Positions 1 through 64,000 of a stretch of 64,000 nucleotides of DNA are shown in pieces (position 1 is the first letter of the stretch; every line of letters starts with the position of its first letter). The notes under the pieces are model-generated. The model searched no databases and was not told where the DNA came from. It saw only the letters and a list, made by a program, of their open reading frames with translations. The stretch lies in assembly GCF_003966655.1 (NCBI RefSeq), contig NZ_AP018795.1, positions 434,001 to 498,000 on the forward strand. Reading direction: 5' to 3'. This DNA is from Acidithiobacillus ferridurans (GTDB lineage: Bacteria; Pseudomonadota; Gammaproteobacteria; Acidithiobacillales; Acidithiobacillaceae). The position numbers and the translations under genes were made by a program.

Positions 1-2872
1 CGGCCTTTACCTGACCAATGACCTGCGCCCGTCCAGCGAGGCCGGCATCGGCAAAAATCTGCATCATTCGCTCGCGCTGGGCGGCTGGGGTCTGAATGAC
101 CACCCCCGGTTCCTCGGCAAAGAGGAAGGACCAGCTATCCGCTCCCGAAGGCAGTTGAATGTCCGCTCCACAACGGCTGGCGAAAGACATTTCGCAGAGA
201 GTCGCCCACAGACCACCGTCGGAGCGGTCATGGTAGGCCAGCACCAGTTCCTGCATGCGCAACACCTGCAATGCGGAGAACAGGCCGCGCAACCACTCGG
301 GAGCATCCAGATCGGGCGTACTATCGCCCATCTGCCCCAAAGTCTGGGCCAGAATGGAAGCGCCGAGCCGGCCGCACCCCAAGTCCACCAGCCAGAGATC
401 CGTATCGGGTTGAGCAGACCACTGGGGGGTCCAGCTCTTCCGCAAATCCGCCACTGGCGCGAAGGCCGAGATGATCACCGACAGGGGCGACACGACGGTC
501 TTTTCCACGCCCTCCTCTCGCCAGATAGTGCGCATGGATAGGGAGTCTTTGCCCACCGGGATGGCAAGGTCCAGCGCCGGACAGAGTTCCAGTGCCGCCG
601 CGCGTACCGCGTCATAGAGTGCCGCGTCTTCTCCCGGATGATCCGCCGCCGCCATCCAGTTGGCCGAGAGCTTGATATCTCCCAGCGCGGCCACATCGGC
701 GGCAAAAAGATTGGTGAGGGCTTCGGCAATGGCCAGCCGGGCGCTGGCTGCAGGATTCAACACCGCCACCGGGGCACGTTCGCCGATGGCCATGGCCTCG
801 CCGTGGTTATTCCAGAAGTCCGCTGCCGTAACGCCGCAATCGGCCACCGGCACCTGCCACGGCCCCACCATCTGGTCGCGGTGAATCAGGCCGCCGACAC
901 TGCGGTCACCGATGGTGATCAGGAATTCCTTGCTGGCTACCGAAGGATGGCGCAGGACGGCATAGGCGGCAGCGCGCAGGTCGGCGCCGGACAGGTCCAG
1001 TGGCCGCAAATCGGGCCGCACATGCCGGCTGTCCCGCTCCATGCGCGGCGGGCAGCCCAGCAGGGCGCTGAGGGCCATATCCACCGGCCGGTCATGGAGC
1101 AGGGAATCCTCCAGAATCAGGGCATCCTCCGCCGTGGCTTCTCCCAGGACCGCACAGGGGCAGCGCTCGCGGGCGCAGATCTCCGTGAAACGCGGCAAGT
1201 CTGCTGCCGCCACGGCCAGCACATAACGCTCCTGCGCCTCATTACTCCAGATCTGCATGGGCGACATGGCCTGTTCTTCATTGGGTACCGCCCGCAGTTG
1301 CAAACGGCCTCCACGACCACCATCATGCAGCAACTCGGGAATGGCGTTGGAGAGCCCGCCCGCCCCGACATCATGGATGGACAAAATGGGGGAGTCCTCT
1401 CCCAGGGCAATACAGCGCTCGATCACTTCCTGGGCCCGGCGCTGCATTTCCGGATTGCCGCGCTGCACCGAGGCAAAATCCAGTTGCTCATCCCCTGCCC
1501 CGCTGGCCACACTGGATGCGGCGCCCCCCCCCAGACCGATGAGCATGGCCGGGCCGCCGATAACCAGCACCTTGGCGCCTTCCGGCAGGGGCTTCTTCTC
1601 CACCAGCGAGGGGCGAATCTGCCCCAGACCGCCGGCCAGCATGATGGGTTTGTGGTAGCCGCGGTGCAGCCCGTCCTGATCACATTCGAAGACCCGGAAA
1701 TAACCGGCAATGGCCGGGCGGCCGAATTCATTGTTGAAGGCCGCAGCACCCAGGGGGCCTTCGCGCATGATGTCCAGCGCCGAGCGGATACGCGCCGGCT
1801 TTCCGTAAGGATTCGACTCCCATGACTGGATATAGCCGGGAATCCGCAGATGCGATACCGAGAACCCAGTCAAACCGGCCTTGGGCTTGCCGCCCCGCCC
1901 GGTGGCGCCCTCATCGCGAATCTCGCCGCCACTGCCCGTAGCCGCTCCGGGAAAAGGCGAAATGGCCGTCGGATGGTTGTGGGTTTCCACCTTCATCAGA
2001 ATGGCGGTGCGCTCTTCCGCTACGGCATACGCTCCCGACACGCCCACCGCGAAAGGCCGGCTCAGCGCGCTACCCGCCATGACCGCGGCATTGTCCTTAT
2101 AGGCGGATAGCGTACCCTGCGGATGCAGGCGGTGAGTTTCGCGAACCATGGCGAAGAGGCTGAGGGCCTGATCCTGGCCATCCAGCCGGAAAGCCGCATT
2201 GAACACCTTGTGCCGACAATGCTCGGAGTTGGCCTGCGCAAACATCATCAGTTCGGCATCACTGGGATCGCGGCCCAAGCCGGAAAAATAATCAAACAGA
2301 TAATCCAGTTCCGCCGGAGCGAGAGCGAGCCCCATACGGTTATTGGCCGAAAGCAAGGCGGCACGCCCCTCTTTGTGCAGAGGAATGCGGGTCAGCGATG
2401 CGGGTTCCGGGTGCGCAAAAATGGTCTCTGCCGCCGCCCAGTCCGGCAACACCGACTCGGTCATGGGATCGTGCAAAAGCCCGCTCATCGCCTGTAACTC
2501 CGCCACGCTGAAGGTCGCACCGCCGACTTTGCGCAAGCGATATGAAACCCCCCGTTCAATACGCCGCACCGCACCCAATCCACAGCGTCCGGCAATATCC
2601 GTCGCCTTGCTGGACCATGGCGAGATGGTCCCGAGGCGGGGCACCACACAGACTTCCGCTGCGTCCTCTGCACGTCCTTCCGCAGCTTCCCCGTAATGCA
2701 GCAAAGCCGTCAGCACCCCCATTTCTGCCGACGTCAGGGGCGCGCCGAGATCCATCAGATGGACGTATTGAGCGACTGCGCTCTGGACGGGAAAGCCCTC
2801 GGCAACGAGGATGCGTAGCAAGTGTTGCACACGAAAGGCGGACAGCGCCGCAGGGCCGCGAAGCAGCAGCAT
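1..2872 (-). CDS. purL: phosphoribosylformylglycinamidine synthase (3' end outside window)
   Basis: Large ATP- and glutamine-dependent enzyme of purine synthesis that converts FGAR to FGAM in the cytoplasm. About 957 codons are present. The N-terminus ([12 protein letters not shown]) aligns with the start of long proteobacterial PurL, and the conserved ANSEHCRHK and [16 protein letters not shown] segments follow, then the glycine-rich [14 protein letters not shown] motif. The C-terminal glutaminase domain lies beyond the left edge. The start chosen is the ATG at 2872; an in-frame ATG at 2887 is the alternative. It is the last visible gene of the dapA-bamC-purB-purC-purL run, 70 bp after purC. 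Read from sequence; identity is secure from family motifs. Confidence 0.96.
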
Positions 2873-2942
2873 GGGATGGTCCCTCATTCAAGAAACGCGG
2901 CAGGACGAGCCAGAAGACTATCCCGCTGGAAAGATTACGACT

Positions 2943-3665
2943 TTATGATGTTGCCGGAAGCGGCACACCCAGGCGGCGCGCGACTTCCACATAGGCTTCC
3001 ACCACCCCGCCCAGGCCGCGACGAAAGCGATCTTTATCCATTTTCTCCAGACTCCGGGCGTCCCAGAGTCGGCAGCCGTCGGGGCTGAATTCATCGCCGA
3101 GATAAAGCTCACCGTCAAAACGCCCGAACTCCAGTTTAAAGTCCACCAGAATCAGGTTCGCTTTTGCAAATAGTGCGGACAGCAGCACATTGACCCGCAT
3201 CGTCCACCGGCGCATGGCCTCTACTTCTTCTGCCGTCGCCCAGCCAAAGGTGCGAATATGGGACGTGTTGATCAGGGGGTCGTGCAGCGCATCGTTCTTC
3301 AGGAAGAATTCCAGCGTCGGCGGCTCCAGGACCCGGCCCTCCTCGATACCCAGGCGCTTGGACAAGGACCCCGCAGCCCGATTCCGCACCACACACTCCA
3401 CCGGGATCATCTCCAGACGGCGCACCAGGCTTTCTCGCGCATTGAGGCGGCGGATAAAATGGGTCGGCACACCCTCACCCTGCAAATACTCCATGATGAA
3501 GGCATTGAACGCATTGTTTATCTCTCCCTTATGGGCGAGCTGCTCGACCTTTTCGCCGTCAAAAGCCGAAGTGTCATCCTTGAAATGCAGGATCAGCGCA
3601 TCGGGTGATTCGCTGGCATAGACGATCTTGGCCTTGCCTTCGTAGAGAGCGATGCGTTCATTCAT
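2943..3665 (-). CDS. purC: SAICAR synthase
   Basis: Joins aspartate to CAIR to make SAICAR in purine synthesis. The 240-residue length is typical of bacterial PurC. The start [10 protein letters not shown], the [12 protein letters not shown] segment and the [25 protein letters not shown] block are diagnostic. Its start overlaps the purB stop by 4 bp (ATGA), indicating translational coupling. It lies between purB and purL on the minus strand, so three purine genes are probably co-transcribed. Nothing unusual is seen. Confidence 0.97.
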
Positions 3666-4969
3666 TGGGGTTGTCCTTCCGGGAAAACGCGAGCGAAAAT
3701 GGCGTCCACATTGCGGGTGTGATAGCCAAGATCAAACAACGCCGCCAGTTCCGGCGCGCTCAGATAAGGCTGAATCTGCGGGTCCTCTGCCAGGAGAGAT
3801 TTGAAGTCCGCATTCGCCTCCCAGACCTGCATCGCGTTGCGCTGCACCACCCGGTAGGCGTCTTCGCGCAGCATGCCCTTTCCGGTGAGCGCCAGCAGCA
3901 CCCGCTGTGAGAAAATCAGGCCATGCATCTTGTGCAGGTTATCCAGCATCCGCTGCGGATAAACCACGAGCCGTTCCAGCAGGCCGCTCGCCCGATGGAA
4001 CATGAAGTCCATGATGATGCAGGCATCGGGGCCAATCACCCGCTCCACACTGGAGTGGGAAATATCGCGCTCATGCCAGAGGGCGATATCCTCCAGCGCC
4101 ATGCCCGCATAACCACGCAGCAGGCGGGCGAGACCGGTCAGGTTCTCGGAGAGGATGGGATTGCGCTTGTGGGGCATGGCGGAACTGCCCTTCTGCCCGG
4201 CGGAGAACGGCTCCTCCGCCTCCAGCACCTCGGTGCGTTGCAGATGGCGGATTTCCACGGCGATCTTCTCGATGGATCCGGCAATCACCGCCAGGGTGCC
4301 GAAAAACTCGGCATGACGGTCCCGGGAAATCACTTGCGTACTGGCCAGTTCGGGGGCCAACCCCAGATCCGCACAGACCGCTTCTTCGACACCGGGGTCG
4401 ATGTTGGCGAAGGTTCCGACGGCGCCCGACAACATACCCACAGACACTGCGTCTATGGCACTGATCAGGCGTTGCCGGTTGCGCTGCGCTTCGGCACACC
4501 ACACCGCCACCTTCAGACCAAAAGTGATGGGCTCCGCGTGAATGCCGTGGGAGCGGCCGATCATCACCGTGTCCTTGTGCTTCCAGGCCAGATGCACCAG
4601 TGCCTGATACAGGCGATCCATCCCTTCCAGCAGCAGTGCCCCGGAACGCTTCAACTGCAGCGCAAAACCCGTATCCACCACGTCCGAAGAGGTCAGGCCA
4701 AGGTGGATGAAGCGGCTGGACGGTCCCACATGCTCGGCCACGGACGTCAAAAAGGCAATGACGTCGTGTTTGACTTCCCGCTCGATTTCCGCAATACGGG
4801 CGCTATCAAAAGCCGCTTTCGCCTCGATCTCGGCCAGGGCGTCGGCAGGAATCTGTCCCTGCACTGCCAGCGTCCGGCAGGCCGCCAGTTCCACGTCGAG
4901 CCAGGCCTGATATTTGGCATCCTGCGTCCATAAGGCACCCATTTCCGGGCGAGTGTAGCGCTCGATCAT
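3662..4969 (-). CDS. purB: adenylosuccinate lyase
   Basis: Fumarase-superfamily enzyme that splits SAICAR and adenylosuccinate, acting twice in purine synthesis. The 435 residues match the shorter bacterial PurB type. The N-terminal [12 protein letters not shown], the [14 protein letters not shown] helix, the [14 protein letters not shown] active-site stretch and the signature loop [12 protein letters not shown] are all present. It overlaps purC by 4 bp downstream and the bamC stop by 4 bp upstream, so the operon is tightly packed. Identity is secure. Confidence 0.97.
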
Positions 4970-6099
4970 GCCTTATCTCCGTTTTTGGGAGACAGGCCCG
5001 ACTGCAGCTTGTCGAGAATTTCTGCAGACCATTTGGGCGCATCCTTGCCCACGCCCGGCGTCGTCTCCAGGACGCTGCCCGTATCGTCTTTCATGCGCAA
5101 CAGCGTCACCCGGACAGAAACGGGCTTCTGTTTCTCCCGACTGCTCCAGATTGCCTTGATATTATCCCAGGTCCGCTGGAAGATGCCGCCGATGAAACTC
5201 TGTTTCTGGCCTGCCTGTGCACCGCCCTCCCGGACTTGCACTTTCCATACCCCCGTGCCTTCCCTTTGCACGGGATAGCCCAGACCCTGCAAGACCACTT
5301 GTACTGCGGGCTCCGCCTTGGCGGGGACGGCATTCAACACCAGATAAGGGCCGCGGTCATCCCGGTAGCGGGTCACTTTGATCTCCGGCATTTCTGCGAG
5401 AATGGATTCCTCGCTCAGACGTTTTTGCACCGCTTCCATAAGCTGACGATTATGCCCGGCGTCGGCGGGCACCTTCTTCCACCCCACGCTGCTGCCGTTG
5501 GGATTATTCCAGAGGCGTTCCTGTTGTATCGTCAGGATTTCCGCGCCCTTTTCACCAGCACTCAGGTGAAAGGTGTATTTCTCCCGATAGGTTGGTGCGA
5601 CAGTATGCCCCAGCACAAAGGCCAGACCACTGCGGAAATCACGCCAGTCAGTGACCAGTTCACCTTGTTCAGGAGAAAATTTCGCCACCGAGGTATCATC
5701 TGCCGCCAGTACCGCTTTCAGAGCGGCCCAAATCCGCTCTGGCCGGGCGGTCGTGCTCAACCGTAAGTCCGCGCCGCTACCCAGAATCTGCGCCCCCACG
5801 CCAGCGAGGGTTTTTTCCTCTACCGGCTTCTGCCCGGCCGCCTCGTGAGGTTGAAACAGTCCATAGCCACCGGAGGCGCTATTCGTATTCGTCGGCAACT
5901 CGCTGGAAGTTACCGCTCCCCCCGGTATGGTAACCCCCGGTTGCGGCGCGTGGACCAGTAGGTCCGGCGGGATCTTCAGGGGTTCCATCACCTTGGAATC
6001 CTGGTATTGGGGCCCGTTGTTGGACTTGAAGAAGGGAATGTACGAGCACCCCCCCAAACCCAGAGTGGCAACCACGGCAAGAGCTACGTAACGGCGCAT
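4966..6099 (-). CDS. bamC: BamC/NlpB-like outer-membrane assembly lipoprotein
   Basis: Probable lipoprotein of the BAM complex that inserts beta-barrel proteins into the outer membrane. The start at 6099 gives a lipoprotein signal: MRRY, a short hydrophobic helix, then LGGC with the lipidated Cys at about residue 18, followed by SYIPFF. The remaining 377-residue protein has the NlpB-type body (DLRLSTTARPERIWAALKAVL). An upstream in-frame start at 6180 would bury the signal peptide and is rejected. It sits between dapA (37 bp upstream) and purB (4-bp overlap), echoing the dapA-bamC-purC order known from Escherichia coli. Sequence similarity to BamC is modest; gene order strengthens the call. 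Confidence 0.85.
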   Translation of the reverse strand: MRRYVALAVVATLGLGGCSYIPFFKSNNGPQYQDSKVMEPLKIPPDLLVHAPQPGVTIPGGAVTSSELPTNTNSASGGYGLFQPHEAAGQKPVEEKTLAGVGAQILGSGADLRLSTTARPERIWAALKAVLAADDTSVAKFSPEQGELVTDWRDFRSGLAFVLGHTVAPTYREKYTFHLSAGEKGAEILTIQQERLWNNPNGSSVGWKKVPADAGHNRQLMEAVQKRLSEESILAEMPEIKVTRYRDDRGPYLVLNAVPAKAEPAVQVVLQGLGYPVQREGTGVWKVQVREGGAQAGQKQSFIGGIFQRTWDNIKAIWSSREKQKPVSVRVTLLRMKDDTGSVLETTPGVGKDAPKWSAEILDKLQSGLSPKNGDKA

Positions 6100-6136
6100 G
6101 CAAAACTCCACTGAACGCGACCAGGCGCGAGAATGA

Positions 6137-7012
6137 TCAGATACATTGCGCCCGGCGCAAACTTTCGCGCAGACGCTCATGATGAACGGTCGAAAGGGTG
6201 GTCAGGGGCAGGCGCAGAACGGACTCCATGCGGCCCATTTCGTGCAGGGCCCACTTGACCGGGATGGGGTTGGACTCCAAAAAGAGATCCCGGTGTAATC
6301 CTGTCAATTGCACGTTGACCGCACGGGCGCCCACAAAGTCTCCAGCCAGTGCCAGGTCACACATCCGTGCCATCAGTCGGGGCGCCACGTTGGCGGTAAC
6401 GGAGATCACGCCGCGCGCACCTAACGCCATGGCGGCAAGGGCAGCACCATCATCACCGCTGTAAACCTGCACCTGATCCCCGCACAAGGCCAGAATTTCG
6501 GCGACCCGTTCGACTTTGCCGCTTGCTTCCTTGATGCCGACGATATCCGCACGCGGCGCCAGGCGCGCCACCGTCTCCGGTAAAATATCACCAGCAGTGC
6601 GACCAGGAACGTTGTAGAGGATGATGGGGAAATGGCAGTGCTCAGCGATCGCCGAATAGTGTTGGAACAGTCCTTCCTGAGTGGGCTTATTGTAATAGGG
6701 GGAAACCAGCAGCGCTGCATCGGCCTTGACTTCCATGGCCGCACGGGTGAGCTCTATGGCCTCATGGGTCGCGTTGGCCCCGGTTCCGGCGATCACCGGA
6801 ACGCGCCCCCTGGCCTGTTCCACCACCGTCTGGATCGCCGCCACATGTTCCCTCATTTCGAGGGTGGCGGATTCTCCCGTAGTGCCGACGGCAACCAGCG
6901 CGTGCGTCCCTTCGGCGATGTGCCACTCCACCAGTTCGCGAAGTGCAACATCATCTATTGCCCCGTCCACCTGCATGGGCGTCACCAAAGCTACCATACT
7001 GCCATGAAACAT
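6137..7012 (-). CDS. dapA: 4-hydroxy-tetrahydrodipicolinate synthase
   Basis: Schiff-base aldolase that condenses pyruvate with aspartate semialdehyde, the first committed step of lysine and meso-diaminopimelate synthesis. 291 residues, a normal length. Visible are GTTGESATL near residue 45, the pyruvate-site YYNKPTQEG with the catalytic Tyr, LYNVPGRT, and GIKEASG with the Schiff-base Lys near residue 161. It is the first gene of the operon continuing into bamC and the pur genes; tRNA-Glu lies 141 bp upstream on the same strand. Confidence 0.97.
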   Translation of the reverse strand: MFHGSMVALVTPMQVDGAIDDVALRELVEWHIAEGTHALVAVGTTGESATLEMREHVAAIQTVVEQARGRVPVIAGTGANATHEAIELTRAAMEVKADAALLVSPYYNKPTQEGLFQHYSAIAEHCHFPIILYNVPGRTAGDILPETVARLAPRADIVGIKEASGKVERVAEILALCGDQVQVYSGDDGAALAAMALGARGVISVTANVAPRLMARMCDLALAGDFVGARAVNVQLTGLHRDLFLESNPIPVKWALHEMGRMESVLRLPLTTLSTVHHERLRESLRRAQCI

Positions 7013-7153
7013 GATCCAGCTCCCGCTTTATCGCATGCCATTTCTGCCAGGGATGGTACTTGCCCGACGGCGGGCTTGGCAAGGCAAGAAACCCGCACCG
7101 TCCGCGGACGGCCATTCAGCGCATTCGGAATGGGACGATCAGAGAAAAGAAAG

Positions 7154-7229
7154 TGGCGCTCCCAAGGGGGTTCGAACCCCTGTTACCGACGTGAGAGGCC
7201 AGTGTCCTAGACCACTAGACGATGGGAGC
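7154..7229 (-). tRNA. tRNA-Glu (anticodon CUC)
   Basis: On the minus strand the sequence folds as a cloverleaf. The acceptor arm is GCTCCCA/TGGGAGC with discriminator G and an encoded CCA. The D-arm follows GTCTAGTGGTCTAGGACAC, the anticodon loop is CTCTCAC with anticodon CTC, and the T-arm contains GGTTCGAACCC. The body resembles proteobacterial tRNA-Glu, which usually carries UUC; the CUC anticodon marks the second isoacceptor. Confidence 0.95.
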
Positions 7230-7284
7230 GGAGCGCAGATTATAAGCTCTTCTTCCCCAAAAGCAAGACCAAGCCGATGCTCCT

Positions 7285-7962
7285 TCAGCCAGCATATTGA
7301 AGAATAGCCCAGAACTGCAACGCCGTACCGGCGATGACAAAAACATGCCAGATAGAATGGAAATATTTCCAGCGATCCAGCAGAAAAAAGAGGACGCCTA
7401 TGGTATAGGCCAGCCCGCCAGCGGCCAGCCACCACAAAAACCAGCCGGGTGCGGAATTATAGAGCGGCACGGCGGCGAATACCGCCAGCCAGCCCATGAT
7501 GAGGTAGAGCCAGAGAGAAATCGATTGCGCGCGCGTCCCAGCCATCGCCAGCAGAGAGATGCCCAGCGCCGCCAGGCCCCACTCAACAATCAGCAGCGTC
7601 CAACCCCACGAGCCATGGAGCACCATCAGCGTCACCGGGGTGTAAGTGCCGGCAATAAGGAGGTAGATGGCGGATCGGTCCACCAACTGAAAAGCCCGTT
7701 TAAGTCGCCCCGACGGCAGAATGTGATAGACGGTCGAAGCGCCGTACAGCATCACGATGGTAACCACGAATATACTGATAGTGACTACCGCGAGAGGGGT
7801 GCTGTGGAGACCTGCGCCAACGATCCACAGCACAAAAACCAGCGAGGCACCGACCGCGCCTGCGCCGTGCAGCAGACTGTTAATCCATTCTTCAACACGG
7901 GTCTGATCCCGCACCATACCGCCCGAATTCAGCTCCATCACCCGTCCGCCATTCTGCATCAT
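7285..7962 (-). CDS. hemolysin III / TrhA-type membrane protein
   Basis: Inner-membrane protein of the hemolysin-III (PAQR-related) family. 225 residues with about seven hydrophobic segments. Family hallmarks are the N-terminal EEWINSLLHGAGAV with its conserved His, S-VYHILPSGRLKRAFQLVDRSAIYLLIAGTYTP split across TM3, and the C-terminal IWHVFVIAGTALQFWAI with the second His. The biochemical role in bacteria is not settled; membrane-energetics and fatty-acid homeostasis roles have been proposed. It stands alone between amiC and tRNA-Glu. Nearby alternative starts are possible within the first 16 codons. Confidence 0.9.
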   Translation of the reverse strand: MMQNGGRVMELNSGGMVRDQTRVEEWINSLLHGAGAVGASLVFVLWIVGAGLHSTPLAVVTISIFVVTIVMLYGASTVYHILPSGRLKRAFQLVDRSAIYLLIAGTYTPVTLMVLHGSWGWTLLIVEWGLAALGISLLAMAGTRAQSISLWLYLIMGWLAVFAAVPLYNSAPGWFLWWLAAGGLAYTIGVLFFLLDRWKYFHSIWHVFVIAGTALQFWAILQYAG

Positions 7963-8011
7963 GCATTTGGGTTAGTTATAACATAGTCACCCGGATTCCC
8001 GCCATGACGCG

Positions 8012-9340
8012 TCAGGCTCCCATGATGGGAACACGCAGATGTGCTCCCGGCTGACCCTCTCCGTGCGGCAGATTGTTGGCCAGACGCAAAGCCTCTATGC
8101 TCAGCCCGTAACGGTGCGCCACATCCGCCAGGTTTTCCGCTTTTCCCAGCACATGCCGCGTCGCAGACCACGCGCTGTCCGCCGGTGGTGCGTTCACGAA
8201 GTGGGCGAGGACCGCGTCATGCATGGTGCGCGCAAGCAGTTGACGGAAATCCGGATCACGCAGGCGTTGTTCCTCCTGCGGGTTGGAAATAAAGGCAGTC
8301 TCCACCAGCATGGACGGCACATCCGGGGCGCGCAGCACTACGAAATTGGCGTGCTGCACGGCCGCGTTGTGCAAATCCTCCACCCCTGCCAACCCGCGAA
8401 TCATCATATCCGCAGCCGCAGCCGCCGCGTTCATGGCAGCCGTCTGGGTCATATTGATGAGTACCTCGTTAAGCATAAGATCATGCACCCCCGATTGTAC
8501 GTGGCCGAGGAGAGGATCAGCGGCATTCTGCGTTCTGGCCAGCCAGCGGGCCGCCGCACTGGTCGCCCCCGTTTGCGACAGCGCCCAGACCGTCGAACCG
8601 CTCACTGTTCGCTCCGGAAAGGCGTCCGCATGAATGGAGACGAAGAGGTCGGCACGCTGCGCCAAGCCCAGGTGCATACGATCCATGAGCGGCACATAAC
8701 GATCGGTATCACGGGACATGACCAGACGCATTCCGGGGGTGCTGCGGATCAGTCGGGCCAAAGACAGAGCAACATCCAGCACGACATCCTTCTCGCGGGT
8801 CCCCCTGGCGCCGATGGCACCCGGATCGTGGCCACCATGGCCAGGATCCAGGCAGACCACAATGGGCCGCCCCGCCCCGGCAACGGGATACGAACGGGAA
8901 GACTCCACCGCAGTTCCAGCGACGGGCATCAAATCCAGCACCAGGCGATGTGAAGCACCACCACCAGGCCCCAGAGAGAAACTATGCCAGCGTACCGTTT
9001 CCCGCAAAGGCAAGCGCAGCACCACCCCGGCGGCGCTCTCGTTCATCTCCGCGCCGCCCTGCAGTGGTCCCAGCGCAGGCACCACGGGACGGCCAAGCCA
9101 ATGCTGTATGCCGGGCAACTCGATATGCAGCACTTCACCCACGCTACGGATCACCGGTGCAGCCGACAAACGCCGATTGAGATCAAAGACCAGACGCACA
9201 CCGTGCCCGTAGCGGCCCACCCGCAATCCACGGAGCTGCGCAGCGGCGGCAAGATTCCAGCCGCACAACAATGCGCCGCCCAGCGCAGCCTGTCGCAGGA
9301 ACTGCCGCCTTGAAGAACCCGCATCAGACATCCCGGCCAT
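8012..9340 (-). CDS. amiC: N-acetylmuramoyl-L-alanine amidase, AmiC type, with C-terminal LysM
   Basis: Periplasmic zinc amidase that cuts the peptide stem from peptidoglycan during daughter-cell separation. 442 residues: a Tat signal (SSRRQFLR, twin Arg near 11-12) up to about residue 34, an AMIN domain, an Amidase_3 domain, then a LysM repeat (ENLADVAHRYGLSIEALRLAN). Zinc ligands are visible as the His of DPGHGGHDPGA, the Glu of TREKDVVLDVA, and the His of SIHADA; the catalytic Glu is in LVETAFISN. A C-terminal LysM on an AmiC-type enzyme is a modest variation, since Escherichia coli AmiC lacks it. Identity is strong. Confidence 0.94.
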   Translation of the reverse strand: MAGMSDAGSSRRQFLRQAALGGALLCGWNLAAAAQLRGLRVGRYGHGVRLVFDLNRRLSAAPVIRSVGEVLHIELPGIQHWLGRPVVPALGPLQGGAEMNESAAGVVLRLPLRETVRWHSFSLGPGGGASHRLVLDLMPVAGTAVESSRSYPVAGAGRPIVVCLDPGHGGHDPGAIGARGTREKDVVLDVALSLARLIRSTPGMRLVMSRDTDRYVPLMDRMHLGLAQRADLFVSIHADAFPERTVSGSTVWALSQTGATSAAARWLARTQNAADPLLGHVQSGVHDLMLNEVLINMTQTAAMNAAAAAADMMIRGLAGVEDLHNAAVQHANFVVLRAPDVPSMLVETAFISNPQEEQRLRDPDFRQLLARTMHDAVLAHFVNAPPADSAWSATRHVLGKAENLADVAHRYGLSIEALRLANNLPHGEGQPGAHLRVPIMGA

Positions 9341-9424
9341 AGCGCCCCCACTATCCTTTATAAATGCTGAGTTATAGTGGTAAGTTAGAGCTTATCCGGA
9401 AGAAGTCAAGCTAATGCTTGGGTC

Positions 9425-9859
9425 TCAGACTCCCTGTCCTGCCAACCAACGCTGAAGTTCCGCTGCACTCATGGCGCCGCTCATCCGCGCCAGCTCTTTT
9501 CCGGCCTTGAAAAGCACCATGGTGGGGATGGAACGAATCTGAAAGCGACCACTGATTTGCTGTTCATCTTCGGTATTCACCTTGGCAAAGAGCACACGCC
9601 CCCGCATCGCCCGACCCGCCTGCTCAAACTGCGGTGCCATGGTTCGGCACGGTCCGCACCAGGGGGCCCAGAAATCGACCAGCACCGGCAATTCGTTTTT
9701 CTGAATATACTCGGAAAAACGGCTACTGCCGAGATTGACGGGGTGGTCAGGAAAAATCTGTGCGTGGCATTTGCCACACTTGGGGTTTTCCCCCAGACGC
9801 TCTTTGGGCACCCGATTGACGGCGCCACAGGCAGGACAAAGCAATATCACGGATGTCAT
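9425..9859 (-). CDS. trxC: thioredoxin 2-like protein with N-terminal zinc finger
   Basis: Cytoplasmic disulfide reductase. The 144-residue protein has the Trx2 layout: an N-terminal zinc-ribbon with CPAC (Cys 8 and 11) and CGKC (Cys 28 and 31), then a thioredoxin fold with the active site WCGPC (Cys 68 and 71) and the cis-Pro region RSIPTMVLFKAG. It is the last gene of the minus-strand cluster reading from the ArsR regulator through the RND pump, rhodanese and glutaredoxin, 30 bp downstream of the glutaredoxin. Context suggests a role in thiol or sulfane-sulfur handling (inference). Confidence 0.93.
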   Translation of the reverse strand: MTSVILLCPACGAVNRVPKERLGENPKCGKCHAQIFPDHPVNLGSSRFSEYIQKNELPVLVDFWAPWCGPCRTMAPQFEQAGRAMRGRVLFAKVNTEDEQQISGRFQIRSIPTMVLFKAGKELARMSGAMSAAELQRWLAGQGV

Positions 9860-9889
9860 AACTTCCCCCGATGTTTCATCGAACCGCTA

Positions 9890-10177
9890 TTATCCATCCC
9901 CCTGGCCATCTTCCTGCAACAAGGCATCCAAGGCACCGCGACGATCCAGTGCGGCAAGGTCATCATAGCCGCCGACATGTCGGCCATTGATAAATACCTG
10001 CGGCACCGTATGCCGCCCATGTGCGAGTTTGAGCATGCTCTGGCGCAGCGCGGGGTCCCGGTCCACCCGGAGGATTTCAGGTGTGACCCCCTTACTGCAC
10101 AGCAGCGCTTCGGCGCGTCGGCAATACGGGCAGGTGCCCGTCGCGTACATTCGCACTACCGCCCCTTTCACGATCAC
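9890..10177 (-). CDS. grxC: glutaredoxin 3-like protein
   Basis: Small glutathione-dependent thiol-disulfide oxidoreductase. With the GTG start at 10177 it has 95 residues and the dithiol active site CPYC at Cys 16 and 19, followed by TVPQVFINGRHVGGYDDL, the glutathione-binding half. The GTG overlaps the rhodanese stop as GTGA, the usual coupling signature. An ATG at 10207 would give a longer overlap and an extra ten residues not typical of the family. It belongs to the thiol/efflux operon. Confidence 0.93.
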   Translation of the reverse strand: MIVKGAVVRMYATGTCPYCRRAEALLCSKGVTPEILRVDRDPALRQSMLKLAHGRHTVPQVFINGRHVGGYDDLAALDRRGALDALLQEDGQGDG

Positions 10178-10599
10178 TTCTCTATCGGCAGCCCGGCACT
10201 CCGCCACGCGCCGATCCCGCCTCTCAGACTGTAAATCTTATCAAAACCGGCTTTTTTCAGGCTCGCTGCGGCGCGCGATGAACGCATGCCACTCGCACAC
10301 TGACAGATGACATGATGGCCACGATGCTTCTCCAGATCCTGCATATATTTGGGCAAGTCACCCAGAGGAATGTGCCGGGCACCGGGCAGATGCCCCTGCG
10401 ACCACTCTTTCTGCTCCCGCACATCGATGATCACCGCATCTTCATGGTTGATCAACTGTACCGCGGTCGCCGGGTCTACTTCATGGATACCGACCGCCCT
10501 TCGCGTCAATGGCCCCTTGAAAATCATGATGATCAGCGCCACGGCCCCAAGCAGCAAGGGCCACTGCGACTCGATAAAGAAAAGAATTTTATGCTCCAT
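10174..10599 (-). CDS. membrane-anchored rhodanese (YibN-like sulfurtransferase)
   Basis: 141 residues: a membrane helix near residues 13-28 (PLLLGAVALIIMIF), then one rhodanese domain with VIIDVREQKEW, GHLPGARHIPL and the active-site loop CASGMR with the persulfide-forming Cys at about 101. A second Cys lies two residues before it. Single-domain rhodaneses move sulfane sulfur between low-molecular-weight thiols and proteins. It sits between a DUF2892 protein (3 bp away) and a glutaredoxin (4-bp overlap), so a role in persulfide relay at the membrane is likely (inference). Confidence 0.92.
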   Translation of the reverse strand: MEHKILFFIESQWPLLLGAVALIIMIFKGPLTRRAVGIHEVDPATAVQLINHEDAVIIDVREQKEWSQGHLPGARHIPLGDLPKYMQDLEKHRGHHVICQCASGMRSSRAAASLKKAGFDKIYSLRGGIGAWRSAGLPIEK

Positions 10600-10602
10600 G
10601 GC

Positions 10603-10824
10603 TTAGCGTCCGCAGGTCCCGGAACCAGGCACTCCGAACTTGAGCAGAATGCGATCCAGTGGGCAGAAACAGGTGAAACCACTTTGCAGCAGGTTGAAAC
10701 CCACAAAGAGGGTGACGACCAAAAACCACTCGCTCACAAAAATCGGGCTGCCCGAAGCCCCCAGCGCCACGCTGAGCAATACAAAAAAACCGGCAACCAC
10801 CCGCACCCAACGTTCCGTATTCAT
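10603..10824 (-). CDS. DUF2892 (YgaP-type) small inner-membrane protein
   Basis: 73 residues with two hydrophobic segments and the DUF2892 signature: N-terminal ERWVRVVAGFFVLLS, then LVGFNLLQSGFTCFCPLDRILLK-like sequence with a Cys-x-Cys-Pro. This domain is commonly joined to or next to rhodanese domains, as in YgaP, and occurs in persulfide-regulated operons. It is placed 3 bp before the rhodanese gene and 6 bp after the RND pump gene. Molecular function of the domain is not established. Confidence 0.88.
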   Translation of the reverse strand: MNTERWVRVVAGFFVLLSVALGASGSPIFVSEWFLVVTLFVGFNLLQSGFTCFCPLDRILLKFGVPGSGTCGR

Positions 10825-10830
10825 CCGCAG

Positions 10831-13800
10831 TCAAACTCCTTGTGTATGTTTTTCCAAGCGCCGCTCCCAAAGGAAATAGAGCAGCGGAATCACGATCAAT
10901 GTCAGCAATGTGGAGGCGAAAGTGCCAAATATCAAGGAAACTGCCAGCCCGCCGAAGACCGGGTCGGTCACCATGATGGCAGAGCCGAACATGATGGCGA
11001 GTGCCGTCAGGAGAATGGGGCGGAAACGCACCGCACCGCCCTGTAGCACAGCCTCTTCCAGGGTGTAGCCCTGGCGCCGGTAGTCTATAATAAAGTCAAT
11101 CAACAACAATGAGTTGCGCACAACGACACCGGCCAGGGCGATGACCCCGATCATGGAGGTGGCGTTAAACGGCGTGTTCAGCAGCCAGTGCCCGGGGAAA
11201 ACCCCGATCAAGGTCATCGGAATGGCGCCCATGACGATCACCGGCATCATGAAAGACTGGTAGTAGGCCACCAGCATCAAGTAGATGAATACCAGGGCAA
11301 CGATAAAAGCGGCGCCGAGGTCACGGAAGACGTCGAGGGTCAGACGCATGTCACCGCCCCAGAGAATCTGGTAATGGGTAATATCATCGGGCTGGGCGGG
11401 CGAAAAACCCAAATTGGCGGTACTGAGATGCACACCGTCGATGGTCTTGCCGTCCAGCCAGTGATTCAGCGATAACACCGCGTAGACCGGGCTGGAACCC
11501 ATCAGATCCCCGGTCACGTATACCACGGGATGTTGATCACGGTCATAAATTGGCTTGGCCAGCGTCGTCCGTTCGATCTGCACAATACTCGCCAGAGGCA
11601 CCTGCTGCCCGCTTCGGCTCTGCACATGCAGGTCGAGTATCTGCTGCCGCCAGGCGCGATCCGTCGGAGGCATGCGGAGGACGATATCCACCGGCTCGCG
11701 GGCATTTTTCACATGCAGGGCACCCAGTTTGGTACCCGCCACGTAATCATGCACCAGCGCCGCCACCTGAGCCGGTGCGACCCCGGCCAACATGGCCTTC
11801 TGCCGATCCACATGCAGCAGGTATTCAGGTACCGTCGCCGTCACCGAGTCATCCACATTGATCATGTCGTAGACTTTACGAAAATATTGCTCGACCGAAC
11901 CCGCCACCTGACGCAGCTTCTCATAGTTGGGCCCGTAGAGTTCCGCCACCACCTGAGCACGTACCGGGGGCCCCGGCGGCACCTCGAAAATCTTGATGAC
12001 GGTGCCCGGGAAACGCTCCCGGACGGGTTGCAGCGCCTTATAGATTTCCACGGAAACGGCATGGGACATGGGTCGCTCATCCCGCGGCACCATGTTGATC
12101 TGGATTTGAGCGTAATTGCTGCCTTCGCGCATCATGTCACCGCGCACCAGTCCCGCGAAATCCACAGGTGCAGAACGGCCCAGGTAGGTCTGAAAATTTT
12201 CGACATAGCGATTGCGGCTGAGCACATTGCCGATCGCTTCCGTGACCTGTCCGGTCTCGGCCAGCGCAGTACCCGCTGGGGTATCTACCTGTATCATGAA
12301 ATCACTGACATTACCCTCCGGCAGCATCTTCAGGTTCACCCCGAGGGCACTCAGGGGACCATTCATGCCCTGAGGGCGGATGAACTGCCACATCGGCATC
12401 AGCATCGCCAGCAGAAGTAGCACGACGACCACAATGAAAAAGACATTGCGACGCACGGAGGATTTCAGCAGGGGCGTAAACACCCGGAGGTAACCACGCT
12501 GCAGGGCGTCCGGCAGCATCGCATGCCCACTTTTCTCAGCGCTGGCCTGCCGGTCGGCTTTACTCCGCAGAAACCGGTACGCCCCCCAGGGCACCACCGT
12601 ATAGGCGAGCAGAACCGACGCAATCATGGCAATTGGCACAAAAATAGGGATGGGCAACATGAAAGGCCCCATCATCCCCGTCACAAAGGCCATTGGCACG
12701 AAGGCGAGAATCACCGCCAGCGTCGCTATATTCGTTGGATTGCCGATCTCATTGCTGGCATTGATGATACAGCGCGCGAAACCATCCTTGCCGCAGCCAT
12801 GCAAATGGCGATGTATGTTTTCGATGACAACGATACCGCCATCCACCAGCAACCCCAGCGACAGAATGAGCGCGAACAGGGTGATCCGGTTGATGGTCTG
12901 CCCGAGCAGCCAGCCGATGCCCAGCACCATACCCAAGGTAAGCGGCACCGTCAGAATAACGATCCCCGCCTCCCGCCAGCCGAGGAATATCATCAGGATA
13001 ACCGCGACGACCGCGACGGCGATGCTGAGGTGCTCGAAAAGGGTACTGACCGCATCATCGGCACGGGCGCCGTAATCACGGGTGACGGAAACATGCACAC
13101 CCTCCGGCAGTGCCTCCCGCTCCAGACGATCCAGTTTCGCCTTGATCGCGTCCGCGACGGTCACGGCATTGGTCCCCGGGCGTTTGGCAAGGGTAATGGT
13201 AACAGCCTGCATGGTCGTGCCCGCAGGCAGGCCGACCCGGTTTGCACGCCCAAGGGTATTGCTGGTCGCGATGTGATTTTCCGCGGCCCCTTCTTCCACC
13301 CGGGCCACGTCCTTCAGAAATATCGGTTGCCCGTCATGGCTGCCGATAATGAGGTTACCGACCCCCCGCGCCGAACCTATCGCCCCATTGATACGCAGGG
13401 GAATTTCCTGATTGTCGTGCACTAGGTGGCCACCCGGAAGAATGACGTTGCTCCCCCTCAGCGCCTGCTGGATATCCTGCAGACTGAGGCCGACACCGGA
13501 AAGCTTGGCCGGATTCAGCCACACATTGATGGCCAGAGGACTGCCGCCGATCACTTCGGCGTTCGCCACGTCCGGCACACTCTGCAGCCGGTTCATCAGC
13601 CGCACGCCGACCTGGCGCAATGCCAAAGGCGTCATCTGGCTGGAGCTCAGAGTCACCGACATGATCGGAACATCATTGATGCCTATGGATTTAACCAGGG
13701 GTTGTTCCGTACCGGGGGGCATTTTGTCCATATTTCGGCTGAGCTGGTTGTAGACTTCCAGCAGGCTTTTTTCTTCGTTGGCACCGACTTGGAACTCGAC

Positions 13801-14106
13801 GGTGACCACCCCCATATCATTGATTGCGTAACCATAGGTGTGATGGACACCAGGCAGGGAAGCCATCAGGGCTTCCAGGGGCCGTATCACCAGATGGTGG
13901 ACTTCCTCGCTGTCAGAGCCGGGTCGCATGATGAAAATTTCAGCAGCGGGCACTACGATCTCCGGGTTATACAGACGCGGCGTGACAAGAATCGCCAAAG
14001 CCCCGAACAGGGCAATGGCCACCATGATCAACACCGTGATCTTGGACTTATAAAACGACTGAGCGAGCCGCCCTGCCAGATTTTGCCGCTGCTCGGACTC
14101 AGCCAT
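10831..14106 (-). CDS. RND-family efflux pump, inner-membrane transporter
   Basis: Proton-driven inner-membrane pump forming a tripartite system with the next two genes. 1,091 residues, two 6-TM halves each with a large periplasmic loop. It has the N-terminal PRLYNPEIVVPAAEIFI strand, PGTEQPLVKSIG, and the C-terminal NSLLLIDFIIDYRRQG/FRPILLTA segments. TM4 reads SLGLLVDGGIVVIEN: the first proton-relay Asp is present but the neighbouring Asp usual in multidrug pumps is Gly. The substrate cannot be read from sequence; the sulfur/thiol neighbours make an organic or sulfur-related toxicant more likely than a defined antibiotic (inference). It overlaps the adaptor gene by 8 bp. Confidence 0.93.
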   Translation of the reverse strand: MAESEQRQNLAGRLAQSFYKSKITVLIMVAIALFGALAILVTPRLYNPEIVVPAAEIFIMRPGSDSEEVHHLVIRPLEALMASLPGVHHTYGYAINDMGVVTVEFQVGANEEKSLLEVYNQLSRNMDKMPPGTEQPLVKSIGINDVPIMSVTLSSSQMTPLALRQVGVRLMNRLQSVPDVANAEVIGGSPLAINVWLNPAKLSGVGLSLQDIQQALRGSNVILPGGHLVHDNQEIPLRINGAIGSARGVGNLIIGSHDGQPIFLKDVARVEEGAAENHIATSNTLGRANRVGLPAGTTMQAVTITLAKRPGTNAVTVADAIKAKLDRLEREALPEGVHVSVTRDYGARADDAVSTLFEHLSIAVAVVAVILMIFLGWREAGIVILTVPLTLGMVLGIGWLLGQTINRITLFALILSLGLLVDGGIVVIENIHRHLHGCGKDGFARCIINASNEIGNPTNIATLAVILAFVPMAFVTGMMGPFMLPIPIFVPIAMIASVLLAYTVVPWGAYRFLRSKADRQASAEKSGHAMLPDALQRGYLRVFTPLLKSSVRRNVFFIVVVVLLLLAMLMPMWQFIRPQGMNGPLSALGVNLKMLPEGNVSDFMIQVDTPAGTALAETGQVTEAIGNVLSRNRYVENFQTYLGRSAPVDFAGLVRGDMMREGSNYAQIQINMVPRDERPMSHAVSVEIYKALQPVRERFPGTVIKIFEVPPGPPVRAQVVAELYGPNYEKLRQVAGSVEQYFRKVYDMINVDDSVTATVPEYLLHVDRQKAMLAGVAPAQVAALVHDYVAGTKLGALHVKNAREPVDIVLRMPPTDRAWRQQILDLHVQSRSGQQVPLASIVQIERTTLAKPIYDRDQHPVVYVTGDLMGSSPVYAVLSLNHWLDGKTIDGVHLSTANLGFSPAQPDDITHYQILWGGDMRLTLDVFRDLGAAFIVALVFIYLMLVAYYQSFMMPVIVMGAIPMTLIGVFPGHWLLNTPFNATSMIGVIALAGVVVRNSLLLIDFIIDYRRQGYTLEEAVLQGGAVRFRPILLTALAIMFGSAIMVTDPVFGGLAVSLIFGTFASTLLTLIVIPLLYFLWERRLEKHTQGV

Positions 14107-15181
14107 GGGTAGCTCCCGCTGGCTCGATGTGATCTCCGTTATTCACGGCGGCGAGATTGCCCACGACCACCGTCTCTCCCGCACTCAGCCCCGACAGAAT
14201 TTCCACACCCTCCGGCGTGCTCGGACCCGGTCGCACCATGCGATAATGCGCGACACCTTGCGCGTCAACGACAAAAACACCGGGGATTCCGGCCCGATCC
14301 AGCAAGGCAGCCGCTGGCACTGTCATCACCTGCCGCTGGGTGACCGGCACTTCCACGCTGACATAGTCGCCGGCCTGTAGTGCACTGTCGGCGGGTAGGC
14401 TGAGTTTGACCGTATGGGCATGGGTCATCGCGTCCGCAGCCCCGACCAAATCCAGAACCGTTGCGGGAACACGTTTTCCCTCGGCGAGGACCGCGACTTT
14501 CTGACCGATCTGGAGGCTGCGATACAGCGTCCCGCTGACACTGCACTGGACTTCCAGTCGGGAGGTGTCCGCGAGCGCCAGAATGGGCTGACCAGGTGAC
14601 GCGAGGTCTCCGTTCTGCAGGAACTTACGGGTGATGATCCCGGAGAAGGGCGCCGTTACCCGGGCATAGCGCAGTTGTGACTGCGCCGTGCCGACCCCGG
14701 CGCGGGCGGCTGCAACACGGGCCTGCGCCATGCCATAGGCCGACTTTGTCTGGTCCCACTGTTGCTTGGGAATCGCCTTTTGAGCGTACAGGACCTTGAA
14801 CCGCTCATAATTGGAGCGGGCGTCGGTGAGCGCCGACTGCGCCTCAGCCAGCCCCGCCTGCGCCTGTTGCACCTGCCCCACGACATCCGCCGGATCCACC
14901 TCAAAAAGCAGTTGTCCCGCCCGTACCGGCTGTCCGTCCCGCACACTCATGGAGTGGATGTAACCACTCAGACGCGAGCTGAGCTGCACCTGCTGATGGG
15001 CAACGACCGTACCCGGCACACGGGCGAAGGCAGCCATACTTTGATTCCGCATCTGCAGCACGGGCGCAGAAACTTTACCCTGCGCCAGGGGCGCCTCGGG
15101 AGGCGATTTACTGCAGGCGGCGAGGCTTGCCATAGCGAATATCAGGGCCGCAATCCGCGCGGTTCGCTTCGGGGTGTTCAT
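14099..15181 (-). CDS. RND periplasmic adaptor (membrane fusion protein) lipoprotein
   Basis: Adaptor linking the RND pump to the outer-membrane channel. 360 residues starting with a lipoprotein signal (FAMASLAACSKSPP, lipidated Cys near residue 23). Then come the barrel/lipoyl half QQVQLSSRLSGYIHSMSV, an alpha-hairpin rich in Ala and Gln (VGQVQQAQAGLAEAQSAL), the second lipoyl half APFSGIITRKFLQNGDLAS and a beta-barrel/membrane-proximal end. It overlaps the pump gene by 8 bp and the channel gene by 4 bp. Confidence 0.93.
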   Translation of the reverse strand: MNTPKRTARIAALIFAMASLAACSKSPPEAPLAQGKVSAPVLQMRNQSMAAFARVPGTVVAHQQVQLSSRLSGYIHSMSVRDGQPVRAGQLLFEVDPADVVGQVQQAQAGLAEAQSALTDARSNYERFKVLYAQKAIPKQQWDQTKSAYGMAQARVAAARAGVGTAQSQLRYARVTAPFSGIITRKFLQNGDLASPGQPILALADTSRLEVQCSVSGTLYRSLQIGQKVAVLAEGKRVPATVLDLVGAADAMTHAHTVKLSLPADSALQAGDYVSVEVPVTQRQVMTVPAAALLDRAGIPGVFVVDAQGVAHYRMVRPGPSTPEGVEILSGLSAGETVVVGNLAAVNNGDHIEPAGATHG

Positions 15182-16599
15182 TGGGAGACTCCTTCTGCGG
15201 TGGGCACACTGCTCACACCGACGATTTCCTGAGGGTTCAGTTTGCCGATGGCCAGCAACAGGGCGCCACGGTCTGTCGCTTCCGCATAACGGGCGGAGAC
15301 GAGCTCGGCACGCGTCTTATCCAGTTCCGCCTGTCCGCGCAGCAGGCCCGTCACAGTCTCTATGCCATTTTCGTAACGCAGGCGCACCATATGCTGCGCC
15401 TCCTCCATCTGCCTGACCGCAAGCTCCCGCATCCTGACACGCAACGCTGCCTCCCGCGCACTACGCCAAACCTGCGCCACCTCCAAACGCAACTTATCTT
15501 GCGCTTCCTGTAACGCGGCCAGAGTCTGCTCATGTTTCGCCCGTGCGCGATCCAGACTGCCGCCCCGCGCGAAGTCGAGCATATTCCAGGTTACTTCTCC
15601 ACCTACCGTGTAGGACGGCGCCGCATTGCCGAGAGTGCGGCCATTCCATTCCTGATTGGCCATCGCGTTGATATGCGGCAGATATGCGGCGCGGGCGATG
15701 CCGATACCTTCCTGCGCCGCTTTGACCTGATGGCGGAGGGCGACGATACCCGCATTCTGCGCCATCGCATCGCTCTGCAGGCTGCTGAGCGGCGCCGCAG
15801 GCAATATGGGCCGGACAGGGCCGTTCACGGTGAGCGTCTTTTCTTCCGGCCAGCCGATCAACGTGGCAAGATTGTCCAGGGCGTTAGCCCGAGCATTCCG
15901 CGCACTTTCGACGGCCAGTTCCGCCTTTTCCAGATAGACTTCCGCGGACAACAGATCGCTTTTTATCAGTACCCCGCGCGCCAGCAGGGAGCGGCTGGTT
16001 TTGACATACGATGCGGCTGCCTGCCTGGCTTTATCCGCTACCTCAATAGACGTGTCCGCGGCGACCACACCGTCATAGGCCTTGAGGACGGCATAAACCA
16101 GCTTCTGCCGGGCCATGGTATTTCCGCTCTGGGCGGCCTCCAGCATGGCCCGCGCCTGATCGATGCGCCCCCGGATTTCCCCGCCATTCCAGATCGGAAT
16201 TTCCATTTGCAGCTTGGTACCGAAATTATGGTAGCCACCCGGTTGATCCAGCCCTGTCGGCGCCACACCCAGCGCATTCGGGTTGAACTGTCCCGCGCCA
16301 AAATCGTTGAACGTTGCCTGCCGCTGCGACAGCTTCATGCCGAACACCGTCAGGGCATTGTTCGACTGGCTGGCAGAGAAAGAGGCCGCGAGTTTAGGAA
16401 GCAGATGACCACGCGCCTCGGAAACTGCGCCCTGGGCTTCTGCTTGTCGGGCATGGGCCACGAGCATTTCCGGATTTTGTCTGAGGGCAAGATCAACGCA
16501 CTGATTGAAGTCGAGGGCTGCGGCGGGTAGCGACGCACCGGTAGCCATGAGCAGAACGATTGAAATGGAGCGTATTTTTTTATGAGGACGAAAGGGCAT
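15178..16599 (-). CDS. TolC-type outer-membrane efflux channel
   Basis: Outer-membrane component of the tripartite pump. The start at 16599 has a good RBS (AGGAAAGAT) and yields a 473-residue protein with a signal peptide (RSISIVLLMATGASLPAAA). An upstream in-frame start at 16749 would add 50 non-signal residues and lie inside the promoter, so it is rejected. Two OEP repeats follow (LDFNQCVDLALRQNPEM, a long Ala/Gln helix region, then GIALRHQVKAAQEGIGIARAAYLP-like). It is first in the pump operon, with a good promoter 160 bp upstream. Confidence 0.9.
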   Translation of the reverse strand: MPFRPHKKIRSISIVLLMATGASLPAAALDFNQCVDLALRQNPEMLVAHARQAEAQGAVSEARGHLLPKLAASFSASQSNNALTVFGMKLSQRQATFNDFGAGQFNPNALGVAPTGLDQPGGYHNFGTKLQMEIPIWNGGEIRGRIDQARAMLEAAQSGNTMARQKLVYAVLKAYDGVVAADTSIEVADKARQAAASYVKTSRSLLARGVLIKSDLLSAEVYLEKAELAVESARNARANALDNLATLIGWPEEKTLTVNGPVRPILPAAPLSSLQSDAMAQNAGIVALRHQVKAAQEGIGIARAAYLPHINAMANQEWNGRTLGNAAPSYTVGGEVTWNMLDFARGGSLDRARAKHEQTLAALQEAQDKLRLEVAQVWRSAREAALRVRMRELAVRQMEEAQHMVRLRYENGIETVTGLLRGQAELDKTRAELVSARYAEATDRGALLLAIGKLNPQEIVGVSSVPTAEGVSQ

Positions 16600-16750
16600 A
16601 TCTTTCCTCGCCGCGACAGGCGACACCAAAGCTCGGACAACCCAATGTTGCAAGGTCCGCGCATACCAGCACGAATCCCCACCGTGGACGAACCGTCGAT
16701 TCCGACCGGGCATCAATGGCTGCGCCCACAGTGGCGAACATAAGCACATC

Positions 16751-16787
16751 AGAATATTATTCTATAATGTAACTCATGCACATTCAA
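16751..16787 (-). promoter_or_regulatory. sigma70 promoter of the efflux operon with overlapping operator palindrome
   Basis: On the minus strand TTGAAT (16787-16782) and TAGAAT (16764-16759) are separated by 17 bp, a near-consensus sigma70 promoter pointing at the TolC-type gene. The hairpin-like palindrome AGAATATTATTCT (16751-16763, arms of 5 bp) covers the -10 box, a natural place for repressor binding. The ArsR-family gene immediately upstream is the obvious candidate repressor (inference). Confidence 0.6.
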
Positions 16788-16847
16788 GTGCCTCCCTAAT
16801 GGCCAGGGTTCCATCCTTCCCGCCATTCGGTACTGATGCGGCAGCGT

Positions 16848-17150
16848 TCAACGGACGCTGCAGAAAACATCGCTCATCATGGAAATCAGCCGCAGGGTAC
16901 GGGGGTCACCCACACGGTAATACACCTTGTTGGCATCCTTACGGGCACGAAGAATGTCTTTCTCACGCAAAATGGCGAGATGTTGGGAGATGTTGCTCTG
17001 GGTAGTGCCGACAGCGGACACGATATCCTGCACACTCATCTCTTCCGATCCCAGCACGCACAAAACCTTGAGGCGCAGCGGGTGCGCCATAGCCTTCAGG
17101 GAACGGGAGGCCTGCTCAATATCCTCTTCACGGGTTGGTAACTGTTCCAT
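16848..17150 (-). CDS. ArsR-family repressor with SqrR/BigR-like cysteine pair
   Basis: 100-residue winged-helix regulator. The N-terminal LKAMAHPLRLKVLCVL helix, recognition region GTTQSNISQHLAILREKDIL and wing KDANKVYYRV are typical ArsR. The metal-binding CVCDL motif of arsenic or cadmium sensors is absent. Two cysteines remain, about residues 31 and 97, 66 apart, which is the spacing of the sulfide/persulfide-sensing pair in SqrR and BigR. Start taken at 17150, where AAGAGG lies at a proper distance; an ATG at 17156 has the RBS too close. It heads the efflux-rhodanese-thioredoxin cluster, so a persulfide-responsive repressor is the best reading (inference). Confidence 0.85.
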   Translation of the reverse strand: MEQLPTREEDIEQASRSLKAMAHPLRLKVLCVLGSEEMSVQDIVSAVGTTQSNISQHLAILREKDILRARKDANKVYYRVGDPRTLRLISMMSDVFCSVR

Positions 17151-17225
17151 AATCATGCCTCTTGGTGTATAGTATCTTATTGACTTCGCTTATAATTACC
17201 AAAAACCGCGGTGCTTGCGGTCACC

Positions 17226-17254
17226 TTGCCTTTTGTTGTCTATCCGCATAGAAT
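17226..17254 (+). promoter_or_regulatory. promoter of tRNA-Gly
   Basis: TTGCCT at 17226-17231 and TAGAAT at 17249-17254 with a 17-bp spacer, ending 9 bp before the tRNA. Spacing and position fit a sigma70 promoter for the tRNA transcript. Confidence 0.55.
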
Positions 17255-17263
17255 CCACCACAA

Positions 17264-17337
17264 GCGGGTGTAGTTCAATGGCAGAACCTGAGCTTCCCAA
17301 GCTCATGGCGTGGGTTCGATTCCCATCACCCGCTCCA
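17264..17337 (+). tRNA. tRNA-Gly (anticodon CCC)
   Basis: Cloverleaf with acceptor arm GCGGGTG/CACCCGC, discriminator T and encoded CCA. The D-arm contains TAGTTCAATGGCAGAA, the anticodon stem is TGAGC/GCTCA with loop TTCCCAA (anticodon CCC), and the T-arm contains GGGTTCGATTCCC. Standalone gene between the arsR cluster and ubiD. Confidence 0.96.
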
Positions 17338-17379
17338 CTTCACATACAAGGTTCAGGTCACCGCCACAACGCCTGCTTT

Positions 17380-17419
17380 AATACTCATCAATGATTAAGA
17401 ATAACCCCATATGAGTATT
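17380..17419. repeat. 9-bp inverted repeat between tRNA-Gly and ubiD
   Basis: AATACTCAT (17380-17388) is matched by ATGAGTATT (17411-17419), a perfect 9-bp inverted repeat with a 22-bp AT-rich spacer, between the convergent ends of tRNA-Gly and ubiD. It could act as a weak two-way terminator or a protein site. There is no strong T-tract on either side, so the role is open. Confidence 0.35.
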
Positions 17420-17449
17420 TAAGGAACCCCGCACCCCTTCAATGCGCAT

Positions 17450-18922
17450 TTAGAACAGCGGCCGATCCAGCGCCAGCAACAGGTCATCCACTCGTTGGCG
17501 CACCACGGCAGTCATCTGGATGGGGCGACCCCATTCCCGGGTAGTCTCTCCGGGCAGTTTATTGGTGGCGTCCATGCCCACTTTACCACCAAGTCCGGCA
17601 ACCGGCGAAGCGAAGTCGAGATAATCGATGGGTGTATTTTCGACGGGGGTAATGTCGCGCACCGGGTCCATCCGGGTGGTCATCGCCCAGATCACATCTT
17701 CCCAACGGCGCACATCGATGTCTTCGTCCACCACGATGATAAACTTGGTGTACATGAACTGTCGCAAAAAGCCCCAGATACCGAACATGACTCTTTTTGC
17801 ATGACCGGGGTAACCCTTGCGGATACTAACAACGGCCAGACGGTAGGAACAGCCCTCCGGCGGCAGATAAAAATCCACGATTTCCGGGAACTGTTTCTGC
17901 AGCAGGGGCACGAAGACTTCGTTGAGGGCCGCACCCAGTATGGCCGGTTCATCGGGGGGTCGGCCGGTATAGGTGCTGTGGTAAACAGGATTTTCGCGGT
18001 GGCTGACGGTTTCCACGGTGAACACCGGAAAACGCCCGGCCTCATTGTAGTAGCCGGTGTGGTCTCCAAAAGGTCCTTCCACCGCCATGTCATCCGGGTA
18101 AATATGCCCTTCCAGGATGATCTCGGCGCGCGCGGGCACCTGTAGCGGAACGCTCAGGGCATTGGCGAGCTCAGTACGCCCGCCACGCAACAGGCCGGCG
18201 AATTGGTGCTCGGAAATGGTATCGGGAATAGGAATGACCGCCGCCAGGATCGTTGCCGGATCGGCGCCGTAGGCTACGGCAACAGGGAATGGCTCGCCCG
18301 GGTGCGCTTTCTGGAATTCACGCAGGTCCTGGGCCCCTCCCCGGTGCGCCAGCCAGCGCATGATCACCCGGTTACGACCAATGACCTGTTGCCGGTAGAT
18401 ACCCATGTTGGCCCGTCGCTTGTGTGGCCCTTTGGTCACGGTCAGGCCCCAGGTCATGAGCGGCGCAGCGTCTTCTGGCCAGCAGGTCTGCACCGGCAGG
18501 GCCGCAAGGTCGACCTCATCTCCGCGCAGGATGATTTCCTGGCAGGGAGGGCGACTCAGGGTGGTCGGTGCCATGTACAGGATCTTGCGCAGGGTGGGCA
18601 ACTTGTCCCAGAGGTCGCGCAGGCCGCGAGGCGGGTCAGGTTCCTTGAGATAGGCCAGTAACTGACCGATCTGCCGGAGATCCGCCAGGGATTCGCCCCC
18701 CATCCCGAGCGCCACGCGTTCCGTCGTCCCGAACAGGTTGCCCAGCACCGGCATGTCGTAGCCGATGGGCTGGGTGAACAGAATGGCCGGCCCTGCCGCC
18801 CGCAAGGTTCGGTCGCAGATTTCCGTGATCTCCAGTTTGGGAGAGACGGGCACGCTCAACCGGCGCAATAGATCGCGCTTTTCGAGATCGGCCAAAAAGG
18901 CGCGGAGGTCACGGTAGCTCAT
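17450..18922 (-). CDS. ubiD: UbiD-family decarboxylase (4-hydroxy-3-polyprenylbenzoate decarboxylase)
   Basis: Prenylated-flavin-dependent decarboxylase for ubiquinone synthesis. 490 residues, the usual UbiD length. Landmarks are [55 protein letters not shown], and [12 protein letters not shown] with the catalytic Glu region, then [18 protein letters not shown] near the C-terminus. It needs the flavin prenyltransferase UbiX, not seen here. Two UbiH-family monooxygenases and UbiK lie 3-6 kb away on the other strand, so quinone genes are loosely clustered. Confidence 0.95.
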
Positions 18923-18946
18923 GGATACATTGTAACCACAGCCAGG

Positions 18947-19819
18947 TTAGTTTGTCCCGCTATCGGGGTCCTCACGGGCAACGACAAAGGCACTGTCATC
19001 GATGGCCAGAGACGAAGTCGTGCGCAGATCGATGGCCTCGTGGCCGCTGATGTATTCTTCGGTAAGCATGGTCAGGCACGCCACCTCTTCGGCGCTTACC
19101 GGCACAAAACCGGAAAAACCGATATCCTGCAATAATACCTGCCCCCGCGCCTCCTGGTCCATTTGACAAAGTATCCGGGTAAGCAGATCCCGCTGCGCCG
19201 ATAATCGTGGGCCAACACAGAATGCATGGAACGCGAAGGCATCGTCAGAACGGTCTATAATGCGCAGACTATCACGAATCAGGCCGCTTGCGCCGGCATA
19301 GACTTCGTCAAACAAAAAACCGACATCCGCCTGCCCCTGTAGTATGGCCTTGAGCACCCCCTGGTAACTGCCGGTAAAGACAAATTCCAGGCGTGCCCGG
19401 TCGATCTCTGCTTTATCCAGCAGAAACAAACCCACCATGTGAACCAGTGTGGCGGGATGGGCAGAGGCTATGCGGATACGCGGCGACAAATCCGCAACCT
19501 CCCGTACCGGACCGGCCGCTGCGGTGCATAAGTATACTTCATCAAAATGGTCCCGGGGTTTGGCGATGGGTATAAAACCCCTTTTTTGTACGTATTGCAC
19601 CCAGTCGAATGGGTTGGCGTAAACCAGATCGTAATGGTTGTCGAGCACTGCGGCGCGACAGGCGTCAAAGCCGTCATACGGCTGGAAATGCATTATCTGA
19701 CCCAGATGCCGCTGCAGATAGGTGTTCATCAAAAACCACCCCGGGAGATTCTTTCCGGAGTAATTCGGATCTACCGTAAAATTCAGGGTGGCCCCACTAG
19801 AGATTTTAGGAGATGGCAT
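18947..19819 (-). CDS. PhnD-like substrate-binding-fold protein without signal peptide
   Basis: 290 residues with the type-2 periplasmic-binding fold of the PhnD/phosphonate group: a central FQPYDGFDACRAAVLDNHYDLVYANPFDWVQYV, then IRIASAHPATLVHMVGLFLLDKA and VLKAILQGQADVGFLFDEVY. The N-terminus (MPSPKISSGATLNFT) has no hydrophobic signal, so it is predicted cytoplasmic. No ABC permease or ATPase is adjacent. It follows an SCP2-like gene by 12 bp in the same direction, so a sensory or ligand-carrier role is more likely than transport (inference). The ligand is unknown. Confidence 0.65.
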   Translation of the reverse strand: MPSPKISSGATLNFTVDPNYSGKNLPGWFLMNTYLQRHLGQIMHFQPYDGFDACRAAVLDNHYDLVYANPFDWVQYVQKRGFIPIAKPRDHFDEVYLCTAAAGPVREVADLSPRIRIASAHPATLVHMVGLFLLDKAEIDRARLEFVFTGSYQGVLKAILQGQADVGFLFDEVYAGASGLIRDSLRIIDRSDDAFAFHAFCVGPRLSAQRDLLTRILCQMDQEARGQVLLQDIGFSGFVPVSAEEVACLTMLTEEYISGHEAIDLRTTSSLAIDDSAFVVAREDPDSGTN

Positions 19820-19831
19820 ACGTTATTATCC

Positions 19832-20224
19832 TCAGATATCAAAATCTACCGGTATCTCACCGAGAATATTGAGGTGGATATTAAACGGCGTCATATATTT
19901 CATGGCCGTCATCATGGATCCCTTAAACTTCAGTCGTCGAGTCATCAAGGCCGATTTCCCGCTGATCTCTCCCGACAGGATTTTCTGCCAGTAGTCCATG
20001 CTTGTCCACATGATGAAGTCGCGGCGCCGCCCGTCGGAAGGTCCCGCATAGATAACCTTCCCCGCCTTGCAGAACAACATGACGTGAGGGATATCCGGGC
20101 GATCTTCAATATAATACTCCCAGGTGGCATTGAAGTTTTTCAGATCTTTCTGAATTTCCGGATGAGTATCCCACTGCTTGCCGACGAGACGAATCCACTC
20201 TGTACTCATAAATTTTGCTACCAT
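19832..20224 (-). CDS. SCP2 sterol-transfer-like protein
   Basis: 130-residue protein of SCP2 sterol-binding type: an N-terminal helix (STEWIRLVGKQWDTHPEIQKDL), strands ATWEYYIEDRP and VMLFCKAGKVIYAG, DFIMWTSMDYWQKILSGEISGKSALM, and the C-terminal GSMMTAMKYMTPFNIHL that typifies bacterial SCP2 domains. Start taken at 20224 because GAGGA sits 8 bp upstream; in-frame ATGs further up (20287) lack a ribosome-binding site. SCP2 proteins bind acyl or other hydrophobic ligands. It forms a two-gene unit with the PhnD-like gene. Confidence 0.75.
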   Translation of the reverse strand: MVAKFMSTEWIRLVGKQWDTHPEIQKDLKNFNATWEYYIEDRPDIPHVMLFCKAGKVIYAGPSDGRRRDFIMWTSMDYWQKILSGEISGKSALMTRRLKFKGSMMTAMKYMTPFNIHLNILGEIPVDFDI

Positions 20225-20294
20225 AATCAGAGTCCTCGCGCTCAATACTGTTACCATCAAAGCATCCGATGACATCATCACTTTCACAATATTA

Positions 20295-20310
20295 GTAAAT
20301 ATGAATTTAC
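20295..20310. promoter_or_regulatory. palindromic operator candidate upstream of the SCP2-like gene
   Basis: GTAAAT-ATGA-ATTTAC is a perfect 6-bp inverted repeat with a 4-bp spacer, in the 110-bp gap between tcdA and the SCP2-like gene. It lies about 70 bp before the chosen start, a fitting place for a regulator of the SCP2/PhnD-like pair. No cognate regulator is identified. Confidence 0.4.
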
Positions 20311-20334
20311 CGGATGGCCCCTACGGATTCCTAT

Positions 20335-21081
20335 TTAGACGTCATTGAGGTTTTCGCCAGTTGCCAGCAAATGCTGGAGAACAATACCGGACAGTACCAC
20401 CCCGAAGAGCGCGGGCATGAAGGAAATGGTGCCGTTGACCGTTTTAGCTCGCCCGCCCGCGCTGGATACTTCCACGGGAGGGGCTGCCCGGCGCGGGGAT
20501 TCATCGGAAAAGACGGTCTGCACGTCGAGGGACGCGCCATTCTTGCGTAGCAGCGCGCGCAACTCACGGGCCAGGGGGCATTTTTCCGTCTGGTTGAGTC
20601 TTGCGACACGGACCCGGCGGGGATCGAGACGATTGCCCGCCCCCATGCTGGAAAAAACCGGTAAACCCAGGGTCTGCGCCGCCTGGATAAGAATCGCTTT
20701 GCAGGCGATGGCATCAATGCAATCCACGACCATTTCCGCACCGCTGTCCGCCAGCAGGCGTGTGGCATTGTCTGCGCTGATGAACTCCTGACGGGTTTCA
20801 AGCACACAGTCGGGATAAATATCCCGAATCCGCGCCGCCATTACCGCTACCTTGGGCTGATTCAGCGTGGAATGCAGGGCGACGACCTGCCGGTTGATAT
20901 TGGAAATACTGACCACGTCGTGGTCAATGAGCGTGATATGCCCTATCCCGGCACGGGCAAGGTTTTCCGCGACATAACCGCCAACGCCACCGACGCCGGC
21001 AAGGAGCACATGGCGGTCACGCAAATCTGCGACAGCGGAAGCGCCCAGGAGAATTTCGGTACGAGCAAAAGGATGGGGCAT
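20335..21081 (-). CDS. tcdA: tRNA threonylcarbamoyladenosine dehydratase
   Basis: E1-like ATP-dependent enzyme that cyclises t6A37 to ct6A in tRNAs reading ANN codons. 248 residues with the nucleotide-binding GVGGVGGYVAENLARAG near residue 30, DHDVVSISNINRQ, and DCIDAIACKAIL; the C-terminal hydrophobic segment PALFGVVLSGIVLQHLL is typical of TcdA. It overlaps the tatD-family gene by one base and is probably co-transcribed with it. Confidence 0.92.
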   Translation of the reverse strand: MPHPFARTEILLGASAVADLRDRHVLLAGVGGVGGYVAENLARAGIGHITLIDHDVVSISNINRQVVALHSTLNQPKVAVMAARIRDIYPDCVLETRQEFISADNATRLLADSGAEMVVDCIDAIACKAILIQAAQTLGLPVFSSMGAGNRLDPRRVRVARLNQTEKCPLARELRALLRKNGASLDVQTVFSDESPRRAAPPVEVSSAGGRAKTVNGTISFMPALFGVVLSGIVLQHLLATGENLNDV

Positions 21082-21896
21082 TATGACATGTCCTGAAGAT
21101 GAAATAAGGTAAGGGCATTTTGCGCGGTAATCCGGGCAATTTCCTGAACCGGAGTATGGCGCAACTGCGCTAGTTCAGCGATGATTTCGCGAAGATATGC
21201 GGGTTCATTGCGAGCGCCGGGATGCGCATGGGGCGGTTGCCACGGGGCATCCGTCTCTACGAGTAGAAATTCCGCCGGAAGTGTGGCCGCCATCGCCCGC
21301 AAACGCTGGGCGCGAGGATGCGTAAAGGCACCGCCGAGCCCCAGTAAAAACCCCATATCCGTCAATCGCTGAGCCTGAACGAAGCTGCCTGAGAAGCTGT
21401 GCAACACCCCGCGCAACCGGGGAAAACGGCGCAGGGTCAGGAGCATTTCTTCCAGGCTCTGCCGCGCATGCAGAATGACAGGTAAGCCCAGTTGCTGCGC
21501 CATGGCGAGCTGAGTCGTGAAACCGGCACGCTGACATGCGGCGTCAGGCGCGCCCGCGCTGGCGTCGAGTCCGATTTCCCCCAAAGCGACCGCATCGGCG
21601 AGGAAAGTTGCCAGGGTCGCTTCCCATTGGCCATGCCGATCCTCCAGATAGAGGGGATGCACACCATAGGCCGGAAAAAGTCCGGGCCAGCGGTGGCAGG
21701 TTTCCCTGAGTCGCCTCCAATACCGGGGAGTATAGGCGGGGAGGACCATTTTGCGGACCCCGGCCATGTCTGCACGGCGCAGAACCGCATCACGATCATC
21801 GTCGAAGGCTGCGTCATCCAAGTGGCAATGACTGTCTACCAGACCATGCACGGACAGGTCCGCGAACTTTTCGGCGCCAGCATCAAACGAAGACAT
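21081..21896 (-). CDS. TatD-family metal-dependent hydrolase
   Basis: 271-residue TIM-barrel hydrolase of the TatD/YcfH family, associated with DNase or phosphoesterase activity. Metal ligands are visible: DSHCHLDD near residue 20, the Glu of GEIGLDA, the His of LHARQSLEEML, the His of LHSFSGS, and the Asp of ETDAPWQPP. The C-terminus matches the family (ITAQNALTLF). It starts the tcdA transcription unit and is divergent from the ubiquinone genes. Confidence 0.92.
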   Translation of the reverse strand: MSSFDAGAEKFADLSVHGLVDSHCHLDDAAFDDDRDAVLRRADMAGVRKMVLPAYTPRYWRRLRETCHRWPGLFPAYGVHPLYLEDRHGQWEATLATFLADAVALGEIGLDASAGAPDAACQRAGFTTQLAMAQQLGLPVILHARQSLEEMLLTLRRFPRLRGVLHSFSGSFVQAQRLTDMGFLLGLGGAFTHPRAQRLRAMAATLPAEFLLVETDAPWQPPHAHPGARNEPAYLREIIAELAQLRHTPVQEIARITAQNALTLFHLQDMS

Positions 21897-22025
21897 CTGC
21901 CGATCTTACGGTGGCAGAACCCGGGAGTAAACGTGCCCCCTTTGCTGGACCAGGAAATTCAGCACTTGCTGCAAAGGGCATCTTGGTCTTAAATGGCTGG
22001 ATAAAATAGAGACCATGCGGGGGAA

Positions 22026-23258
22026 ATGATGCGTACGTTGACGACAGACCTGGCCATTCTGGGTAACGGTCCAGTGGCGCGCAGTCTGATTCTGGCACTG
22101 GCGGACAGCCCGCTGCGGGTGCTGATGCTGGATACCTACCCTCTTGCCCAGGCACGACCGCGGCTGACGGAGCGAACCCTCGCCCTGGCCCTGGGCAGTC
22201 ACCGTCTGCTCCGCCGTCTGGGAGTGGCCATGCCTCTGGCCGATGCCGCCGCTATTCGGACCGTGCAGATCACCCAACAGGGCATCAGTGGACGGGTACT
22301 TCTGGAACACAGTCTGCTGAACGCGCCCGAGCAAAGGCTGGGAGAAGTGGTCGGTCTGGAGACCCTGACTGATGCACTGGCCATGCCACTGGCAACTTGT
22401 CGCACCCTTCAACAGGAATCGCCGGGGCCGTTGCAGGCCCTACAGTGGTTTCCGGACCGGGTCCAGTTGGACTGGCCGGATTTGCGGGTAGAGGCGGCAC
22501 TGACGGTGGTTGCGGATGGCGGCCATGGCGAGATCGCACGGCTGGCCGGTCTGCGACGCATGGGCTGGGATCACAACCGCCACGCCATCATTGCCACGGT
22601 GACCCCGCAGCAGCCCCTGCCCGGCATCGCTTTCGAACATTTTCTGGAGAGCGGACCGCTGGCGTTCCTGCCCATCGGCAAGCACCAGTTCTCCATCGTC
22701 TGGAGTCTGCGCCCAGGGGATGCCAGTCGCGTCCTGGATCTCTCCGATGCGGATTTCCTGGTGGCCTTGAACCGCCAGCGACCTTCGTCACTACCGCCAC
22801 TGGTCACAACCGGTCCGCGCAGTGTCTATCCTCTGTTTTTCCAGCGGTTATGGGCTGAACCCGGCCAGCGCCTGGCGTTGGCGGGGAATGCCGCACAAAC
22901 CCTGCATCCTTTGGCCGGGCAAGGCTATAACCTGGGATTGCGGGATGTGCTGACTTTGGGCGCCCTGTTACGGGAGGCAGCTGAACGTGGTGACGACCCG
23001 GGAAGCAGATCCCTGCTGGCCGATTACTCCCGTACTCGTCGCCGTGACCGGCTGGAGACCATTGCCTTTACCGAGACCATGAACCGTCTGTTCAGCAGTC
23101 CACGTCTGCCGCTGCGTTTGGCACGGGCTGCGGCTCTGACTCTGCTGGACCAGACATCGCTGGGCAAACGGGAACTGGCGGCGCGACTGGCTGGCATTCA
23201 TCTCCCGGTACAAAGCGCCATACCGGATCTGGTTACGGATGGCTACCATGTCCGATAA
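22026..23258 (+). CDS. UbiH/UbiF-family FAD monooxygenase (first copy)
   Basis: 410-residue flavin hydroxylase of the UbiH/UbiI/UbiF group, which adds oxygen to the ubiquinone ring. The N-terminal dinucleotide motif is atypical (AILGNGPVARSLILAL in place of the usual GAGxxG). The family's second FAD motif is clear: LAGNAAQTLHPLAGQGYNLGLRDV, followed by RRRDRLETIAFTETMNRLF. It overlaps the next monooxygenase gene by 20 bp, and ubiK follows, forming a three-gene ubiquinone unit. Which ring position it hydroxylates cannot be told from sequence. Confidence 0.88.
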   Translation: MMRTLTTDLAILGNGPVARSLILALADSPLRVLMLDTYPLAQARPRLTERTLALALGSHRLLRRLGVAMPLADAAAIRTVQITQQGISGRVLLEHSLLNAPEQRLGEVVGLETLTDALAMPLATCRTLQQESPGPLQALQWFPDRVQLDWPDLRVEAALTVVADGGHGEIARLAGLRRMGWDHNRHAIIATVTPQQPLPGIAFEHFLESGPLAFLPIGKHQFSIVWSLRPGDASRVLDLSDADFLVALNRQRPSSLPPLVTTGPRSVYPLFFQRLWAEPGQRLALAGNAAQTLHPLAGQGYNLGLRDVLTLGALLREAAERGDDPGSRSLLADYSRTRRRDRLETIAFTETMNRLFSSPRLPLRLARAAALTLLDQTSLGKRELAARLAGIHLPVQSAIPDLVTDGYHVR

Positions 23259-24435
23259 TGCTCGCTATGATCTTGTCATTTCCGGCGCCGGCATGGTCGG
23301 TGCCAGCTTGGCCCTGGCAGCCCAGCAAGCGGGCTTGCGTATCGCGGTGTTTGAAAAGCGCAGTGCTGCGGCATGTGCCGCGGCAGACCCCTTCGACCGC
23401 GCCAGTTTGATCGCCACCGGGTCCGTGCGTTTTCTGAGCAGCCTGGGCGTTGATCCCGCATTGCTTGGCAGTGCCGTGGAACGCATGCGGGTATGGGATG
23501 CGGAAGACTCCGGCGGTATTCATCTGGACGCCGAGGAAGGCGGGGAAGACCTGCTTGGGTACATTATCGAGAATCGCCGCCTGGAGCAGGCCCTGCATAC
23601 GGCGCTGGAAGAATCCGGGCTATATATTCGCTACGGGCGGGAAATCACCGGCGCTGCCCCCGATGGCAAGGCCATGTACATCACCGATGCCTCTGGAACA
23701 CAATCCCGCGGCACTCTGCTGGCCATTGCGGAGGGTCGGCAGTCGCCGTTACGCAAGGCGCTCATTCAGGCACCGATATTCCGGGAAAGCTATGGGCAGG
23801 ACGCCATCACCGCCACCGTCTGGATTGAAAAGCCTCATCGCCACATCGCCTATCAACGATTCCTCTCCACCGGCCCGCTGGCGGTACTGCCGTTCAGTGA
23901 CGACGCCCACGGACGTGCCCGCGCCTCCATCGTCTGGAGTGCCAAACAGGCCCGTGCGCGCCACCTGATGGCCCTGGATGATGCGCGGTTTCTGCGCGAA
24001 CTGCACGAGGCGTTTGGACCGCAACTGGGGCATTTCCAGGAGATCGGACGACGCAGCAGTTATCCGCTTTCTGGCCTGCACAGCAGCCGTTATATCGGGG
24101 AGCGCAGCGTATTGCTGGGGGATACCGCCCATGGTGTTCATCCATTGGCGGGTTTGGGGGTAAATCTGGGATTTCGTGATGCGGAACAACTGATAGCGGC
24201 CATTACCACCGCCCGTGAGCATCACGACGACTGGGGCGAAGCCTCCGTACTGCGCCGCTATCAAAGCGCTCGGCGGCCTGATAATCTCGTCACTGTACTG
24301 GCTTGTGGTGCCCTCAGTCACCTCTTCTCCAACCGCAGTCGCGGCCTCGCCCGGCTGCGCGACCTGGGGATGCTGGGAACTGGTGTCATCTCTCCGGTCA
24401 AACGTTTTCTTATCCGTCAGGCCATGGGCCTTTAA
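23239..24435 (+). CDS. UbiH/UbiI-family FAD monooxygenase (second copy)
   Basis: 398 residues with a canonical FAD-binding N-terminus (LVISGAGMVGASLALAAQQAG), the middle ARASIVWSAKQ strand, and the family motif LLGDTAHGVHPLAGLGVNLGFRDAEQL followed by RYQSARRPDN. A second start nine bases in (23248) is possible. Two divergent paralogues side by side imply division of labour between ring positions in ubiquinone synthesis, known for this family, with UbiK as assembly factor. Confidence 0.9.
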   Translation: MATMSDNARYDLVISGAGMVGASLALAAQQAGLRIAVFEKRSAAACAAADPFDRASLIATGSVRFLSSLGVDPALLGSAVERMRVWDAEDSGGIHLDAEEGGEDLLGYIIENRRLEQALHTALEESGLYIRYGREITGAAPDGKAMYITDASGTQSRGTLLAIAEGRQSPLRKALIQAPIFRESYGQDAITATVWIEKPHRHIAYQRFLSTGPLAVLPFSDDAHGRARASIVWSAKQARARHLMALDDARFLRELHEAFGPQLGHFQEIGRRSSYPLSGLHSSRYIGERSVLLGDTAHGVHPLAGLGVNLGFRDAEQLIAAITTAREHHDDWGEASVLRRYQSARRPDNLVTVLACGALSHLFSNRSRGLARLRDLGMLGTGVISPVKRFLIRQAMGL

Positions 24436-24446
24436 GGAGATTGCAG

Positions 24447-24710
24447 ATGCAACACCGTATTGCCGACGATATCGCCGCCGCCATTGGCGACACCATTGCC
24501 CGACTGGGGACCGTCAAGGAAGACGTGGACAAGCAGGCGCGTGCCATGCTTGCCAATACGCTGGATCGTCTGGATCTGGTTACCCGTGACGAATTTGATG
24601 TGCAGCGGGAACTGCTCTCCCGCCTCGCCGCGCGGGTTGCCGCGCTGGAAGCTCGCCTCGACGCCCTGGCACCCAAGGCCGCTTTGGACGAAGACGCCAG
24701 CAAGGATTGA
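24447..24710 (+). CDS. ubiK: ubiquinone biosynthesis accessory factor UbiK
   Basis: 87-residue protein of the YqiC/BMFP family, which binds UbiJ and supports the cytosolic ubiquinone complex. The N-terminal IADDIAAAIGDTIARLGTVKEDVDKQARAML and the C-terminal coiled coil FDVQRELLSRLAARVAALEARLDAL are diagnostic. AAGGAGA (24434-24440) sits 6 bp before the ATG at 24447. It lies directly after two ubiquinone monooxygenases and 3 bp before comM. Confidence 0.9.
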   Translation: MQHRIADDIAAAIGDTIARLGTVKEDVDKQARAMLANTLDRLDLVTRDEFDVQRELLSRLAARVAALEARLDALAPKAALDEDASKD

Positions 24711-24713
24711 GCC

Positions 24714-25631
24714 TTGCCGCTGGCGATAGTCCACAGCCGCGCCCTGACCGGGATACAGGCAGCAGGCGTCGCCGTGGAATGCGATCTGGGTCCCGGCCTG
24801 CCAACCTTTGCCGTCGTCGGTCTCGCTGAAACGGCGGTCAAGGAAGCCCGGGACCGGGTGCGTTCCGCCATTCAAAACAGCGGCTTCGAGTTTCCGGCAC
24901 GACGGATGGTCGTCAATCTGGCCCCCGCCGACCTGCCCAAGGAAGGTGGCCGCTTCGATCTGCCCATGGCCATCGGTATTCTCGCCGCCAGCGGGCAACT
25001 TCCTGCGGCCGCACTGGAAAAGCTGGAGATGATCGGTGAACTGGCGCTGGACGGCAGCCTGCGTCCGGTGACGGGCACGCTCTCCAGCGCACTGGCGGCG
25101 GGACAGGCCGGACACGCCATTCTGGTGCCGCAAGGCAATGCCCGGGAAGCCGCCTTTGCCCAAAGTACTCCGGTCTTTGCCTGCGCGAACCTGGCACAGG
25201 CCGCCGCCCACCTGCGCGGTACGGATCGCCTACCTGAAGTCGTCTGCGATGCGGAAAGCCTCGAATCGGCCCTTCCGTACCTCGATCTGCGCGATGTGCG
25301 TGGTCAGGAATCGGCCAAGCGGGCACTGATTGTTGCGGCGGTGGGTGGTCATCACCTACTCCTGTCGGGCCCGCCCGGCACCGGGAAAAGCATGCTGGCA
25401 GCACGACTACCCGGCCTGTTACCGCCCCTGCACCGCAGCGAGGCGCTGGAAGTAGCCGCCATCCACAGCCTGCAAGGGGACGGCTTCGATATCCGTCAGT
25501 GGGGCAGACGTCCGTTCCGCAGCCCCCACCATAGTGCCTCTTCAGCGGCGCTGGTGGGCGGTGGTTCGCACCCTCGCCCCGGTGAAATCAGTCTGGCACA
25601 TCACGGCATTCTTTTCCTGGACGAAATGCCT
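24714..25631 (+). pseudogene. comM: comM, 5' part (306 codons), interrupted by the island
   Basis: First part of the YifB/ComM Mg-chelatase-like AAA+ helicase that drives branch migration during natural transformation. Present are the Lon-like N-terminal domain (VVGLAETAVKEARDRVRSAI, NLAPADLPKEG) and Walker A GPPGTGKS at residues 219-226. The frame stops shortly after Walker B: HGILFLDEMP is followed by seven foreign codons and TAA at 25650. TTG start at 24714, 3 bp after ubiK. The remainder lies at 47,326-47,919. A truncated AAA+ domain lacking the arginine-finger half should be inactive. Confidence 0.93.
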
Positions 25632-25962
25632 TCCTTACAATATTGCCAATAATTTTTATAATATCAGGCGACACATTCCCAATATGCTGTTTCTAAATGT
25701 AAAATAGACTTCATCCTTTTGCATTTTCTGCATAAAATGCAGGTTTCCCGCATGCGTCTTTCCCATATTGGAAATTCTCACCAATCCGGGTATCCCCCAT
25801 AGGTTCAATGAGTTGGAAGATTCTCATGTTTACAGGTTGATTTGATGGCATTGTGCATGTATTTTTCATCTAGTGATGTTTTAATGCCCTTTACGAAACA
25901 TATCTTCATGGTGTACAGTGTCTACATGGGCATTTCCACTTTCCGGAGATTGCAAACGCGTC
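25632..25962. repeat. left end of the island: gene-free recombination and promoter region
   Basis: An AT-rich stretch of 330 bp with no convincing gene. It holds TTACAATATTG at 25635-25645, matching with one mismatch the reverse complement of the right-end sequence 47304-47314; CCATATTGGAAATTC at 25762-25776; TTGGAAGATTCT at 25813-25824, an exact direct repeat of 47289-47300; and the 7-bp inverted repeat GCATTTT/AAAATGC at 25721-25727 and 25734-25740. These look like recombinase core and arm sites plus the operon's control region (inference). Confidence 0.6.
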
Positions 25963-27102
25963 ATGGTCACCCGCAAGCTGAGATCCATCCCCGAGTCGCA
26001 CCAGGGCGCGACTATGGCACCGCCAGTCTTTCGTCTACCCGACAAGGACGAAGTGCTGTTTCGGACAATGCTGGAAGCCTACGTCACCCGACGCCTGGGT
26101 GCGTTACGGCATCAACACAAGAGTGTGGATCGAGATACCCGCATCATCCTGGAGTTCCTTCAGTTCAGTGGCAAGGCGCCGTGGTACTGGACCGAAGAAG
26201 GCTTTGAAAAGTGGAGTTATGAGATCGGCGTGGTGCGCGCCCTGGCCGTGAGTTCCCAGCGGCACTATCAGGGTACAATCCGGAGTTTTCTCGCCTACCT
26301 GATAGAGAACCTTAACTTCCGCAATGCCGTGCACCGGGAGTACGGCGTCGATCTGGTACAGATCTGCCATCCAGAGAACTGCATTCCCCATATTTCCGAA
26401 CGGGAACTGATCCGCGAGCGTCCGGCTCTCACCCATGCGGAGATTGACCAGTTTTTTAACGCTTATGATATTGCCATTACTGAAGCCGCCAGCTTTAACA
26501 CGAAAGATCTGCGCCCCCTGCAGCGAGACAAAGCCATGTTTTATTTGACCTATGCGGCGGGGCTGCGGGCTTCCGAAGTCATCGGGCTGAATGTCTCTTC
26601 CTTCCAGCCTAATCCGGATATCCCTGAATTGGGGGCATACGGGTTTGTTTCTGTCTGGGGTAAAGGTAGCCGGGGCAGTGGTCCGAAGCATCGGATGGTA
26701 CCGCTCACACATTTGCCGACTTCTGCCCTGTTGACCTGGTACATTCAGGAGATACGCCCACTGTTTATGGACCTTTCAAACGCGAATGAGAAGGCACTTT
26801 TCCTCTCGGAGCGTGGCCGCCGCATCGCCTTATCGACCTTTGAGGCGCGCTTTCAGCATGGAATCGCCCTGGCCGGACTGGAGGACCATGGATTTACGCC
26901 GCACTGCCTCCGTCACTCTTCGGTCACGCATGAATCCCAGCGCTTCAGTGGGGAAATGGTACGCCGCAAGCACGGGCACACCTATCAGGCGACGACTCAA
27001 GGATATATGCACCATCCCGACGAATTCGTAAACGAGGAAATCACCCGAGCGATTGGCTCGCAACTGGACGCTTTACTGGGCAAGAATGAGGATAAGGAAT
27101 GA
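25963..27102 (+). CDS. tyrosine recombinase/integrase of the island
   Basis: DNA strand-exchange enzyme, the likely integrase/excisionase. With the ATG at 25963 it has 379 residues; a GTG at 25918 is an alternative start. An N-terminal SAM-like DNA-binding domain (about 20-130) precedes the catalytic domain. All catalytic positions are visible: Arg 202 in AAGLRASEV, His 314 and Arg 317 in HCLRH, His 339 in KHGH, and the nucleophile Tyr 348 in GYMHH. The stop overlaps the next gene by 4 bp. It opens a three- or four-gene operon at the left island edge, reading inward. Confidence 0.9.
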   Translation: MVTRKLRSIPESHQGATMAPPVFRLPDKDEVLFRTMLEAYVTRRLGALRHQHKSVDRDTRIILEFLQFSGKAPWYWTEEGFEKWSYEIGVVRALAVSSQRHYQGTIRSFLAYLIENLNFRNAVHREYGVDLVQICHPENCIPHISERELIRERPALTHAEIDQFFNAYDIAITEAASFNTKDLRPLQRDKAMFYLTYAAGLRASEVIGLNVSSFQPNPDIPELGAYGFVSVWGKGSRGSGPKHRMVPLTHLPTSALLTWYIQEIRPLFMDLSNANEKALFLSERGRRIALSTFEARFQHGIALAGLEDHGFTPHCLRHSSVTHESQRFSGEMVRRKHGHTYQATTQGYMHHPDEFVNEEITRAIGSQLDALLGKNEDKE

Positions 27103-27536
27103 GTAAATTGGCGACACTCAATGCACTGGAATGGCGTGTACGCGTGATGATGGCCGAACGCCGCATCAAGACCGTTACCGAACTGCGCAAGCAACTGGAG
27201 GAGGTGGGAGTCGAGATTTCGACGACACAGCTCAGTCGAATAGTGGATGCCCTGCCGACACGTATCAGCTCGGAAGTCCTGGCGGGACTGACCACAGTTC
27301 TGCGTTGTGAGGTCAGTGATCTGATACGGGTAGCCCGGCGTCGTCCGCCGCCCATGGAACAGGACATTGATGACCGTCACCCTTCTGACACCGTTTCCAA
27401 TGCGCGCTCCACCGATGACGCGACACCGGATTCATCGCCCAAACGCGGGATCCGCCGGACGCGGGAACCGATCAGCACGAATGTCACAGGCCCCAAAGTC
27501 ACGGCCCTCCCCATCCCTGAGCGGCCTAAACGTTGA
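27099..27536 (+). CDS. small helix-turn-helix protein of the recombinase operon
   Basis: 145 residues. An N-terminal Xre/Cro-like HTH (about residues 1-75: WRVRVMMAERRIKTVTEL, then TTQLSRIVDALP and TTVLRCEVSDLIRV) precedes a long charged, Pro-rich, probably disordered tail. It overlaps the recombinase stop by ATGA, so it is translationally coupled. It may be a recombination directionality factor or an autoregulator (inference). Its size and company recall the small third protein of Tn554-type modules, but no sequence relation is visible to me. Confidence 0.72.
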   Translation: MSKLATLNALEWRVRVMMAERRIKTVTELRKQLEEVGVEISTTQLSRIVDALPTRISSEVLAGLTTVLRCEVSDLIRVARRRPPPMEQDIDDRHPSDTVSNARSTDDATPDSSPKRGIRRTREPISTNVTGPKVTALPIPERPKR

Positions 27537-27545
27537 GCGCCAACC

Positions 27546-29354
27546 ATGACTCCCGGCAAAGCGCATAAAACCTGCGGCTGTTGTGGTCGGTCGATGGCCA
27601 AGGCCGTCGCCGTAACGGACGGCGTGGCCTATTGCGCGACCTGCTATGCCCGCGAGTTCAAAAAAGTGCCTTGCGTCCAGTGCGGAAAAACCATGCGTTC
27701 ACTGGGCGGCAAAACACCGGCGACCTGTCGTTCCTGCAAGGCCCAGGATCGGTACTGTATCCGCTGTGGCAAACCCGTACCTCGCGCCGGCCTCACGGTG
27801 GAGGAAGGGGTGGTGTGCCCCTCCTGTGTGCGTTATTACAAGGAACCCCAGGCTTGCGCGGTCTGTGGGCAGAAAAGTCTGCGGCTCTCTCGGGATTTTC
27901 AGGAGGGATTCACGGAGCCCGTCTGCAACCATTGTCGGCGCGAAAGTTATATCACCTGTCCTTCCTGTGGCAAACACCGGCGCCCGGCAGGGCCGGATAG
28001 TCAGGGGCGCATTGTCTGCAAGCAATGCCTGGAACGCACAGGCCCCTTCATCTGCCCGCAATGCGGTCAGGAAGGACGCGCCCACAGCAAAACCCGTTGC
28101 GAGGCGTGTTACTGGAAAAATTCTGTCGAAAAGCGCATGCGCAGCGCCGTAGCACTCTTGTCCCGCCCTTGGGCCAAGGAAGCCTTCTCCGGGTTTACGC
28201 TGGAATTGCGGGAACGCGTCGGTGCCCAGCCGGCGGCCATGCGCCTGGAAAAGTATTTTCTGTACTTCGCGAAGCTCGATACCCTGTTCATCACCCCCGG
28301 CGATATCACCGCCGAAAAGCTCATTATGGCTCTGGGACGGGAAGGTTTGCGCCGTTACGCGGTGCCACAAAGTTATCTGATACGCCATGGCATCGTACCC
28401 GCCTTTAGCGACGAAACCCTGCAGGCGGCCAGCGCCGAAGCCGCGCAGATCGCATTACTGACGGCATCCGAAGGCCAATGGTATGCGGGGTTGCTACGGC
28501 GTTTTCACGCCCACCTTGCAGAAATCAATGCCCGCTACCGGACCCGAGGGTGGCAAGGCAAGCAACAGCGTTTCATACCGCGCACAGTGACCACTGCGCT
28601 ACGGGCGGCAAAAATATTTCTGGATTTTCTGGAGATCGACCCGGCGGCGGGGGTACAGCATATTCAGCAGATGCAACTGGACCGTTTTTTGGTGGAGCAC
28701 CCCGGTTATCGGGACGGCATCCGCGCCTTCGTGCGTTTTCTGAATCGCAAGGAAAAACTCTTCCGCAAGCTCAAGATCGAGTCCGTGCAACGCAATCTGC
28801 CCAAGGGCCTTATTCTGGATCGGGATCGTTATACCAGCCTGCTCCGGGCCTGGCTCAACCCTGCAGACGATGTACTCAAGGCCTCCCTGATCAGCACGCT
28901 CATGCTGCTGTATGCGCAAACTGCCAAACGTCTCGTCCGATTGCGCTTAACCGATCTGGCGCAGGGTGCCACGGACGGGATGTATCGGGTGATTTTCGGG
29001 CGCACCGAGATTACCCTGGACCCGCGCGTGGGTCATCTCCTGGCCCGCTATTTGGAGCGGCGTCGCGCGCTGGCGACCATGGAAGATACCGATGACACCG
29101 ACTGGCTCTTTCCGGGACGTCGTCATGGCGGCCACCTGCACGAAGCCATTGTCAGCTACTACCTCAAGAAACAGGGCGTGACAGCGGCCAGTCTGTTTAC
29201 TACCGCCATTTACTACGCCTACCTCGGCGGGTTACGGCACCCCAAAGTGCTGGTCAAGGCCTTTGGGATCACCGACTACACGGCCGTCAAATATCTCCAA
29301 ATGATTGACCCAAGGCTCACCGCCGAAGTGGAGGCCAGAGTTGCCAGCCGATAG
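27546..29354 (+). CDS. zinc-ribbon protein with degenerate tyrosine-recombinase-like C-terminus
   Basis: 602 residues, function unknown. Residues 1-200 carry about a dozen CxxC pairs (CVQC, CRSC, CIRC, CPSC, CAVC, CNHC, CKQC, CPQC and others), so several zinc ribbons. Residues 330-600 resemble a recombinase: a core-binding-like helix bundle, then TLMLLYAQTAKRLVRLRL where the box-I Arg should be but Lys 461 stands, no HxxR in the expected box-II region (YYAYLGGLRHPKVLVKAFG), and a Tyr at about 583 (AVKYLQM). It is thus predicted catalytically dead, perhaps an end-binding or target-selecting partner of the adjacent integrase. It begins 9 bp after the HTH gene. Confidence 0.7.
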   Translation: MTPGKAHKTCGCCGRSMAKAVAVTDGVAYCATCYAREFKKVPCVQCGKTMRSLGGKTPATCRSCKAQDRYCIRCGKPVPRAGLTVEEGVVCPSCVRYYKEPQACAVCGQKSLRLSRDFQEGFTEPVCNHCRRESYITCPSCGKHRRPAGPDSQGRIVCKQCLERTGPFICPQCGQEGRAHSKTRCEACYWKNSVEKRMRSAVALLSRPWAKEAFSGFTLELRERVGAQPAAMRLEKYFLYFAKLDTLFITPGDITAEKLIMALGREGLRRYAVPQSYLIRHGIVPAFSDETLQAASAEAAQIALLTASEGQWYAGLLRRFHAHLAEINARYRTRGWQGKQQRFIPRTVTTALRAAKIFLDFLEIDPAAGVQHIQQMQLDRFLVEHPGYRDGIRAFVRFLNRKEKLFRKLKIESVQRNLPKGLILDRDRYTSLLRAWLNPADDVLKASLISTLMLLYAQTAKRLVRLRLTDLAQGATDGMYRVIFGRTEITLDPRVGHLLARYLERRRALATMEDTDDTDWLFPGRRHGGHLHEAIVSYYLKKQGVTAASLFTTAIYYAYLGGLRHPKVLVKAFGITDYTAVKYLQMIDPRLTAEVEARVASR

Positions 29355-29637
29355 GACATGGTGGGTGTATCTGATCGAGTGCCGGGGTGGCGGCATATAC
29401 ACCGGCATCGCCCTGGATGTCGAAAAACGCTATCAACAGCATATGAACGGCAAAGGCGCCCGATATACGCGCATGAATCCACCGGTACGATTGCTCGCCC
29501 GCCGGGCCTATCCTGACCACCGCAGTGCGGCGCAGGCTGAGTTCACGATAAAGGGGCTTTCCTGCCTGGAAAAATGGCGCTGGGCAGCGGCCTGTGCGCA
29601 AAACGTGAGCAATTTAGCCTTATCCGGTAGTGATTAA
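29341..29637 (+). CDS. GIY-YIG nuclease-domain protein (UPF0213/YhbQ-like)
   Basis: 98-residue single-domain GIY-YIG protein: WWVYLIECRGGGIYTGIALDVEKRYQQH contains both halves of the signature (VYL and IYTGI) and the catalytic Arg in EKRYQQH. AKYTR-like GARYTRMNPP and AEFTIKGLS follow, including the metal-binding Glu. The TTG at 29341 gives the family's usual N-terminus and overlaps the end of the zinc-ribbon gene, so it may be a fourth member of the recombinase operon. A longer start at 29305 is possible. Role as a nuclease in the island is inferred only. Confidence 0.82.
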   Translation: MPADRTWWVYLIECRGGGIYTGIALDVEKRYQQHMNGKGARYTRMNPPVRLLARRAYPDHRSAAQAEFTIKGLSCLEKWRWAAACAQNVSNLALSGSD

Positions 29638-30446
29638 GCGGCCATCTTTCGCAAGAGGTCGGGCGCGTCCTTTGCCGTCACATTCACCAATTGCGCCAAC
29701 TCCTCCAACTCCTCCGCATAGATTTTATTGACCTTGGGGATGGCCTGCGTGAGGACGATACATCGTTCTTTTACCAGAAACCCGGACTCCACGGCCCGCT
29801 GGAAACTGATTAGGGCATCGTTGACCTTTTGCTGGATGTCTTTCTTCGCTCCATGAAACGCGATGGCCTTGAATCCCATACGCGGCTCTTCCGTGATGGC
29901 GTAGGGGAAGGTGGTTACAAAAGGCTTGCCTCCTGGCATTTCAAAGGCCACCTCTACCCCTCGCGCGAACCCTTTACGATATACCAATTCAGACGTGCTG
30001 AAGACATCGTCAATCCATTCGGAGAAGGGCTTCTCTGGCGGTTTTGTCATTGTGCCAATAAGTCTTTCCTCAAGGCTATCGAGCAAAATGTCCACATCGT
30101 TGATATCTGGCCAATCCTCAAAGCGAGATGGGGTCGTAACAATCTGTCGTCCATTCGCCGCAATCTGGTCCAATATCCGATCTGAAATAAGGTTTTCCGG
30201 ATTCCAGGCATCATTCCAGGTGGCGAGGTCTTGTAACCACTGCAACCACTCCCCGAACACCCAGTGCTCGTTGATCTGACGGGGAGCGATCGCGCGATAA
30301 TAGCTGAGATCAATGGCCCCATTTCGCTGCATACCGACGGCACGCACATGGGTCTGTCCCCCTGCTCTGGCCAGCAACGCGAAGTTGCGGCCCTCCTGGC
30401 GCTCTGGAAACTCCCGGTACTGCAAGAGGCGGTATTCCACGATCAT
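29634..30446 (-). CDS. partner protein of the HipA-like kinase (DUF3037-like N-terminus)
   Basis: 270 residues, not confidently recognised. The N-terminal VEYRLLQYREFPERQEGRNFALLA resembles the opening of DUF3037 proteins, which are often found next to HipA-like kinases. The rest is charged and soluble, with no membrane segment. Its start overlaps the kinase-like gene's stop by 4 bp. Its stop overlaps the GIY-YIG stop by 4 bp, in convergent orientation. A regulatory or substrate role for the kinase is inferred from coupling only. Confidence 0.55.
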   Translation of the reverse strand: MIVEYRLLQYREFPERQEGRNFALLARAGGQTHVRAVGMQRNGAIDLSYYRAIAPRQINEHWVFGEWLQWLQDLATWNDAWNPENLISDRILDQIAANGRQIVTTPSRFEDWPDINDVDILLDSLEERLIGTMTKPPEKPFSEWIDDVFSTSELVYRKGFARGVEVAFEMPGGKPFVTTFPYAITEEPRMGFKAIAFHGAKKDIQQKVNDALISFQRAVESGFLVKERCIVLTQAIPKVNKIYAEELEELAQLVNVTAKDAPDLLRKMAA

Positions 30447-31162
30447 GGACGACTCCCGATGAAACTAACATGCCGCTGCACGATGGCAGGGAATGCCTCT
30501 TTTCGCTTCATCATGGCATCTGCGAGGGAGCGTTGCCACTCTTCGGACACGCCACGGAAGGGTTTACCCATTCGGCAGCACTCCCGAACATAGCCGTCCG
30601 GCAACGCCGCGATACGCTTGACCCAGGTGTCCAGATACACGGCCTGGACGCGCCCGTAGAATGGGTGGCGGCGCACAATGGGTTCCCCCACCGCTAATTT
30701 GCGGATGCTGGTCACAGGGTCAGACTCCGCCCCAAGCAGGGCATGGCTGTGATCGAATGCAGCGAAAAGCCGCACATGCGGAGTCACCAGGGAGGCCTTG
30801 AGGTTGCGGGCGCGGTCCCCGTTACCAATGTAGAGGTCGAAGGCGACCAGGGCCGCTACCTGATTGGGATAGGTAGCGGCGATGCGATCCAATTGCGGTT
30901 CCAGCACGTCCGGCAAATTGATTCCGGGAGAATGCACCAAGAGACTTGCATAGGCCGGGCCGTCGCCCGTGGTCGTCAGAACACCCTCGGCTATCGGGAC
31001 GTGCAAGGTTTGCGCGAGGCGCTGGGCGACGTATTCGTTGTAGACACAATGGGGGGATTCGGTACTGTCGAATTTCAAGGCGGCATCCAGGGTGCACACG
31101 GAGGGCATAGTGACGCCTGCCTTGCGGGTTCCGGAAATGCGGCGGATTTTATAGGTTTGCAT
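30443..31162 (-). CDS. HipA-like kinase-fold protein
   Basis: 239 residues with kinase-fold landmarks of the HipA type. These are DAALKFD with a candidate ATP-binding Lys 30, NEYVAQRLAQTLHVPIAEG with Glu 43, the catalytic-loop-like AFDLYIGNGDRARNL (Asp 116, Asn 120), and LFAAFDHSHAL with Asp 137 in the metal-binding position. It is shorter than Escherichia coli HipA (about 440) and lacks its N-terminal subdomain. It forms a tightly coupled pair with the gene after it. Such kinases phosphorylate protein targets; the target here is unknown. No HipB-like antitoxin is adjacent. Confidence 0.65.
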   Translation of the reverse strand: MQTYKIRRISGTRKAGVTMPSVCTLDAALKFDSTESPHCVYNEYVAQRLAQTLHVPIAEGVLTTTGDGPAYASLLVHSPGINLPDVLEPQLDRIAATYPNQVAALVAFDLYIGNGDRARNLKASLVTPHVRLFAAFDHSHALLGAESDPVTSIRKLAVGEPIVRRHPFYGRVQAVYLDTWVKRIAALPDGYVRECCRMGKPFRGVSEEWQRSLADAMMKRKEAFPAIVQRHVSFIGSRP

Positions 31163-32016
31163 CAGTAGTCCATGGTGTGACCTTTTCTGGATACCGCACC
31201 CACCCTATGGTGCCTGGAATTTTCGAGTGCGACGCACGGATACCCTCTGGTTCGGTATCCAACCCACGACCAAGTATGCCAAATCGTAACGGGAAAGCAA
31301 CCGGGACCCGCCTCTTAACGGTTTTCTGCTGGTTTCGACGTTTTCATGTGGGTAGCCTCAGGTCCAACTTACCGAGAATTCGGTAGGCCATGTTGTTGAA
31401 AGTTCTTGTGGGTGCGGCTATGTACCTCTCGTTCTGGACGTGTGCACTCTCGATAACTCCGACTCTCGGGAGGAGAGTCGTCGTGCTCAGCAAGCCTTTT
31501 CGCGCATCCATGCGCGATCGGCCTTGCGCTGGCGACCAGAAAAAAGGCCTCGGACGTCCTAGTCAGCGGCGTACCGCCACGCCCTCGTTGGGGCGCAGAC
31601 GGCACACACGCTTCCCATATGACTCGTCGGTAACCATGCGGTAAAGCACGCGCCTGCACTCCCAGCTTGCGCGGTCGTTTCGGCGGTTGCAGTTCGCCGC
31701 GTTGCTTGCCGGGGACTGCTCGACCTCATGTCACTCTCCTGGCTCGTAGCGAAGGGGGCGTCGGTTGGGCCTACTCGGGGTTTATCAGCCATGCCCCCAA
31801 CAGCCATACATTCTCGGAGCAGCACAGTAAAACCTGGGAGAATGTCGGAAACCGGGGACTTACCCTCCAACGCCGCTCACCTGGGTCAGAATGGCTGGAA
31901 CATCGGCATGGAACTGCGGGAAGGAACCCAGCATCGCTATCGCTTCCCAGCCACACACTTGACACCCCAACCGCTGGCACCTATGCTCGCGCCCATATTC
32001 ATCCCGTGAGCATACG
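31163..32016. other. 850-bp gene-poor stretch inside the island
   Basis: Short open frames occur on both strands but none has a convincing start, ribosome-binding site or protein-like composition, so no gene is called. Structure is present: GGATACCG (31188-31195) is mirrored by CGGTATCC (31252-31259); TACCGA-GAAT-TCGGTA forms a perfect stem at 31369-31384; and GACTCTC/GAGAGTC repeats occur near 31459-31478. It separates the divergent HipA-like pair from the polysaccharide operon and must hold their promoters. It may also be the remains of a lost mobile element. Confidence 0.5.
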
Positions 32017-32379
32017 ATGAAACTCGATGACGCAACGCGCTACCGGCTGCTGAAACTCATTGCCGAACATACGGAATACACCCAGCGCGACCTGGCCGTC
32101 GCCATGGGCGTAAGTGTGGGGAAAACCAACTTTTGTATCAAAGCGCTCGTGGAGAAGGGCTGGGTGAAGGCGGGGAACTTCCGGCGGAACCCCGATAAGA
32201 CGGTGTACGCCTACCTGCTGACGCCCGAAGGCGTCCAGGAAAAGGCACGGGTCACCGTTCGCTTCCTGCACCGGAAAATGGCCGAATACGACGCCCTCCG
32301 GGCGGAGATCGCCGCCCTGCGCCTGGAAGTGGACGATCTTGCCGCGTCAGGCCTCGATGCCGGTAGAGGGGCGGCGTGA
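32017..32379 (+). CDS. MarR-type EPS-associated transcriptional regulator
   Basis: 120 residues. A winged helix (RYRLLKLIAEHTEYTQRDLAVAMGVSVGKTNFCIKALVEKGWVK) with the wing GNFRRNPDKTVYAYLLTPEGVQEKA, then a C-terminal coiled coil (MAEYDALRAEIAALRLEVDDL). This arrangement is the MarR-like family found at the head of exopolysaccharide clusters. It precedes galE, wzx, wzy and transferases here, so it probably governs the locus. The next gene overlaps by 4 bp. Confidence 0.88.
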   Translation: MKLDDATRYRLLKLIAEHTEYTQRDLAVAMGVSVGKTNFCIKALVEKGWVKAGNFRRNPDKTVYAYLLTPEGVQEKARVTVRFLHRKMAEYDALRAEIAALRLEVDDLAASGLDAGRGAA

Positions 32380-32936
32380 CTACCGCCGAGCGCCTCGCGT
32401 CCTACGAAGACCTCTTCGGCCTGCCCGAAAACGTCGTGGGTGAGATTATTGCCGGTCAACTGTATACCCATCCCCGTCCGGCACCAGCTCATGCACGAGC
32501 CCGTTCGGTGCTTGGCAACAAAGTGGGGACGCCTTTCGATCAGGGCGAAGGCGGTGGCCCCGGCGGCTGGTGGATACTCGACAAACCCGAGCTACACCTG
32601 AGCCAAGACATCCTCGTTCCCGACCTCGTCGGCTGGCGCCGCGAGCAGATGCCCGCACTCCCCAAAACCGCGTGGTTCGAGATGGCTCCCGACTGGGTCT
32701 GCGAAGTGCTCTCCCCGGCCACCGCCCGTACCGATCGCGTCCTCAAACTGCCCCACTATGCCGCCACTGGTGTCGCCCACTGCTGGCTCATCGACCCCGA
32801 CGCCCGTACTTTGGAGGCCTACGCCAACCAGGGAGGCCGATGGCTACTCCTGGGCACTTGGGGAGGCGATGACGTGGCCACTATCGATCCCTTCGCCGCC
32901 ATCCCCCTTTGCCTCTCGGGCCTATGGGTGGACTGA
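32376..32936 (+). CDS. Uma2-family (DUF820) PD-(D/E)XK nuclease-like protein
   Basis: 186 residues of the Uma2 family, with the restriction-endonuclease-like core visible: an early Glu in VVGEIIAGQLY, DILVPDLVGWRREQMP with the catalytic Asp, and WVCEVLSPATARTDRVLKLPHYAATGV with the E..S-x-T-x-x-x-D pattern, ending GVAHCWLIDP. GTG start overlapping the regulator's stop as GTGA. Function of the family is not established; it is common in islands. Confidence 0.88.
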   Translation: MTTAERLASYEDLFGLPENVVGEIIAGQLYTHPRPAPAHARARSVLGNKVGTPFDQGEGGGPGGWWILDKPELHLSQDILVPDLVGWRREQMPALPKTAWFEMAPDWVCEVLSPATARTDRVLKLPHYAATGVAHCWLIDPDARTLEAYANQGGRWLLLGTWGGDDVATIDPFAAIPLCLSGLWVD

Positions 32937-32951
32937 ATTGGAGTCAAACTG

Positions 32952-33356
32952 ATGAGCAATAACATCATTCCCATCATCCGACATGCTCCTTCCCGCGCAG
33001 TGCTGAGGGAGTCCTTTTCCGAGATAAACCATCAGATCGTCCATCTGGTCGCGCGCATCCAGGGTGCGGTTATGGACAACGATGATCACTTTTTTGGGCT
33101 CTGCGATGAGCTGCGTAGCCAGATCAGTGAATTAGTAGACATTTGCAGGGATTACGCACAGCCAGAGCTTTCCGCCGACAAGGATGGAGGGAAGGAAAGT
33201 TTGCGCATCCTGATCCTGATGGTCTCGCATATGGAACTCATGTTTCTGTATGCGCGCAAGAACAGAGCCTCGGAGACGCATTACCAAAAGGAGATTAACG
33301 CCACGGCAGATGAATTCCTCCATCGGCAGGCGCGGATTGGAATAGGTAGAGCGTAA
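32952..33356 (+). CDS. hypothetical soluble helical protein
   Basis: 134 residues, not recognised. Mostly helical and acidic (FSEINHQIVHLVARIQGAVM, LRSQISELVDICRDYA), no signal peptide or membrane span, few cysteines. It lies between the Uma2-like gene (15 bp) and galE (16 bp) on the same strand with an ATG and normal spacing, so it is probably expressed with the polysaccharide operon. No function is proposed. Confidence 0.6.
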   Translation: MSNNIIPIIRHAPSRAVLRESFSEINHQIVHLVARIQGAVMDNDDHFFGLCDELRSQISELVDICRDYAQPELSADKDGGKESLRILILMVSHMELMFLYARKNRASETHYQKEINATADEFLHRQARIGIGRA

Positions 33357-33372
33357 TGGGAGTGGGCTAGGT

Positions 33373-34374
33373 ATGAAAGCGCTTTTCCCTGTTCTCGTCG
33401 TCGGCGGTGCCGGTTATATCGGCTCGCATATGGTTAAGATGTTGGTGCAGAGTGGCCATGAAGTCATCGTGCTCGATAACCTCTCTACGGGCTTTCGGGA
33501 TGCCGTGCATTACGGGCGCCTCATAGAAGGTGATCTGGCCGATCAAGCCCTACTCGACCGGATATTTGCCGAAAATAGCATTGCTGCCGTCATGCACTTT
33601 GCCGCCCTCAGTCAGGTGGGCGAATCGATGCATGAACCCGCACGTTATTACCGAAACAATGTCGCCAACACCCAAAACCTACTGGATGCCATGCTCCGTC
33701 ACGGGGTAAGGCGCTTTATCTTCTCTTCCACAGCGGCCATATTTGGCGAACCCGAAGCCTCCTTAATCAATGAGCAACACCCCCAACGTCCGATCAATCC
33801 CTACGGACGCGGCAAGCGGATGGTGGAAGAAATGCTGGGGGACTACGACCGTGCCTACGGCCTGCGCTCGGTCTGTCTGCGTTATTTCAATGCCGCCGGG
33901 GCTGACCCAGAAGGCGAACTGGGGGAGCGCCACGACCCCGAAAGCCACCTGATCCCTCTGGTGCTGCAGACCGCCAGCGGACGTCGCGATCATATCGCTG
34001 TCTATGGGAACGACTACCCGACACCCGATGGCACCTGCATTCGGGATTACATTCACGTCTGGGACCTCTGCAGTGCGCATTTGCTGGCCTTGGAGCATCT
34101 GTTGGCCAATGGCGGCAGCGACATCTTCAACCTGGGCAACGGTACCGGATTTTCTGTGCGGCAGATCATTGACACAGCCCGCCGTGTGACGGGTCAGATC
34201 ATTCCGGAGATCGTCCAGGAACGTCGCGCTGGTGATCCGGCTGTGCTCGTGGCCGATAGCCAAAAGGCACGGCGAGAACTGGGCTGGCAGCCACGATTTG
34301 AGGACCTTGAGACCATCATGGGACATGCGTGGGAGTGGGAGCAGATTTATACGTCAGTGTTTGGTGTTAGGTGA
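33373..34374 (+). CDS. galE: UDP-glucose 4-epimerase
   Basis: NAD-dependent epimerase interconverting UDP-glucose and UDP-galactose (or the N-acetyl forms), supplying sugar nucleotides for the glycan made by this locus. 333 residues: the Rossmann motif GGAGYIGSHMV near residue 9, FSSTAAIFGEP with the catalytic Ser/Thr region, and NPYGRGKRMVEE with the catalytic YxxxK as YGRGK. The C-terminus binds substrate (LRYFNAAGADPEGELGE). It overlaps the flippase gene by 4 bp. Confidence 0.95.
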   Translation: MKALFPVLVVGGAGYIGSHMVKMLVQSGHEVIVLDNLSTGFRDAVHYGRLIEGDLADQALLDRIFAENSIAAVMHFAALSQVGESMHEPARYYRNNVANTQNLLDAMLRHGVRRFIFSSTAAIFGEPEASLINEQHPQRPINPYGRGKRMVEEMLGDYDRAYGLRSVCLRYFNAAGADPEGELGERHDPESHLIPLVLQTASGRRDHIAVYGNDYPTPDGTCIRDYIHVWDLCSAHLLALEHLLANGGSDIFNLGNGTGFSVRQIIDTARRVTGQIIPEIVQERRAGDPAVLVADSQKARRELGWQPRFEDLETIMGHAWEWEQIYTSVFGVR

Positions 34375-35840
34375 CCATTCCGCATCCATCCATTGCTCGA
34401 TCAACCTTGATCAACCTAGCGGGTGCTGTCATATCAAGCGCCCTCTTGCTAATTACAGTACCTCTTTTTCTCAACCTTATCGGCGAAGCTCGCTACGGTG
34501 TTCTGGCCATAGTTTGGCTTCTTCTGGGTTATTTTGGTGTGTTCGACCTAGGATTTGGGCGCGCAGTCGCCAATCGTATCGCAGCCCTTCACGATGCTTC
34601 TGCAGAGGATCGACAAGGTGTTTTTTGGACCGGATTAGCAATCAGTGCAGTAACCGGACTTGTTGGTGGGGCTATTCTCTATCTGCTTGGCGGATGGCTG
34701 TTTGCTCATGTCCTCAATATTCATGGTGCATTGCGTACTGAAGCAGCAAACGCCATGCCGTGGCTGGCGCTTGCCTTGCCCCTTGCTATAATTATATCAC
34801 TGCTTGCGGGTGCACTAGAAGGACGCCAAGCATTTACCGCTCTCAATAGTGCACAGGTTTTCGGTACGGTACTCTTTCAGCTTTTTCCTTTAGGAACGGC
34901 CTATGCGGGATGGATAACGCTTCCTTACTTGATAGCCGCCGCCATTATTGGGCGTCTATTGAGTGCTTTGTTACTCTTTGCCTTGTGCTATCGCTATGTA
35001 CCACTATCTCCACGCCCTCGGTTTGCCATCAGTCAAGTAAAATCCTTGCTTCACTACGGTGGATGGATTACGGTTACTGGACTAGTCAGTCCGATTCTAA
35101 CCGTTTTTGATCGTTTTCTTCTCGGTGCCAAGTTAGGTATGGTCGCTGTCACGACTTACACAGTGCCTTTCAATCTTGTGCTGCGCCTCTCCATTCTCCC
35201 CGCCAGTCTACAAACTGCATTATTCCCAAGGCTTGCTATGGAAGAGCCTGGAAAAGCAAAGCATCTAGCTGAACGAGCTCTGATTTCTATTGCCGCTATC
35301 ATGACTCCGGTTGTGGTGGTAAGCTTGCTGCTTATAAAACCATTTCTCATCATTTGGGTGGGCGAGGCGTTAGCTGGAAAAGCATCTCCAGTAGGGCAAA
35401 TTTTGCTTCTTGGCCTCTGGATAAATACCTTGGCCTTTATTCCTTTTACCTATCTCCAGAGTAGTGGGCGCCCCGATTTGCCTGCCAAGTTTCATGTCCT
35501 AGAGCTAGTGCCGTATATTGTCATTCTATGGCAACTTATCGACAGATATGGAGTGCTTGGTGCAGCTTGGGCGTGGGATATGCGTGTCTTTGTGGATGCC
35601 CTGCTACTTTTCTGGGCGTCCCAGACTTTTTCCGCATTTAAACATGCAGCCGCTGGAATACTTATCGTCATCGGAGCCTTCATAGTGAGTGTTAAACTAC
35701 CTGGTGATACTGTTCTATTTTTGGGGTTGGCTGTTATGTTGGTTGTCAGTAGTTTAGGTTGGTCATTTACCAGCTTGCCCCATGACATACAAATCGGATT
35801 TAGACGGCGAGTACTATTAAGGTATTCACGAAAGAATTAA
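34371..35840 (+). CDS. wzx: Wzx-type lipid-linked oligosaccharide flippase
   Basis: 489-residue polytopic protein of the polysaccharide-biosynthesis/MATE-like exporters, with about 12-14 membrane segments. The start region (INLAGAVISSALLLITVPLFLNLIGEARYGVLAIVWLL) is typical of Wzx proteins, which flip undecaprenyl-linked repeat units to the periplasmic side. GTG start overlapping galE as GTGA. Base composition drops markedly toward AT here compared with galE, as usual in O-antigen/EPS cores. Confidence 0.88.
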   Translation: MTIPHPSIARSTLINLAGAVISSALLLITVPLFLNLIGEARYGVLAIVWLLLGYFGVFDLGFGRAVANRIAALHDASAEDRQGVFWTGLAISAVTGLVGGAILYLLGGWLFAHVLNIHGALRTEAANAMPWLALALPLAIIISLLAGALEGRQAFTALNSAQVFGTVLFQLFPLGTAYAGWITLPYLIAAAIIGRLLSALLLFALCYRYVPLSPRPRFAISQVKSLLHYGGWITVTGLVSPILTVFDRFLLGAKLGMVAVTTYTVPFNLVLRLSILPASLQTALFPRLAMEEPGKAKHLAERALISIAAIMTPVVVVSLLLIKPFLIIWVGEALAGKASPVGQILLLGLWINTLAFIPFTYLQSSGRPDLPAKFHVLELVPYIVILWQLIDRYGVLGAAWAWDMRVFVDALLLFWASQTFSAFKHAAAGILIVIGAFIVSVKLPGDTVLFLGLAVMLVVSSLGWSFTSLPHDIQIGFRRRVLLRYSRKN

Positions 35841-35898
35841 GCGGTTACTTAGAAACTATATGCGTTCGTAATTTTTGGAAGCATGAAAGAGGTGAGAC

Positions 35899-37098
35899 AT
35901 GCGTGTCAGTTTGTCGCCATTGGCGCTATTTTCTTATGTATGGTTACTACAGATTGCGTGTTTCTCCGTAGGAGTTTCCTATATTTTGCTGCGTCTTCAG
36001 GATCTGTCTGTTTTACAGATGGCTATCTTTCCTATCTCATGGGTTGCGTTCGCACTTGGCACACTGTTCATTCGCGTTCTTCCTCGGAAAAAAGGCGCTG
36101 CAAAGCCTGTTCGCATACTACTTGCAAATGATGGTTATTATTATGTTGCATATCAAATCAGAAAGCACATCAAGTTAATTTTATTGCTAGGCTTAACGGT
36201 CGTTGTTTATAATTACTTTATGTTTGGTTATCCGCCATTTGTCGACCTCGTTTTTGGTATTACTTCTAACTATACTTATATGAATTATGGTTCTTTTAAA
36301 AATATTATTTTTTCTGTTTTTATGTTAGCACCACTTCTGGCTCTGTATGATAAAGATAATTCATATAAATATGGTGTTGCCATTATATCTTTTGGAATTT
36401 TAATGTTATACAGTGCGCGAGGGCCAATAATACAAGGAATATTGCAACTTATACTTGTTGGAGCGATAAAAAATAGAGGCAAGATAACCTTTAAAAATTT
36501 TCTTATTGTTTTGTTATCTGCGGTTATTATTATATTCGTAATGGGTTGGATCGGCGCATTAAGGACTGGCACAAACACCATGTATACTGCGCTTCTTATA
36601 CGTAGATGTTTTTATAGTTGGCCCTCTGGCATAGTTTGGGTATTGGCTTATATTTCCATGCCGCTTCAAAATTTATTTTCGCTAGTGTCCAGTAGTTTTC
36701 ATAACTTTAAGATGGGCGAAGTTACTCTTTTTACGCTAGTACCTGGGTTCTTGCATCGTTACTTATTTAGTCACTCGGCAGCACAAATATGGAATAATAT
36801 AATACAAAATTATTTTCCTGATGCGCAAAATACTGTTTCTACATATCTGGGAACTATTTATGTTGATTTCGGATGGCCAGGAGTGCTTGGTTACAACTTT
36901 ATAATCGGAATGATTAGTTCGTTAATATATTTTTATACAAAACAGAGGAACGATCATTTCGTGCGTATTTTGTATGCCATCTGGTCATCCGGATTATTAC
37001 TTATGCTATTTTTTAACATGTTTGTTCTACCGTCATTCTTGTTAGAAATTATATTATTGCTAGTGATTTATCGTGGTGTGCGCCATAGGGTAACTTGA
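35899..37098 (+). CDS. wzy: Wzy-type oligosaccharide repeat-unit polymerase
   Basis: 399 residues, about 10 hydrophobic segments, no soluble enzyme domain. The layout fits Wzy/O-antigen polymerases: a central ALYDKDNSYKYG loop, MLYSARGPIIQGILQ, and a periplasmic loop (FHNFKMGEVTLFTLVPGFLHRYL) followed by STYLGTIYVDFGWPGVLGYNFIIG, a segment widely shared by this polymerase type. Strongly AT-rich with many rare codons relative to the core genes. Placed after the flippase and before glycosyltransferases. Sequence of these polymerases is very variable, so the call rests on topology and context. Confidence 0.8.
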   Translation: MRVSLSPLALFSYVWLLQIACFSVGVSYILLRLQDLSVLQMAIFPISWVAFALGTLFIRVLPRKKGAAKPVRILLANDGYYYVAYQIRKHIKLILLLGLTVVVYNYFMFGYPPFVDLVFGITSNYTYMNYGSFKNIIFSVFMLAPLLALYDKDNSYKYGVAIISFGILMLYSARGPIIQGILQLILVGAIKNRGKITFKNFLIVLLSAVIIIFVMGWIGALRTGTNTMYTALLIRRCFYSWPSGIVWVLAYISMPLQNLFSLVSSSFHNFKMGEVTLFTLVPGFLHRYLFSHSAAQIWNNIIQNYFPDAQNTVSTYLGTIYVDFGWPGVLGYNFIIGMISSLIYFYTKQRNDHFVRILYAIWSSGLLLMLFFNMFVLPSFLLEIILLLVIYRGVRHRVT

Positions 37099-37257
37099 TT
37101 GATTAATGATGCCGGACCTCAGGCGTAAAATAGCCTGATTAGTATGAGTTTCATCTGCATTTTTCGGGTTGGTGCGCCGTTGTGATATAATGGATTGATT
37201 ATTATAGCATGCGAGATTTAAGTCGTGGTTACATTTAGTCTGAAGAGAGATTTCGGC

Positions 37258-38199
37258 ATGAACACTTCTAAGGTTGTCCCAGTCGACAAATCCTTCATTG
37301 TTGCAATAATAGTAACATTTAATCCAGACCTTGTGATATTGTCTGACGTGATAGAGGCGACATGGTCACAAGTCCAGTCGGTGCTCGTTGTTGACAACGG
37401 TTCCGGCAACAATATGTCTAACTGGGTGGCATCTTTGGGTAAAGATAATATCCATGCAATTTCCTTGCAAGAGAATCGTGGTATCGCTGCGGCGCAGAAT
37501 GTGGGAATTCATTGGGCTTTGCAACATGGTAGTGGGTTTGTCCTTCTGATGGATCAAGACAGTATTCCTGAGGAAACTATGGTTAATAAGTTGCTGCTTA
37601 CTTTTCATGACTTGAAAAATAATGAAAATGAAAAAATTGCAGCAATAGGGCCAAGATTCAAAGATAGCAAGAGTGGGCATCTTTCGAAACATGTTTGCTT
37701 CAAAAGGTTTGGTACGAGCCGTATAGCATGCAAGCCAGGAGATCGCGCAGTGCCTGTTGACTTTCTTATCGCATCCGGGTCCCTAATTGAGTCGAAGATT
37801 TTTGATACAGTTGGTTTTATGGACGAAGGGTTATTTATTGATCACGTCGATACTGAATGGATATTGCGAGCTAGATCAAAAGGATATTATGCATGGGGCC
37901 ATTGCGATGCTGCTATGACGCATTCCTTAGGTGAAAGTCGTGTCCGTTTGTGGATTGGTCGTTGGCGCGACATTCCTATTCATAAACCCTTTCGATATTA
38001 TTATGTTTTTCGCAATAGTATACTTATTCGGCGCCGCGATTATCCGTGTTCCGATTGGCGGCGCGTCGATATGATTAGACTCGTGCAACTTTTTATATTT
38101 ATGGTCGTATTTCATCCGCACCGTATTCGGACGTTACGCATGATGTTTCTAGGAATAATGCATGGCCTGAAGGGAATTGAGGGGCCGTTGACGAGATGA
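37258..38199 (+). CDS. family 2 glycosyltransferase (rhamnosyltransferase-like)
   Basis: 313 residues with a GT-A fold: IVAIIVTFNPDLVILSDVI, VLVVDNGSGNN, ENRGIAAAQNVGI, the metal-binding LLMDQDSIP, and GFMDEGLFIDHVDTEW. The pattern matches rhamnosyltransferases of O-antigen loci. A hydrophobic C-terminal helix may anchor it. The start at 37258 has GAAGAGAGA 7 bp upstream; the GTG at 37225 is a less likely alternative. AT-rich like wzx and wzy. Confidence 0.85.
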   Translation: MNTSKVVPVDKSFIVAIIVTFNPDLVILSDVIEATWSQVQSVLVVDNGSGNNMSNWVASLGKDNIHAISLQENRGIAAAQNVGIHWALQHGSGFVLLMDQDSIPEETMVNKLLLTFHDLKNNENEKIAAIGPRFKDSKSGHLSKHVCFKRFGTSRIACKPGDRAVPVDFLIASGSLIESKIFDTVGFMDEGLFIDHVDTEWILRARSKGYYAWGHCDAAMTHSLGESRVRLWIGRWRDIPIHKPFRYYYVFRNSILIRRRDYPCSDWRRVDMIRLVQLFIFMVVFHPHRIRTLRMMFLGIMHGLKGIEGPLTR

Positions 38200-38377
38200 A
38201 AACTGATATTTGTTGCTACAAAGGTGCGCAATGCAGAAACATGTTATTACAGGACGAAAGACTTCGGTAATTGATGGCAGTCAAATCCAATCCACCTTCT
38301 TTTTGATATTGAATCAGTATGCATTTTATTAATATCGCATATTATGGTCTAGATAAGGTGGATTTAAGGTCAGGCAT

Positions 38378-39307
38378 ATGACATCTCCAGGATCCTTTGC
38401 AGTGATCATTCCGACGTTAAACGGTGGCGAAGTCTGGCTGAAATGCCTCAATGCGCTTCGCCAGCAGGTCCCCCAGACCGACCACGTGATGATTTTAGAC
38501 TCTGGCTCATCGGACGGGTCGGATAAGTTGGCTGAACAAATGGGTTATGAGGTAGTACGCATCGCCAAGAAGGAATTCGACCACGGGGGTACGCGGCAGA
38601 TGGCTGCCGAACGACTGGCGGCGTTTGATGTGCTGGTTTACCTCACTCAAGATGCTGTGCTGGCGTCACCCAATGCATTAGCGCGGTTGGTGGCGTCATT
38701 CTCCGATCCCAACATGGGCACCGCATATGGGAGACAGTTGCCCAGACAGGGATCAAACGCCATCGAAGCTCACGCTCGTCTTTTCAACTACCCACCTCAA
38801 TCGAACACGCGAACCCTTGCAGATAAGGCGCACATGGGTATCAAGGCAGCCTTCACCTCCAATTCCTTTGCGGCCTACCGCACGGAGGTGCTGTCGGCTG
38901 TTGGGGGCTTTCCCAAAAGCCTAATTCTGGGTGAAGACATGGTGGTGGCCGCTCGTATGCTGCAGGCGGGTTGGGCGGTTGCCTATGTGGCCGAGGCCCA
39001 GGTGTGGCATTCGCACGCCTATAGTGTGGTGCAGGAGTTTAAGCGCTATTTTGACATTGGCGTGATGCATCAGGACCAGGCGTGGATTCTTCGGGATTTT
39101 GGAAAACCAGAAGGGGAAGGTGGACGCTTTGTGCGTTCCGAGTTTGCCTACCTCAAAGATCATGCGCCTTGGTTGTTGCCTTCTGCTTTTGTTCGCACCC
39201 TGGCCAAATACCTGGGATACAAACTTGGCCAGCGCTCATTATCGTTGCCCTTATCCATTAAACGCAAGCTGAGTATGCACCGGGGTTATTGGGCTAAGCG
39301 CGGGTAG
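38378..39307 (+). CDS. family 2 glycosyltransferase
   Basis: 309 residues, GT-A fold: FAVIIPTLNGGEVWLKCLNAL, MILDSGSSDGSDKLA, FDHGGTRQMAAERL, VLVYLTQDAVLASP with the DxD-like metal site, and SFAAYRTEVLSAVGGFP/LGEDMVVAARML. This resembles rhamnosyl/mannosyl transferases of EPS loci. GC content is clearly higher than in the three genes before it, suggesting a different source. A 178-bp AT-rich gap precedes it with no gene seen. Confidence 0.87.
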   Translation: MTSPGSFAVIIPTLNGGEVWLKCLNALRQQVPQTDHVMILDSGSSDGSDKLAEQMGYEVVRIAKKEFDHGGTRQMAAERLAAFDVLVYLTQDAVLASPNALARLVASFSDPNMGTAYGRQLPRQGSNAIEAHARLFNYPPQSNTRTLADKAHMGIKAAFTSNSFAAYRTEVLSAVGGFPKSLILGEDMVVAARMLQAGWAVAYVAEAQVWHSHAYSVVQEFKRYFDIGVMHQDQAWILRDFGKPEGEGGRFVRSEFAYLKDHAPWLLPSAFVRTLAKYLGYKLGQRSLSLPLSIKRKLSMHRGYWAKRG

Positions 39308-39349
39308 GGTGTGGCTGACGTCTTAATGGACAAGGGGGCGCGGTGAAAT

Positions 39350-39610
39350 ATGGTGCTGGCGCGTGCCAAACCCGACACCGCCCGGGAGGATATGAACGAC
39401 CTGCTGCAACTGGATTTCCGGGTTGCCGAAGGGCCGGAACTGTATACGCTGGCCATCGCCCTTTCCCGGCGATACGGGCATCATCTTTTTGACACTTTGT
39501 ACCATGCGCTGGCTTTGCTTCATCCCGAAGCGGTGCTGGTAACCGTCGACCGGCGATACTTCGCCAAGGCCCAAACAGAAGGGCGCATTATTTTGTTGGG
39601 AGATTTTTAG
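39350..39610 (+). pseudogene. truncated PIN-domain (VapC-like) toxin, C-terminal half
   Basis: 86 residues corresponding to the second half of a PIN ribonuclease: LYTLAIALSRRYGHHLFDTLYHALALLHPEAVLVTVDRRYFAKA, containing the distal acidic residues (FDTLYHAL and TVDRRYF). The first half, with the N-terminal Asp and central Glu, is missing; only 42 bp separate it from the upstream gene. A protein without these acids cannot form the active site, so it is read as a remnant. Confidence 0.7.
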
Positions 39611-39740
39611 GAAAATTTAAGTAGCGAACGCTGAGGATCGGATACCGCTATGGGCGAATGCTTGCTTGATGGCTGAGCGACCTGCGTAGCGTTTAACATT
39701 AGTCTATCAGTTGCTTGAATATCGTCTTTGCGGAGGATTT

Positions 39741-41774
39741 TTGCCTATTTCTACCCCTGTGTCGCGTCCCTGGTTGTACGCCCTGTTACCCTTCGTAGCC
39801 TACCTGCTGTCTTGGTACTACAACGGGCAGATTATCCCGTTGCTGGCTCTCAGCATGATCGTATATCTTCTATGGGGGGCTTGGGTATGGTGGCCACGTT
39901 TGCGCAGGGGCTTGGCCTGGCCGCGTGGTTTTCTGCCAACGTTCATGGTGCTCTGGCTCCTCTGGTTCGGTGTTACGCTGTTCTGGAGCGGTGTACCCTA
40001 TAGCAGTTGGTTTTATTTCTGGGTTCTGGGGTCTTTGCCGCTTGGGTTCCTGATTTGGGTCACGATGCCCGATGCCGTACAGGAGCGCGCCTGGATCTGG
40101 TTATGGTGGGGGGCGATAGCCAGTGCCTGGGTGCTGAGCAGTATGGCGCTTTGGCAGTATTACCAATGGATGGGGCAAGGTATCGGCTGGACAGGTTTGC
40201 GCCCCAATGGCCCCTTGCTCGATACGAATAGCTTTGCGGCATGGCTCAATCTGTTGTTCTTTCCATTGCTTGCCGTGTATTTTGCGTATGACGCACAGAG
40301 AAAGGTTTGGTTTCTAGGTCGTCAGGTAGATCTTCTCGGGCTTTTTTACCTGGCCACCATCACTGTTGTGCTATTGGCCTTCTTCTCCACGGGCAGCCGG
40401 GGTGGTCTGTTGGCGTGGTTGTGTACCTTATCCTTTGCACTGTGGGGCTTCAGGCGACAGGCTGGCTCGTTCCCGCGCTGGATGATGGTCTTCGCCTTGG
40501 CCCTGCTGGCCTTTTTGTTGATGAATTATGCAAAAGGCTACGATATTTTGGGCCATCTAGCTCCAGGTTATATCGACCACAACAGCTCTACAGTAGCTCG
40601 TGGCCTTATGTGGCTGGCCACTTGGCACATCTTTCTCAGCCATCCCTGGCTGGGCACGGGGTTAGGCAGTTATTTCCTCTACTATCCCGCCTATCGGCTC
40701 CCTGGGGAACTGGCATCTGCTGGCACCTACGCACACAACGATTATATCGAATATCTGGCGGAAGGTGGGTTGGTCAATCTGGGCTTTCTGTTGGCTTTTG
40801 CCGGTTCGCTGATGTACGCGCTCTATAAGTTACTCTACAAGGCCGGGAAATCCCTGAATCTGCCCGAAGGGCGGCGTCTGGAAGCCCTTGGTCTGGTACT
40901 GGGGGTGTTTGCCATTACGGGACATGCCCTGGGGAATTTCATCTTTTATAACCTGCCCCTCAGTGTACTGGCGGGATTATTCCTGGCGCGGGCGTGGCGA
41001 ATCTATGGCTATCATGGGGAGACTGCGCCGATCTTGCCCCGCATCGGTATCCATCATGGGGCAATTGCCCAGGCAGTGATGGTTGTCGCGGTGGTGGTGG
41101 CCTCCTGGAACCTGCTGGCGGACGGCGCGACATTCGCCCTATTCAGCAGTAATGGTTGGCTCAATAAGGTGATTCCCAACAGTAATCAACGGGCGGTGTT
41201 TTTACTGAAGGCTGCAGATTGGATCAGTTTGGCGAGACCGCTGGCTACCCAGCCCCATGTTTATCTGGCCAATACCTATCTGTCGCTGGCTGAGCGTGAC
41301 AAGTCTCTTAATGCACCTCATCGCAAGGCGCTGGTGGAAAGTGCGCTGCAACAATACCGACAGAGTCTGGTGGGCATTCCCCGTCAATCGGGGGTGCTCA
41401 ATTCCATCGGCAGTCTTTATCTGACCCATGCGCAGTTGCTCGGTCTGAGTCCTGTACAGGCAGAGCGCAAGGCCTTGCTGGCATGGCGCCATGGCCTCGC
41501 CATCAATCCTGAGAGCATCAGTTTGCGCAACCAGGTCGCGCAACTGGCTTTCGTCCAGCACGGGGATGTGAACGGAGCCATCGCTTTTTTGCGCGCTGGT
41601 TTGCAGCGGCCACTCTTTCCTTTTCCGCGCAGCAACTTGCAGATGGAAATCGCCCTGACCCAGTGGCGTGCGGGGGAAAAGTCGGCAACCATGGCGACAC
41701 TGGTGCAATTGCTACGGGAGAATCCGGACTACCATCCGGCGATCGCATGGTTATTGTCCATGAAGAAAAGTTGA
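39741..41774 (+). CDS. O-antigen ligase/polymerase-like membrane protein with C-terminal repeats
   Basis: 677 residues from the TTG at 39741, chosen because GGAGG lies just upstream (39732-39736); a TTG at 39711 would add ten residues. About 12 membrane segments come first, with the Wzy_C/WaaL-type periplasmic block (ARGLMWLATWHIFLSHPWLGTGLGSY, then AHNDYIEYLAEGGLVN). A periplasmic helical C-terminus with TPR-like repeats follows (ALLAWRHGLAINPESISLRN, IALTQWRAGEKSATMATLVQLLRENPDY). Such proteins transfer glycan to lipid A-core or to protein (PglL group). Which acceptor applies cannot be read. Confidence 0.85.
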   Translation: MPISTPVSRPWLYALLPFVAYLLSWYYNGQIIPLLALSMIVYLLWGAWVWWPRLRRGLAWPRGFLPTFMVLWLLWFGVTLFWSGVPYSSWFYFWVLGSLPLGFLIWVTMPDAVQERAWIWLWWGAIASAWVLSSMALWQYYQWMGQGIGWTGLRPNGPLLDTNSFAAWLNLLFFPLLAVYFAYDAQRKVWFLGRQVDLLGLFYLATITVVLLAFFSTGSRGGLLAWLCTLSFALWGFRRQAGSFPRWMMVFALALLAFLLMNYAKGYDILGHLAPGYIDHNSSTVARGLMWLATWHIFLSHPWLGTGLGSYFLYYPAYRLPGELASAGTYAHNDYIEYLAEGGLVNLGFLLAFAGSLMYALYKLLYKAGKSLNLPEGRRLEALGLVLGVFAITGHALGNFIFYNLPLSVLAGLFLARAWRIYGYHGETAPILPRIGIHHGAIAQAVMVVAVVVASWNLLADGATFALFSSNGWLNKVIPNSNQRAVFLLKAADWISLARPLATQPHVYLANTYLSLAERDKSLNAPHRKALVESALQQYRQSLVGIPRQSGVLNSIGSLYLTHAQLLGLSPVQAERKALLAWRHGLAINPESISLRNQVAQLAFVQHGDVNGAIAFLRAGLQRPLFPFPRSNLQMEIALTQWRAGEKSATMATLVQLLRENPDYHPAIAWLLSMKKS

Positions 41775-41830
41775 CGGAAGCATGCCCTATTCGTAAAGTA
41801 GTGTCAGAACCTATTCCATGAGGTGTGGTT

Positions 41831-42064
41831 ATGAGAACGGTGACTGCCGCAGATGCCAACCGCCAGTTTTCCAGCGTCTTGCGCGGGGTAAGCCAAGGCG
41901 AAACCTTCACCGTGGTATCCAGAGGCAGGCCGGTGGCGACCATCGCCCCCGCCAGCGCCGATCACGCCCGGCGCAGCGCGGCAAAGGCCCGGTTGCTGGC
42001 CCGCTTGCGCGCGCAAGAGAGGACGGAGGCGCGCGATTGGTCGCGGGAGGAGTTGTACGAGTGA
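41831..42064 (+). CDS. Phd/YefM-type antitoxin
   Basis: 77 residues: RTVTAADANRQFSSVLRGVSQGETFTVVSRGRPVATIAPA is the DNA-binding Phd/YefM fold, followed by a basic helical tail that wraps the toxin. The ATG at 41831 is preceded by GAGGTG. Overlap with the downstream toxin as GTGA is the usual arrangement for such pairs. Probably represses its own promoter. Confidence 0.9.
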   Translation: MRTVTAADANRQFSSVLRGVSQGETFTVVSRGRPVATIAPASADHARRSAAKARLLARLRAQERTEARDWSREELYE

Positions 42065-42531
42065 CGGCCATGCGGGTCGCGCTGGACACCAATATCCTGG
42101 CCTATGCGGAGGGCGCTGGCGACGATGCGCGTTGCACCGCAGCCATCGAATTGATGGAACGGTTGCCCGCTGAAGGGATTTTGCTTCCGGCGCAAGCCTT
42201 GGGCGAGTTGTATCGGGTGATGACCAGCAAAGCCAAACGCGATGCCGCCGCCGCCAGGGAGGCCATCCTGGGCTGGGCGGATAGCTTCGAGGTCGTCGAT
42301 TCCACCTGGGCGGCTTTTCAATCTGCGCTGGATCTTTCCGTGGATCATGGTCTGCAGGTCTGGGACGCTCTGATCCTGTCGGTAGCTGCGGAAAGCCGCT
42401 GTCGCCTCCTGCTCAGCGAGGATTTGCAGCCAGGCTTCACCTGGCGTGGCGTGACCGTGGTCAATCCCTTTGCCACGCCCCATGCGCCGCTGCTCGGCGG
42501 CATCCTGGGCATCGGTCGGCAGGAAAAATGA
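42061..42531 (+). CDS. PIN-domain ribonuclease toxin (VapC-like)
   Basis: 156 residues from the GTG at 42061, or 153 from the ATG at 42070. All PIN acidic residues are visible: VALDTNILAYA (Asp), ALGELYRVM (Glu), QVWDALILSVAAES (Asp) and LLSEDLQPG (Glu-Asp). Paired with the upstream antitoxin, it forms a complete stabilisation module inside the island. An intact pair here contrasts with the PIN remnant at 39,350. Confidence 0.92.
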   Translation: MTAMRVALDTNILAYAEGAGDDARCTAAIELMERLPAEGILLPAQALGELYRVMTSKAKRDAAAAREAILGWADSFEVVDSTWAAFQSALDLSVDHGLQVWDALILSVAAESRCRLLLSEDLQPGFTWRGVTVVNPFATPHAPLLGGILGIGRQEK

Positions 42532-42618
42532 AAAAGAAGTGCGGCAGTGCACAGGGAGGCTGGCAAGGAGTAAAGGGTGAGAGTCCCTCACAGTAAGGAT
42601 TTAGCGAATCACGCGTAA

Positions 42619-42655
42619 GCGTCTAACCAACCACCCTTGCGGGTTGGTTAGACGC
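42619..42655. repeat. strong 14-bp hairpin, possible terminator
   Basis: GCGTCTAACCAACC (42619-42632) and GGTTGGTTAGACGC (42642-42655) form a perfect 14-bp stem with a 9-nt loop. TTTT follows 8 nt downstream, so it may terminate the toxin transcript or attenuate wbaP. The preceding 80 bp (AGGGTGAGAGTCCCT) is also structured but matches nothing I recognise. Confidence 0.5.
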
Positions 42656-42719
42656 GCACTGCTTTTCGGCAATGATACCCTGGCGCTAGCGGCTGCTTTT
42701 TGATTCGGCCGTATCGCCC

Positions 42720-42986
42720 ATGCCATTTATTACGACAGGTGTTCATTTTAGAGGTAATTATGGGACGCTGAAAATAGAAAAGAATATCGAACGTTTATAT
42801 ATTACAATTATTATCCTGATTATAACGTTAAAAATAATAAACGTGTTGCCTATAGATTGGGGCGCTATTTTACTGATATCTATAGTCGCCGTATTCTATA
42901 TAGTGGGATTTATCCAGTATTTAATAATAAAGTTAATAACTGATTTTATTGACCGGAAAATGGCTAAAAAGATCGGTGACCTATAA
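42720..42986 (+). CDS. small two-span membrane protein
   Basis: 88 residues, not recognised. Two hydrophobic helices (ITIIILIITLKIINVLPI and ILLISIVAVFYIVGFIQYLII) and a basic C-terminus. Very AT-rich, unlike wbaP next door. The stop overlaps the wbaP start by one base, which supports translation, but no clear ribosome-binding site precedes the ATG. Could be a small partner of the priming transferase (inference). Confidence 0.5.
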   Translation: MPFITTGVHFRGNYGTLKIEKNIERLYITIIILIITLKIINVLPIDWGAILLISIVAVFYIVGFIQYLIIKLITDFIDRKMAKKIGDL

Positions 42987-44470
42987 TGGCGTACCCGACC
43001 TTGAGGGGCGATCCATTAAAATCTCAAAGAGCGCCGTTCGGCTCACGATTGCCCAACATCTTTCTTTTTCTGGGTGATGTGATAGCCATGATGGCTTCAT
43101 TCTATTTCGCGCGGATCTCACATGCATTATATTATAATCTTGATGTTGCATCGACGCTAATTCATTGGTGGGGATCAGAATTCTCGGCAAATATGCTGCT
43201 TTTCCCCATGATGGCGTGTATCGCCCTTTCCTGGTTTGTGCATAATGGGCATTACAATCGGGGAAAATCATTCTGGGATGAACTTGGGGAAATGTTTGAG
43301 GCTTTAACTTTTCTAGCCCTACTGAACGCCGCTTTTGCGTTTTCTGGCCGACTGCCGTTATCACGGCTATGGTTGTTCAGCACGTGGGCCTTGGCTTTTA
43401 TTTTAGTTCCATTGACGCGCTTTGCAGTCCATCACCTATTGATAATTACCGGGATATGGCAACGACCATATGTTTTACTTGGAGGTGGCAATAACGCTCT
43501 AGAGGCGTCGCAAGCAATACAGAGTGAACCCATCTTGGGCTATCGCTTGAGCGCGCTGCTATTACCAGATGATACAGATGTCAATTCTAATTTTTCTAGC
43601 ACATTGCCGCGAATACACGTTGGCAATGATCCATTGAGCGTATTGAAAGAACTTGGCAATCCATATTTGGTGGTTGCCCTAGAAAGCGCACAATATGATG
43701 CAACCAAGGATATTGTCGAATTGCTGGGACTGAGCTACCCAAACTTAACCCTTGCCCCACCCTTGCGGGGATTACCGCTTCTTGGATTAGAAACCCTGCA
43801 TTTTTTTAACCATGAGATTGTTATGTTACGATCCAGGGACAATCTATCAAGGCTTGGACCCCGTTTCATGAAAAGGAGCTTTGACATTGTCTGTGCATCC
43901 CTGTTAACACTAATCCTCTCTCCATTTCTACTGTTGATAACATGGTTGATTCGCCAGCAAGATAAAGGCCCAGCAATATTTTCGCATGTCCGCATAGGAA
44001 AAGACGGAAAAGAATTCGGATGTCTGAAATTTCGTTCCATGGTCATTGATGCAGACAGACGCCTTATTGACTATTTCACACTACATCCAGACGCGAAAGA
44101 AGAATATGATCGCACCTTCAAACTGAAAGACGATCCTCGTATCACGGCCATAGGAAAATTTCTGCGCCGAACGAGCCTTGATGAGCTTCCCCAACTTTTC
44201 AATGTGCTGAGGGGTGAAATGAGTTTGGTCGGACCAAGACCCGTTACGCAGCTGGAAATTGAAAAGTATTATGGAAATGTTGCGGATACTTACAAAAAGG
44301 TTCTTCCGGGTATCACTGGACTTTGGCAAACCAGCGGGCGCAGTGACACCACATATGAACAAAGACTTTACTTTGACTCCTGGTACGTCAAGAACTGGTC
44401 CCTGTGGTACGACATCGTCATCCTCCTGCGCACCGTGAAGGTAGTCTTTTGGCGGGAGGGGGCCTATTGA
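42986..44470 (+). CDS. undecaprenyl-phosphate sugar phosphotransferase, WbaP type
   Basis: Priming enzyme that puts the first sugar-1-phosphate on undecaprenyl phosphate. 494 residues: four to five N-terminal membrane helices, a central CoA-binding-like domain (LLGGGNNALEASQAI), then the catalytic bacterial-sugar-transferase domain with its re-entrant helix (RSFDIVCASLLTLILSPFLLL), IGKDGKEFGCLKFRSMV, KDDPRITAIGKFLRRTSLDELPQL and SLVGPRPV. Length and layout are those of WbaP (galactose-1-phosphate) rather than the short forms. Sugar specificity is inferred from galE in the same island. Confidence 0.92.
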   Translation: MAYPTLRGDPLKSQRAPFGSRLPNIFLFLGDVIAMMASFYFARISHALYYNLDVASTLIHWWGSEFSANMLLFPMMACIALSWFVHNGHYNRGKSFWDELGEMFEALTFLALLNAAFAFSGRLPLSRLWLFSTWALAFILVPLTRFAVHHLLIITGIWQRPYVLLGGGNNALEASQAIQSEPILGYRLSALLLPDDTDVNSNFSSTLPRIHVGNDPLSVLKELGNPYLVVALESAQYDATKDIVELLGLSYPNLTLAPPLRGLPLLGLETLHFFNHEIVMLRSRDNLSRLGPRFMKRSFDIVCASLLTLILSPFLLLITWLIRQQDKGPAIFSHVRIGKDGKEFGCLKFRSMVIDADRRLIDYFTLHPDAKEEYDRTFKLKDDPRITAIGKFLRRTSLDELPQLFNVLRGEMSLVGPRPVTQLEIEKYYGNVADTYKKVLPGITGLWQTSGRSDTTYEQRLYFDSWYVKNWSLWYDIVILLRTVKVVFWREGAY

Positions 44471-44492
44471 TTCCACTGGTAATGACCGCGCA

Positions 44493-46613
44493 ATGGCGAT
44501 AACCCTCTCTCAGGATGCACAAAAAGTGATGCAGGCGTCGGCCCTCATCTGGACCTGGCATCCCGCCAATCTGACACTCGACGCGCTGGGTGCGCTGAAT
44601 ATGAAGCAAGCCAATGGCAAGGCGTTCACCCATGCGGCACTCGTCGATGCGCGAGGGGAACTCTTTGCCTCCGGTTTGCTGGTAGACCAGATGGTTCGCC
44701 CGGGTTACGCCCGGTTGGCAGACTCCGTCCGGCTGAAACAATACCGCGAAGTGCTGAATCGGTTTACCCCCGAAGTTTTGCGTCAATCCCTGATCCGGGT
44801 GGTGGAACTGGACACCAAAAGATCCCCTGGCTGGCCCCGCCTGGCGCGGGAAACCGGCATCGCCCTGTTGCGGCTGGGCGTATATACGGGCAGCACCCCG
44901 CAAGAGATGGAAACGCTGTGGCGGCAACTGCGGGTCATTTACGCATGGAACGAACTGATTGCCCCGGCCTGCGTTAATGGTTTTGATGCGGACCGGATGT
45001 CCGGGGTGGATGCACGGTTTCGCGAAATCATCCTGCACCAGGCGTTCAATGCGTTTTCCCACCAATGGGACGCCGGTGCTCTACCTGCGTTTCAATGGAT
45101 GATGACGCAACCCAGGGAATCCCAAATGTCCCCGGCGTTGCGCTATCCACTGGCGGAAGCCCTGCTGCATCGTGGGGAACTGGGGCACTTGCGGGACGTG
45201 CTCAGAGACGATGAAAATCCTGAGGCCGAAGCCTTGCGTGCTTGTGCACTGGTCCAGGAAGGTCAGTGGGCGGCAGCGCAGAAGATGTTTGAGCCCGCAC
45301 TGAAAGCCTTGCGGCAGGAAACGGGGGCGCGAAAGCAACTGCTGCCAGAAACCATCCTCTGGATGTATCCGTTGTGCCTGCTGGCCCAGCAAACCCCCAA
45401 TCATCTGCTATTGGCCCGAAAATTCTGCATTACGGAATCCGGATCACGCAATCCCAGCGCGCTGGATCCCTGGGGTGCGTGGGTGCATGCCATCGATGTG
45501 CGCCTTGGGGACGCGGCACTGAACAGCCATGCCCTATTTCACACAGGGTATTCGCCACTGGCTTTGTTATGGTTCGCCCTGTTGCGCGCCTGGTTGGGCC
45601 CTAAAGTCGTACCCGCCGTAACGGACAAGCGACAAAAGGACCTTCGTCAGAAGGCCACCATTACAGCGCACGAACAATTACGGGCCTGCGGTTTCACCTG
45701 GCTGGACACCCAATTGACGGCAGCCGACGAGGTCTATGCCGGGGGTGAAGCACCGGAAAACTGCTTTATCGGCGGTGGAGCGCAAAGCTGGCAAACCGTT
45801 CTCGCCTCCCTGCGGGCATTGGGTGCGCCAGCGGTGGCACCGAACGCCCCGGACAAGGCCACCCGTCTGGTGTGGGCGGTGACCTTGAATGACGACGGTG
45901 CGATCCAGGAAATCCGGCCTCTGGAACAAAAACAGGGCGCGCGTGGCTGGGGTACACCCAAGCCCATCACATTGGCCAAACTCGCCAACAGCCAGCGGCT
46001 GGAATCCTGGGATGCACAGCTGGTCCTGGCCATTCATGCGCGACAGGGTCGTTCGCGTGACTACTTCATGGATCGGGCCGCTGCCATCCTGGCCCTCGTG
46101 GGACACCCTTCCGTGGTGATGTCTGATGCGATGGATATTCCCGTAGATGTAGTTGCAGGCACCCCCGACATTGAGGTCACCCACGACGGGAAGCGATACG
46201 TTCTGGAAGTGCGCCCTAACCTGCGTGCTCCCCCCGATGCCCGCCACGGATATTTTCCCGATGGCAGCCTTGAAAAACGGGAGCAGGAAGCCTTGCGTGC
46301 CATCACTGTCGTACGCGACTCCCCGCAAAGGATCCGCGTGGTCCAGTTTACCCCGGCCCAGCGCCATGCCATCCAGCTCATGTCCGGTCGTCTCAGCATA
46401 CCGGATGAAGCGCAGCCTGAACTGCAGCAAACCCTGGAATCGCTGGCCGGTCATTTTCAGATACAGTCCGACCATGCGACGGCCACCCATGAAATGGACG
46501 CGGACCCGCATTTGCGCGCCGAACTTTCCCCAGCGGGTGATGGCCTCATGCTGCGCCGGCCCGGCCTTCCGTTTCGCCTGTGGAGGTTCACCTGTTGTCG
46601 GGCCGCAGCCTGA
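44493..46613 (+). pseudogene. N-terminal remnant of a large SNF2-type helicase (helicase domain absent)
   Basis: 706 residues resembling the N-terminal half of the roughly 1,300-1,400-residue bacterial SNF2 ATPases. The middle region TRLVWAVTLNDDGAIQEIRPLEQ, GWGTPKPITLAKL and ILALVGHPSVVMSDA follows the conserved order seen before the ATPase domain in that group. No Walker A, DExH or helicase motif VI is present. The frame runs into foreign sequence (about 46,560 onward) that belongs to an IS66 remnant and then stops. It is therefore read as truncated, though it could be a stand-alone unknown protein. It starts 22 bp after wbaP. Confidence 0.55.
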
Positions 46614-46684
46614 AGCTGACCGCTCCGATGGATGCCGGCTGGCTCCAGACGCTGGTCCAGGTCCTGGAAAGCCCATGTGGCTGA
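46580..46684 (+). pseudogene. IS66 tnpA (OrfA), C-terminal remnant
   Basis: In the frame beginning at 46580 the sequence reads VEVHLLSGRSLKLTAPMDAG then WLQTLVQVLESPCG and a stop. This is the end of an IS66 TnpA, which has the pattern (strand)-LPSGRRLxL-xxxxD-xxWLxxLVxALE. The N-terminal part is gone, replaced by the SNF2-like frame. It overlaps the tnpB remnant in the usual IS66 manner. Confidence 0.6.
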
Positions 46685-46946
46685 GTCCCGGCAGCCGCAT
46701 CTGGCTGGCGGCGGCACCGGTGGACATGTGTTCCGCAACCGCCGCGGTGATCGGCTCAAGCTCTTGCTCTGGGATGGTCTGGGTTTCTGGCTTTTGTACC
46801 GACGCCTGGATCAGGGACGGTTGCATTGGCCCAGGATGGAGAACGGGGCCATAGAACTCTCCACAGCACAGTGGGCGATGCTGGTGGAAGGAAGACCCTG
46901 GACGCCGTTACCGGTCCTCAAAGTCTGTACGCCTACCGCCTTGTAA
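46675..46946 (+). pseudogene. IS66 tnpB (OrfB), deleted and frameshifted
   Basis: It begins MWLSPGSRIWLAAAPVDM, the conserved TnpB start. The next segment (RKGFDGLAA and following, in intact copies) is missing and the frame shifts to one reading VFRNRRGDRLKLLLWDGLGF, WLLYRRLDQGRLHWP and LSTAQWAMLVEGRPW, the conserved TnpB end. So an internal deletion joined the two halves out of frame. It lies between the tnpA and tnpC remnants, confirming IS66 order. Confidence 0.8.
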
Positions 46947-46995
46947 CGTATCGCAAATGCTGGCTTCTTGCCAGAGTTTCTGGTAGAATTTGTCC

Positions 46996-47286
46996 ATGAA
47001 ATCAACGGCTCCCGACGATCTTCCAACGCACCCAGACGCCCTGCGCGAAATGGTCCTGCGATTGCTGCGGGAGCGGGAAGAGAAGGACGCCGAGCACGCC
47101 CGGCAGCTGGCCGAACAGCAACGTCTTCTGAACCAAAAAGATTGGTGCCTCACCCTGCGCGATGAGACCATCGCCCGTCTGGAGATGACTATCGCCAAGC
47201 TGAAACGCTGGCGATTCGGTCGACGATTGGAAAAGCTCTCTCCCGATCAGATTCTTTTCCTGCTTGCCCCTCTTCCCCAGAGGTAA
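46996..47286 (+). pseudogene. IS66 tnpC transposase, N-terminal fragment
   Basis: 96 residues matching the start of the IS66 transposase: a leucine-zipper-like coiled coil (LREMVLRLLREREEKDAEHARQLAEQQRLL) and IAKLKRWRFGRRLEKLSPDQILFLL. The DDE catalytic core is absent because the island's right end follows at once. The insertion sequence was therefore cut by the boundary or by a deletion ending there. Confidence 0.85.
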
Positions 47287-47325
47287 TATTGGAAGATTCT
47301 GCCCAATATTGGAATTTCCCAGTAC
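47287..47325. repeat. right end of the island
   Basis: Contains TTGGAAGATTCT (47289-47300), identical to left-end 25813-25824, and CCCAATATTGGAATTTCCC (47302-47320). The latter holds CAATATTGGAA (47304-47314), the inverted counterpart of left-end TTACAATATTG. The comM frame resumes at 47326. Two GGAA..TTC elements per end fit recombinase binding sites (inference). Confidence 0.6.
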
Positions 47326-47919
47326 GAGTTCCCTCGCGCGGTGCTGGAAGTCCTACGCGAGCCGTTGGAATCCGGAGAAATCCATATCGCCAGGGCGGCG
47401 CGGCGGGCCACTTTTCCGGCCAGGTTTCAATTGGTCGCCGCGATGAATCCCTGTCCTTGCGGCCATCTCGGTGATCCGCAGCAGATTTGCCGCTGTACCC
47501 CGGCACAGGTCAGCCAATACCGTAGTCGGCTCTCCGGCCCGCTGCTGGACCGTATCGACATCCAGATGGAAGTGCCCGCCCTGCCGGTAAGCGCCTTACA
47601 AGAGGCGGCACAGGGCGAAAGCTCTGCCTACTGGCGCGAACGCATAGCTCAGGCCGTTGATCGCCAGTGGCAGCGCCAGCAGGTGCGCAATGCACAACTT
47701 CAGGGCGAACTGCTGGATCAGTTTTGCGCTCTGGATACGGTGGGCACCCGCCTGCTCAGCCGCGCCACCGAGACCCTGCATCTCTCCGCACGCGGTTACC
47801 ATCGGGTGCTGCGCGTCGCCCGCAGTATCGCGGATCTGGAAGGGAGTGATCCGATCGGTACCCAGCATCTGGCAGAAGCCATCCAGTATCGGCGCCTGGC
47901 GCAAACATTGGCCCAATGA
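47326..47919 (+). pseudogene. comM: comM, 3' part
   Basis: Remaining 197 codons of ComM: EFPRAVLEVLREPLESGEI, RAARRATFPARFQLVAAMNPCPCGH with the family's CPCG cysteines, SGPLLDRIDIQMEVP with the arginine finger/sensor region, and the C-terminal helical lid SARGYHRVLRVARSIADLEG. It has no promoter, start codon or ribosome-binding site of its own next to the island edge. It matches the 5' part at 24,714-25,631 exactly in frame. Confidence 0.93.
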
Positions 47920-47965
47920 TCAGTTAAAGAAAATACCGCTGATTTTTATATCGTCGGCCCTTACC

Positions 47966-48409
47966 CTAGTCCTTATGGATACCCGTGTGGTGCCCAATCG
48001 CAAAACTCGCCGAAGGAGGCAATGCCGTCTCTATACGGGCTACGGCCGCCATTCTGGAGAAGTACGCTGCCGCGCGTTGCGGATTTTCCGGAACACCCAG
48101 ACCCTTCTCATACGCCAGCCCCATATCGAAGTCCGCCCGGGCGCTGCCGAGCCAGGCCGCCCGGCGATACCAGCGCAGGGCCTCTGGCCAGCCTTTGACG
48201 ACGGTGCTTTCCTGACGGATAATCAGCGGAGAGTAGAGGGTGCCAAGATAAAAGGCCGCATCGGCATTCTGCGATACCGCTGCCTGCCGCAAACGCGCCA
48301 GCGCGGCTGGGTTTTGTTCGGCCTGATTACGCAGGGATTCCAGGTCATGCGCCATGGCTGCAAGAGGCAACAGACCAGCTATCAACGAGAGTATCGCACG
48401 TAGAAGCAC
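47966..48409 (-). CDS. secreted Sel1-repeat protein
   Basis: 147 residues from a GTG at 48409 with GAGGAGAAGAA upstream. A signal peptide (LRAILSLIAGLLPLAAMA) precedes two to three Sel1/TPR-like repeats: AAFYLGTLYSPL, GWPEALRWYRRAAWLGSARADFDMGLAYEKGLGV, NPQRAAAYFSRMA. Probably a periplasmic protein-interaction scaffold. Function unknown. It is convergent with comM and located downstream of prfC on the same strand (27 bp). Confidence 0.8.
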   Translation of the reverse strand: MLLRAILSLIAGLLPLAAMAHDLESLRNQAEQNPAALARLRQAAVSQNADAAFYLGTLYSPLIIRQESTVVKGWPEALRWYRRAAWLGSARADFDMGLAYEKGLGVPENPQRAAAYFSRMAAVARIETALPPSASFAIGHHTGIHKD

Positions 48410-48436
48410 TTCTTCTCCTCCGGCTCATCAAAGGCA

Positions 48437-50056
48437 TTATGATCCCGCATGCTCCCGGGTGGCATGAAACACGATTTTCGGCCAGCGCTCCATGGTGAGG
48501 TCCAGGTTCACACGGGAAGGTGCCAGGTAGGCGAGGCGATTCCCCGCATCTTCCGCAAGCTGCTCTTCATGCTTTCGGGTAAATTCGGCGAGCATTTTTG
48601 GATCAGCGCACTGAATCCAGCGCGCCGTCTGCACCGTCACCGCCTCAAAAATCGCGTCCACCGCATATTCGGTTTTCAGCCGTTCCGCCACCACATCAAA
48701 TTGCAGTACCCCCACCGCACCCAGGATCATATCCCCGCCGTGCAGCGGTTTGAAGACCTGGGTTGCGCCTTCTTCCGCCAGTTGCTGCAAGCCTTTTTGC
48801 AGTTGCTTGGCCTTGAGCGGGTTCCGCAGGCGCACCCGGCGGAACAGTTCCGGTGCGAAGTAGGGAATCCCGGTGAACTGCAAGGCCTCACCCTGACTGA
48901 AACTATCGCCGATCTGAATACTGCCGTGATTATGCAGGCCGATGATGTCACCGGCGAAGGCCTCCTCTACCAGTTCACGCTCCTGAGCCAGGAAAGTAAT
49001 AGGATTATGCACCTGGATATCCCGACCCAGACGCAACTGTCTGATTTTCATACCCCGTTTGAAATGTCCGGAACAGATCCGGAGAAAGGCCACCCGATCG
49101 CGATGCTGAGGATCCATATTCGCCTGAATCTTGAATACAAAACCACTGAAAGCCTCTTCTTCGGGCATCACGGTCCGACCGGTAGTAGGACGGGGGCGCG
49201 GCGAAGGTGCCCAGTCGATAAGGGCACCCAGCAATTCCCGCACCCCGAAGTTGTTGATGGCGGAGCCGAAAAATACCGGTGTCTGCTGTCCCTGCAAAAA
49301 TTCCTCCAGCGAGAAGGGGTGGGAGGCGGCACGCAGCAATTCCACCTGTTCCCGCAACTCGGGCATTTCTTCGGAAAAGCGGCGGTCCAGCTCCGGATTA
49401 TTGATCCCGGCAATCCGCTCCACCGCCTGCTCCCGGGTCTCCTCCCCCGCAGCGAAGACCAGCACTTCATCGCGTAGCAGGTGATATACCCCGCGGAAAC
49501 GCTTGCCCATGCCAATGGGCCAGGTGACGGGGGCACACCGAATGCCCAGCACCGATTCCACCTCATCCAGCAATTCCGTCGGGTCACGGCTTTCGCGGTC
49601 GAACTTGTTCATAAAGGTGATGATGGGGGTATCGCGCAGACGGCAGACCTCCAGCAACTTGATGGTCTGCGCCTCGACGCCATTGCCGCCGTCGATCACC
49701 ATCAATGCCGAATCTACGGCTGTCAGCACCCGGTAGGTATCTTCGGAAAAGTCCTGATGACCCGGTGTGTCCAGCAAATTGATGACGTGCTCATCATACT
49801 CGAACTGCATGACCGAACTGGCCACCGAAATGCCGCGGCTCTTTTCAATGGCCATCCAGTCGCTGGTGGCGTGACGACTGCTTTTACGCGCTTTGACCGT
49901 CCCTGCGAGCTGAATGGCACCCCCGAAGAGCAGGAGCTTTTCGGTAAGCGTCGTCTTACCGGCATCGGGGTGGGAGATGATGGCGAAGGTACGGCGACGC
50001 CGAATGGCGTCGGTAAAAGCATTGGCCGGAGCCGCAGCAACAGGGGATAACGACAT
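48437..50056 (-). CDS. prfC: peptide chain release factor 3
   Basis: GTPase that removes RF1/RF2 from the ribosome after termination. 539 residues: G1 [15 protein letters not shown] near residue 29, [12 protein letters not shown] (switch), [14 protein letters not shown], and NKFDRE. The RF3-specific C-terminal domain ([19 protein letters not shown]) is complete. Likely co-transcribed with rimI, tsaB and the dinG-like helicase upstream (6-bp gap to rimI). Confidence 0.97.
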
Positions 50057-50062
50057 AAACGA

Positions 50063-50533
50063 TCAACCTTCCTTGAGTTGGTTTGCGGACGGCAGGAGCG
50101 ACAGGGACAAGACCAGCGCATCCTCCCGACCCTCTCCATTGCGATAATAATTCAGACGCACTCCGATTTCATGAAATCCTTGGGAGCGGTACAGATCCTG
50201 CGCACCCGCATTGGACACGCGCACTTCCAGAAAAACCCTTTGCGCACCCAGTTGCCCGGCGCGGCAGAGGAGATGTTGCAGCATCCGCCGCCCGAAACCG
50301 CGCCGACGCAGGGCGGTCGCCACGCCGAGATTCAGGATATGTGCCTCGGCCGCGCCCGTGGACAGGACACCAAAGGCTCCCAGCACACCGTCATCGTTTT
50401 CCATAATCCAGGCATCATAACCCGCTTGCAGGCATTCGCGGAAAACACCCCGCGTCCATGGCCCCGGGGAGATTTGCGACTCCAGCGCCGCTACCGCGTC
50501 CAGATCATCCACCAGCATGGGGCGCAGATTCAT
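50063..50533 (-). CDS. rimI: ribosomal protein bS18 N-alanine acetyltransferase
   Basis: 156-residue GNAT enzyme. The start at 50533 gives NLRPMLVDDLDAVAALE, then the acetyl-CoA site LNLGVATALRRRGFGRRMLQHLL (Q/RxxGxG/A) and LEVRVSNAGAQDLYRSQGF. A longer reading from 50776 overlaps tsaB and is not protein-like. It begins one base after the tsaB stop, the standard tsaB-rimI arrangement. Confidence 0.93.
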   Translation of the reverse strand: MNLRPMLVDDLDAVAALESQISPGPWTRGVFRECLQAGYDAWIMENDDGVLGAFGVLSTGAAEAHILNLGVATALRRRGFGRRMLQHLLCRAGQLGAQRVFLEVRVSNAGAQDLYRSQGFHEIGVRLNYYRNGEGREDALVLSLSLLPSANQLKEG

Positions 50534-50534
50534 T

Positions 50535-51203
50535 TTACGTTTCCTCTGGCAGGGAGGGGCGGATATAGTGCGGTTCCAACAGCGCCGGGAGAATACCCCG
50601 GTCTCCCGACTGACAGCGCGCCTGGGCAAGGCGCAATACGGCTCCGGCCCGGGGAAAACTATCGTCGCTCCAGCCCAGTATCCCCGGACCCTGCCAGCGG
50701 GCATGATAAACGTGCCAACCCGTACCGAGCCCCCACCACTGACCCTCCTCTGGCCAATCCACGGCCTCAGGTGCACAGACTTTTTCGGCGCCCCTTAACC
50801 GGGGAATCCCTTGCGCGTCCTGAGCGAACACCCCGCTATAGACTTCTCCTTTGCGTGCATCCAGCGCCGCGAGTACCAGTGGTTGGGGTACCGTCGCCGC
50901 CAGTGCCTGCAGACTGGAAACGGGATAAACCGGCAGCCCGCGTGCCATTGCCAGTGCCTGGGTCGTACTGACACCGATGCGCACCCCGGTGAAGCCTCCT
51001 GGCCCCACCCCGCAAGCGATGGCCCCTATATCGGCGAGGGTCATGCCGACCCGATCCAGCACCCGCTGAATCATGGGGAGCAGCAACTGGCTGTGGGCAT
51101 TCACCGCCACGACAAACTCTTCGACCACCCCGGACGAGGTGCTGACGGCCACTGAGCAGGCCTCAGTAGCGGTGTCCATGGCCAGAAAACGCGGCAGTCC
51201 CAT
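50535..51203 (-). CDS. tsaB: tRNA threonylcarbamoyladenosine synthesis protein TsaB
   Basis: 222-residue ASKHA-fold partner of TsaD in making t6A37 of tRNA. LAMDTATEACSVAV at the N-terminus, AIACGVGPGGFTGVRIGVSTTQALA (the family signature) near residue 60, and VLAALDARKGEVYSGVF. It overlaps the dinG-like gene by one base and leads into rimI. Confidence 0.94.
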   Translation of the reverse strand: MGLPRFLAMDTATEACSVAVSTSSGVVEEFVVAVNAHSQLLLPMIQRVLDRVGMTLADIGAIACGVGPGGFTGVRIGVSTTQALAMARGLPVYPVSSLQALAATVPQPLVLAALDARKGEVYSGVFAQDAQGIPRLRGAEKVCAPEAVDWPEEGQWWGLGTGWHVYHARWQGPGILGWSDDSFPRAGAVLRLAQARCQSGDRGILPALLEPHYIRPSLPEET

Positions 51204-53128
51204 CAGGCTTCTCCCCGCCAGAACGCATGGATCGCGTCGAGGCTGGAAACACGCCGCATAGGCGGCAGACTGTCGAGGAAAATGCGCCCGTACCCCTTGC
51301 TGCGCAGGCGCGGATCGCAGAGCATCAGCACACCGCGATCCATCTCCGAGCGAATCAGCCGCCCTACACCCTGGCGCAGGGCAATCACCGCCTGAGGAAT
51401 CTGTAACTCGCGGAAGGGTTCACCGCCCGCCGCCTGACACTGCTCCGTGCGGGCACGCAGAATCGGATCAGAGGGATTGGCAAAGGGCAATTTGTCGATG
51501 ATGACACAGGAGAGGGCCTCGCCCTGCACGTCCACCCCCTCCCAAAAGCTGGCCGCACCCAGCAGCACCGCATTACCCAAACTGCGAAAACGGTCCAGGA
51601 GACGGGGGCGCGGCATGCTCCCCTGCACCAGAATGGGGAAGGACAAGCGCTGCGGCAGGGATGCTGCCGCCTCCTGCAAAGCGCGGTGACTGGTGAAGAG
51701 GAAAAAGGTCCGTCCGCCACTGGCCTCGATGACTGGCGCCGCCGCGTCCAAGCAGGCCCGTGTATAGGAAGGATGACCGGGTTCCGGCATCAGAGGCGGC
51801 AGATAGAGCAGGGATTGCCGCGCATAATCAAAGGGCGAGACTGCTGTAAGGGTGCTCACCGCCGTCAGACCCAGAGCACGTTCAGTACTGGCGAAACTGT
51901 CACCTACGCGCAAGGTCGCACTGGTGAGAATGACACTTTCCACCGGTTCCAGCAGGTGCCGCTGCAAGGGCGCCGCCACGTCCAGGGGAGTGGCATGGAG
52001 CTGCACCGTGCGCGCTTTCTTCTCCTGCCAGAACACCATGTTCGGGGCGTTGTGCGCGGCAAAGAAATCTACCGTCGCCAGCAGCACCACCCCACGCGCC
52101 GCACATTGTTCCAGGCCCTTGCCGCGCGCTGCTGCGGCACTCAGTGCCTGGCCCAGTTCCGCCACCGCCTGACGCAAACGGGCGAAGGCAGAGCCTTCCG
52201 CACTATCGGGATTCAAAGCCCAGGAGCCACGCTCGTCACCCGGACCGAGAACCGTCCGCCACGCCGTCGTTTGCGTTTCCACCTGTGCGGCTGCTGCAAG
52301 CAAACACTCATCATCCCCCGCTTCGGCCAGAGTTTCGGCGCGGCTATCTCGCCCCCAGTCCCAGAGCTGATGGCTACTCAGGTGCTGACCGAAATAACGC
52401 CCGGCCAGATCCAGCACTTGATGGGCCTCATCCAACACCATGGCATCGACTCGCGGCAACAGGTCCCCCATACCGTTGGCCTTCAACGCCAAGTCAGAAA
52501 AAAGCAGATGATGATTCACCACCAGAATCTCCGCCTCCTGAGCCTGGCGCCGCGCCTCGACGACATGGCAGCGCCCATATTCTGGGCATTCACTGCCAGG
52601 ACAGTTGTCTCGGGTCGACGTTACCAGAGGCCAGACCGGCGAATCTTCGGGCACCGAGGTCAACTCACTGACGTCGCCCTCCCGCGTTCGCCCCGCCCAG
52701 TCGGCCACCCGCGCCAAAGGTGCCACCAAGGCTGGCGCCACGCCCTCGGCACTGAAGCGTTGCAGACGATACCGGCAGAGATAGTTGGATCGCCCCTTGA
52801 GGCGACTCACGCGCAAGGGCTTTCCCATCGCCCGCAGCAGAAGCGGAATGTCCTTCTCCAGGATCTGATCCTGCAGCGCCTTGCTACCGGTAGAAACCAG
52901 CACCTTGCGCCCGGAAAGCATGGCGGGCAGGAGATAAGCGAAGGTTTTACCGGTGCCCGTCCCCGCCTCGATCAGCGCCACCCCGCCGTCGCGCAGGGTA
53001 TGGGCCACCTGCGCGGCCATAGCCTGTTGCTGCTCCCGTGCCCTGAATTGCGGCAACGCCCGCGCCAACGCGCCAGCCTCGCCCAACAGCACAGACCAGT
53101 CCTGGCCTCCCCCAGTCACGCCCGACAC
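51203..53128 (-). CDS. DinG/YoaA-family XPD-like DNA helicase
   Basis: 641-residue superfamily-2, 5'-3' helicase. Walker A EAGTGTGKTFAYLLPA near residue 57 and DEAH (VLDEAHQVLDLAG) are present. Four cysteines of an iron-sulfur domain lie between them: one in SNYLCRYR and three in NCPGSECPEYGRC. The C-terminal motifs LGAASFWEGVDVQGEAL and QGVGRLIRSEMDRG follow. YoaA/DinG enzymes help remove damaged or blocked replication structures. Divergent from the small genes at 53.2 kb. Confidence 0.92.
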   Translation of the reverse strand: MSGVTGGGQDWSVLLGEAGALARALPQFRAREQQQAMAAQVAHTLRDGGVALIEAGTGTGKTFAYLLPAMLSGRKVLVSTGSKALQDQILEKDIPLLLRAMGKPLRVSRLKGRSNYLCRYRLQRFSAEGVAPALVAPLARVADWAGRTREGDVSELTSVPEDSPVWPLVTSTRDNCPGSECPEYGRCHVVEARRQAQEAEILVVNHHLLFSDLALKANGMGDLLPRVDAMVLDEAHQVLDLAGRYFGQHLSSHQLWDWGRDSRAETLAEAGDDECLLAAAAQVETQTTAWRTVLGPGDERGSWALNPDSAEGSAFARLRQAVAELGQALSAAAARGKGLEQCAARGVVLLATVDFFAAHNAPNMVFWQEKKARTVQLHATPLDVAAPLQRHLLEPVESVILTSATLRVGDSFASTERALGLTAVSTLTAVSPFDYARQSLLYLPPLMPEPGHPSYTRACLDAAAPVIEASGGRTFFLFTSHRALQEAAASLPQRLSFPILVQGSMPRPRLLDRFRSLGNAVLLGAASFWEGVDVQGEALSCVIIDKLPFANPSDPILRARTEQCQAAGGEPFRELQIPQAVIALRQGVGRLIRSEMDRGVLMLCDPRLRSKGYGRIFLDSLPPMRRVSSLDAIHAFWRGEA

Positions 53129-53197
53129 CTCATCGCTGCTCCCGTTTTATCGTCAGTCCTGCTATTTTTACACAAATCATGGGGAAAGAGGGCATTC

Positions 53198-53533
53198 ATG
53201 TATAAACGGCGTGTACGTATCCTGTTCTGGCATCCGACCGATCCGGCAAAGGCCCACTATGCCACGACGCTGGCGGAATCCCTGGGCGCCGACTGGCTGG
53301 AGGCGAGGTCGGGGGAAACCGACCACGACTGGCCCGATCTACTCATCGCCCTCGACTGCCACGTCGCACCTCCCATTTTCCGCGCCGCGCATACCCAGTG
53401 CAAATGCTGGCCCCTGGTGGCCCAGGACATCTGGGAGGACGCCGTGCATAAACGCATCCTCGGTATGATCGGCGGCCTGCATTTGCTCGCCCGTATGGAT
53501 CGGAGCGGGCCACCACCCCATGTCTTTGACTAA
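53198..53533 (+). CDS. hypothetical protein, phosphatase-fold-like
   Basis: 111 residues. The order (KRRVRILFWHPTDPAKAHYATTLAESLG, then ADWLEARS and DLLIALD) resembles low-molecular-weight tyrosine phosphatases. The phosphate-binding CxxxxxR loop is replaced by HPTDPAKAH, so catalysis of that type is not expected. The C-terminal CKCWPLVAQDIWEDAVHKRILGMI resembles the end of such folds. Resemblance is weak and could be chance. The start at 53198 follows GGGGAAAGAG. It is probably in a unit with the next gene. Confidence 0.5.
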   Translation: MYKRRVRILFWHPTDPAKAHYATTLAESLGADWLEARSGETDHDWPDLLIALDCHVAPPIFRAAHTQCKCWPLVAQDIWEDAVHKRILGMIGGLHLLARMDRSGPPPHVFD

Positions 53534-53544
53534 AGGAAGCCGCC

Positions 53545-53766
53545 ATGCAAGTTCGCGAAGAGAAAGAGCAGAGCGTAGAAGTCATTTTGACCGCCCGTGA
53601 GGCGGTACAAATCGCCAGCGATATCCTAGCGAACCCAAAAACGGCCGGGCCAGGAGCCGTTGCCTTGGCTGAACTGCTGCAGAAGGAGGGATTCACGGCT
53701 GCCCAGACTCAGGCGCCCGACCGTTATGAGTGGAAGACGCCGGATGATATGGAGCAGGACGTCTAG
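53545..53766 (+). CDS. small hypothetical acidic protein
   Basis: 73 residues: VEVILTAREAVQIASDILANPK, then AVALAELLQKEGF and a hydrophilic end. No signal or membrane span, no recognised domain. Starts 11 bp after the preceding gene with a ribosome-binding-like AAAGGAAG upstream, so both are likely expressed together. Confidence 0.55.
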   Translation: MQVREEKEQSVEVILTAREAVQIASDILANPKTAGPGAVALAELLQKEGFTAAQTQAPDRYEWKTPDDMEQDV

Positions 53767-53805
53767 CGCCCAATTGCGTCGCGGCCCGCCTTACAGCATA
53801 TAGCA

Positions 53806-53837
53806 CCCGCAGGCTGAATCAGGACGCGGGGTTTTGT
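53806..53837 (+). terminator. possible rho-independent terminator after the two small genes
   Basis: CCCGC (53806-53810) can pair with GCGGG (53826-53830), followed by GTTTTGTT. The stem is short with a 15-nt loop, so the call is weak, but the position between convergent genes fits. Confidence 0.35.
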
Positions 53838-53867
53838 TGGATGATAAAGCGAATGGTTACTTCGTCG

Positions 53868-54929
53868 TCAGGAAGCGCTGGACACCGGCAGACGGCGCGC
53901 CCCGTCAAAACGTGCGGCCCAATAAGGGTCATTCAAACTCGCTACGCGAACCCCTGTACTCGGGGTCTGGGCGCTGACAAAGTGCTCGTCACCGATATAT
54001 ATCCCGACATGGGAAAAAGGCCGGTGCAGAGTGTCAAAAAACACCAGATCGCCCGGCTTTAGATCATCCCGGGAAACCCTCCGCAACTGGGCGGCCTGGG
54101 CATAAGACGTACGCGGTACATGAATATCAAACTTCGCCAGGATGTATTTGACAAAACCGCTGCAGTCGAACCCTGAGACTGGGCTCATCCCGCCCCAGCG
54201 ATAGGGAGCACCGATGAATTTGAGCGCAGAAACCACCATCCGGCGAGGGGACAGCCAGGAACCTGTGTCAGGATGGCCATCCGAATCCGCATATCTCCCT
54301 TCCTGCGCAATAACATCCGCCAGTTGGGCGGCCGCCTGCGGCCCGACAGCGACATTTCCACTGCTTTCTAGAGCCTGCAAAGGGTGGCGGGTCCAGTGAT
54401 AAGCCTGACTCGCCAGCATCTCCAACGCCAGCCGCAGATGCGATTGCTGCGGCAGCGGGGCCCCAGGCATCGGATCAACTGGAGCAGCCACCGGCCGTTT
54501 CGGAAGAACCACTGGCACGTCATCCGTCGCCATCCCGGTCTTGACCAGGCCCAGCGACTGGTCGACAAAAACGGGGCTGGTTACGTTATCGCTATCCACT
54601 ACCGGGAAGGACTGCATGGGGAAGCCGTAGGTCGGAACGGTCTGCGGAGCCGCACCAACCCCAGCAAATTCAACGGGGGCAAGATGCAGCAACCGTAACG
54701 CCGTCGGCGTCAGCGAGGTGTAGTCACCTTTTGCGGCACGTGTCGCCTTGTGGTGGGAGCGCAGGTAAGCATGGTGAACGACCCTATGCAAGGGTGTGTG
54801 GGTATGGTGGTGACTGACCCTATGCAAAGGCTTGTGAGCCACCCCGTGCGGGGCCGCCTGACACACACTGATCCCGCCTAAAAACGTCATTACCGCCATG
54901 GCAACCCGCCAGCGATGTTTTTTTTGCAT
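53868..54929 (-). CDS. secreted NlpC/P60-type cell-wall hydrolase
   Basis: 353 residues. A signal peptide (VAMAVMTFLGGISVCQAA) is followed by a His-rich segment of HKPLHRVSHHHTHTP type, a linker, and a C-terminal NlpC/P60 papain-like domain. The catalytic Cys is in SGFDCSGFVKYIL, the His in FSHVGIYIG, and the third polar residue in DEHFVSAQT. Such enzymes cut peptidoglycan peptides. The unusual His-rich N-terminal stretch could bind metal ions (inference). Confidence 0.88.
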   Translation of the reverse strand: MQKKHRWRVAMAVMTFLGGISVCQAAPHGVAHKPLHRVSHHHTHTPLHRVVHHAYLRSHHKATRAAKGDYTSLTPTALRLLHLAPVEFAGVGAAPQTVPTYGFPMQSFPVVDSDNVTSPVFVDQSLGLVKTGMATDDVPVVLPKRPVAAPVDPMPGAPLPQQSHLRLALEMLASQAYHWTRHPLQALESSGNVAVGPQAAAQLADVIAQEGRYADSDGHPDTGSWLSPRRMVVSALKFIGAPYRWGGMSPVSGFDCSGFVKYILAKFDIHVPRTSYAQAAQLRRVSRDDLKPGDLVFFDTLHRPFSHVGIYIGDEHFVSAQTPSTGVRVASLNDPYWAARFDGARRLPVSSAS

Positions 54930-55050
54930 TCGTTCGTCTCCCGAATTACCTGGGAATCGCCGCTGCGTAATCTGCCCGTTGGCCGATTATGCAGAGACAT
55001 TGCCATTTCTCAAAACAAGACAGAGAAACTTCGAGGCTCTCCCTACCTAC

Positions 55051-55077
55051 AATAAAAAAGCCGAACAAGTTCGGCTC
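55051..55077 (-). terminator. rho-independent terminator on the minus strand
   Basis: Minus-strand GCCGAA-CTTG-TTCGGC forms a tight stem with a CUUG-type tetraloop, followed by TTTTTT. In the plus direction there is no T-tract, so it serves a minus-strand transcript starting above 55,080. No coding gene on that strand precedes it, which supports a small RNA. Confidence 0.85.
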
Positions 55078-55163
55078 GATATACATACTGCACTCCAGAT
55101 GCGGACACATGGCGACAACCCAGAGCGCCGGCCGGACTACCGGTTACGCGGTCACTCTCTCCC
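55051..55163 (-). ncRNA. candidate small RNA, about 113 nt
   Basis: In the 510-bp gap between the NlpC/P60 gene and the porin, no protein gene is supported. On the minus strand TTGATT (55198-55193) and TAGACT (55175-55170) with a 17-bp spacer form a promoter. About 110 nt later comes a strong terminator. The sequence between (beginning GGGAGAGAGTGACCGCG) has no useful open frame. A transcript here would end 122 bp before the NlpC/P60 start. Identity is unknown; position beside an iron-uptake operon is noted. Confidence 0.5.
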
Positions 55164-55396
55164 AAACCAAGTCTAATATTAGTCATTAGTAAAATCAATG
55201 GTCCATAGCTGTTCTTTGGGACTATAGGTCGTATTCATCCCCAAGGCAAGACCCCATCGCTAGTCATGAAGCGCTATGGCGCACCTCCGGGGCAAGCCCG
55301 GACAAGTGCCATCGATACCATGACGGCAACAGGATTCTGAGGCCACGCCTGCTCTGGTCAGGGATGATTGACATGCAGCCTTCTCTATATTTACCA

Positions 55397-55417
55397 TAAT
55401 AGGAATGAGTCTTATTA
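55397..55417. promoter_or_regulatory. Fur-box-like palindrome upstream of the feo operon
   Basis: A 21-bp near-palindrome beginning TAATAGGAATGAG and ending CTTATTA, with 8 of 10 base pairs matching about the centre. It resembles the Fur operator (AATGA..TCATT type halves). It lies 23 bp before the porin start, where a repressor would block the promoter. Iron control of feo genes by Fur is established in many bacteria; the match here is read by eye. Confidence 0.6.
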
Positions 55418-55439
55418 CATAAATAAAGGAGCGTACCCC

Positions 55440-56696
55440 ATGCCCTGCCTTTTTCGTCTGGCCACTGCCGTGCTCATCCTCTGCGCTGGCACTTTCGGGC
55501 CATTTTCTGGTGTCTGGGCGGCGGAGGATCCAGCGGCCTGGAGAAACGGCCCTGTCCCCGATGCAACAGGCCTTTCTCCCAAATATCTGCCCGCTTACCG
55601 TCATCTGACAGACGGCATCTCCTGGGCTGGGCATGCCGACAGTGAGCTATTTTCCAACCTCACCGGCGGCATTCGCCGGGGCAGCGAGGGCAACCTTGCC
55701 GGCCAGATTGGTGGCGAGTACGACACCGAGAAGGCCGGTCTCTGGAAGGGCGGAAAATTTAGCCTTTCCCTCATGGGCATTTATAGCAGCGGGGTCCAGC
55801 AAAATTATAGCGGCGACATCCAGACGGCCAGTAATATCTGGGCACCCGACGCGGTCCGTTTTTATGATGCCGCCTTTCGCCAACGCTGGACGGACTGGAT
55901 CAACACCCGTGTCGGTTACATGGATGTGAATTATTACTTCGACGTCACTGCCAATGCCTTGCAGCTCATCAACAGCTCCTTTGGCATAACGCCGACCATG
56001 ACCGTCAACGTCCCGGGTACCGCCACCTATCCTTATTCAGGCCTAGGTTTCCTGGTGGGTATCCATAACGAGCATCTGAGCAGCAAGGTTGCAGTATTTC
56101 AGGGCGATCCACAGCACCAGACCTCCGCCTTCGATCGCGGCTACATGGCGTTGTGGGAAGGCGGCCTGCACTGGGGCAAAAAAGAGGACGAGGATCTGGA
56201 GAACAATGCCGACGATTACGGCGAGTATGTGCTCAAGATGGGTGCCTGGCATTATCAACAATCCAACCCAGACCGCTACGGGCTTTCCCCGACCACCTCC
56301 GGCATCTATGCCGTGGCCGAGGGCAATTGGGATCTATCCGGAGAACGGGAACTGGGCGCCTTTATCCAGATGGGCGGTGCGCCGCAGAACCTCAATCCCG
56401 TACCTTGGTATCTGGGCCTCGGCTTGCGCCTGGGTCATCCCTTCCCCAGTCGGCCCGATGACAGCCTGTCCGTGGGCATGGCTATGGCATGGTTACGCTC
56501 CGGACCCGTGGCGGAGGCCCTGGGTGTGGAGCCAGCAGATATTCGCGGCGCGGAAACGTCCTATGAATTGACCTACGTGGCGAAACTCACGGAGCATGTC
56601 AGTCTGCAGCCGGACCTTCAGTATATTCAGCATCCCAATGGCTATTATCCGGATAGCACCGTTGGCATTCTGCGCGTACATGTTGAATTTTTCTGA
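55440..56696 (+). CDS. feoP: OprB-family outer-membrane porin of the feo operon
   Basis: 418 residues from the ATG at 55440 (AAAGGAG 8 bp upstream): a signal peptide (ATAVLILCAGTFGPFSGVWA), then an OprB-type beta-barrel with many alternating aromatic strands (GQIGGEYDTEKAGLWKGGKF, TDWINTRVGYMDVNYYF, NGYYPDSTVGILRVHVEFF ending in Phe, as outer-membrane barrels do). OprB porins usually pass sugars; directly before feoA (17 bp) and behind a Fur-like site it probably lets Fe2+ cross the outer membrane. A feoP porin in this position is known from Acidithiobacillus ferrooxidans, as I recall it. Confidence 0.85.
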   Translation: MPCLFRLATAVLILCAGTFGPFSGVWAAEDPAAWRNGPVPDATGLSPKYLPAYRHLTDGISWAGHADSELFSNLTGGIRRGSEGNLAGQIGGEYDTEKAGLWKGGKFSLSLMGIYSSGVQQNYSGDIQTASNIWAPDAVRFYDAAFRQRWTDWINTRVGYMDVNYYFDVTANALQLINSSFGITPTMTVNVPGTATYPYSGLGFLVGIHNEHLSSKVAVFQGDPQHQTSAFDRGYMALWEGGLHWGKKEDEDLENNADDYGEYVLKMGAWHYQQSNPDRYGLSPTTSGIYAVAEGNWDLSGERELGAFIQMGGAPQNLNPVPWYLGLGLRLGHPFPSRPDDSLSVGMAMAWLRSGPVAEALGVEPADIRGAETSYELTYVAKLTEHVSLQPDLQYIQHPNGYYPDSTVGILRVHVEFF

Positions 56697-56713
56697 AGTC
56701 CGACGGATCTGCC

Positions 56714-57016
56714 ATGGACGCTTTCATCATGAATTCATCTATCACTTCCCCATCCGAGTCACTTTTCATCGGTGATCTCCGCCTTGGCGACCATGCCCGG
56801 GTGCTGGAAATCACCGGAGGCAAAGTCATGCAGCAGCGCCTGGGCATGCTGGGTATCCGCCGCGACACTCCTGTCCGCGTGGTGCACGGACCCGGCAAAC
56901 GCGGCGCGGTCTTACAGGTAGGCGGCGCACGCATCGCCCTGGGCTGGGGAGTCATCCAGCGTATCCGCGTAGCCGTCATCCCCACTGAAAGCACCCATAC
57001 CGGAGAAAAAACATGA
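56714..57016 (+). CDS. feoA: ferrous iron transport protein A
   Basis: 100-residue SH3-like cytoplasmic partner of FeoB. GDLRLGDHARVLEITGGK, QQRLGMLGIRRDTPVRVVHG and the C-terminal IALGWGVIQRIRV are the FeoA pattern. Start taken at the first ATG; an internal ATG at residue 6 (MNSSITS) is possible. It overlaps feoB by 4 bp (ATGA). Confidence 0.93.
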   Translation: MDAFIMNSSITSPSESLFIGDLRLGDHARVLEITGGKVMQQRLGMLGIRRDTPVRVVHGPGKRGAVLQVGGARIALGWGVIQRIRVAVIPTESTHTGEKT

Positions 57017-59361
57017 GCGACTGTCATGACACACCACAGCGCAGCCCGGTGTCGGCCAGGTTGCCGGTCATCGCCCTGACCGGCAATCCGAACTGCGGTA
57101 AAACTACCCTGTTCAACCTACTGACCGGCGCCCACCAGCATGTAGGCAACTGGCCCGGCGTCACTGTGGAACGGCGCAGCGGCACTATGACCATGGGCCG
57201 CCGCAAAATCTCCGTGGTAGACCTTCCCGGTGTCTACAGTCTGATGGGGGGTGGCGGAGAAGATCAGCGGGTGGCGCGCGACTTCCTGCTCGATGGCCAG
57301 GTCGATCTGATCGTCAACATCGTCGACGCCTCCAATCTGGAGCGGCACATGGCCCTGACCGCCGAGCTTCTGGAAACAGGGCGGCCGATGGTTCTGGTTC
57401 TGAACATGGTCGATGAGGCGGAAGCCCACGGTCTGCAGGTACGCAGCCATGAACTCTCAGCAGCCTTGGGTGTTCCGGTCATCCCCATGGTAGCCCGGAA
57501 AGCCAGGAACCGCACCAGGCTGATGGAGACCCTGACCCAGGCACTGGATCACCCCGCCCTGGGTAATGTGCTCGATTATGGCCAGCTTATCGATGCGGCA
57601 CTCACCGCCCTCGGCATCCTGCTGCACGGTGACCCACCGGCACACCGGCGCTTTACCGCCCTGCGCCTGCTGGAAGGGAACACCGACCCGACCGACCCAA
57701 AAACGCAGCATGCTCTGCAACAGATCAGCAGCGAACTCGCAGTAACAAGCGATGAAACCCCTGCCGACCTGATCATGGACCGCCGCTTCGCCTGGGCGCA
57801 GGAAATGGCCGCCATTGCGGTGCACCGCCAGGGTCCGGCCGGGCTCCGTCAAAAAATCACCGACCGACTGGATCGGGTGGTATTGAACGACTGGCTGGGC
57901 GTGCCGGTTTTTCTGGCGGTACTGTATCTGGTTTTCGTCGTCAGCTTCAGTGGCGGCAATATCTTCCTGGACTTTTTCGATCAGGCCTCGGCAGCACTGC
58001 TGATCCATGGCGTCGGTCATCTACTGCTGAGCGCCGGGCTGCCCACCTGGCTGATCTCCATCATCGCCGGTGGTATCGGCGGCGGGCTGAATCTGGTGAT
58101 TTCCTTCATCCCACCCATCGGCCTCACTTTTCTCTTTCTCGCCTTTCTGGATGACTCGGGCTACATGGCCCGCGCCGCCTACGCCATGGACCGCCTGATG
58201 CGCCGTATGAGCTTACCCGGCAATGCCCTGGTGCCCATGGTCATCGGCTTCGGCTGCAATGTACCCGCCATCATGGGCTCGCGCATCATCGAAGACCCGC
58301 GAGGGCGTATTCTGACCGTGCTGATGCAGCCCTTCATGTCCTGCTCCGCACGCCTGACCATTTACATGGCCTTTGCCGTCGTGTTTTTCCGCAGCAACGG
58401 CGGACAGGTGGTCTTTGCCCTCTATGTGCTGGGGATCATCGTTGCCCTACTGACGGCGTGGCTACTTGGCAAAACCGCCCTGCGCGGCGAGGTACTGCCC
58501 TTCGTCATGGAACTGCCACCCTATCGCCTGCCCAGTTTCCGCAGCGTGTTTCTCCAGGCCTGGCAGCGCCTGAAGGTGTTTATCTTCCGGGTGGGTCGGG
58601 TGATTGCGGTCATCGGCGTCGTGCTCTTTATTCTCCCCGGCATCGGCTGGACGGATCGCGGTCTGCGCAGCACCGACATCGACCATTCCCTGCTCGCCCA
58701 GGGCAGCCGCGCGCTGGTCCCGATTTTTGAACCCATGGGCGTTCATCAAGACAACTGGCCCGCCATTTCCGGCCTGATTGCCGGGGCGGCCGCCAAGGAG
58801 ATCGTGATCGGCACCCTCAACGGCATTTATCAGCGGCAGAATGCAGCCGACCTGATGGCGGACTACCGCGATCCCGATATTGCCGGGCAACTCCTGGGCG
58901 CGATCAAAACCATCCCCGCCAACACGGTTACTTTTTTTACCACGCTGGATGATCCGCTCGGCCTCTCGGCCATGGACTCCACGGGTACCGCCGAACAGGC
59001 CTCCGGTGCCGAAAGTGCGACCCTGCAAGCCATTGCGGCCGGATTCATCCCCCTTTCCGCCTTTGCTTATCTGGTCTTTGTGCTGCTCTATGTGCCCTGC
59101 GCCAGCACCATGGGGGCACTGCGCCGGGAAGTCGGATGGGGATGGATGAGCTTCTCCCTGCTTTATGGCACCGGCCTGGCCTGGAACGCCAGCACGATGA
59201 TTTACCAGACGGGCACCTTCGCCGAACATCCGGGATCCTCTACGGCATGGATCGCCGGAGTGCTGGCAGCTTTTGCCTTGCTGGTCATCGGGCTGCGGCT
59301 TTATGGACAACGCAGCGACGCCCTATCCAAGCCATCTCAGAACCGAAGGGCGTCGGCATGA
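57013..59361 (+). CDS. feoB: ferrous iron transporter FeoB
   Basis: 782-residue inner-membrane Fe2+ permease with an N-terminal GTPase: G1 GNPNCGKTT near residue 24, DLPGVYSLMG (G3), NMVDEAEAHG (G4). Two Gate-type membrane halves follow, containing GFGCNVPAIMGSRI with the conserved Cys, and FMSCSARLTIY, then LYVPCASTMGALRREVGW near the end. All are hallmark FeoB features. It overlaps feoC by 4 bp. Confidence 0.97.
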   Translation: MSDCHDTPQRSPVSARLPVIALTGNPNCGKTTLFNLLTGAHQHVGNWPGVTVERRSGTMTMGRRKISVVDLPGVYSLMGGGGEDQRVARDFLLDGQVDLIVNIVDASNLERHMALTAELLETGRPMVLVLNMVDEAEAHGLQVRSHELSAALGVPVIPMVARKARNRTRLMETLTQALDHPALGNVLDYGQLIDAALTALGILLHGDPPAHRRFTALRLLEGNTDPTDPKTQHALQQISSELAVTSDETPADLIMDRRFAWAQEMAAIAVHRQGPAGLRQKITDRLDRVVLNDWLGVPVFLAVLYLVFVVSFSGGNIFLDFFDQASAALLIHGVGHLLLSAGLPTWLISIIAGGIGGGLNLVISFIPPIGLTFLFLAFLDDSGYMARAAYAMDRLMRRMSLPGNALVPMVIGFGCNVPAIMGSRIIEDPRGRILTVLMQPFMSCSARLTIYMAFAVVFFRSNGGQVVFALYVLGIIVALLTAWLLGKTALRGEVLPFVMELPPYRLPSFRSVFLQAWQRLKVFIFRVGRVIAVIGVVLFILPGIGWTDRGLRSTDIDHSLLAQGSRALVPIFEPMGVHQDNWPAISGLIAGAAAKEIVIGTLNGIYQRQNAADLMADYRDPDIAGQLLGAIKTIPANTVTFFTTLDDPLGLSAMDSTGTAEQASGAESATLQAIAAGFIPLSAFAYLVFVLLYVPCASTMGALRREVGWGWMSFSLLYGTGLAWNASTMIYQTGTFAEHPGSSTAWIAGVLAAFALLVIGLRLYGQRSDALSKPSQNRRASA

Positions 59362-59672
59362 AACCGTTATTCGCAGTTCGGGAGGTGCTACAGAAACAAG
59401 GCATGGCCAGCGCCAGTCAGATAGCTGCGGAATTAAAGCTCTCGGTCGGACTGGTCGAGGACATGCTGATGTACTGGCGGCGGCGCGGCGTGGTAGAGCA
59501 AGTATCCGTGGGCACCTGGGGAAGTTGTGGCCGGAGTTGCCATTCCGGCGGCTGCGGCACTTGCAGCAATGCCTCCGCGTCTCCTGTTCATGTCTACCGC
59601 TGGTGCGGCGGTGGGGAGAAGGCAGTGACGACAGCCCAGCCCGCCGTTCCACCGACTTGGCATCAACCATGA
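59358..59672 (+). CDS. feoC: FeoC-like winged-helix protein with cysteine cluster
   Basis: 104 residues. A winged helix (VREVLQKQGMASASQIAAELKLSVGLVEDMLMYWRRRGVVEQV) with the FeoC-type Cys loop CGRSCHSGGCGTC, four cysteines that could carry an iron-sulfur cluster, then a hydrophilic tail. FeoC is thought to bind FeoB or sense iron/oxygen. Overlaps feoB (ATGA), last gene of the feo operon. Confidence 0.85.
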   Translation: MKPLFAVREVLQKQGMASASQIAAELKLSVGLVEDMLMYWRRRGVVEQVSVGTWGSCGRSCHSGGCGTCSNASASPVHVYRWCGGGEKAVTTAQPAVPPTWHQP

Positions 59673-59696
59673 ACTGGCGGGTGGTCACTTCACCTA

Positions 59697-59724
59697 TTGT
59701 CTCCATGATGGGGTTCTCTATACT
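59697..59724 (+). promoter_or_regulatory. sigma70 promoter candidate for the aguB unit
   Basis: TTGTCT (59697-59702), 16-bp spacer, TATACT (59719-59724), about 53 bp before the GTG start. Separates the feo operon from the amidase unit. Confidence 0.5.
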
Positions 59725-59777
59725 TATCCAACAGGCCGGAAATGATGTTTGATTGGCCATGACGGACGAGGTGACAG

Positions 59778-60650
59778 GTGCGGGTAACAGTGGCAGCCAT
59801 TCAGATGGCCGTTGGCGAAGACGAGGCCGAGAATATTGCAAAGGCGCTACAGCAGGTCAGTGTAGCGGCCGATGCCGGAGCGAGGATCATCCTCCTCCAG
59901 GAACTCTTCAGCACGCCGTACTTCTGCAAGGATCAGAATCCCGATTTCCTGACCCTGGCGCAGCCCCGCGACAGCCACCCGGCCTTGCTCGCCATGCAAA
60001 AGCTGGCGCGGCAACGCGAAATCGTGATCCCGGTCAGTTTTTTTGAGCGCGCCAATAACGCCTTCTTCAACAGTCTGGTGGTTTTTGACGCCGACGGCAG
60101 CGATCTCGGGCTCTATCGCAAGGCCCATATCCCGGACGGCCCCGGCTATCAGGAAAAGTTTTATTTCAGCCCCGGCGACACCGGGTTCCGCGTGTTTGAC
60201 AGCCGCTACGGACGCCTCGGCGTCGCCATCTGCTGGGACCAATGGTTCCCGGAAGCGGCGCGGGTGATGGCCCTGCGGGGTGCCGAAATACTGCTCTACC
60301 CCACTGCCATCGGTTCCGAGCCTCAGGCGCCGGAAATCCACAGTCGCGGACACTGGACCCGGGTCATGCAGGGCCATGCCGCCGCCAACCTGATCCCCGT
60401 CGTGGCTGCCAACCGGGTGGGACGGGAAATCGGCCGGGAAAGCGAGATCACCTTCTATGGCGGTTCCTTCATCAGCGACGCGACCGGCGCACTCATCGCC
60501 CATGCCGGTCAGGAAGAAACCATCCTCTACGCCGATCTGGACCTGCAAGCCCTCGCTGCCCAGCGGCTGGAGTGGGGACTCTTCCGGGATCGCCGCCCGG
60601 AACTCTATGCGCCCATCCTGACTTTGGACGGAAATCCGCACCGTGGATGA
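59778..60650 (+). CDS. aguB: N-carbamoylputrescine amidase
   Basis: 290-residue nitrilase-superfamily enzyme that releases putrescine from N-carbamoylputrescine, the last step of the agmatine route. The Glu-Lys-Cys triad is visible: IILLQELFSTPYFC (Glu), LYRKAHIPDGPGYQEKFYFSPGD (Lys), LGVAICWDQWFPEAAR (Cys). IPVVAANRVGRE is also family-typical. GTG start at 59778 with GAGG upstream. Overlaps the next gene by 8 bp. No agmatine deiminase is in view. Confidence 0.92.
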   Translation: MRVTVAAIQMAVGEDEAENIAKALQQVSVAADAGARIILLQELFSTPYFCKDQNPDFLTLAQPRDSHPALLAMQKLARQREIVIPVSFFERANNAFFNSLVVFDADGSDLGLYRKAHIPDGPGYQEKFYFSPGDTGFRVFDSRYGRLGVAICWDQWFPEAARVMALRGAEILLYPTAIGSEPQAPEIHSRGHWTRVMQGHAAANLIPVVAANRVGREIGRESEITFYGGSFISDATGALIAHAGQEETILYADLDLQALAAQRLEWGLFRDRRPELYAPILTLDGNPHRG

Positions 60651-61398
60651 TTCCCATCCCTCCGCACCACCCGTTATCGCCCTGAGTGCCTATGAGCGCA
60701 ACGGGGAGGCCTTTTCCCTCGCCCCTCAATATGCCGCCGCCGTTTGTCAGGCGGGTGGGTTGCCCGTCCTCTTTCCGCCTCAGTGCCCCGAAGCCCGGGT
60801 CATTCTGTCGCGCTGTGATGCGCTCGTGCTTACCGGCGGCGGCGACATCTCTCCCGATTTTTATGGCGCGCCGTGCGGCAACAGCGTCCACGCCGTACAC
60901 CCGGATCGCGATGCCGCCGAGATCGCTCTGGCGCGGGAAGCCATCGCCCAGGGTATCCCGGTACTCGGCATCTGCCGCGGACTGCAGATCATCAACGTGG
61001 CGCTGGGCGGCGACCTGCTCCAGGACCTGCCCACCAGCATCGGCACTCGCATCTGCCATCGCAATGCCGAACATGACCCCGTCCTGCATGAGGTCATCGT
61101 CCTGCCGGACACGTTGCTGAGAGGCATCGTCGGGCAGGATACCCTGGAGATATCCTCCTGGCACCACCAGGCCATCGCAAATATGGCCCCCGCGCTACGC
61201 ATCAACGCCATCGCCGAAGATGGCGTCATTGAAGCCGTGGACATGCCCGACAATCCGGACGTCTTCGCCGTCCAGTGGCACCCGGAGCATACCGCCGCCG
61301 GTGACCCGCACCAACAGGCCCTGTTTGCCTGGCTGGTACAGCGCGCCGCTCGGCGCCTGGCGCGCGGGGTGGGGGAATACGGCGCCACGAAAAACTAG
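60643..61398 (+). CDS. class-I glutamine amidotransferase, gamma-glutamyl-GABA hydrolase (PuuD) type
   Basis: 251 residues, peptidase C26 group. ALVLTGGGDISPDFYG, nucleophile elbow LGICRGLQIINVALGGDLLQDLP with catalytic Cys, SWHHQAI, and AVQWHPEHT with His and Glu. The PuuD type hydrolyses gamma-glutamylated amines in polyamine breakdown, and coupling with N-carbamoylputrescine amidase (8-bp overlap, GTG start) supports a polyamine role (inference). Convergent 4-bp overlap with the dedA gene. Confidence 0.88.
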   Translation: MDDSHPSAPPVIALSAYERNGEAFSLAPQYAAAVCQAGGLPVLFPPQCPEARVILSRCDALVLTGGGDISPDFYGAPCGNSVHAVHPDRDAAEIALAREAIAQGIPVLGICRGLQIINVALGGDLLQDLPTSIGTRICHRNAEHDPVLHEVIVLPDTLLRGIVGQDTLEISSWHHQAIANMAPALRINAIAEDGVIEAVDMPDNPDVFAVQWHPEHTAAGDPHQQALFAWLVQRAARRLARGVGEYGATKN

Positions 61399-62054
61399 CG
61401 GGAGGGGGTCCCAGCAGGCTGCAAACGCTGCTGCAGCCATGCCAGCACGGCGGGAATCAGCGAAACCACGATGATGGCGACAATCACCAAACTCAGGTGG
61501 CTTTTGACCCAAGGAAAGCGTCCGAGAAAATATCCCGCACCCAGCAAGCCTCCCACCCACAGGATCGCTCCTGTCAGATTGAAGCCCAGGAAGCGGCGAT
61601 AGGGCATGGCCGCAATACCGGCCACAAAGGGCGCGAAGGTTCGGATAACCGGCAAAAAGCGGGCAATGATCACGGTCTTGCCGCCGTGTCGCGCATAGAA
61701 GCGCCGGGTCGTATCCAGGTGCCGGACATTGAGCAGGCGCCCGCCAAAGAGGTGGACACCCCAACGGCGGCCCACCGCGTAATTCACCGCATCACCCAGC
61801 ACCGCGGCCGTCACCAGCAGACCCAGCAGCCCGGGTGCGCTCATGACGCCCACCCCGGCAAGTGTGCCACAGATAAAAAGCATGGAGTCACCCGGCAAAA
61901 CCGGCATGATCACCAGCCCCGTTTCCGCAAAGAGGATCAGGAACAACAGGGCATAGACCCACGCCCCGTATTCCTGAAGAAGGATGGTCAGATATTGGTC
62001 GAAATGCAGCAGGATCCGCAGGAGGTGATGAATATCCGGCATTGGCGCGATCAC
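61395..62054 (-). CDS. DedA-family membrane protein
   Basis: 219 residues. About five hydrophobic segments; the family motif is ARFLPVIRTFAPFVAGIAAMPYRRF with conserved Arg and Pro residues, plus GETGLVIMPVLPGDSML-like ETGLVIMPVLPGDS near residue 47. DedA/SNARE-associated proteins act in lipid (undecaprenyl phosphate or phospholipid) recycling across the inner membrane. Family is firm, substrate is not. Confidence 0.92.
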   Translation of the reverse strand: MIAPMPDIHHLLRILLHFDQYLTILLQEYGAWVYALLFLILFAETGLVIMPVLPGDSMLFICGTLAGVGVMSAPGLLGLLVTAAVLGDAVNYAVGRRWGVHLFGGRLLNVRHLDTTRRFYARHGGKTVIIARFLPVIRTFAPFVAGIAAMPYRRFLGFNLTGAILWVGGLLGAGYFLGRFPWVKSHLSLVIVAIIVVSLIPAVLAWLQQRLQPAGTPSR

Positions 62055-62070
62055 CCTCTGTGACGCGGAC

Positions 62071-62427
62071 TCACGCGTCTTCCGGTGCGCCGCAGTAGCG
62101 CTGATAGTGACGTTCGAACATCTTCTCCAGTTCCATAATCACAGACTCCGCCGCTTCCCCGCCCACCACATGCCTGGACATCAGATTGGAGGTGTCGTTG
62201 AGCATTGCCTTGGCATCCAGCATGGCATAGCTCTCGCGCAGGCGTTTGATGGCGCCGACGACGGTCTCTCCGTCTCTGGCGGGCAGCATCTTCGGTTCCT
62301 GGGGTGCCACCGCCGGCTCCGGCTGTTGTCGGCTTTTCAAGAAATCAGCGAAGGCCAGTACCTGCTCCTGCTCCGCACTCCCGAGTTTGCGCAGGACGCG
62401 GAGAAAATGACGCTCCCGGCTATTCAT
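62071..62427 (-). CDS. hypothetical helical protein of the LysR/amidotransferase-like trio
   Basis: 118 residues from the ATG at 62427, which overlaps the upstream stop (ATGA). N-terminal ERHFLRVLRKLGSAEQEQVLAFADFLKSR, a Pro-rich linker, then ETVVGAIKRLRESYAMLDAKAML and VIMELEKMFERHYQRYCG. Soluble, two helical segments, no recognised family. The N-terminal half recalls small helix-turn-helix or dimerisation modules but no claim is made. Confidence 0.65.
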   Translation of the reverse strand: MNSRERHFLRVLRKLGSAEQEQVLAFADFLKSRQQPEPAVAPQEPKMLPARDGETVVGAIKRLRESYAMLDAKAMLNDTSNLMSRHVVGGEAAESVIMELEKMFERHYQRYCGAPEDA

Positions 62428-63176
62428 ACATCCGCTCCGGTATCCACCTTGAGAGAAAACACCCGCGGCTTGCGCTTCTCGGTCATGAGGGACAACTCGC
62501 GGACCATGGCGATGATGACCCGGTCCGTGGTTTTCTGCATCTCCGGCCACAACGTCCGCGCCTGTTCCAGAAGTTCCCCGATATTCTCGGGGGTTTCGCG
62601 GCCTTCTTCCATGAGGATATCTTCAATCAACCCCGGCTTCATCTCCGGCCGGAACAGCAGTCCCACAACACCGTCCTCCGCGCGGAAGGCAATCCAGCGG
62701 CCGTCATCATCCACCACCAGCGGCTTGATGTCTTCCGGCAAGGTCGCCGTCCCCGGAGACCAGACCATGACTCGGGCGCCGTCCACCGCCTGCGCCAACG
62801 GGTCGTCCCGGCCTGCCTCCGTAGCATGTGCCGTGGTGAAATAGGCGTTATGGTAAGGCTCCGGGTGCAGTTCCGCCCCTTCGTACTGTGCCAGCAACAA
62901 CGCGCCCAGACCGAAGCCCACCACCGGTCGCTTCGCCTTGCGAAAAATGGCGATGGTATTGAGCTCCTGGGTCAGCCACGTGTAGCGGTCCGACTCCAGG
63001 GGGGACATTGGTCCACCCAACAGGAACAATGCATCAAAGGTCAGGGCATTGCCCGGCAGTTCGCCACTGAGAAAAACCCGGAAGTAACTGAAACCGATGT
63101 CGCGTTTCTCCAGTTGACTCTCCACGATGCCCAGGAATTCCGAGTAACTGTGCTGCACGACAGCGAAATGCTTCAT
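62424..63176 (-). CDS. amidotransferase-like protein lacking the catalytic cysteine
   Basis: 250 residues from the ATG at 63176 (a longer reading from 63251 overlaps the LysR gene). The fold is class-I glutamine amidotransferase: DALFLLGGPMSPLESDRYTWL, then VVGFGLGALLLAQYEGAELHP where active enzymes have GICLGHQLLA. The nucleophile Cys is Gly and the following His is Ala. It is probably a binding or regulatory protein rather than an amidase. It lies one base after the LysR stop and is coupled to the hypothetical gene. Confidence 0.75.
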   Translation of the reverse strand: MKHFAVVQHSYSEFLGIVESQLEKRDIGFSYFRVFLSGELPGNALTFDALFLLGGPMSPLESDRYTWLTQELNTIAIFRKAKRPVVGFGLGALLLAQYEGAELHPEPYHNAYFTTAHATEAGRDDPLAQAVDGARVMVWSPGTATLPEDIKPLVVDDDGRWIAFRAEDGVVGLLFRPEMKPGLIEDILMEEGRETPENIGELLEQARTLWPEMQKTTDRVIIAMVRELSLMTEKRKPRVFSLKVDTGADV

Positions 63177-63177
63177 G

Positions 63178-64000
63178 TCAAACCTCCCGACGCACCGGCA
63201 CCGACAGCATGTCCCTGCTACAGCGATCCTTGGCGAACTCCAGAAATTCATCCATCACCAGACTGCGGAATTTCTGCTTCTGATAGACGAAGGAATAAGG
63301 ACGGGCCAGCGGCGGATCCAGCGGGCGGGCCAGCAAAGTTCCCAACGCCAACTCCTTGAGGACAGTCGCCTCAGAAACGACCGCCACCCCCAGCCCGCCT
63401 TCCACGGCGCCCTTGACGGCTTCGGGGCTGCCCAGCTCCATGGTAATATTGAGATCGTTGGCATCCACGCCGACCTGATTCAGGTACTCCATGGTCACCT
63501 CACGGGTGCCCGATCCTTCTTCACGGGACACGAAGGGATAATCCAGCAATTCCTGCGGCGTCACACTTTCGTGAGTGCCCAGGACATGGTCGGGGTGGGC
63601 AATCACAATCATGGAGTCCATGCAACACTTGAGGGTGGCGAGGCTCTTGTTGGTTACCAGACCTTCCACCAGCCCCAGATCGATACTGTTATCCTCGATC
63701 ATGTGGACGATTTTATCCGTATTACCCACATACATACGTACCTGCACATCGGGATACTTCATTTTGAAGTCACCCAGCACCCGGGGCAGCATGTATTCGG
63801 CAATGGTCGTGCTGGCACCGATGAACAGATGCCCGCGCAGATCGCCCGTCATTTCCCCCACCCGGTTGGACATTTCGCCATAAAGCGAGATGATGCGCTC
63901 AGCGTAATCATAAACCACCATACCGGCCTCGGTGAGGCTGATGCGATTATGGGTGCGATCAAACAAGCGCGTGTTGAACTGTTCTTCCAGCTGCTTGACC
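63178..64000 (-). CDS. LysR-family transcriptional regulator (N-terminus outside window)
   Basis: About 274 codons; the sequence enters the window inside the HTH/linker junction (KQLEEQFNTRLFDRTHNRISLTEAG). The effector-binding domain is complete: GDLRGHLFIGASTTIAEYMLPRVLGDFKMKYPDVQVRMYVGNT, IDLGLVEGLV, SREEGSGTREVTMEYL, and VKGAVEGGLGVAVVSEATV. The profile is closest to the CysB/CbbR-like branch. It shares a transcript with the amidotransferase-like and hypothetical genes, and the ligand is unknown. Confidence 0.9.
   Translation of the reverse strand, partial: VKQLEEQFNTRLFDRTHNRISLTEAGMVVYDYAERIISLYGEMSNRVGEMTGDLRGHLFIGASTTIAEYMLPRVLGDFKMKYPDVQVRMYVGNTDKIVHMIEDNSIDLGLVEGLVTNKSLATLKCCMDSMIVIAHPDHVLGTHESVTPQELLDYPFVSREEGSGTREVTMEYLNQVGVDANDLNITMELGSPEAVKGAVEGGLGVAVVSEATVLKELALGTLLARPLDPPLARPYSFVYQKQKFRSLVMDEFLEFAKDRCSRDMLSVPVRREV

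Follow-up and report, generated by a model that had tools for sequence, protein, structure and literature searches.

The locus

The window, a stretch of 64,000 nucleotides from Acidithiobacillus ferridurans, holds comM (yifB) in two parts. The 5′ part (24714–25630, + strand), a Mg-chelatase-like AAA ATPase (TIGR00368, E = 8.5e-115), lies directly upstream of a recombinase operon and the 3′ part follows at 47325–47919 (+), the gene being cut after the second base of the proline codon in the Walker-B sequence LFLDEMP. Removal in silico of 25631–47324 (21,694 bp) joins the two parts into an open comM of 503 codons without a target duplication. A relative (L012), whose 5′ comM part is 98% identical, carries an uninterrupted comM, in which the empty site reads GACGAAATGCC followed by CGAGTTCCC. 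Compared with this empty site, the left junction in the window falls between GACGAAATGCC and TTCCTTACAATATT, and the right junction between AATATTGGAATTTCCCAGTA and CGAGTTCCC. The GC content of the element is 53.6% versus 61–62% in the 5-kb flanks.

At the left, the element begins with an AT-rich region, end1 (25631–25962, +), which opens with TTCCTTACAATATT. It is followed by the gene for a tyrosine recombinase, YRec (25963–27102, +; ATG at 25963; Pfam Phage_integrase, E = 9e-17), with the full R-K-H-R-H-Y set: R202, K234, H314, R317, H339 and Y348 do not vary among 9 proteobacterial and actinobacterial relatives. The next gene (27099–27536, +) overlaps that of YRec by 4 bp and encodes a Cro/C1-type HTH protein of 145 amino acids (HTH_26, PF13443, E = 2.3e-9). 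It precedes the gene for a TnsF-like target selector of 602 amino acids (27546–29354, +) with zinc ribbons, a CB-like helical region and a degenerate CAT domain, the end of which is overlapped by 50 bp by a gene for a GIY-YIG nuclease (29305–29637, +; PF01541, E = 2.8e-12). An earlier note on this DNA had described the recombinase with five of these residues (all but K234), the coupled HTH protein and the GIY-YIG overlap; all are present, and its residue numbering is exact.

On the opposite strand lie the genes for a 270-amino-acid protein that belongs to no Pfam family (29634–30446, −) and for a HipA_2-like kinase (30443–31162, −), the match of which is weak and below the Pfam cut-off. The variable cargo (31163–46613, +) encodes a MarR-like protein, a Uma2 nuclease, an epimerase, a flippase, a polymerase-like protein, glycosyltransferases, an O-antigen ligase, a sugar transferase and a 706-amino-acid protein (44493–46613, +) without a Pfam match. 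Apart from the kinase and its partner, the cargo is a surface-polysaccharide cluster together with the Uma2 nuclease and remnants of an IS66 transposase (46614–47286, +; LZ_Tnp_IS66, E = 2e-4), which are found immediately inside the right end. This end, end2 (47287–47324, +), contains the direct repeat TATTGGAAGATTCT / TATTGGAATTTCCCAGTA, which stops at the junction.

Identification as a Tsy transposon

Tsy transposons, described by Faure et al. (2023; PMC10293859), carry yrec, hth and tnsF together with a GIY-YIG gene and are inserted in comM. For ZooTsy from Zoogloea sp. LCSB751 the formation of a circle, the targeting of comM by TnsF and the requirement for YRec, HTH and TnsF have all been shown (PMC10293859). 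Because it agrees with these elements in the order of the genes, in the codons hit, in orientation and at end2, the segment 25631–47324 is very probably a structurally complete Tsy of 21,694 bp in comM that would be mobilised as in ZooTsy. The domain layout of TnsF, with N-terminal zinc fingers followed by the CB and CAT recombinase domains, is also of the Tsy type, as judged from a low-confidence model. Against this account stand the IS66 remnants beside end2, the position of the closest relative copy outside comM and the strongly altered catalytic set of TnsF. The earlier note had proposed a distinct integration module: self-contained and different from Tn554 it is, but not new. The checks that the note had set for its own refutation, for a missing recombinase fold and for genes that stand apart and not at integration junctions, were carried out and did not overturn its reading.

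Elements of other multi-recombinase types (Tn554-type, RIT, GInt or gamma-mobile-trio) would likewise combine, in one operon, the genes for a recombinase, for a small protein and for a further recombinase-like protein. However, YRec is the only one of the two recombinase-like proteins here with all active-site residues, and both the zinc-ribbon N-terminus and the comM target are traits of TnsF, which makes such an assignment highly improbable. The gamma-mobile-trio in particular was rejected: the GmtY model matched far below its cut-off (E = 0.003, 16.8 of 340 bits), and the NCBIfam models for GmtX and GmtZ gave no match. A Tn7-like Tn6022 element, which would share the target gene and a homologous TnsF and of which an example is inserted in comM of a different genome of the genus (G006, L033), has a still more negligible chance, since TnsA, TnsB, TnsC and TniQ, the components of Tn7, are absent from the operon and the CAT domain of TnsF is full-length.

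Within the Tsy identified here, the 270-amino-acid protein and the HipA-like kinase (29634–31162, −) may form a toxin-antitoxin-like or defence pair that these transposons have retained. The pair recurs beside tnsF in three other loci (L032, L034 and L035); the 270-amino-acid protein had no match on plasmids.

The ends of the element

In the description of Tsy neither inverted repeats nor canonical ends were found (PMC10293859). An alignment of four end2 sequences, from the window, two Mariprofundus copies and ZooTsy, reveals the common pattern TATTGGA-N3-TCCCAGT up to the junction; the published ZooTsy end2 amounts to 30 bp, and there is one substitution in the region of one Mariprofundus copy. 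The pattern occurs once in the window, where none is expected by chance, and in just one other of 17 genomes of the same genus, there as a solo remnant. Taken by itself and with 3 mismatches allowed, the 14-bp motif TATTGGAAGATTCT shows no over-representation in the window; the argument therefore rests on where the motif lies, at end2 of several copies. A second TATTGGAAGATTC is located about 20 bp inside end2 in the window and in the two Mariprofundus copies.

The solo end2 (AATATTGGAATTTCCCAGTA) lies at positions 1493–1519 of L069 (G002), upstream of a pirin-like gene, in a genome with a full-length comM elsewhere; it is a remnant at a non-comM site.

End1 has a GC content of 36% over 25631–25917 and holds repeats similar to TATTGGAA in both directions as well as GCATT/AATGC words. 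The end1 counts of these words were 5, 9 and 8 versus shuffle means of 1.6, 1.8 and 1.4, and the words are candidates for accessory binding sites. In Mariprofundus the end1 sequences begin with AACCTTCCAATATT, which places TTCCAATA opposite TATTGGAA across the circle junction, a pattern as would be expected of a recombinase core; the start of end1 in the window, TTCCTTACAATATT, is a weaker version of this arrangement. These shared ends, which derive from sequence comparison, are new relative to the published description, where none were recognised (PMC10293859).

Proposed course of transposition

If the element works as ZooTsy does, TnsF with its zinc ribbons would bind the Walker-B region of comM and mark it as the target; choosing the target is its most likely role. 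YRec, the active tyrosine recombinase, would join end2 to end1 and thus generate a circle with the predicted junction ...TTTCCCAGTA joined to TTCCTTACAAT..., and would subsequently recombine the circle into comM, with target bases neither lost nor duplicated. The HTH protein would be a required and the GIY-YIG nuclease an enhancing accessory. Both the movement of the window copy in the manner of ZooTsy and the exact chemistry of TnsF, which is considered below, are inferred.

Is TnsF catalytic?

TnsF has exactly 12 CxxC pairs within residues 10–188, about a dozen having been noted before, and all 24 cysteines are invariant in 6 homologues. The six Tsy-like TnsFs compared are from the same genus (twice), Variovorax, a member of the Myxococcaceae and Mariprofundus (two). 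All six have kept Tyr583, and all six are devoid of the box-I arginine, the beta-hairpin lysine, the HxxR motif and the final histidine. In a profile comparison with YRec, T459 (with K461 nearby) falls at box I, R486, which is not conserved, at the beta-hairpin lysine, and A548 and F551 at the HxxR positions; the motif alignment puts I575 at the final histidine and Y583 at the nucleophile. The recombinase-like C-terminus with its tyrosine and without box-I arginine and HxxR, as described in the earlier note, is thus borne out by alignment. Another catalytic set, made up of the conserved H565, K567 and R465, was considered and dropped because H565 and K567 align at non-catalytic positions.

The structure of TnsF was predicted with low confidence (mean pLDDT 61–62). 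With the whole model Foldseek returned XerH and Cre (the fold matches include XerH, XerA, Cre and LIM), and with residues 336–602 the top 29 matches were all tyrosine recombinases, the best with a probability of 1.00 although TM-scores were low. The predicted C-terminus is therefore of the recombinase fold, as had been anticipated. A sequence search of the PDB found no close solved relative.

These residues do not fit easily with the literature, in which TnsF of Tsy is labelled as having an "active tyrosine recombinase domain" and the catalytic activity of TnsF is reported to be essential for the transposition of ZooTsy (PMC10293859). The residue analysis of the earlier note is right and conflicts with this label. 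Since the catalytic set is so far from canonical, the published role as active recombinase is not simply transferable to TnsF of the window: either TnsF of ZooTsy differs, or its tyrosine (Tyr584) serves something besides ordinary self-contained catalysis.

The most plausible reading, to which we lean only tentatively, is that TnsF is catalytically dead and binds DNA only, for target choice or the bridging of ends, while strand exchange is left entirely to YRec and Tyr583 has a structural role. It accounts for the four missing motifs in 6/6 Tsy-like TnsFs and is in line with six actinobacterial relatives, mostly in YRec-HTH operons, that do not have even the tyrosine, and with the TnsF of Tn6022, known as a non-catalytic selector. 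It has against it the reported need for TnsF catalysis in ZooTsy (PMC10293859) and the invariance of Tyr583. Because of these two points the idea in the earlier note of a dead paralogue that chooses or bridges ends is too strong with respect to "dead", whereas site-choosing, shown for the TnsF of ZooTsy (PMC10293859), can be retained. Possible, if rather doubtful, is the published reading that TnsF is an active recombinase which cleaves a comM strand with its own tyrosine in its own pocket. It agrees with the ZooTsy mutant result and description (PMC10293859) and with the retained tyrosine, but the residues by which canonical tyrosine recombinases activate the phosphate are replaced (T459/K461, A548, F551, I575), and this consistently in all six proteins.

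An active site could also be split between the two proteins, YRec providing the Arg-Lys-His-Arg-His pocket and TnsF donating its tyrosine in trans at comM. The subunits of Flp donate a tyrosine to one another in a comparable manner, whereas here the donation would be between two different proteins. Although unlikely, such a division of labour would, if true, bring the degenerate state of TnsF into line with the published requirement for its catalytic activity, and would mean that the actinobacterial branch has abandoned the donation of tyrosine.

Relatives and distribution

Copies split comM also in Mariprofundus micogutta and Mariprofundus EBB-1, and in L036 and L035 the insertion is at the same comM codon as in the window. 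For Acidithiobacillus ferrooxidans, comM has been listed as the site of a candidate island (PMC10322971). The closest relative copy (L032 of G016, 7089–11809), with a TnsF 94% identical, is outside comM, which is intact elsewhere in that genome; the start of its yrec is replaced and a DDE transposase gene adjoins, and this copy may be an immobile relic. The Tn6022-like element of G006 (L033, 9716–16477) has the composition TnsA-TnsB-TnsC-TniQ-TnsF and resides in comM, so that within the genus a single site serves two unrelated types of transposon.

Operons of YRec, HTH and a zinc-ribbon protein are also found on actinobacterial plasmids of Streptomyces, Kocuria, Paenarthrobacter and Glutamicibacter. 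In six actinobacterial relatives of TnsF the tyrosine position is occupied by W, W, W, L, H and H, and in L003, L005, L061, L064, L065 and L066 the third protein is without the catalytic tyrosine where its end is intact. The operon of Paenarthrobacter adjoins a SIR2-ATPase pair. Next to the operons on the Variovorax, Streptomyces and Glutamicibacter plasmids searched there was no split comM (the Variovorax plasmid gave one weak comM match, far from the operon), which indicates that these relatives use other sites.

Full-length TnsFs were few both in a sample of the class (369 genomes) and in one of the phylum (398 genomes), and Tsy is therefore rare. A contig search with a single protein as query gave no match, nor did viral contigs searched with two TnsF alignments and a YRec alignment, and phage records yielded just two short partial matches; the element is thus not phage-borne in the collections searched.

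Significance and comparison with known systems

The window provides a base-exact copy of Tsy in which the operon is intact and both ends are present, and with it come conserved end sequences for a class of elements previously without recognised ones. It also exposes a conflict: the site-choosing partner has been published as active, yet nearly all the residues needed are absent in every copy sampled. The role of the second Tsy protein is thereby made directly testable. Tsy is of interest as a natural system for site-specific insertion and is the apparent source of the target selector of Tn6022.

Tn554 is a trio-type element with a different small protein and no zinc-ribbon selector. It is also a multi-gene, recombinase-based system for insertion into one site, but it has two active recombinases, whereas in the operon of the window the active site is complete in YRec alone. 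The actinobacterial operons share with the window the three-gene order and a complete YRec active site and differ in that their TnsF-like protein is without the tyrosine and no GIY-YIG gene is listed alongside. Tn6022-like Tn7 transposons have a TnsF homologue (about 31–36% identity within the genus) and the comM target in common with the window element; however, they use TnsABC-TniQ, their TnsF is shortened at the C-terminus and their transposition chemistry is another one. The closest is ZooTsy. The TnsF of the window is without the canonical catalytic set except for the tyrosine, at 583 versus 584 in ZooTsy, the TnsF of which is compared by its published description only. The host is another one, and the 21.7 kb of the window element include surface-polysaccharide cargo. 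Both elements have the order yrec-hth-tnsF-GIY-YIG, both split comM with its 5′ part upstream of yrec, and end2 is AATATTGGAGAATCCCAGT in ZooTsy and AATATTGGAATTTCCCAGT in the window element.

Follow-up and report, generated by a model that had tools for sequence, protein, structure and literature searches.

On the minus strand of the 64,000-nucleotide stretch of Acidithiobacillus ferridurans DNA analyzed here (the window), a short gap between the iron-uptake genes and nlpC carries an intrinsic terminator, raising the question of whether this element is a stand-alone small RNA, possibly linked to iron, as a preliminary description had proposed, or whether it is part of the gene that follows it. 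That gene, nlpC (53868-54929, minus strand), encodes a 353-aa NlpC/P60 family protein (PF00877, E 4.6e-30), and is the controlled gene in the model proposed below. At the DNA level, the region was detected in 19 of 57 genomes searched, comprising 17/17 from the same genus (A. ferridurans itself included) and 2/2 from the genus g2. The comparison set was made up of the nlpC-upstream regions of 28 Acidithiobacillaceae genomes from four genera, reached via the NlpC protein orthologue. An NlpC protein match was present in 29/29 family genomes, and the region upstream of the orthologue was read in 28; the genome left out (G028) is 61% complete, is without an nlpC orthologue, and carries only a short second NlpC protein. 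In two order-level relatives there were just short NlpC-domain matches, and the orthologue was not found. Throughout the 28 loci, nlpC is the constant partner of the element, located directly downstream on the same strand, and, as already stated in the preliminary description, no gene lies immediately upstream of the element on the minus strand. On the other side of nlpC and convergent with it, a 73-aa ORF on the plus strand (53545-53766) was also observed, which tblastn detected in many loci of the same genus (75-97% identity) and in g2 (43%). It has no match in a Pfam search and represents an unnamed conserved small protein.

The promoter conserved at this locus, P1 (TTGCCT-17-TATAGT, 55249-55221), lies ~50 bp upstream of the one previously described. 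A TTG-type -35 hexamer (TTGCCT, 55244-55249, minus strand) is found 17 nt from the -10 element (TATAGT, 55221-55226, minus strand) in 28/28 family loci, and the T-A-x-A-x-T of the -10 element is invariant in all of them, so that each locus contains the pattern TTGNNN-17-TA[TG]A[GT]T. By weighted scoring, P1 also ranked as the best promoter between -150 and nlpC in 28/28 loci. Among 15 representatives, the spacer was variable (mean of 0.71 bits) compared to a nearly invariant -10 element (1.69 bits). The predicted transcription start is at ~55214 and, because the conserved promoter is P1, the predicted RNA is ~161 nt long (55214-55054) rather than the ~113 nt originally estimated. The sequence initially taken for the promoter, TTGATT-17-TAGACT (55170-55198, minus strand, with its hexamers at 55198-55193 and 55175-55170), is present letter for letter, but it falls inside the predicted transcript and is an 8/12 match, below the scan threshold of 9/12 and unlisted by the scan. 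Nor is it conserved, with TAGACT becoming TCGACT, TCGAAT, or TCGGAT even within the genus. Thus, the terminator and the lack of an upstream minus-strand gene hold from the earlier observation, while the promoter and the length of 113 nt had to be replaced. A further candidate, a TAATAT -10 element near the same position together with an upstream activator dyad, was dropped, as the corresponding sequence in g3 and g4 loci is TAATAC, TAATAG, or TAATGA, with a better promoter further upstream.

Directly behind P1, alignment of the 28 loci revealed a conserved 5' block (CCCAA to ATGRCTAAT; 55178-55220, minus strand) that is unique to this locus in Acidithiobacillaceae. A sequence model of the promoter and block (R2) detected them once per genome, at nlpC, in 28/29 family genomes, the miss being G028, with further matches at E 0.04 or worse. 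Scanning 84,980 species with the block pattern produced 18 matches, 17 at Acidithiobacillaceae loci of the comparison set and one that was unrelated. The possibility of a regulon was rejected, as neither the promoter block nor the hairpin described below has a second convincing copy in the family. In two close species (L031 and L032), the block is altered (TTTTGCTAATGGCTGATTT, TTTTGTTAATGGCTGATAT), with the promoter and terminator intact.

A transcript initiated at P1 would encounter the intrinsic terminator GAGCCGAAC-TT-GTTCGGCTTTTTT (55054-55077, minus strand), which has an 8-bp stem followed by T6 and is listed by the scan on the minus strand only. This is the terminator of the preliminary description, present at 55077-55054, and a counterpart with a T-run occurs in 24/28 family loci (23/27 by automated parse, plus L071, which was read separately). 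A promoter, leader, and intrinsic terminator precede a same-strand nlpC in 24 of the 28 loci, and the conservation of promoter and terminator indicates that a short terminated RNA from the minus strand, as first suggested, is likely. The predicted fold of the RNA was no more stable than those of shuffled sequences (z -0.05). A riboswitch with an antiterminator was considered and rejected, given that the terminator pairs dominate the ensemble (mean pairing probability 0.88-1.00) and that no alternative fold replaces the terminator.

In the four other loci, all from g4 (L065, L066, L067, and L069), the terminator is absent while P1 and the block are kept, a pattern for which the NlpC tree requires one or two losses. 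P1 runs directly into nlpC after ~170-190 nt in these loci, where it scores 6.8 and the next-best promoter 2.2-3.5. With the terminator gone and the promoter and block kept, transcription would continue straight into nlpC, and the retention of P1 and the block without a terminator points to a cis-acting nlpC leader with premature termination.

Further downstream, in the nlpC 5' untranslated region, there is a conserved long hairpin (54951-55005, minus strand) of 20 pairs with regular mismatches (z -2.39) and with covariation above that of shuffles. Covariation was evaluated in 24 of the 28 loci, leaving out L026, L030, L035, and L036, which are identical or nearly so to others. Among these, 87.3% of cells pair, and there are 13 double-change cells compared to 3.5 in shuffles, although relatedness inflates such figures. 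The g4 hairpin has a different inner sequence that still pairs, both by eye and in the model alignment, whereas the MAFFT alignment scores the inner pairs as broken. The covariation, together with pairing in g4 by another inner sequence, implies that the hairpin acts as RNA and that the mRNA should start upstream of it. A possible second nlpC promoter, P2 (TTGAGA-16-CATAAT, 54986-55013, minus strand), overlaps this region, with its predicted start at the centre of the hairpin, or inverted repeat. P2 is strong in L001, L025, and L026 and weaker in most of the genus, and no comparable site was found in g2 and g4. It could serve nlpC in the window species, which counts against the model of a leader transcribed from P1.

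These features bear directly on whether P1 drives a trans-acting small RNA that stands alone, with the 5' block acting as its seed region and P2 as a separate promoter for nlpC. RNAs of this class typically combine a promoter, a conserved 5' end, a variable body, and a terminator; the terminator here folds stably, and P2 matches well in the window species. However, a site scoring comparably to P2 is lacking in g2, L061, and the rest of g4, the element has no Rfam match at the gathering score, and the hairpin that precedes nlpC implies that transcription starts upstream of it. Moreover, the promoter and block always immediately precede nlpC, in the same orientation, and they persist in the 4/28 loci without a terminator, where no other nlpC promoter comes near the score of P1. 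This retention is hard to square with a free small RNA as the only function, leaving the stand-alone character of the RNA in doubt, and we regard this explanation as unlikely.

The invariant ATG of the block begins a candidate leader ORF of 47 codons plus a stop (55043-55186, minus strand) that passes through the terminator, which makes the earlier label of non-coding doubtful. In 24/24 terminator-bearing loci, the frame from this ATG reaches the terminator, running into or through the stem (12/24), or stops 2-13 nt ahead of the stem (12/24), and 74-125 nt separate the ATG from the start of the stem. The leader frame was open in 13/13 clusters, compared to 6.8 expected from dinucleotide shuffles (P ~1.3e-4), a value obtained by treating the clusters as independent, which they are not fully, and with an open-frame cut-off of 18-20 nt ahead of the stem that was set after inspection of the data. 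As a counterpoint, the A-rich sequence ahead of the terminators supplies stops by itself. The +1 frame fails in 12/24 loci, and the +2 frame is closed in 24/24, by the block itself. In the terminator-less loci, the ORF is just 8 codons long in 3/4, and 39 codons long in L067. Single-base indels distinguish the leaders of different species, indicating that the openness of the frame is kept, rather than its sequence. Codon -3 relative to the ATG is ATG or GTG in 9/9 loci from g3 and g4 (9/28 overall), most of which have a G-rich motif 5 nt upstream of it. It is ATT in 19/19 loci from Acidithiobacillus and g2 (19/28 overall), so that initiation there would have to use AUU, or the AUG with a distant Shine-Dalgarno-like motif.

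An open frame of this kind might also be expected if the locus encoded a small, fast-evolving protein and had a promoter and terminator of its own. The invariant start region would be consistent with such a gene, as would a frame that is open to the terminator in every terminator-bearing locus and ends just short of it in half of them, and the differences between L064 and L071 fall mostly at third positions. However, codon-position counts revealed no third-position excess outside of this pair, the leader peptide is not conserved, with clades differing past the first few residues, and the ORFs of the other 12/24 loci run into or through the terminator. A conserved protein was rejected on the basis that the third-position signal is restricted to the one pair, and a small, fast-evolving one also appears improbable.

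It is also conceivable that the block and the inverted repeat before nlpC act as DNA, serving as operators for a regulator, with the terminator merely insulating nlpC. No RNA structure was predicted for the block, the repeat is near-palindromic as DNA, its reverse strand also fitting the hairpin model (36-52 bits in Acidithiobacillus and g2), and the start predicted for P2 falls at the repeat centre, all of which would suit an operator. Yet the inner arms in g4 are replaced by other, still pairing sequences, one hairpin pair is most often T-G (11/24), and the element is present in a single copy, with no second convincing site found in the genome. We therefore consider operators quite improbable.

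Based on the sequence features described above and their conservation, as well as the loss of the terminator, the open frame, and the stop-to-stem distances examined in PMC4824070, we favor an attenuator of nlpC that is coupled to translation, on a principle like that of pyrBI, with the RNA forming the 5' leader of the nlpC message, and we place the probability of this reading at roughly 45%. We infer that transcription starts at P1 and usually ends at the premature intrinsic terminator, yielding a short RNA of ~161 nt, while polymerases that read through would pass the conserved hairpin and then enter nlpC. Read-through would probably be set by translation of the short leader ORF beginning in the 5' block, with a ribosome close behind the polymerase covering the terminator stem and, through this coupling, suppressing termination. 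Points that count against this model are the ATT at codon -3 in Acidithiobacillus and g2, the absence of a third-position excess in the ORF outside of the L064/L071 pair, the distance between the ATG and the stem, the lack of a fold that replaces the terminator, and P2.

The pyrBI attenuator of E. coli employs UTP-sensitive pausing in the control of pyrimidine synthesis, whereas the gene in question here encodes a cell-wall hydrolase. What the two would share, going by PMC4824070, is a terminator located in a short leader ORF and read-through when the ribosome follows closely. That study indicates that termination in E. coli all but ceases with the stem within a few bases of the translated stop and is maximal beyond ~30 bp. 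The tR2 terminator placed behind a translated gene, as presented there, is likewise almost fully repressed at short stop-to-stem distances, and the natural distances observed here are all in the short range, although the tR2 case is a synthetic reporter system. A c-di-AMP riboswitch, described in PMC9960051, provides another example of a leader RNA preceding the gene of a cell-wall peptidase; in contrast, the nlpC leader has no Rfam match, the ydaO model included, and no recognised aptamer upstream of its terminator.

The suggested link to iron did not extend across the family. A feoP match was found near the element in 15/18 extended loci and in none of the other three (L028, L041, and L042), and feo genes adjoin the element in only part of the family. 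In most species, a thioredoxin-like gene (PF13098 in three tested) is situated between feoP and the element, divergent from the leader. This gene, found at 4454-5084 in L034 and as counterparts elsewhere, is absent here in the window species and its closest kin. Since the upstream neighbors vary, the iron neighbor appears to be circumstantial. In L027 (G007), where the best matching pieces begin at residue 103 of feoP and cover just residues 710-780 of feoB, the feo operon looks decayed, and the nlpC leader is intact. Counted crudely against a consensus, similarity to a Fur box reached 12/19 in three loci, among them that of the window, where the match lies in the 5' block, and was 11/19 at feoP. 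An iron-responsive small RNA under Fur control, of the PrrF/RyhB type, to which the element bears a likeness in its size and terminator, in a full-length but insignificant PrrF match (RF00444; 17.8 bits compared to a cut-off of 90, E 1.8), and in a Fur-box-like sequence no worse than that at feoP, is very improbable, given that this match is absent from the loci of seven relatives tested, that by the same crude count the Fur-box similarity drops to 9-11/19 in 25/28 loci, leaving Fur control unconvincing, and that 3/18 extended loci are without a feoP match near the element. Accordingly, a promoter, short gap, and terminator beside an iron operon do not amount to evidence of an iron small RNA.

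A literature search, with most subscription journals outside of its reach, returned nothing on this RNA or leader. An RNA termed Frr has reportedly been published for A. ferrooxidans, and neither this search nor a term search within one paper found it. A term search of PMC2621215 and PMC2631029 found mention of feoP, but not of a small RNA.

A broader form of the attenuation model, which we advance tentatively and hold to be doubtful, is that the leader constitutes a family-wide, single-locus attenuator in which selection acts on the initiation region and open frame of the ORF, and not on the peptide. Such a device would gauge translation initiation and set the output of a peptidoglycan hydrolase, perhaps with an AUU start in Acidithiobacillus. 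The 28 natural leaders, in which the ORF is shortened in 3/4 cases of terminator loss, make this idea directly testable. If true, an acidophile family would couple production of a cell-wall hydrolase to translation via a leader in which the peptide itself does not matter, and surveys of small RNAs would misfile this simple design as a small RNA.
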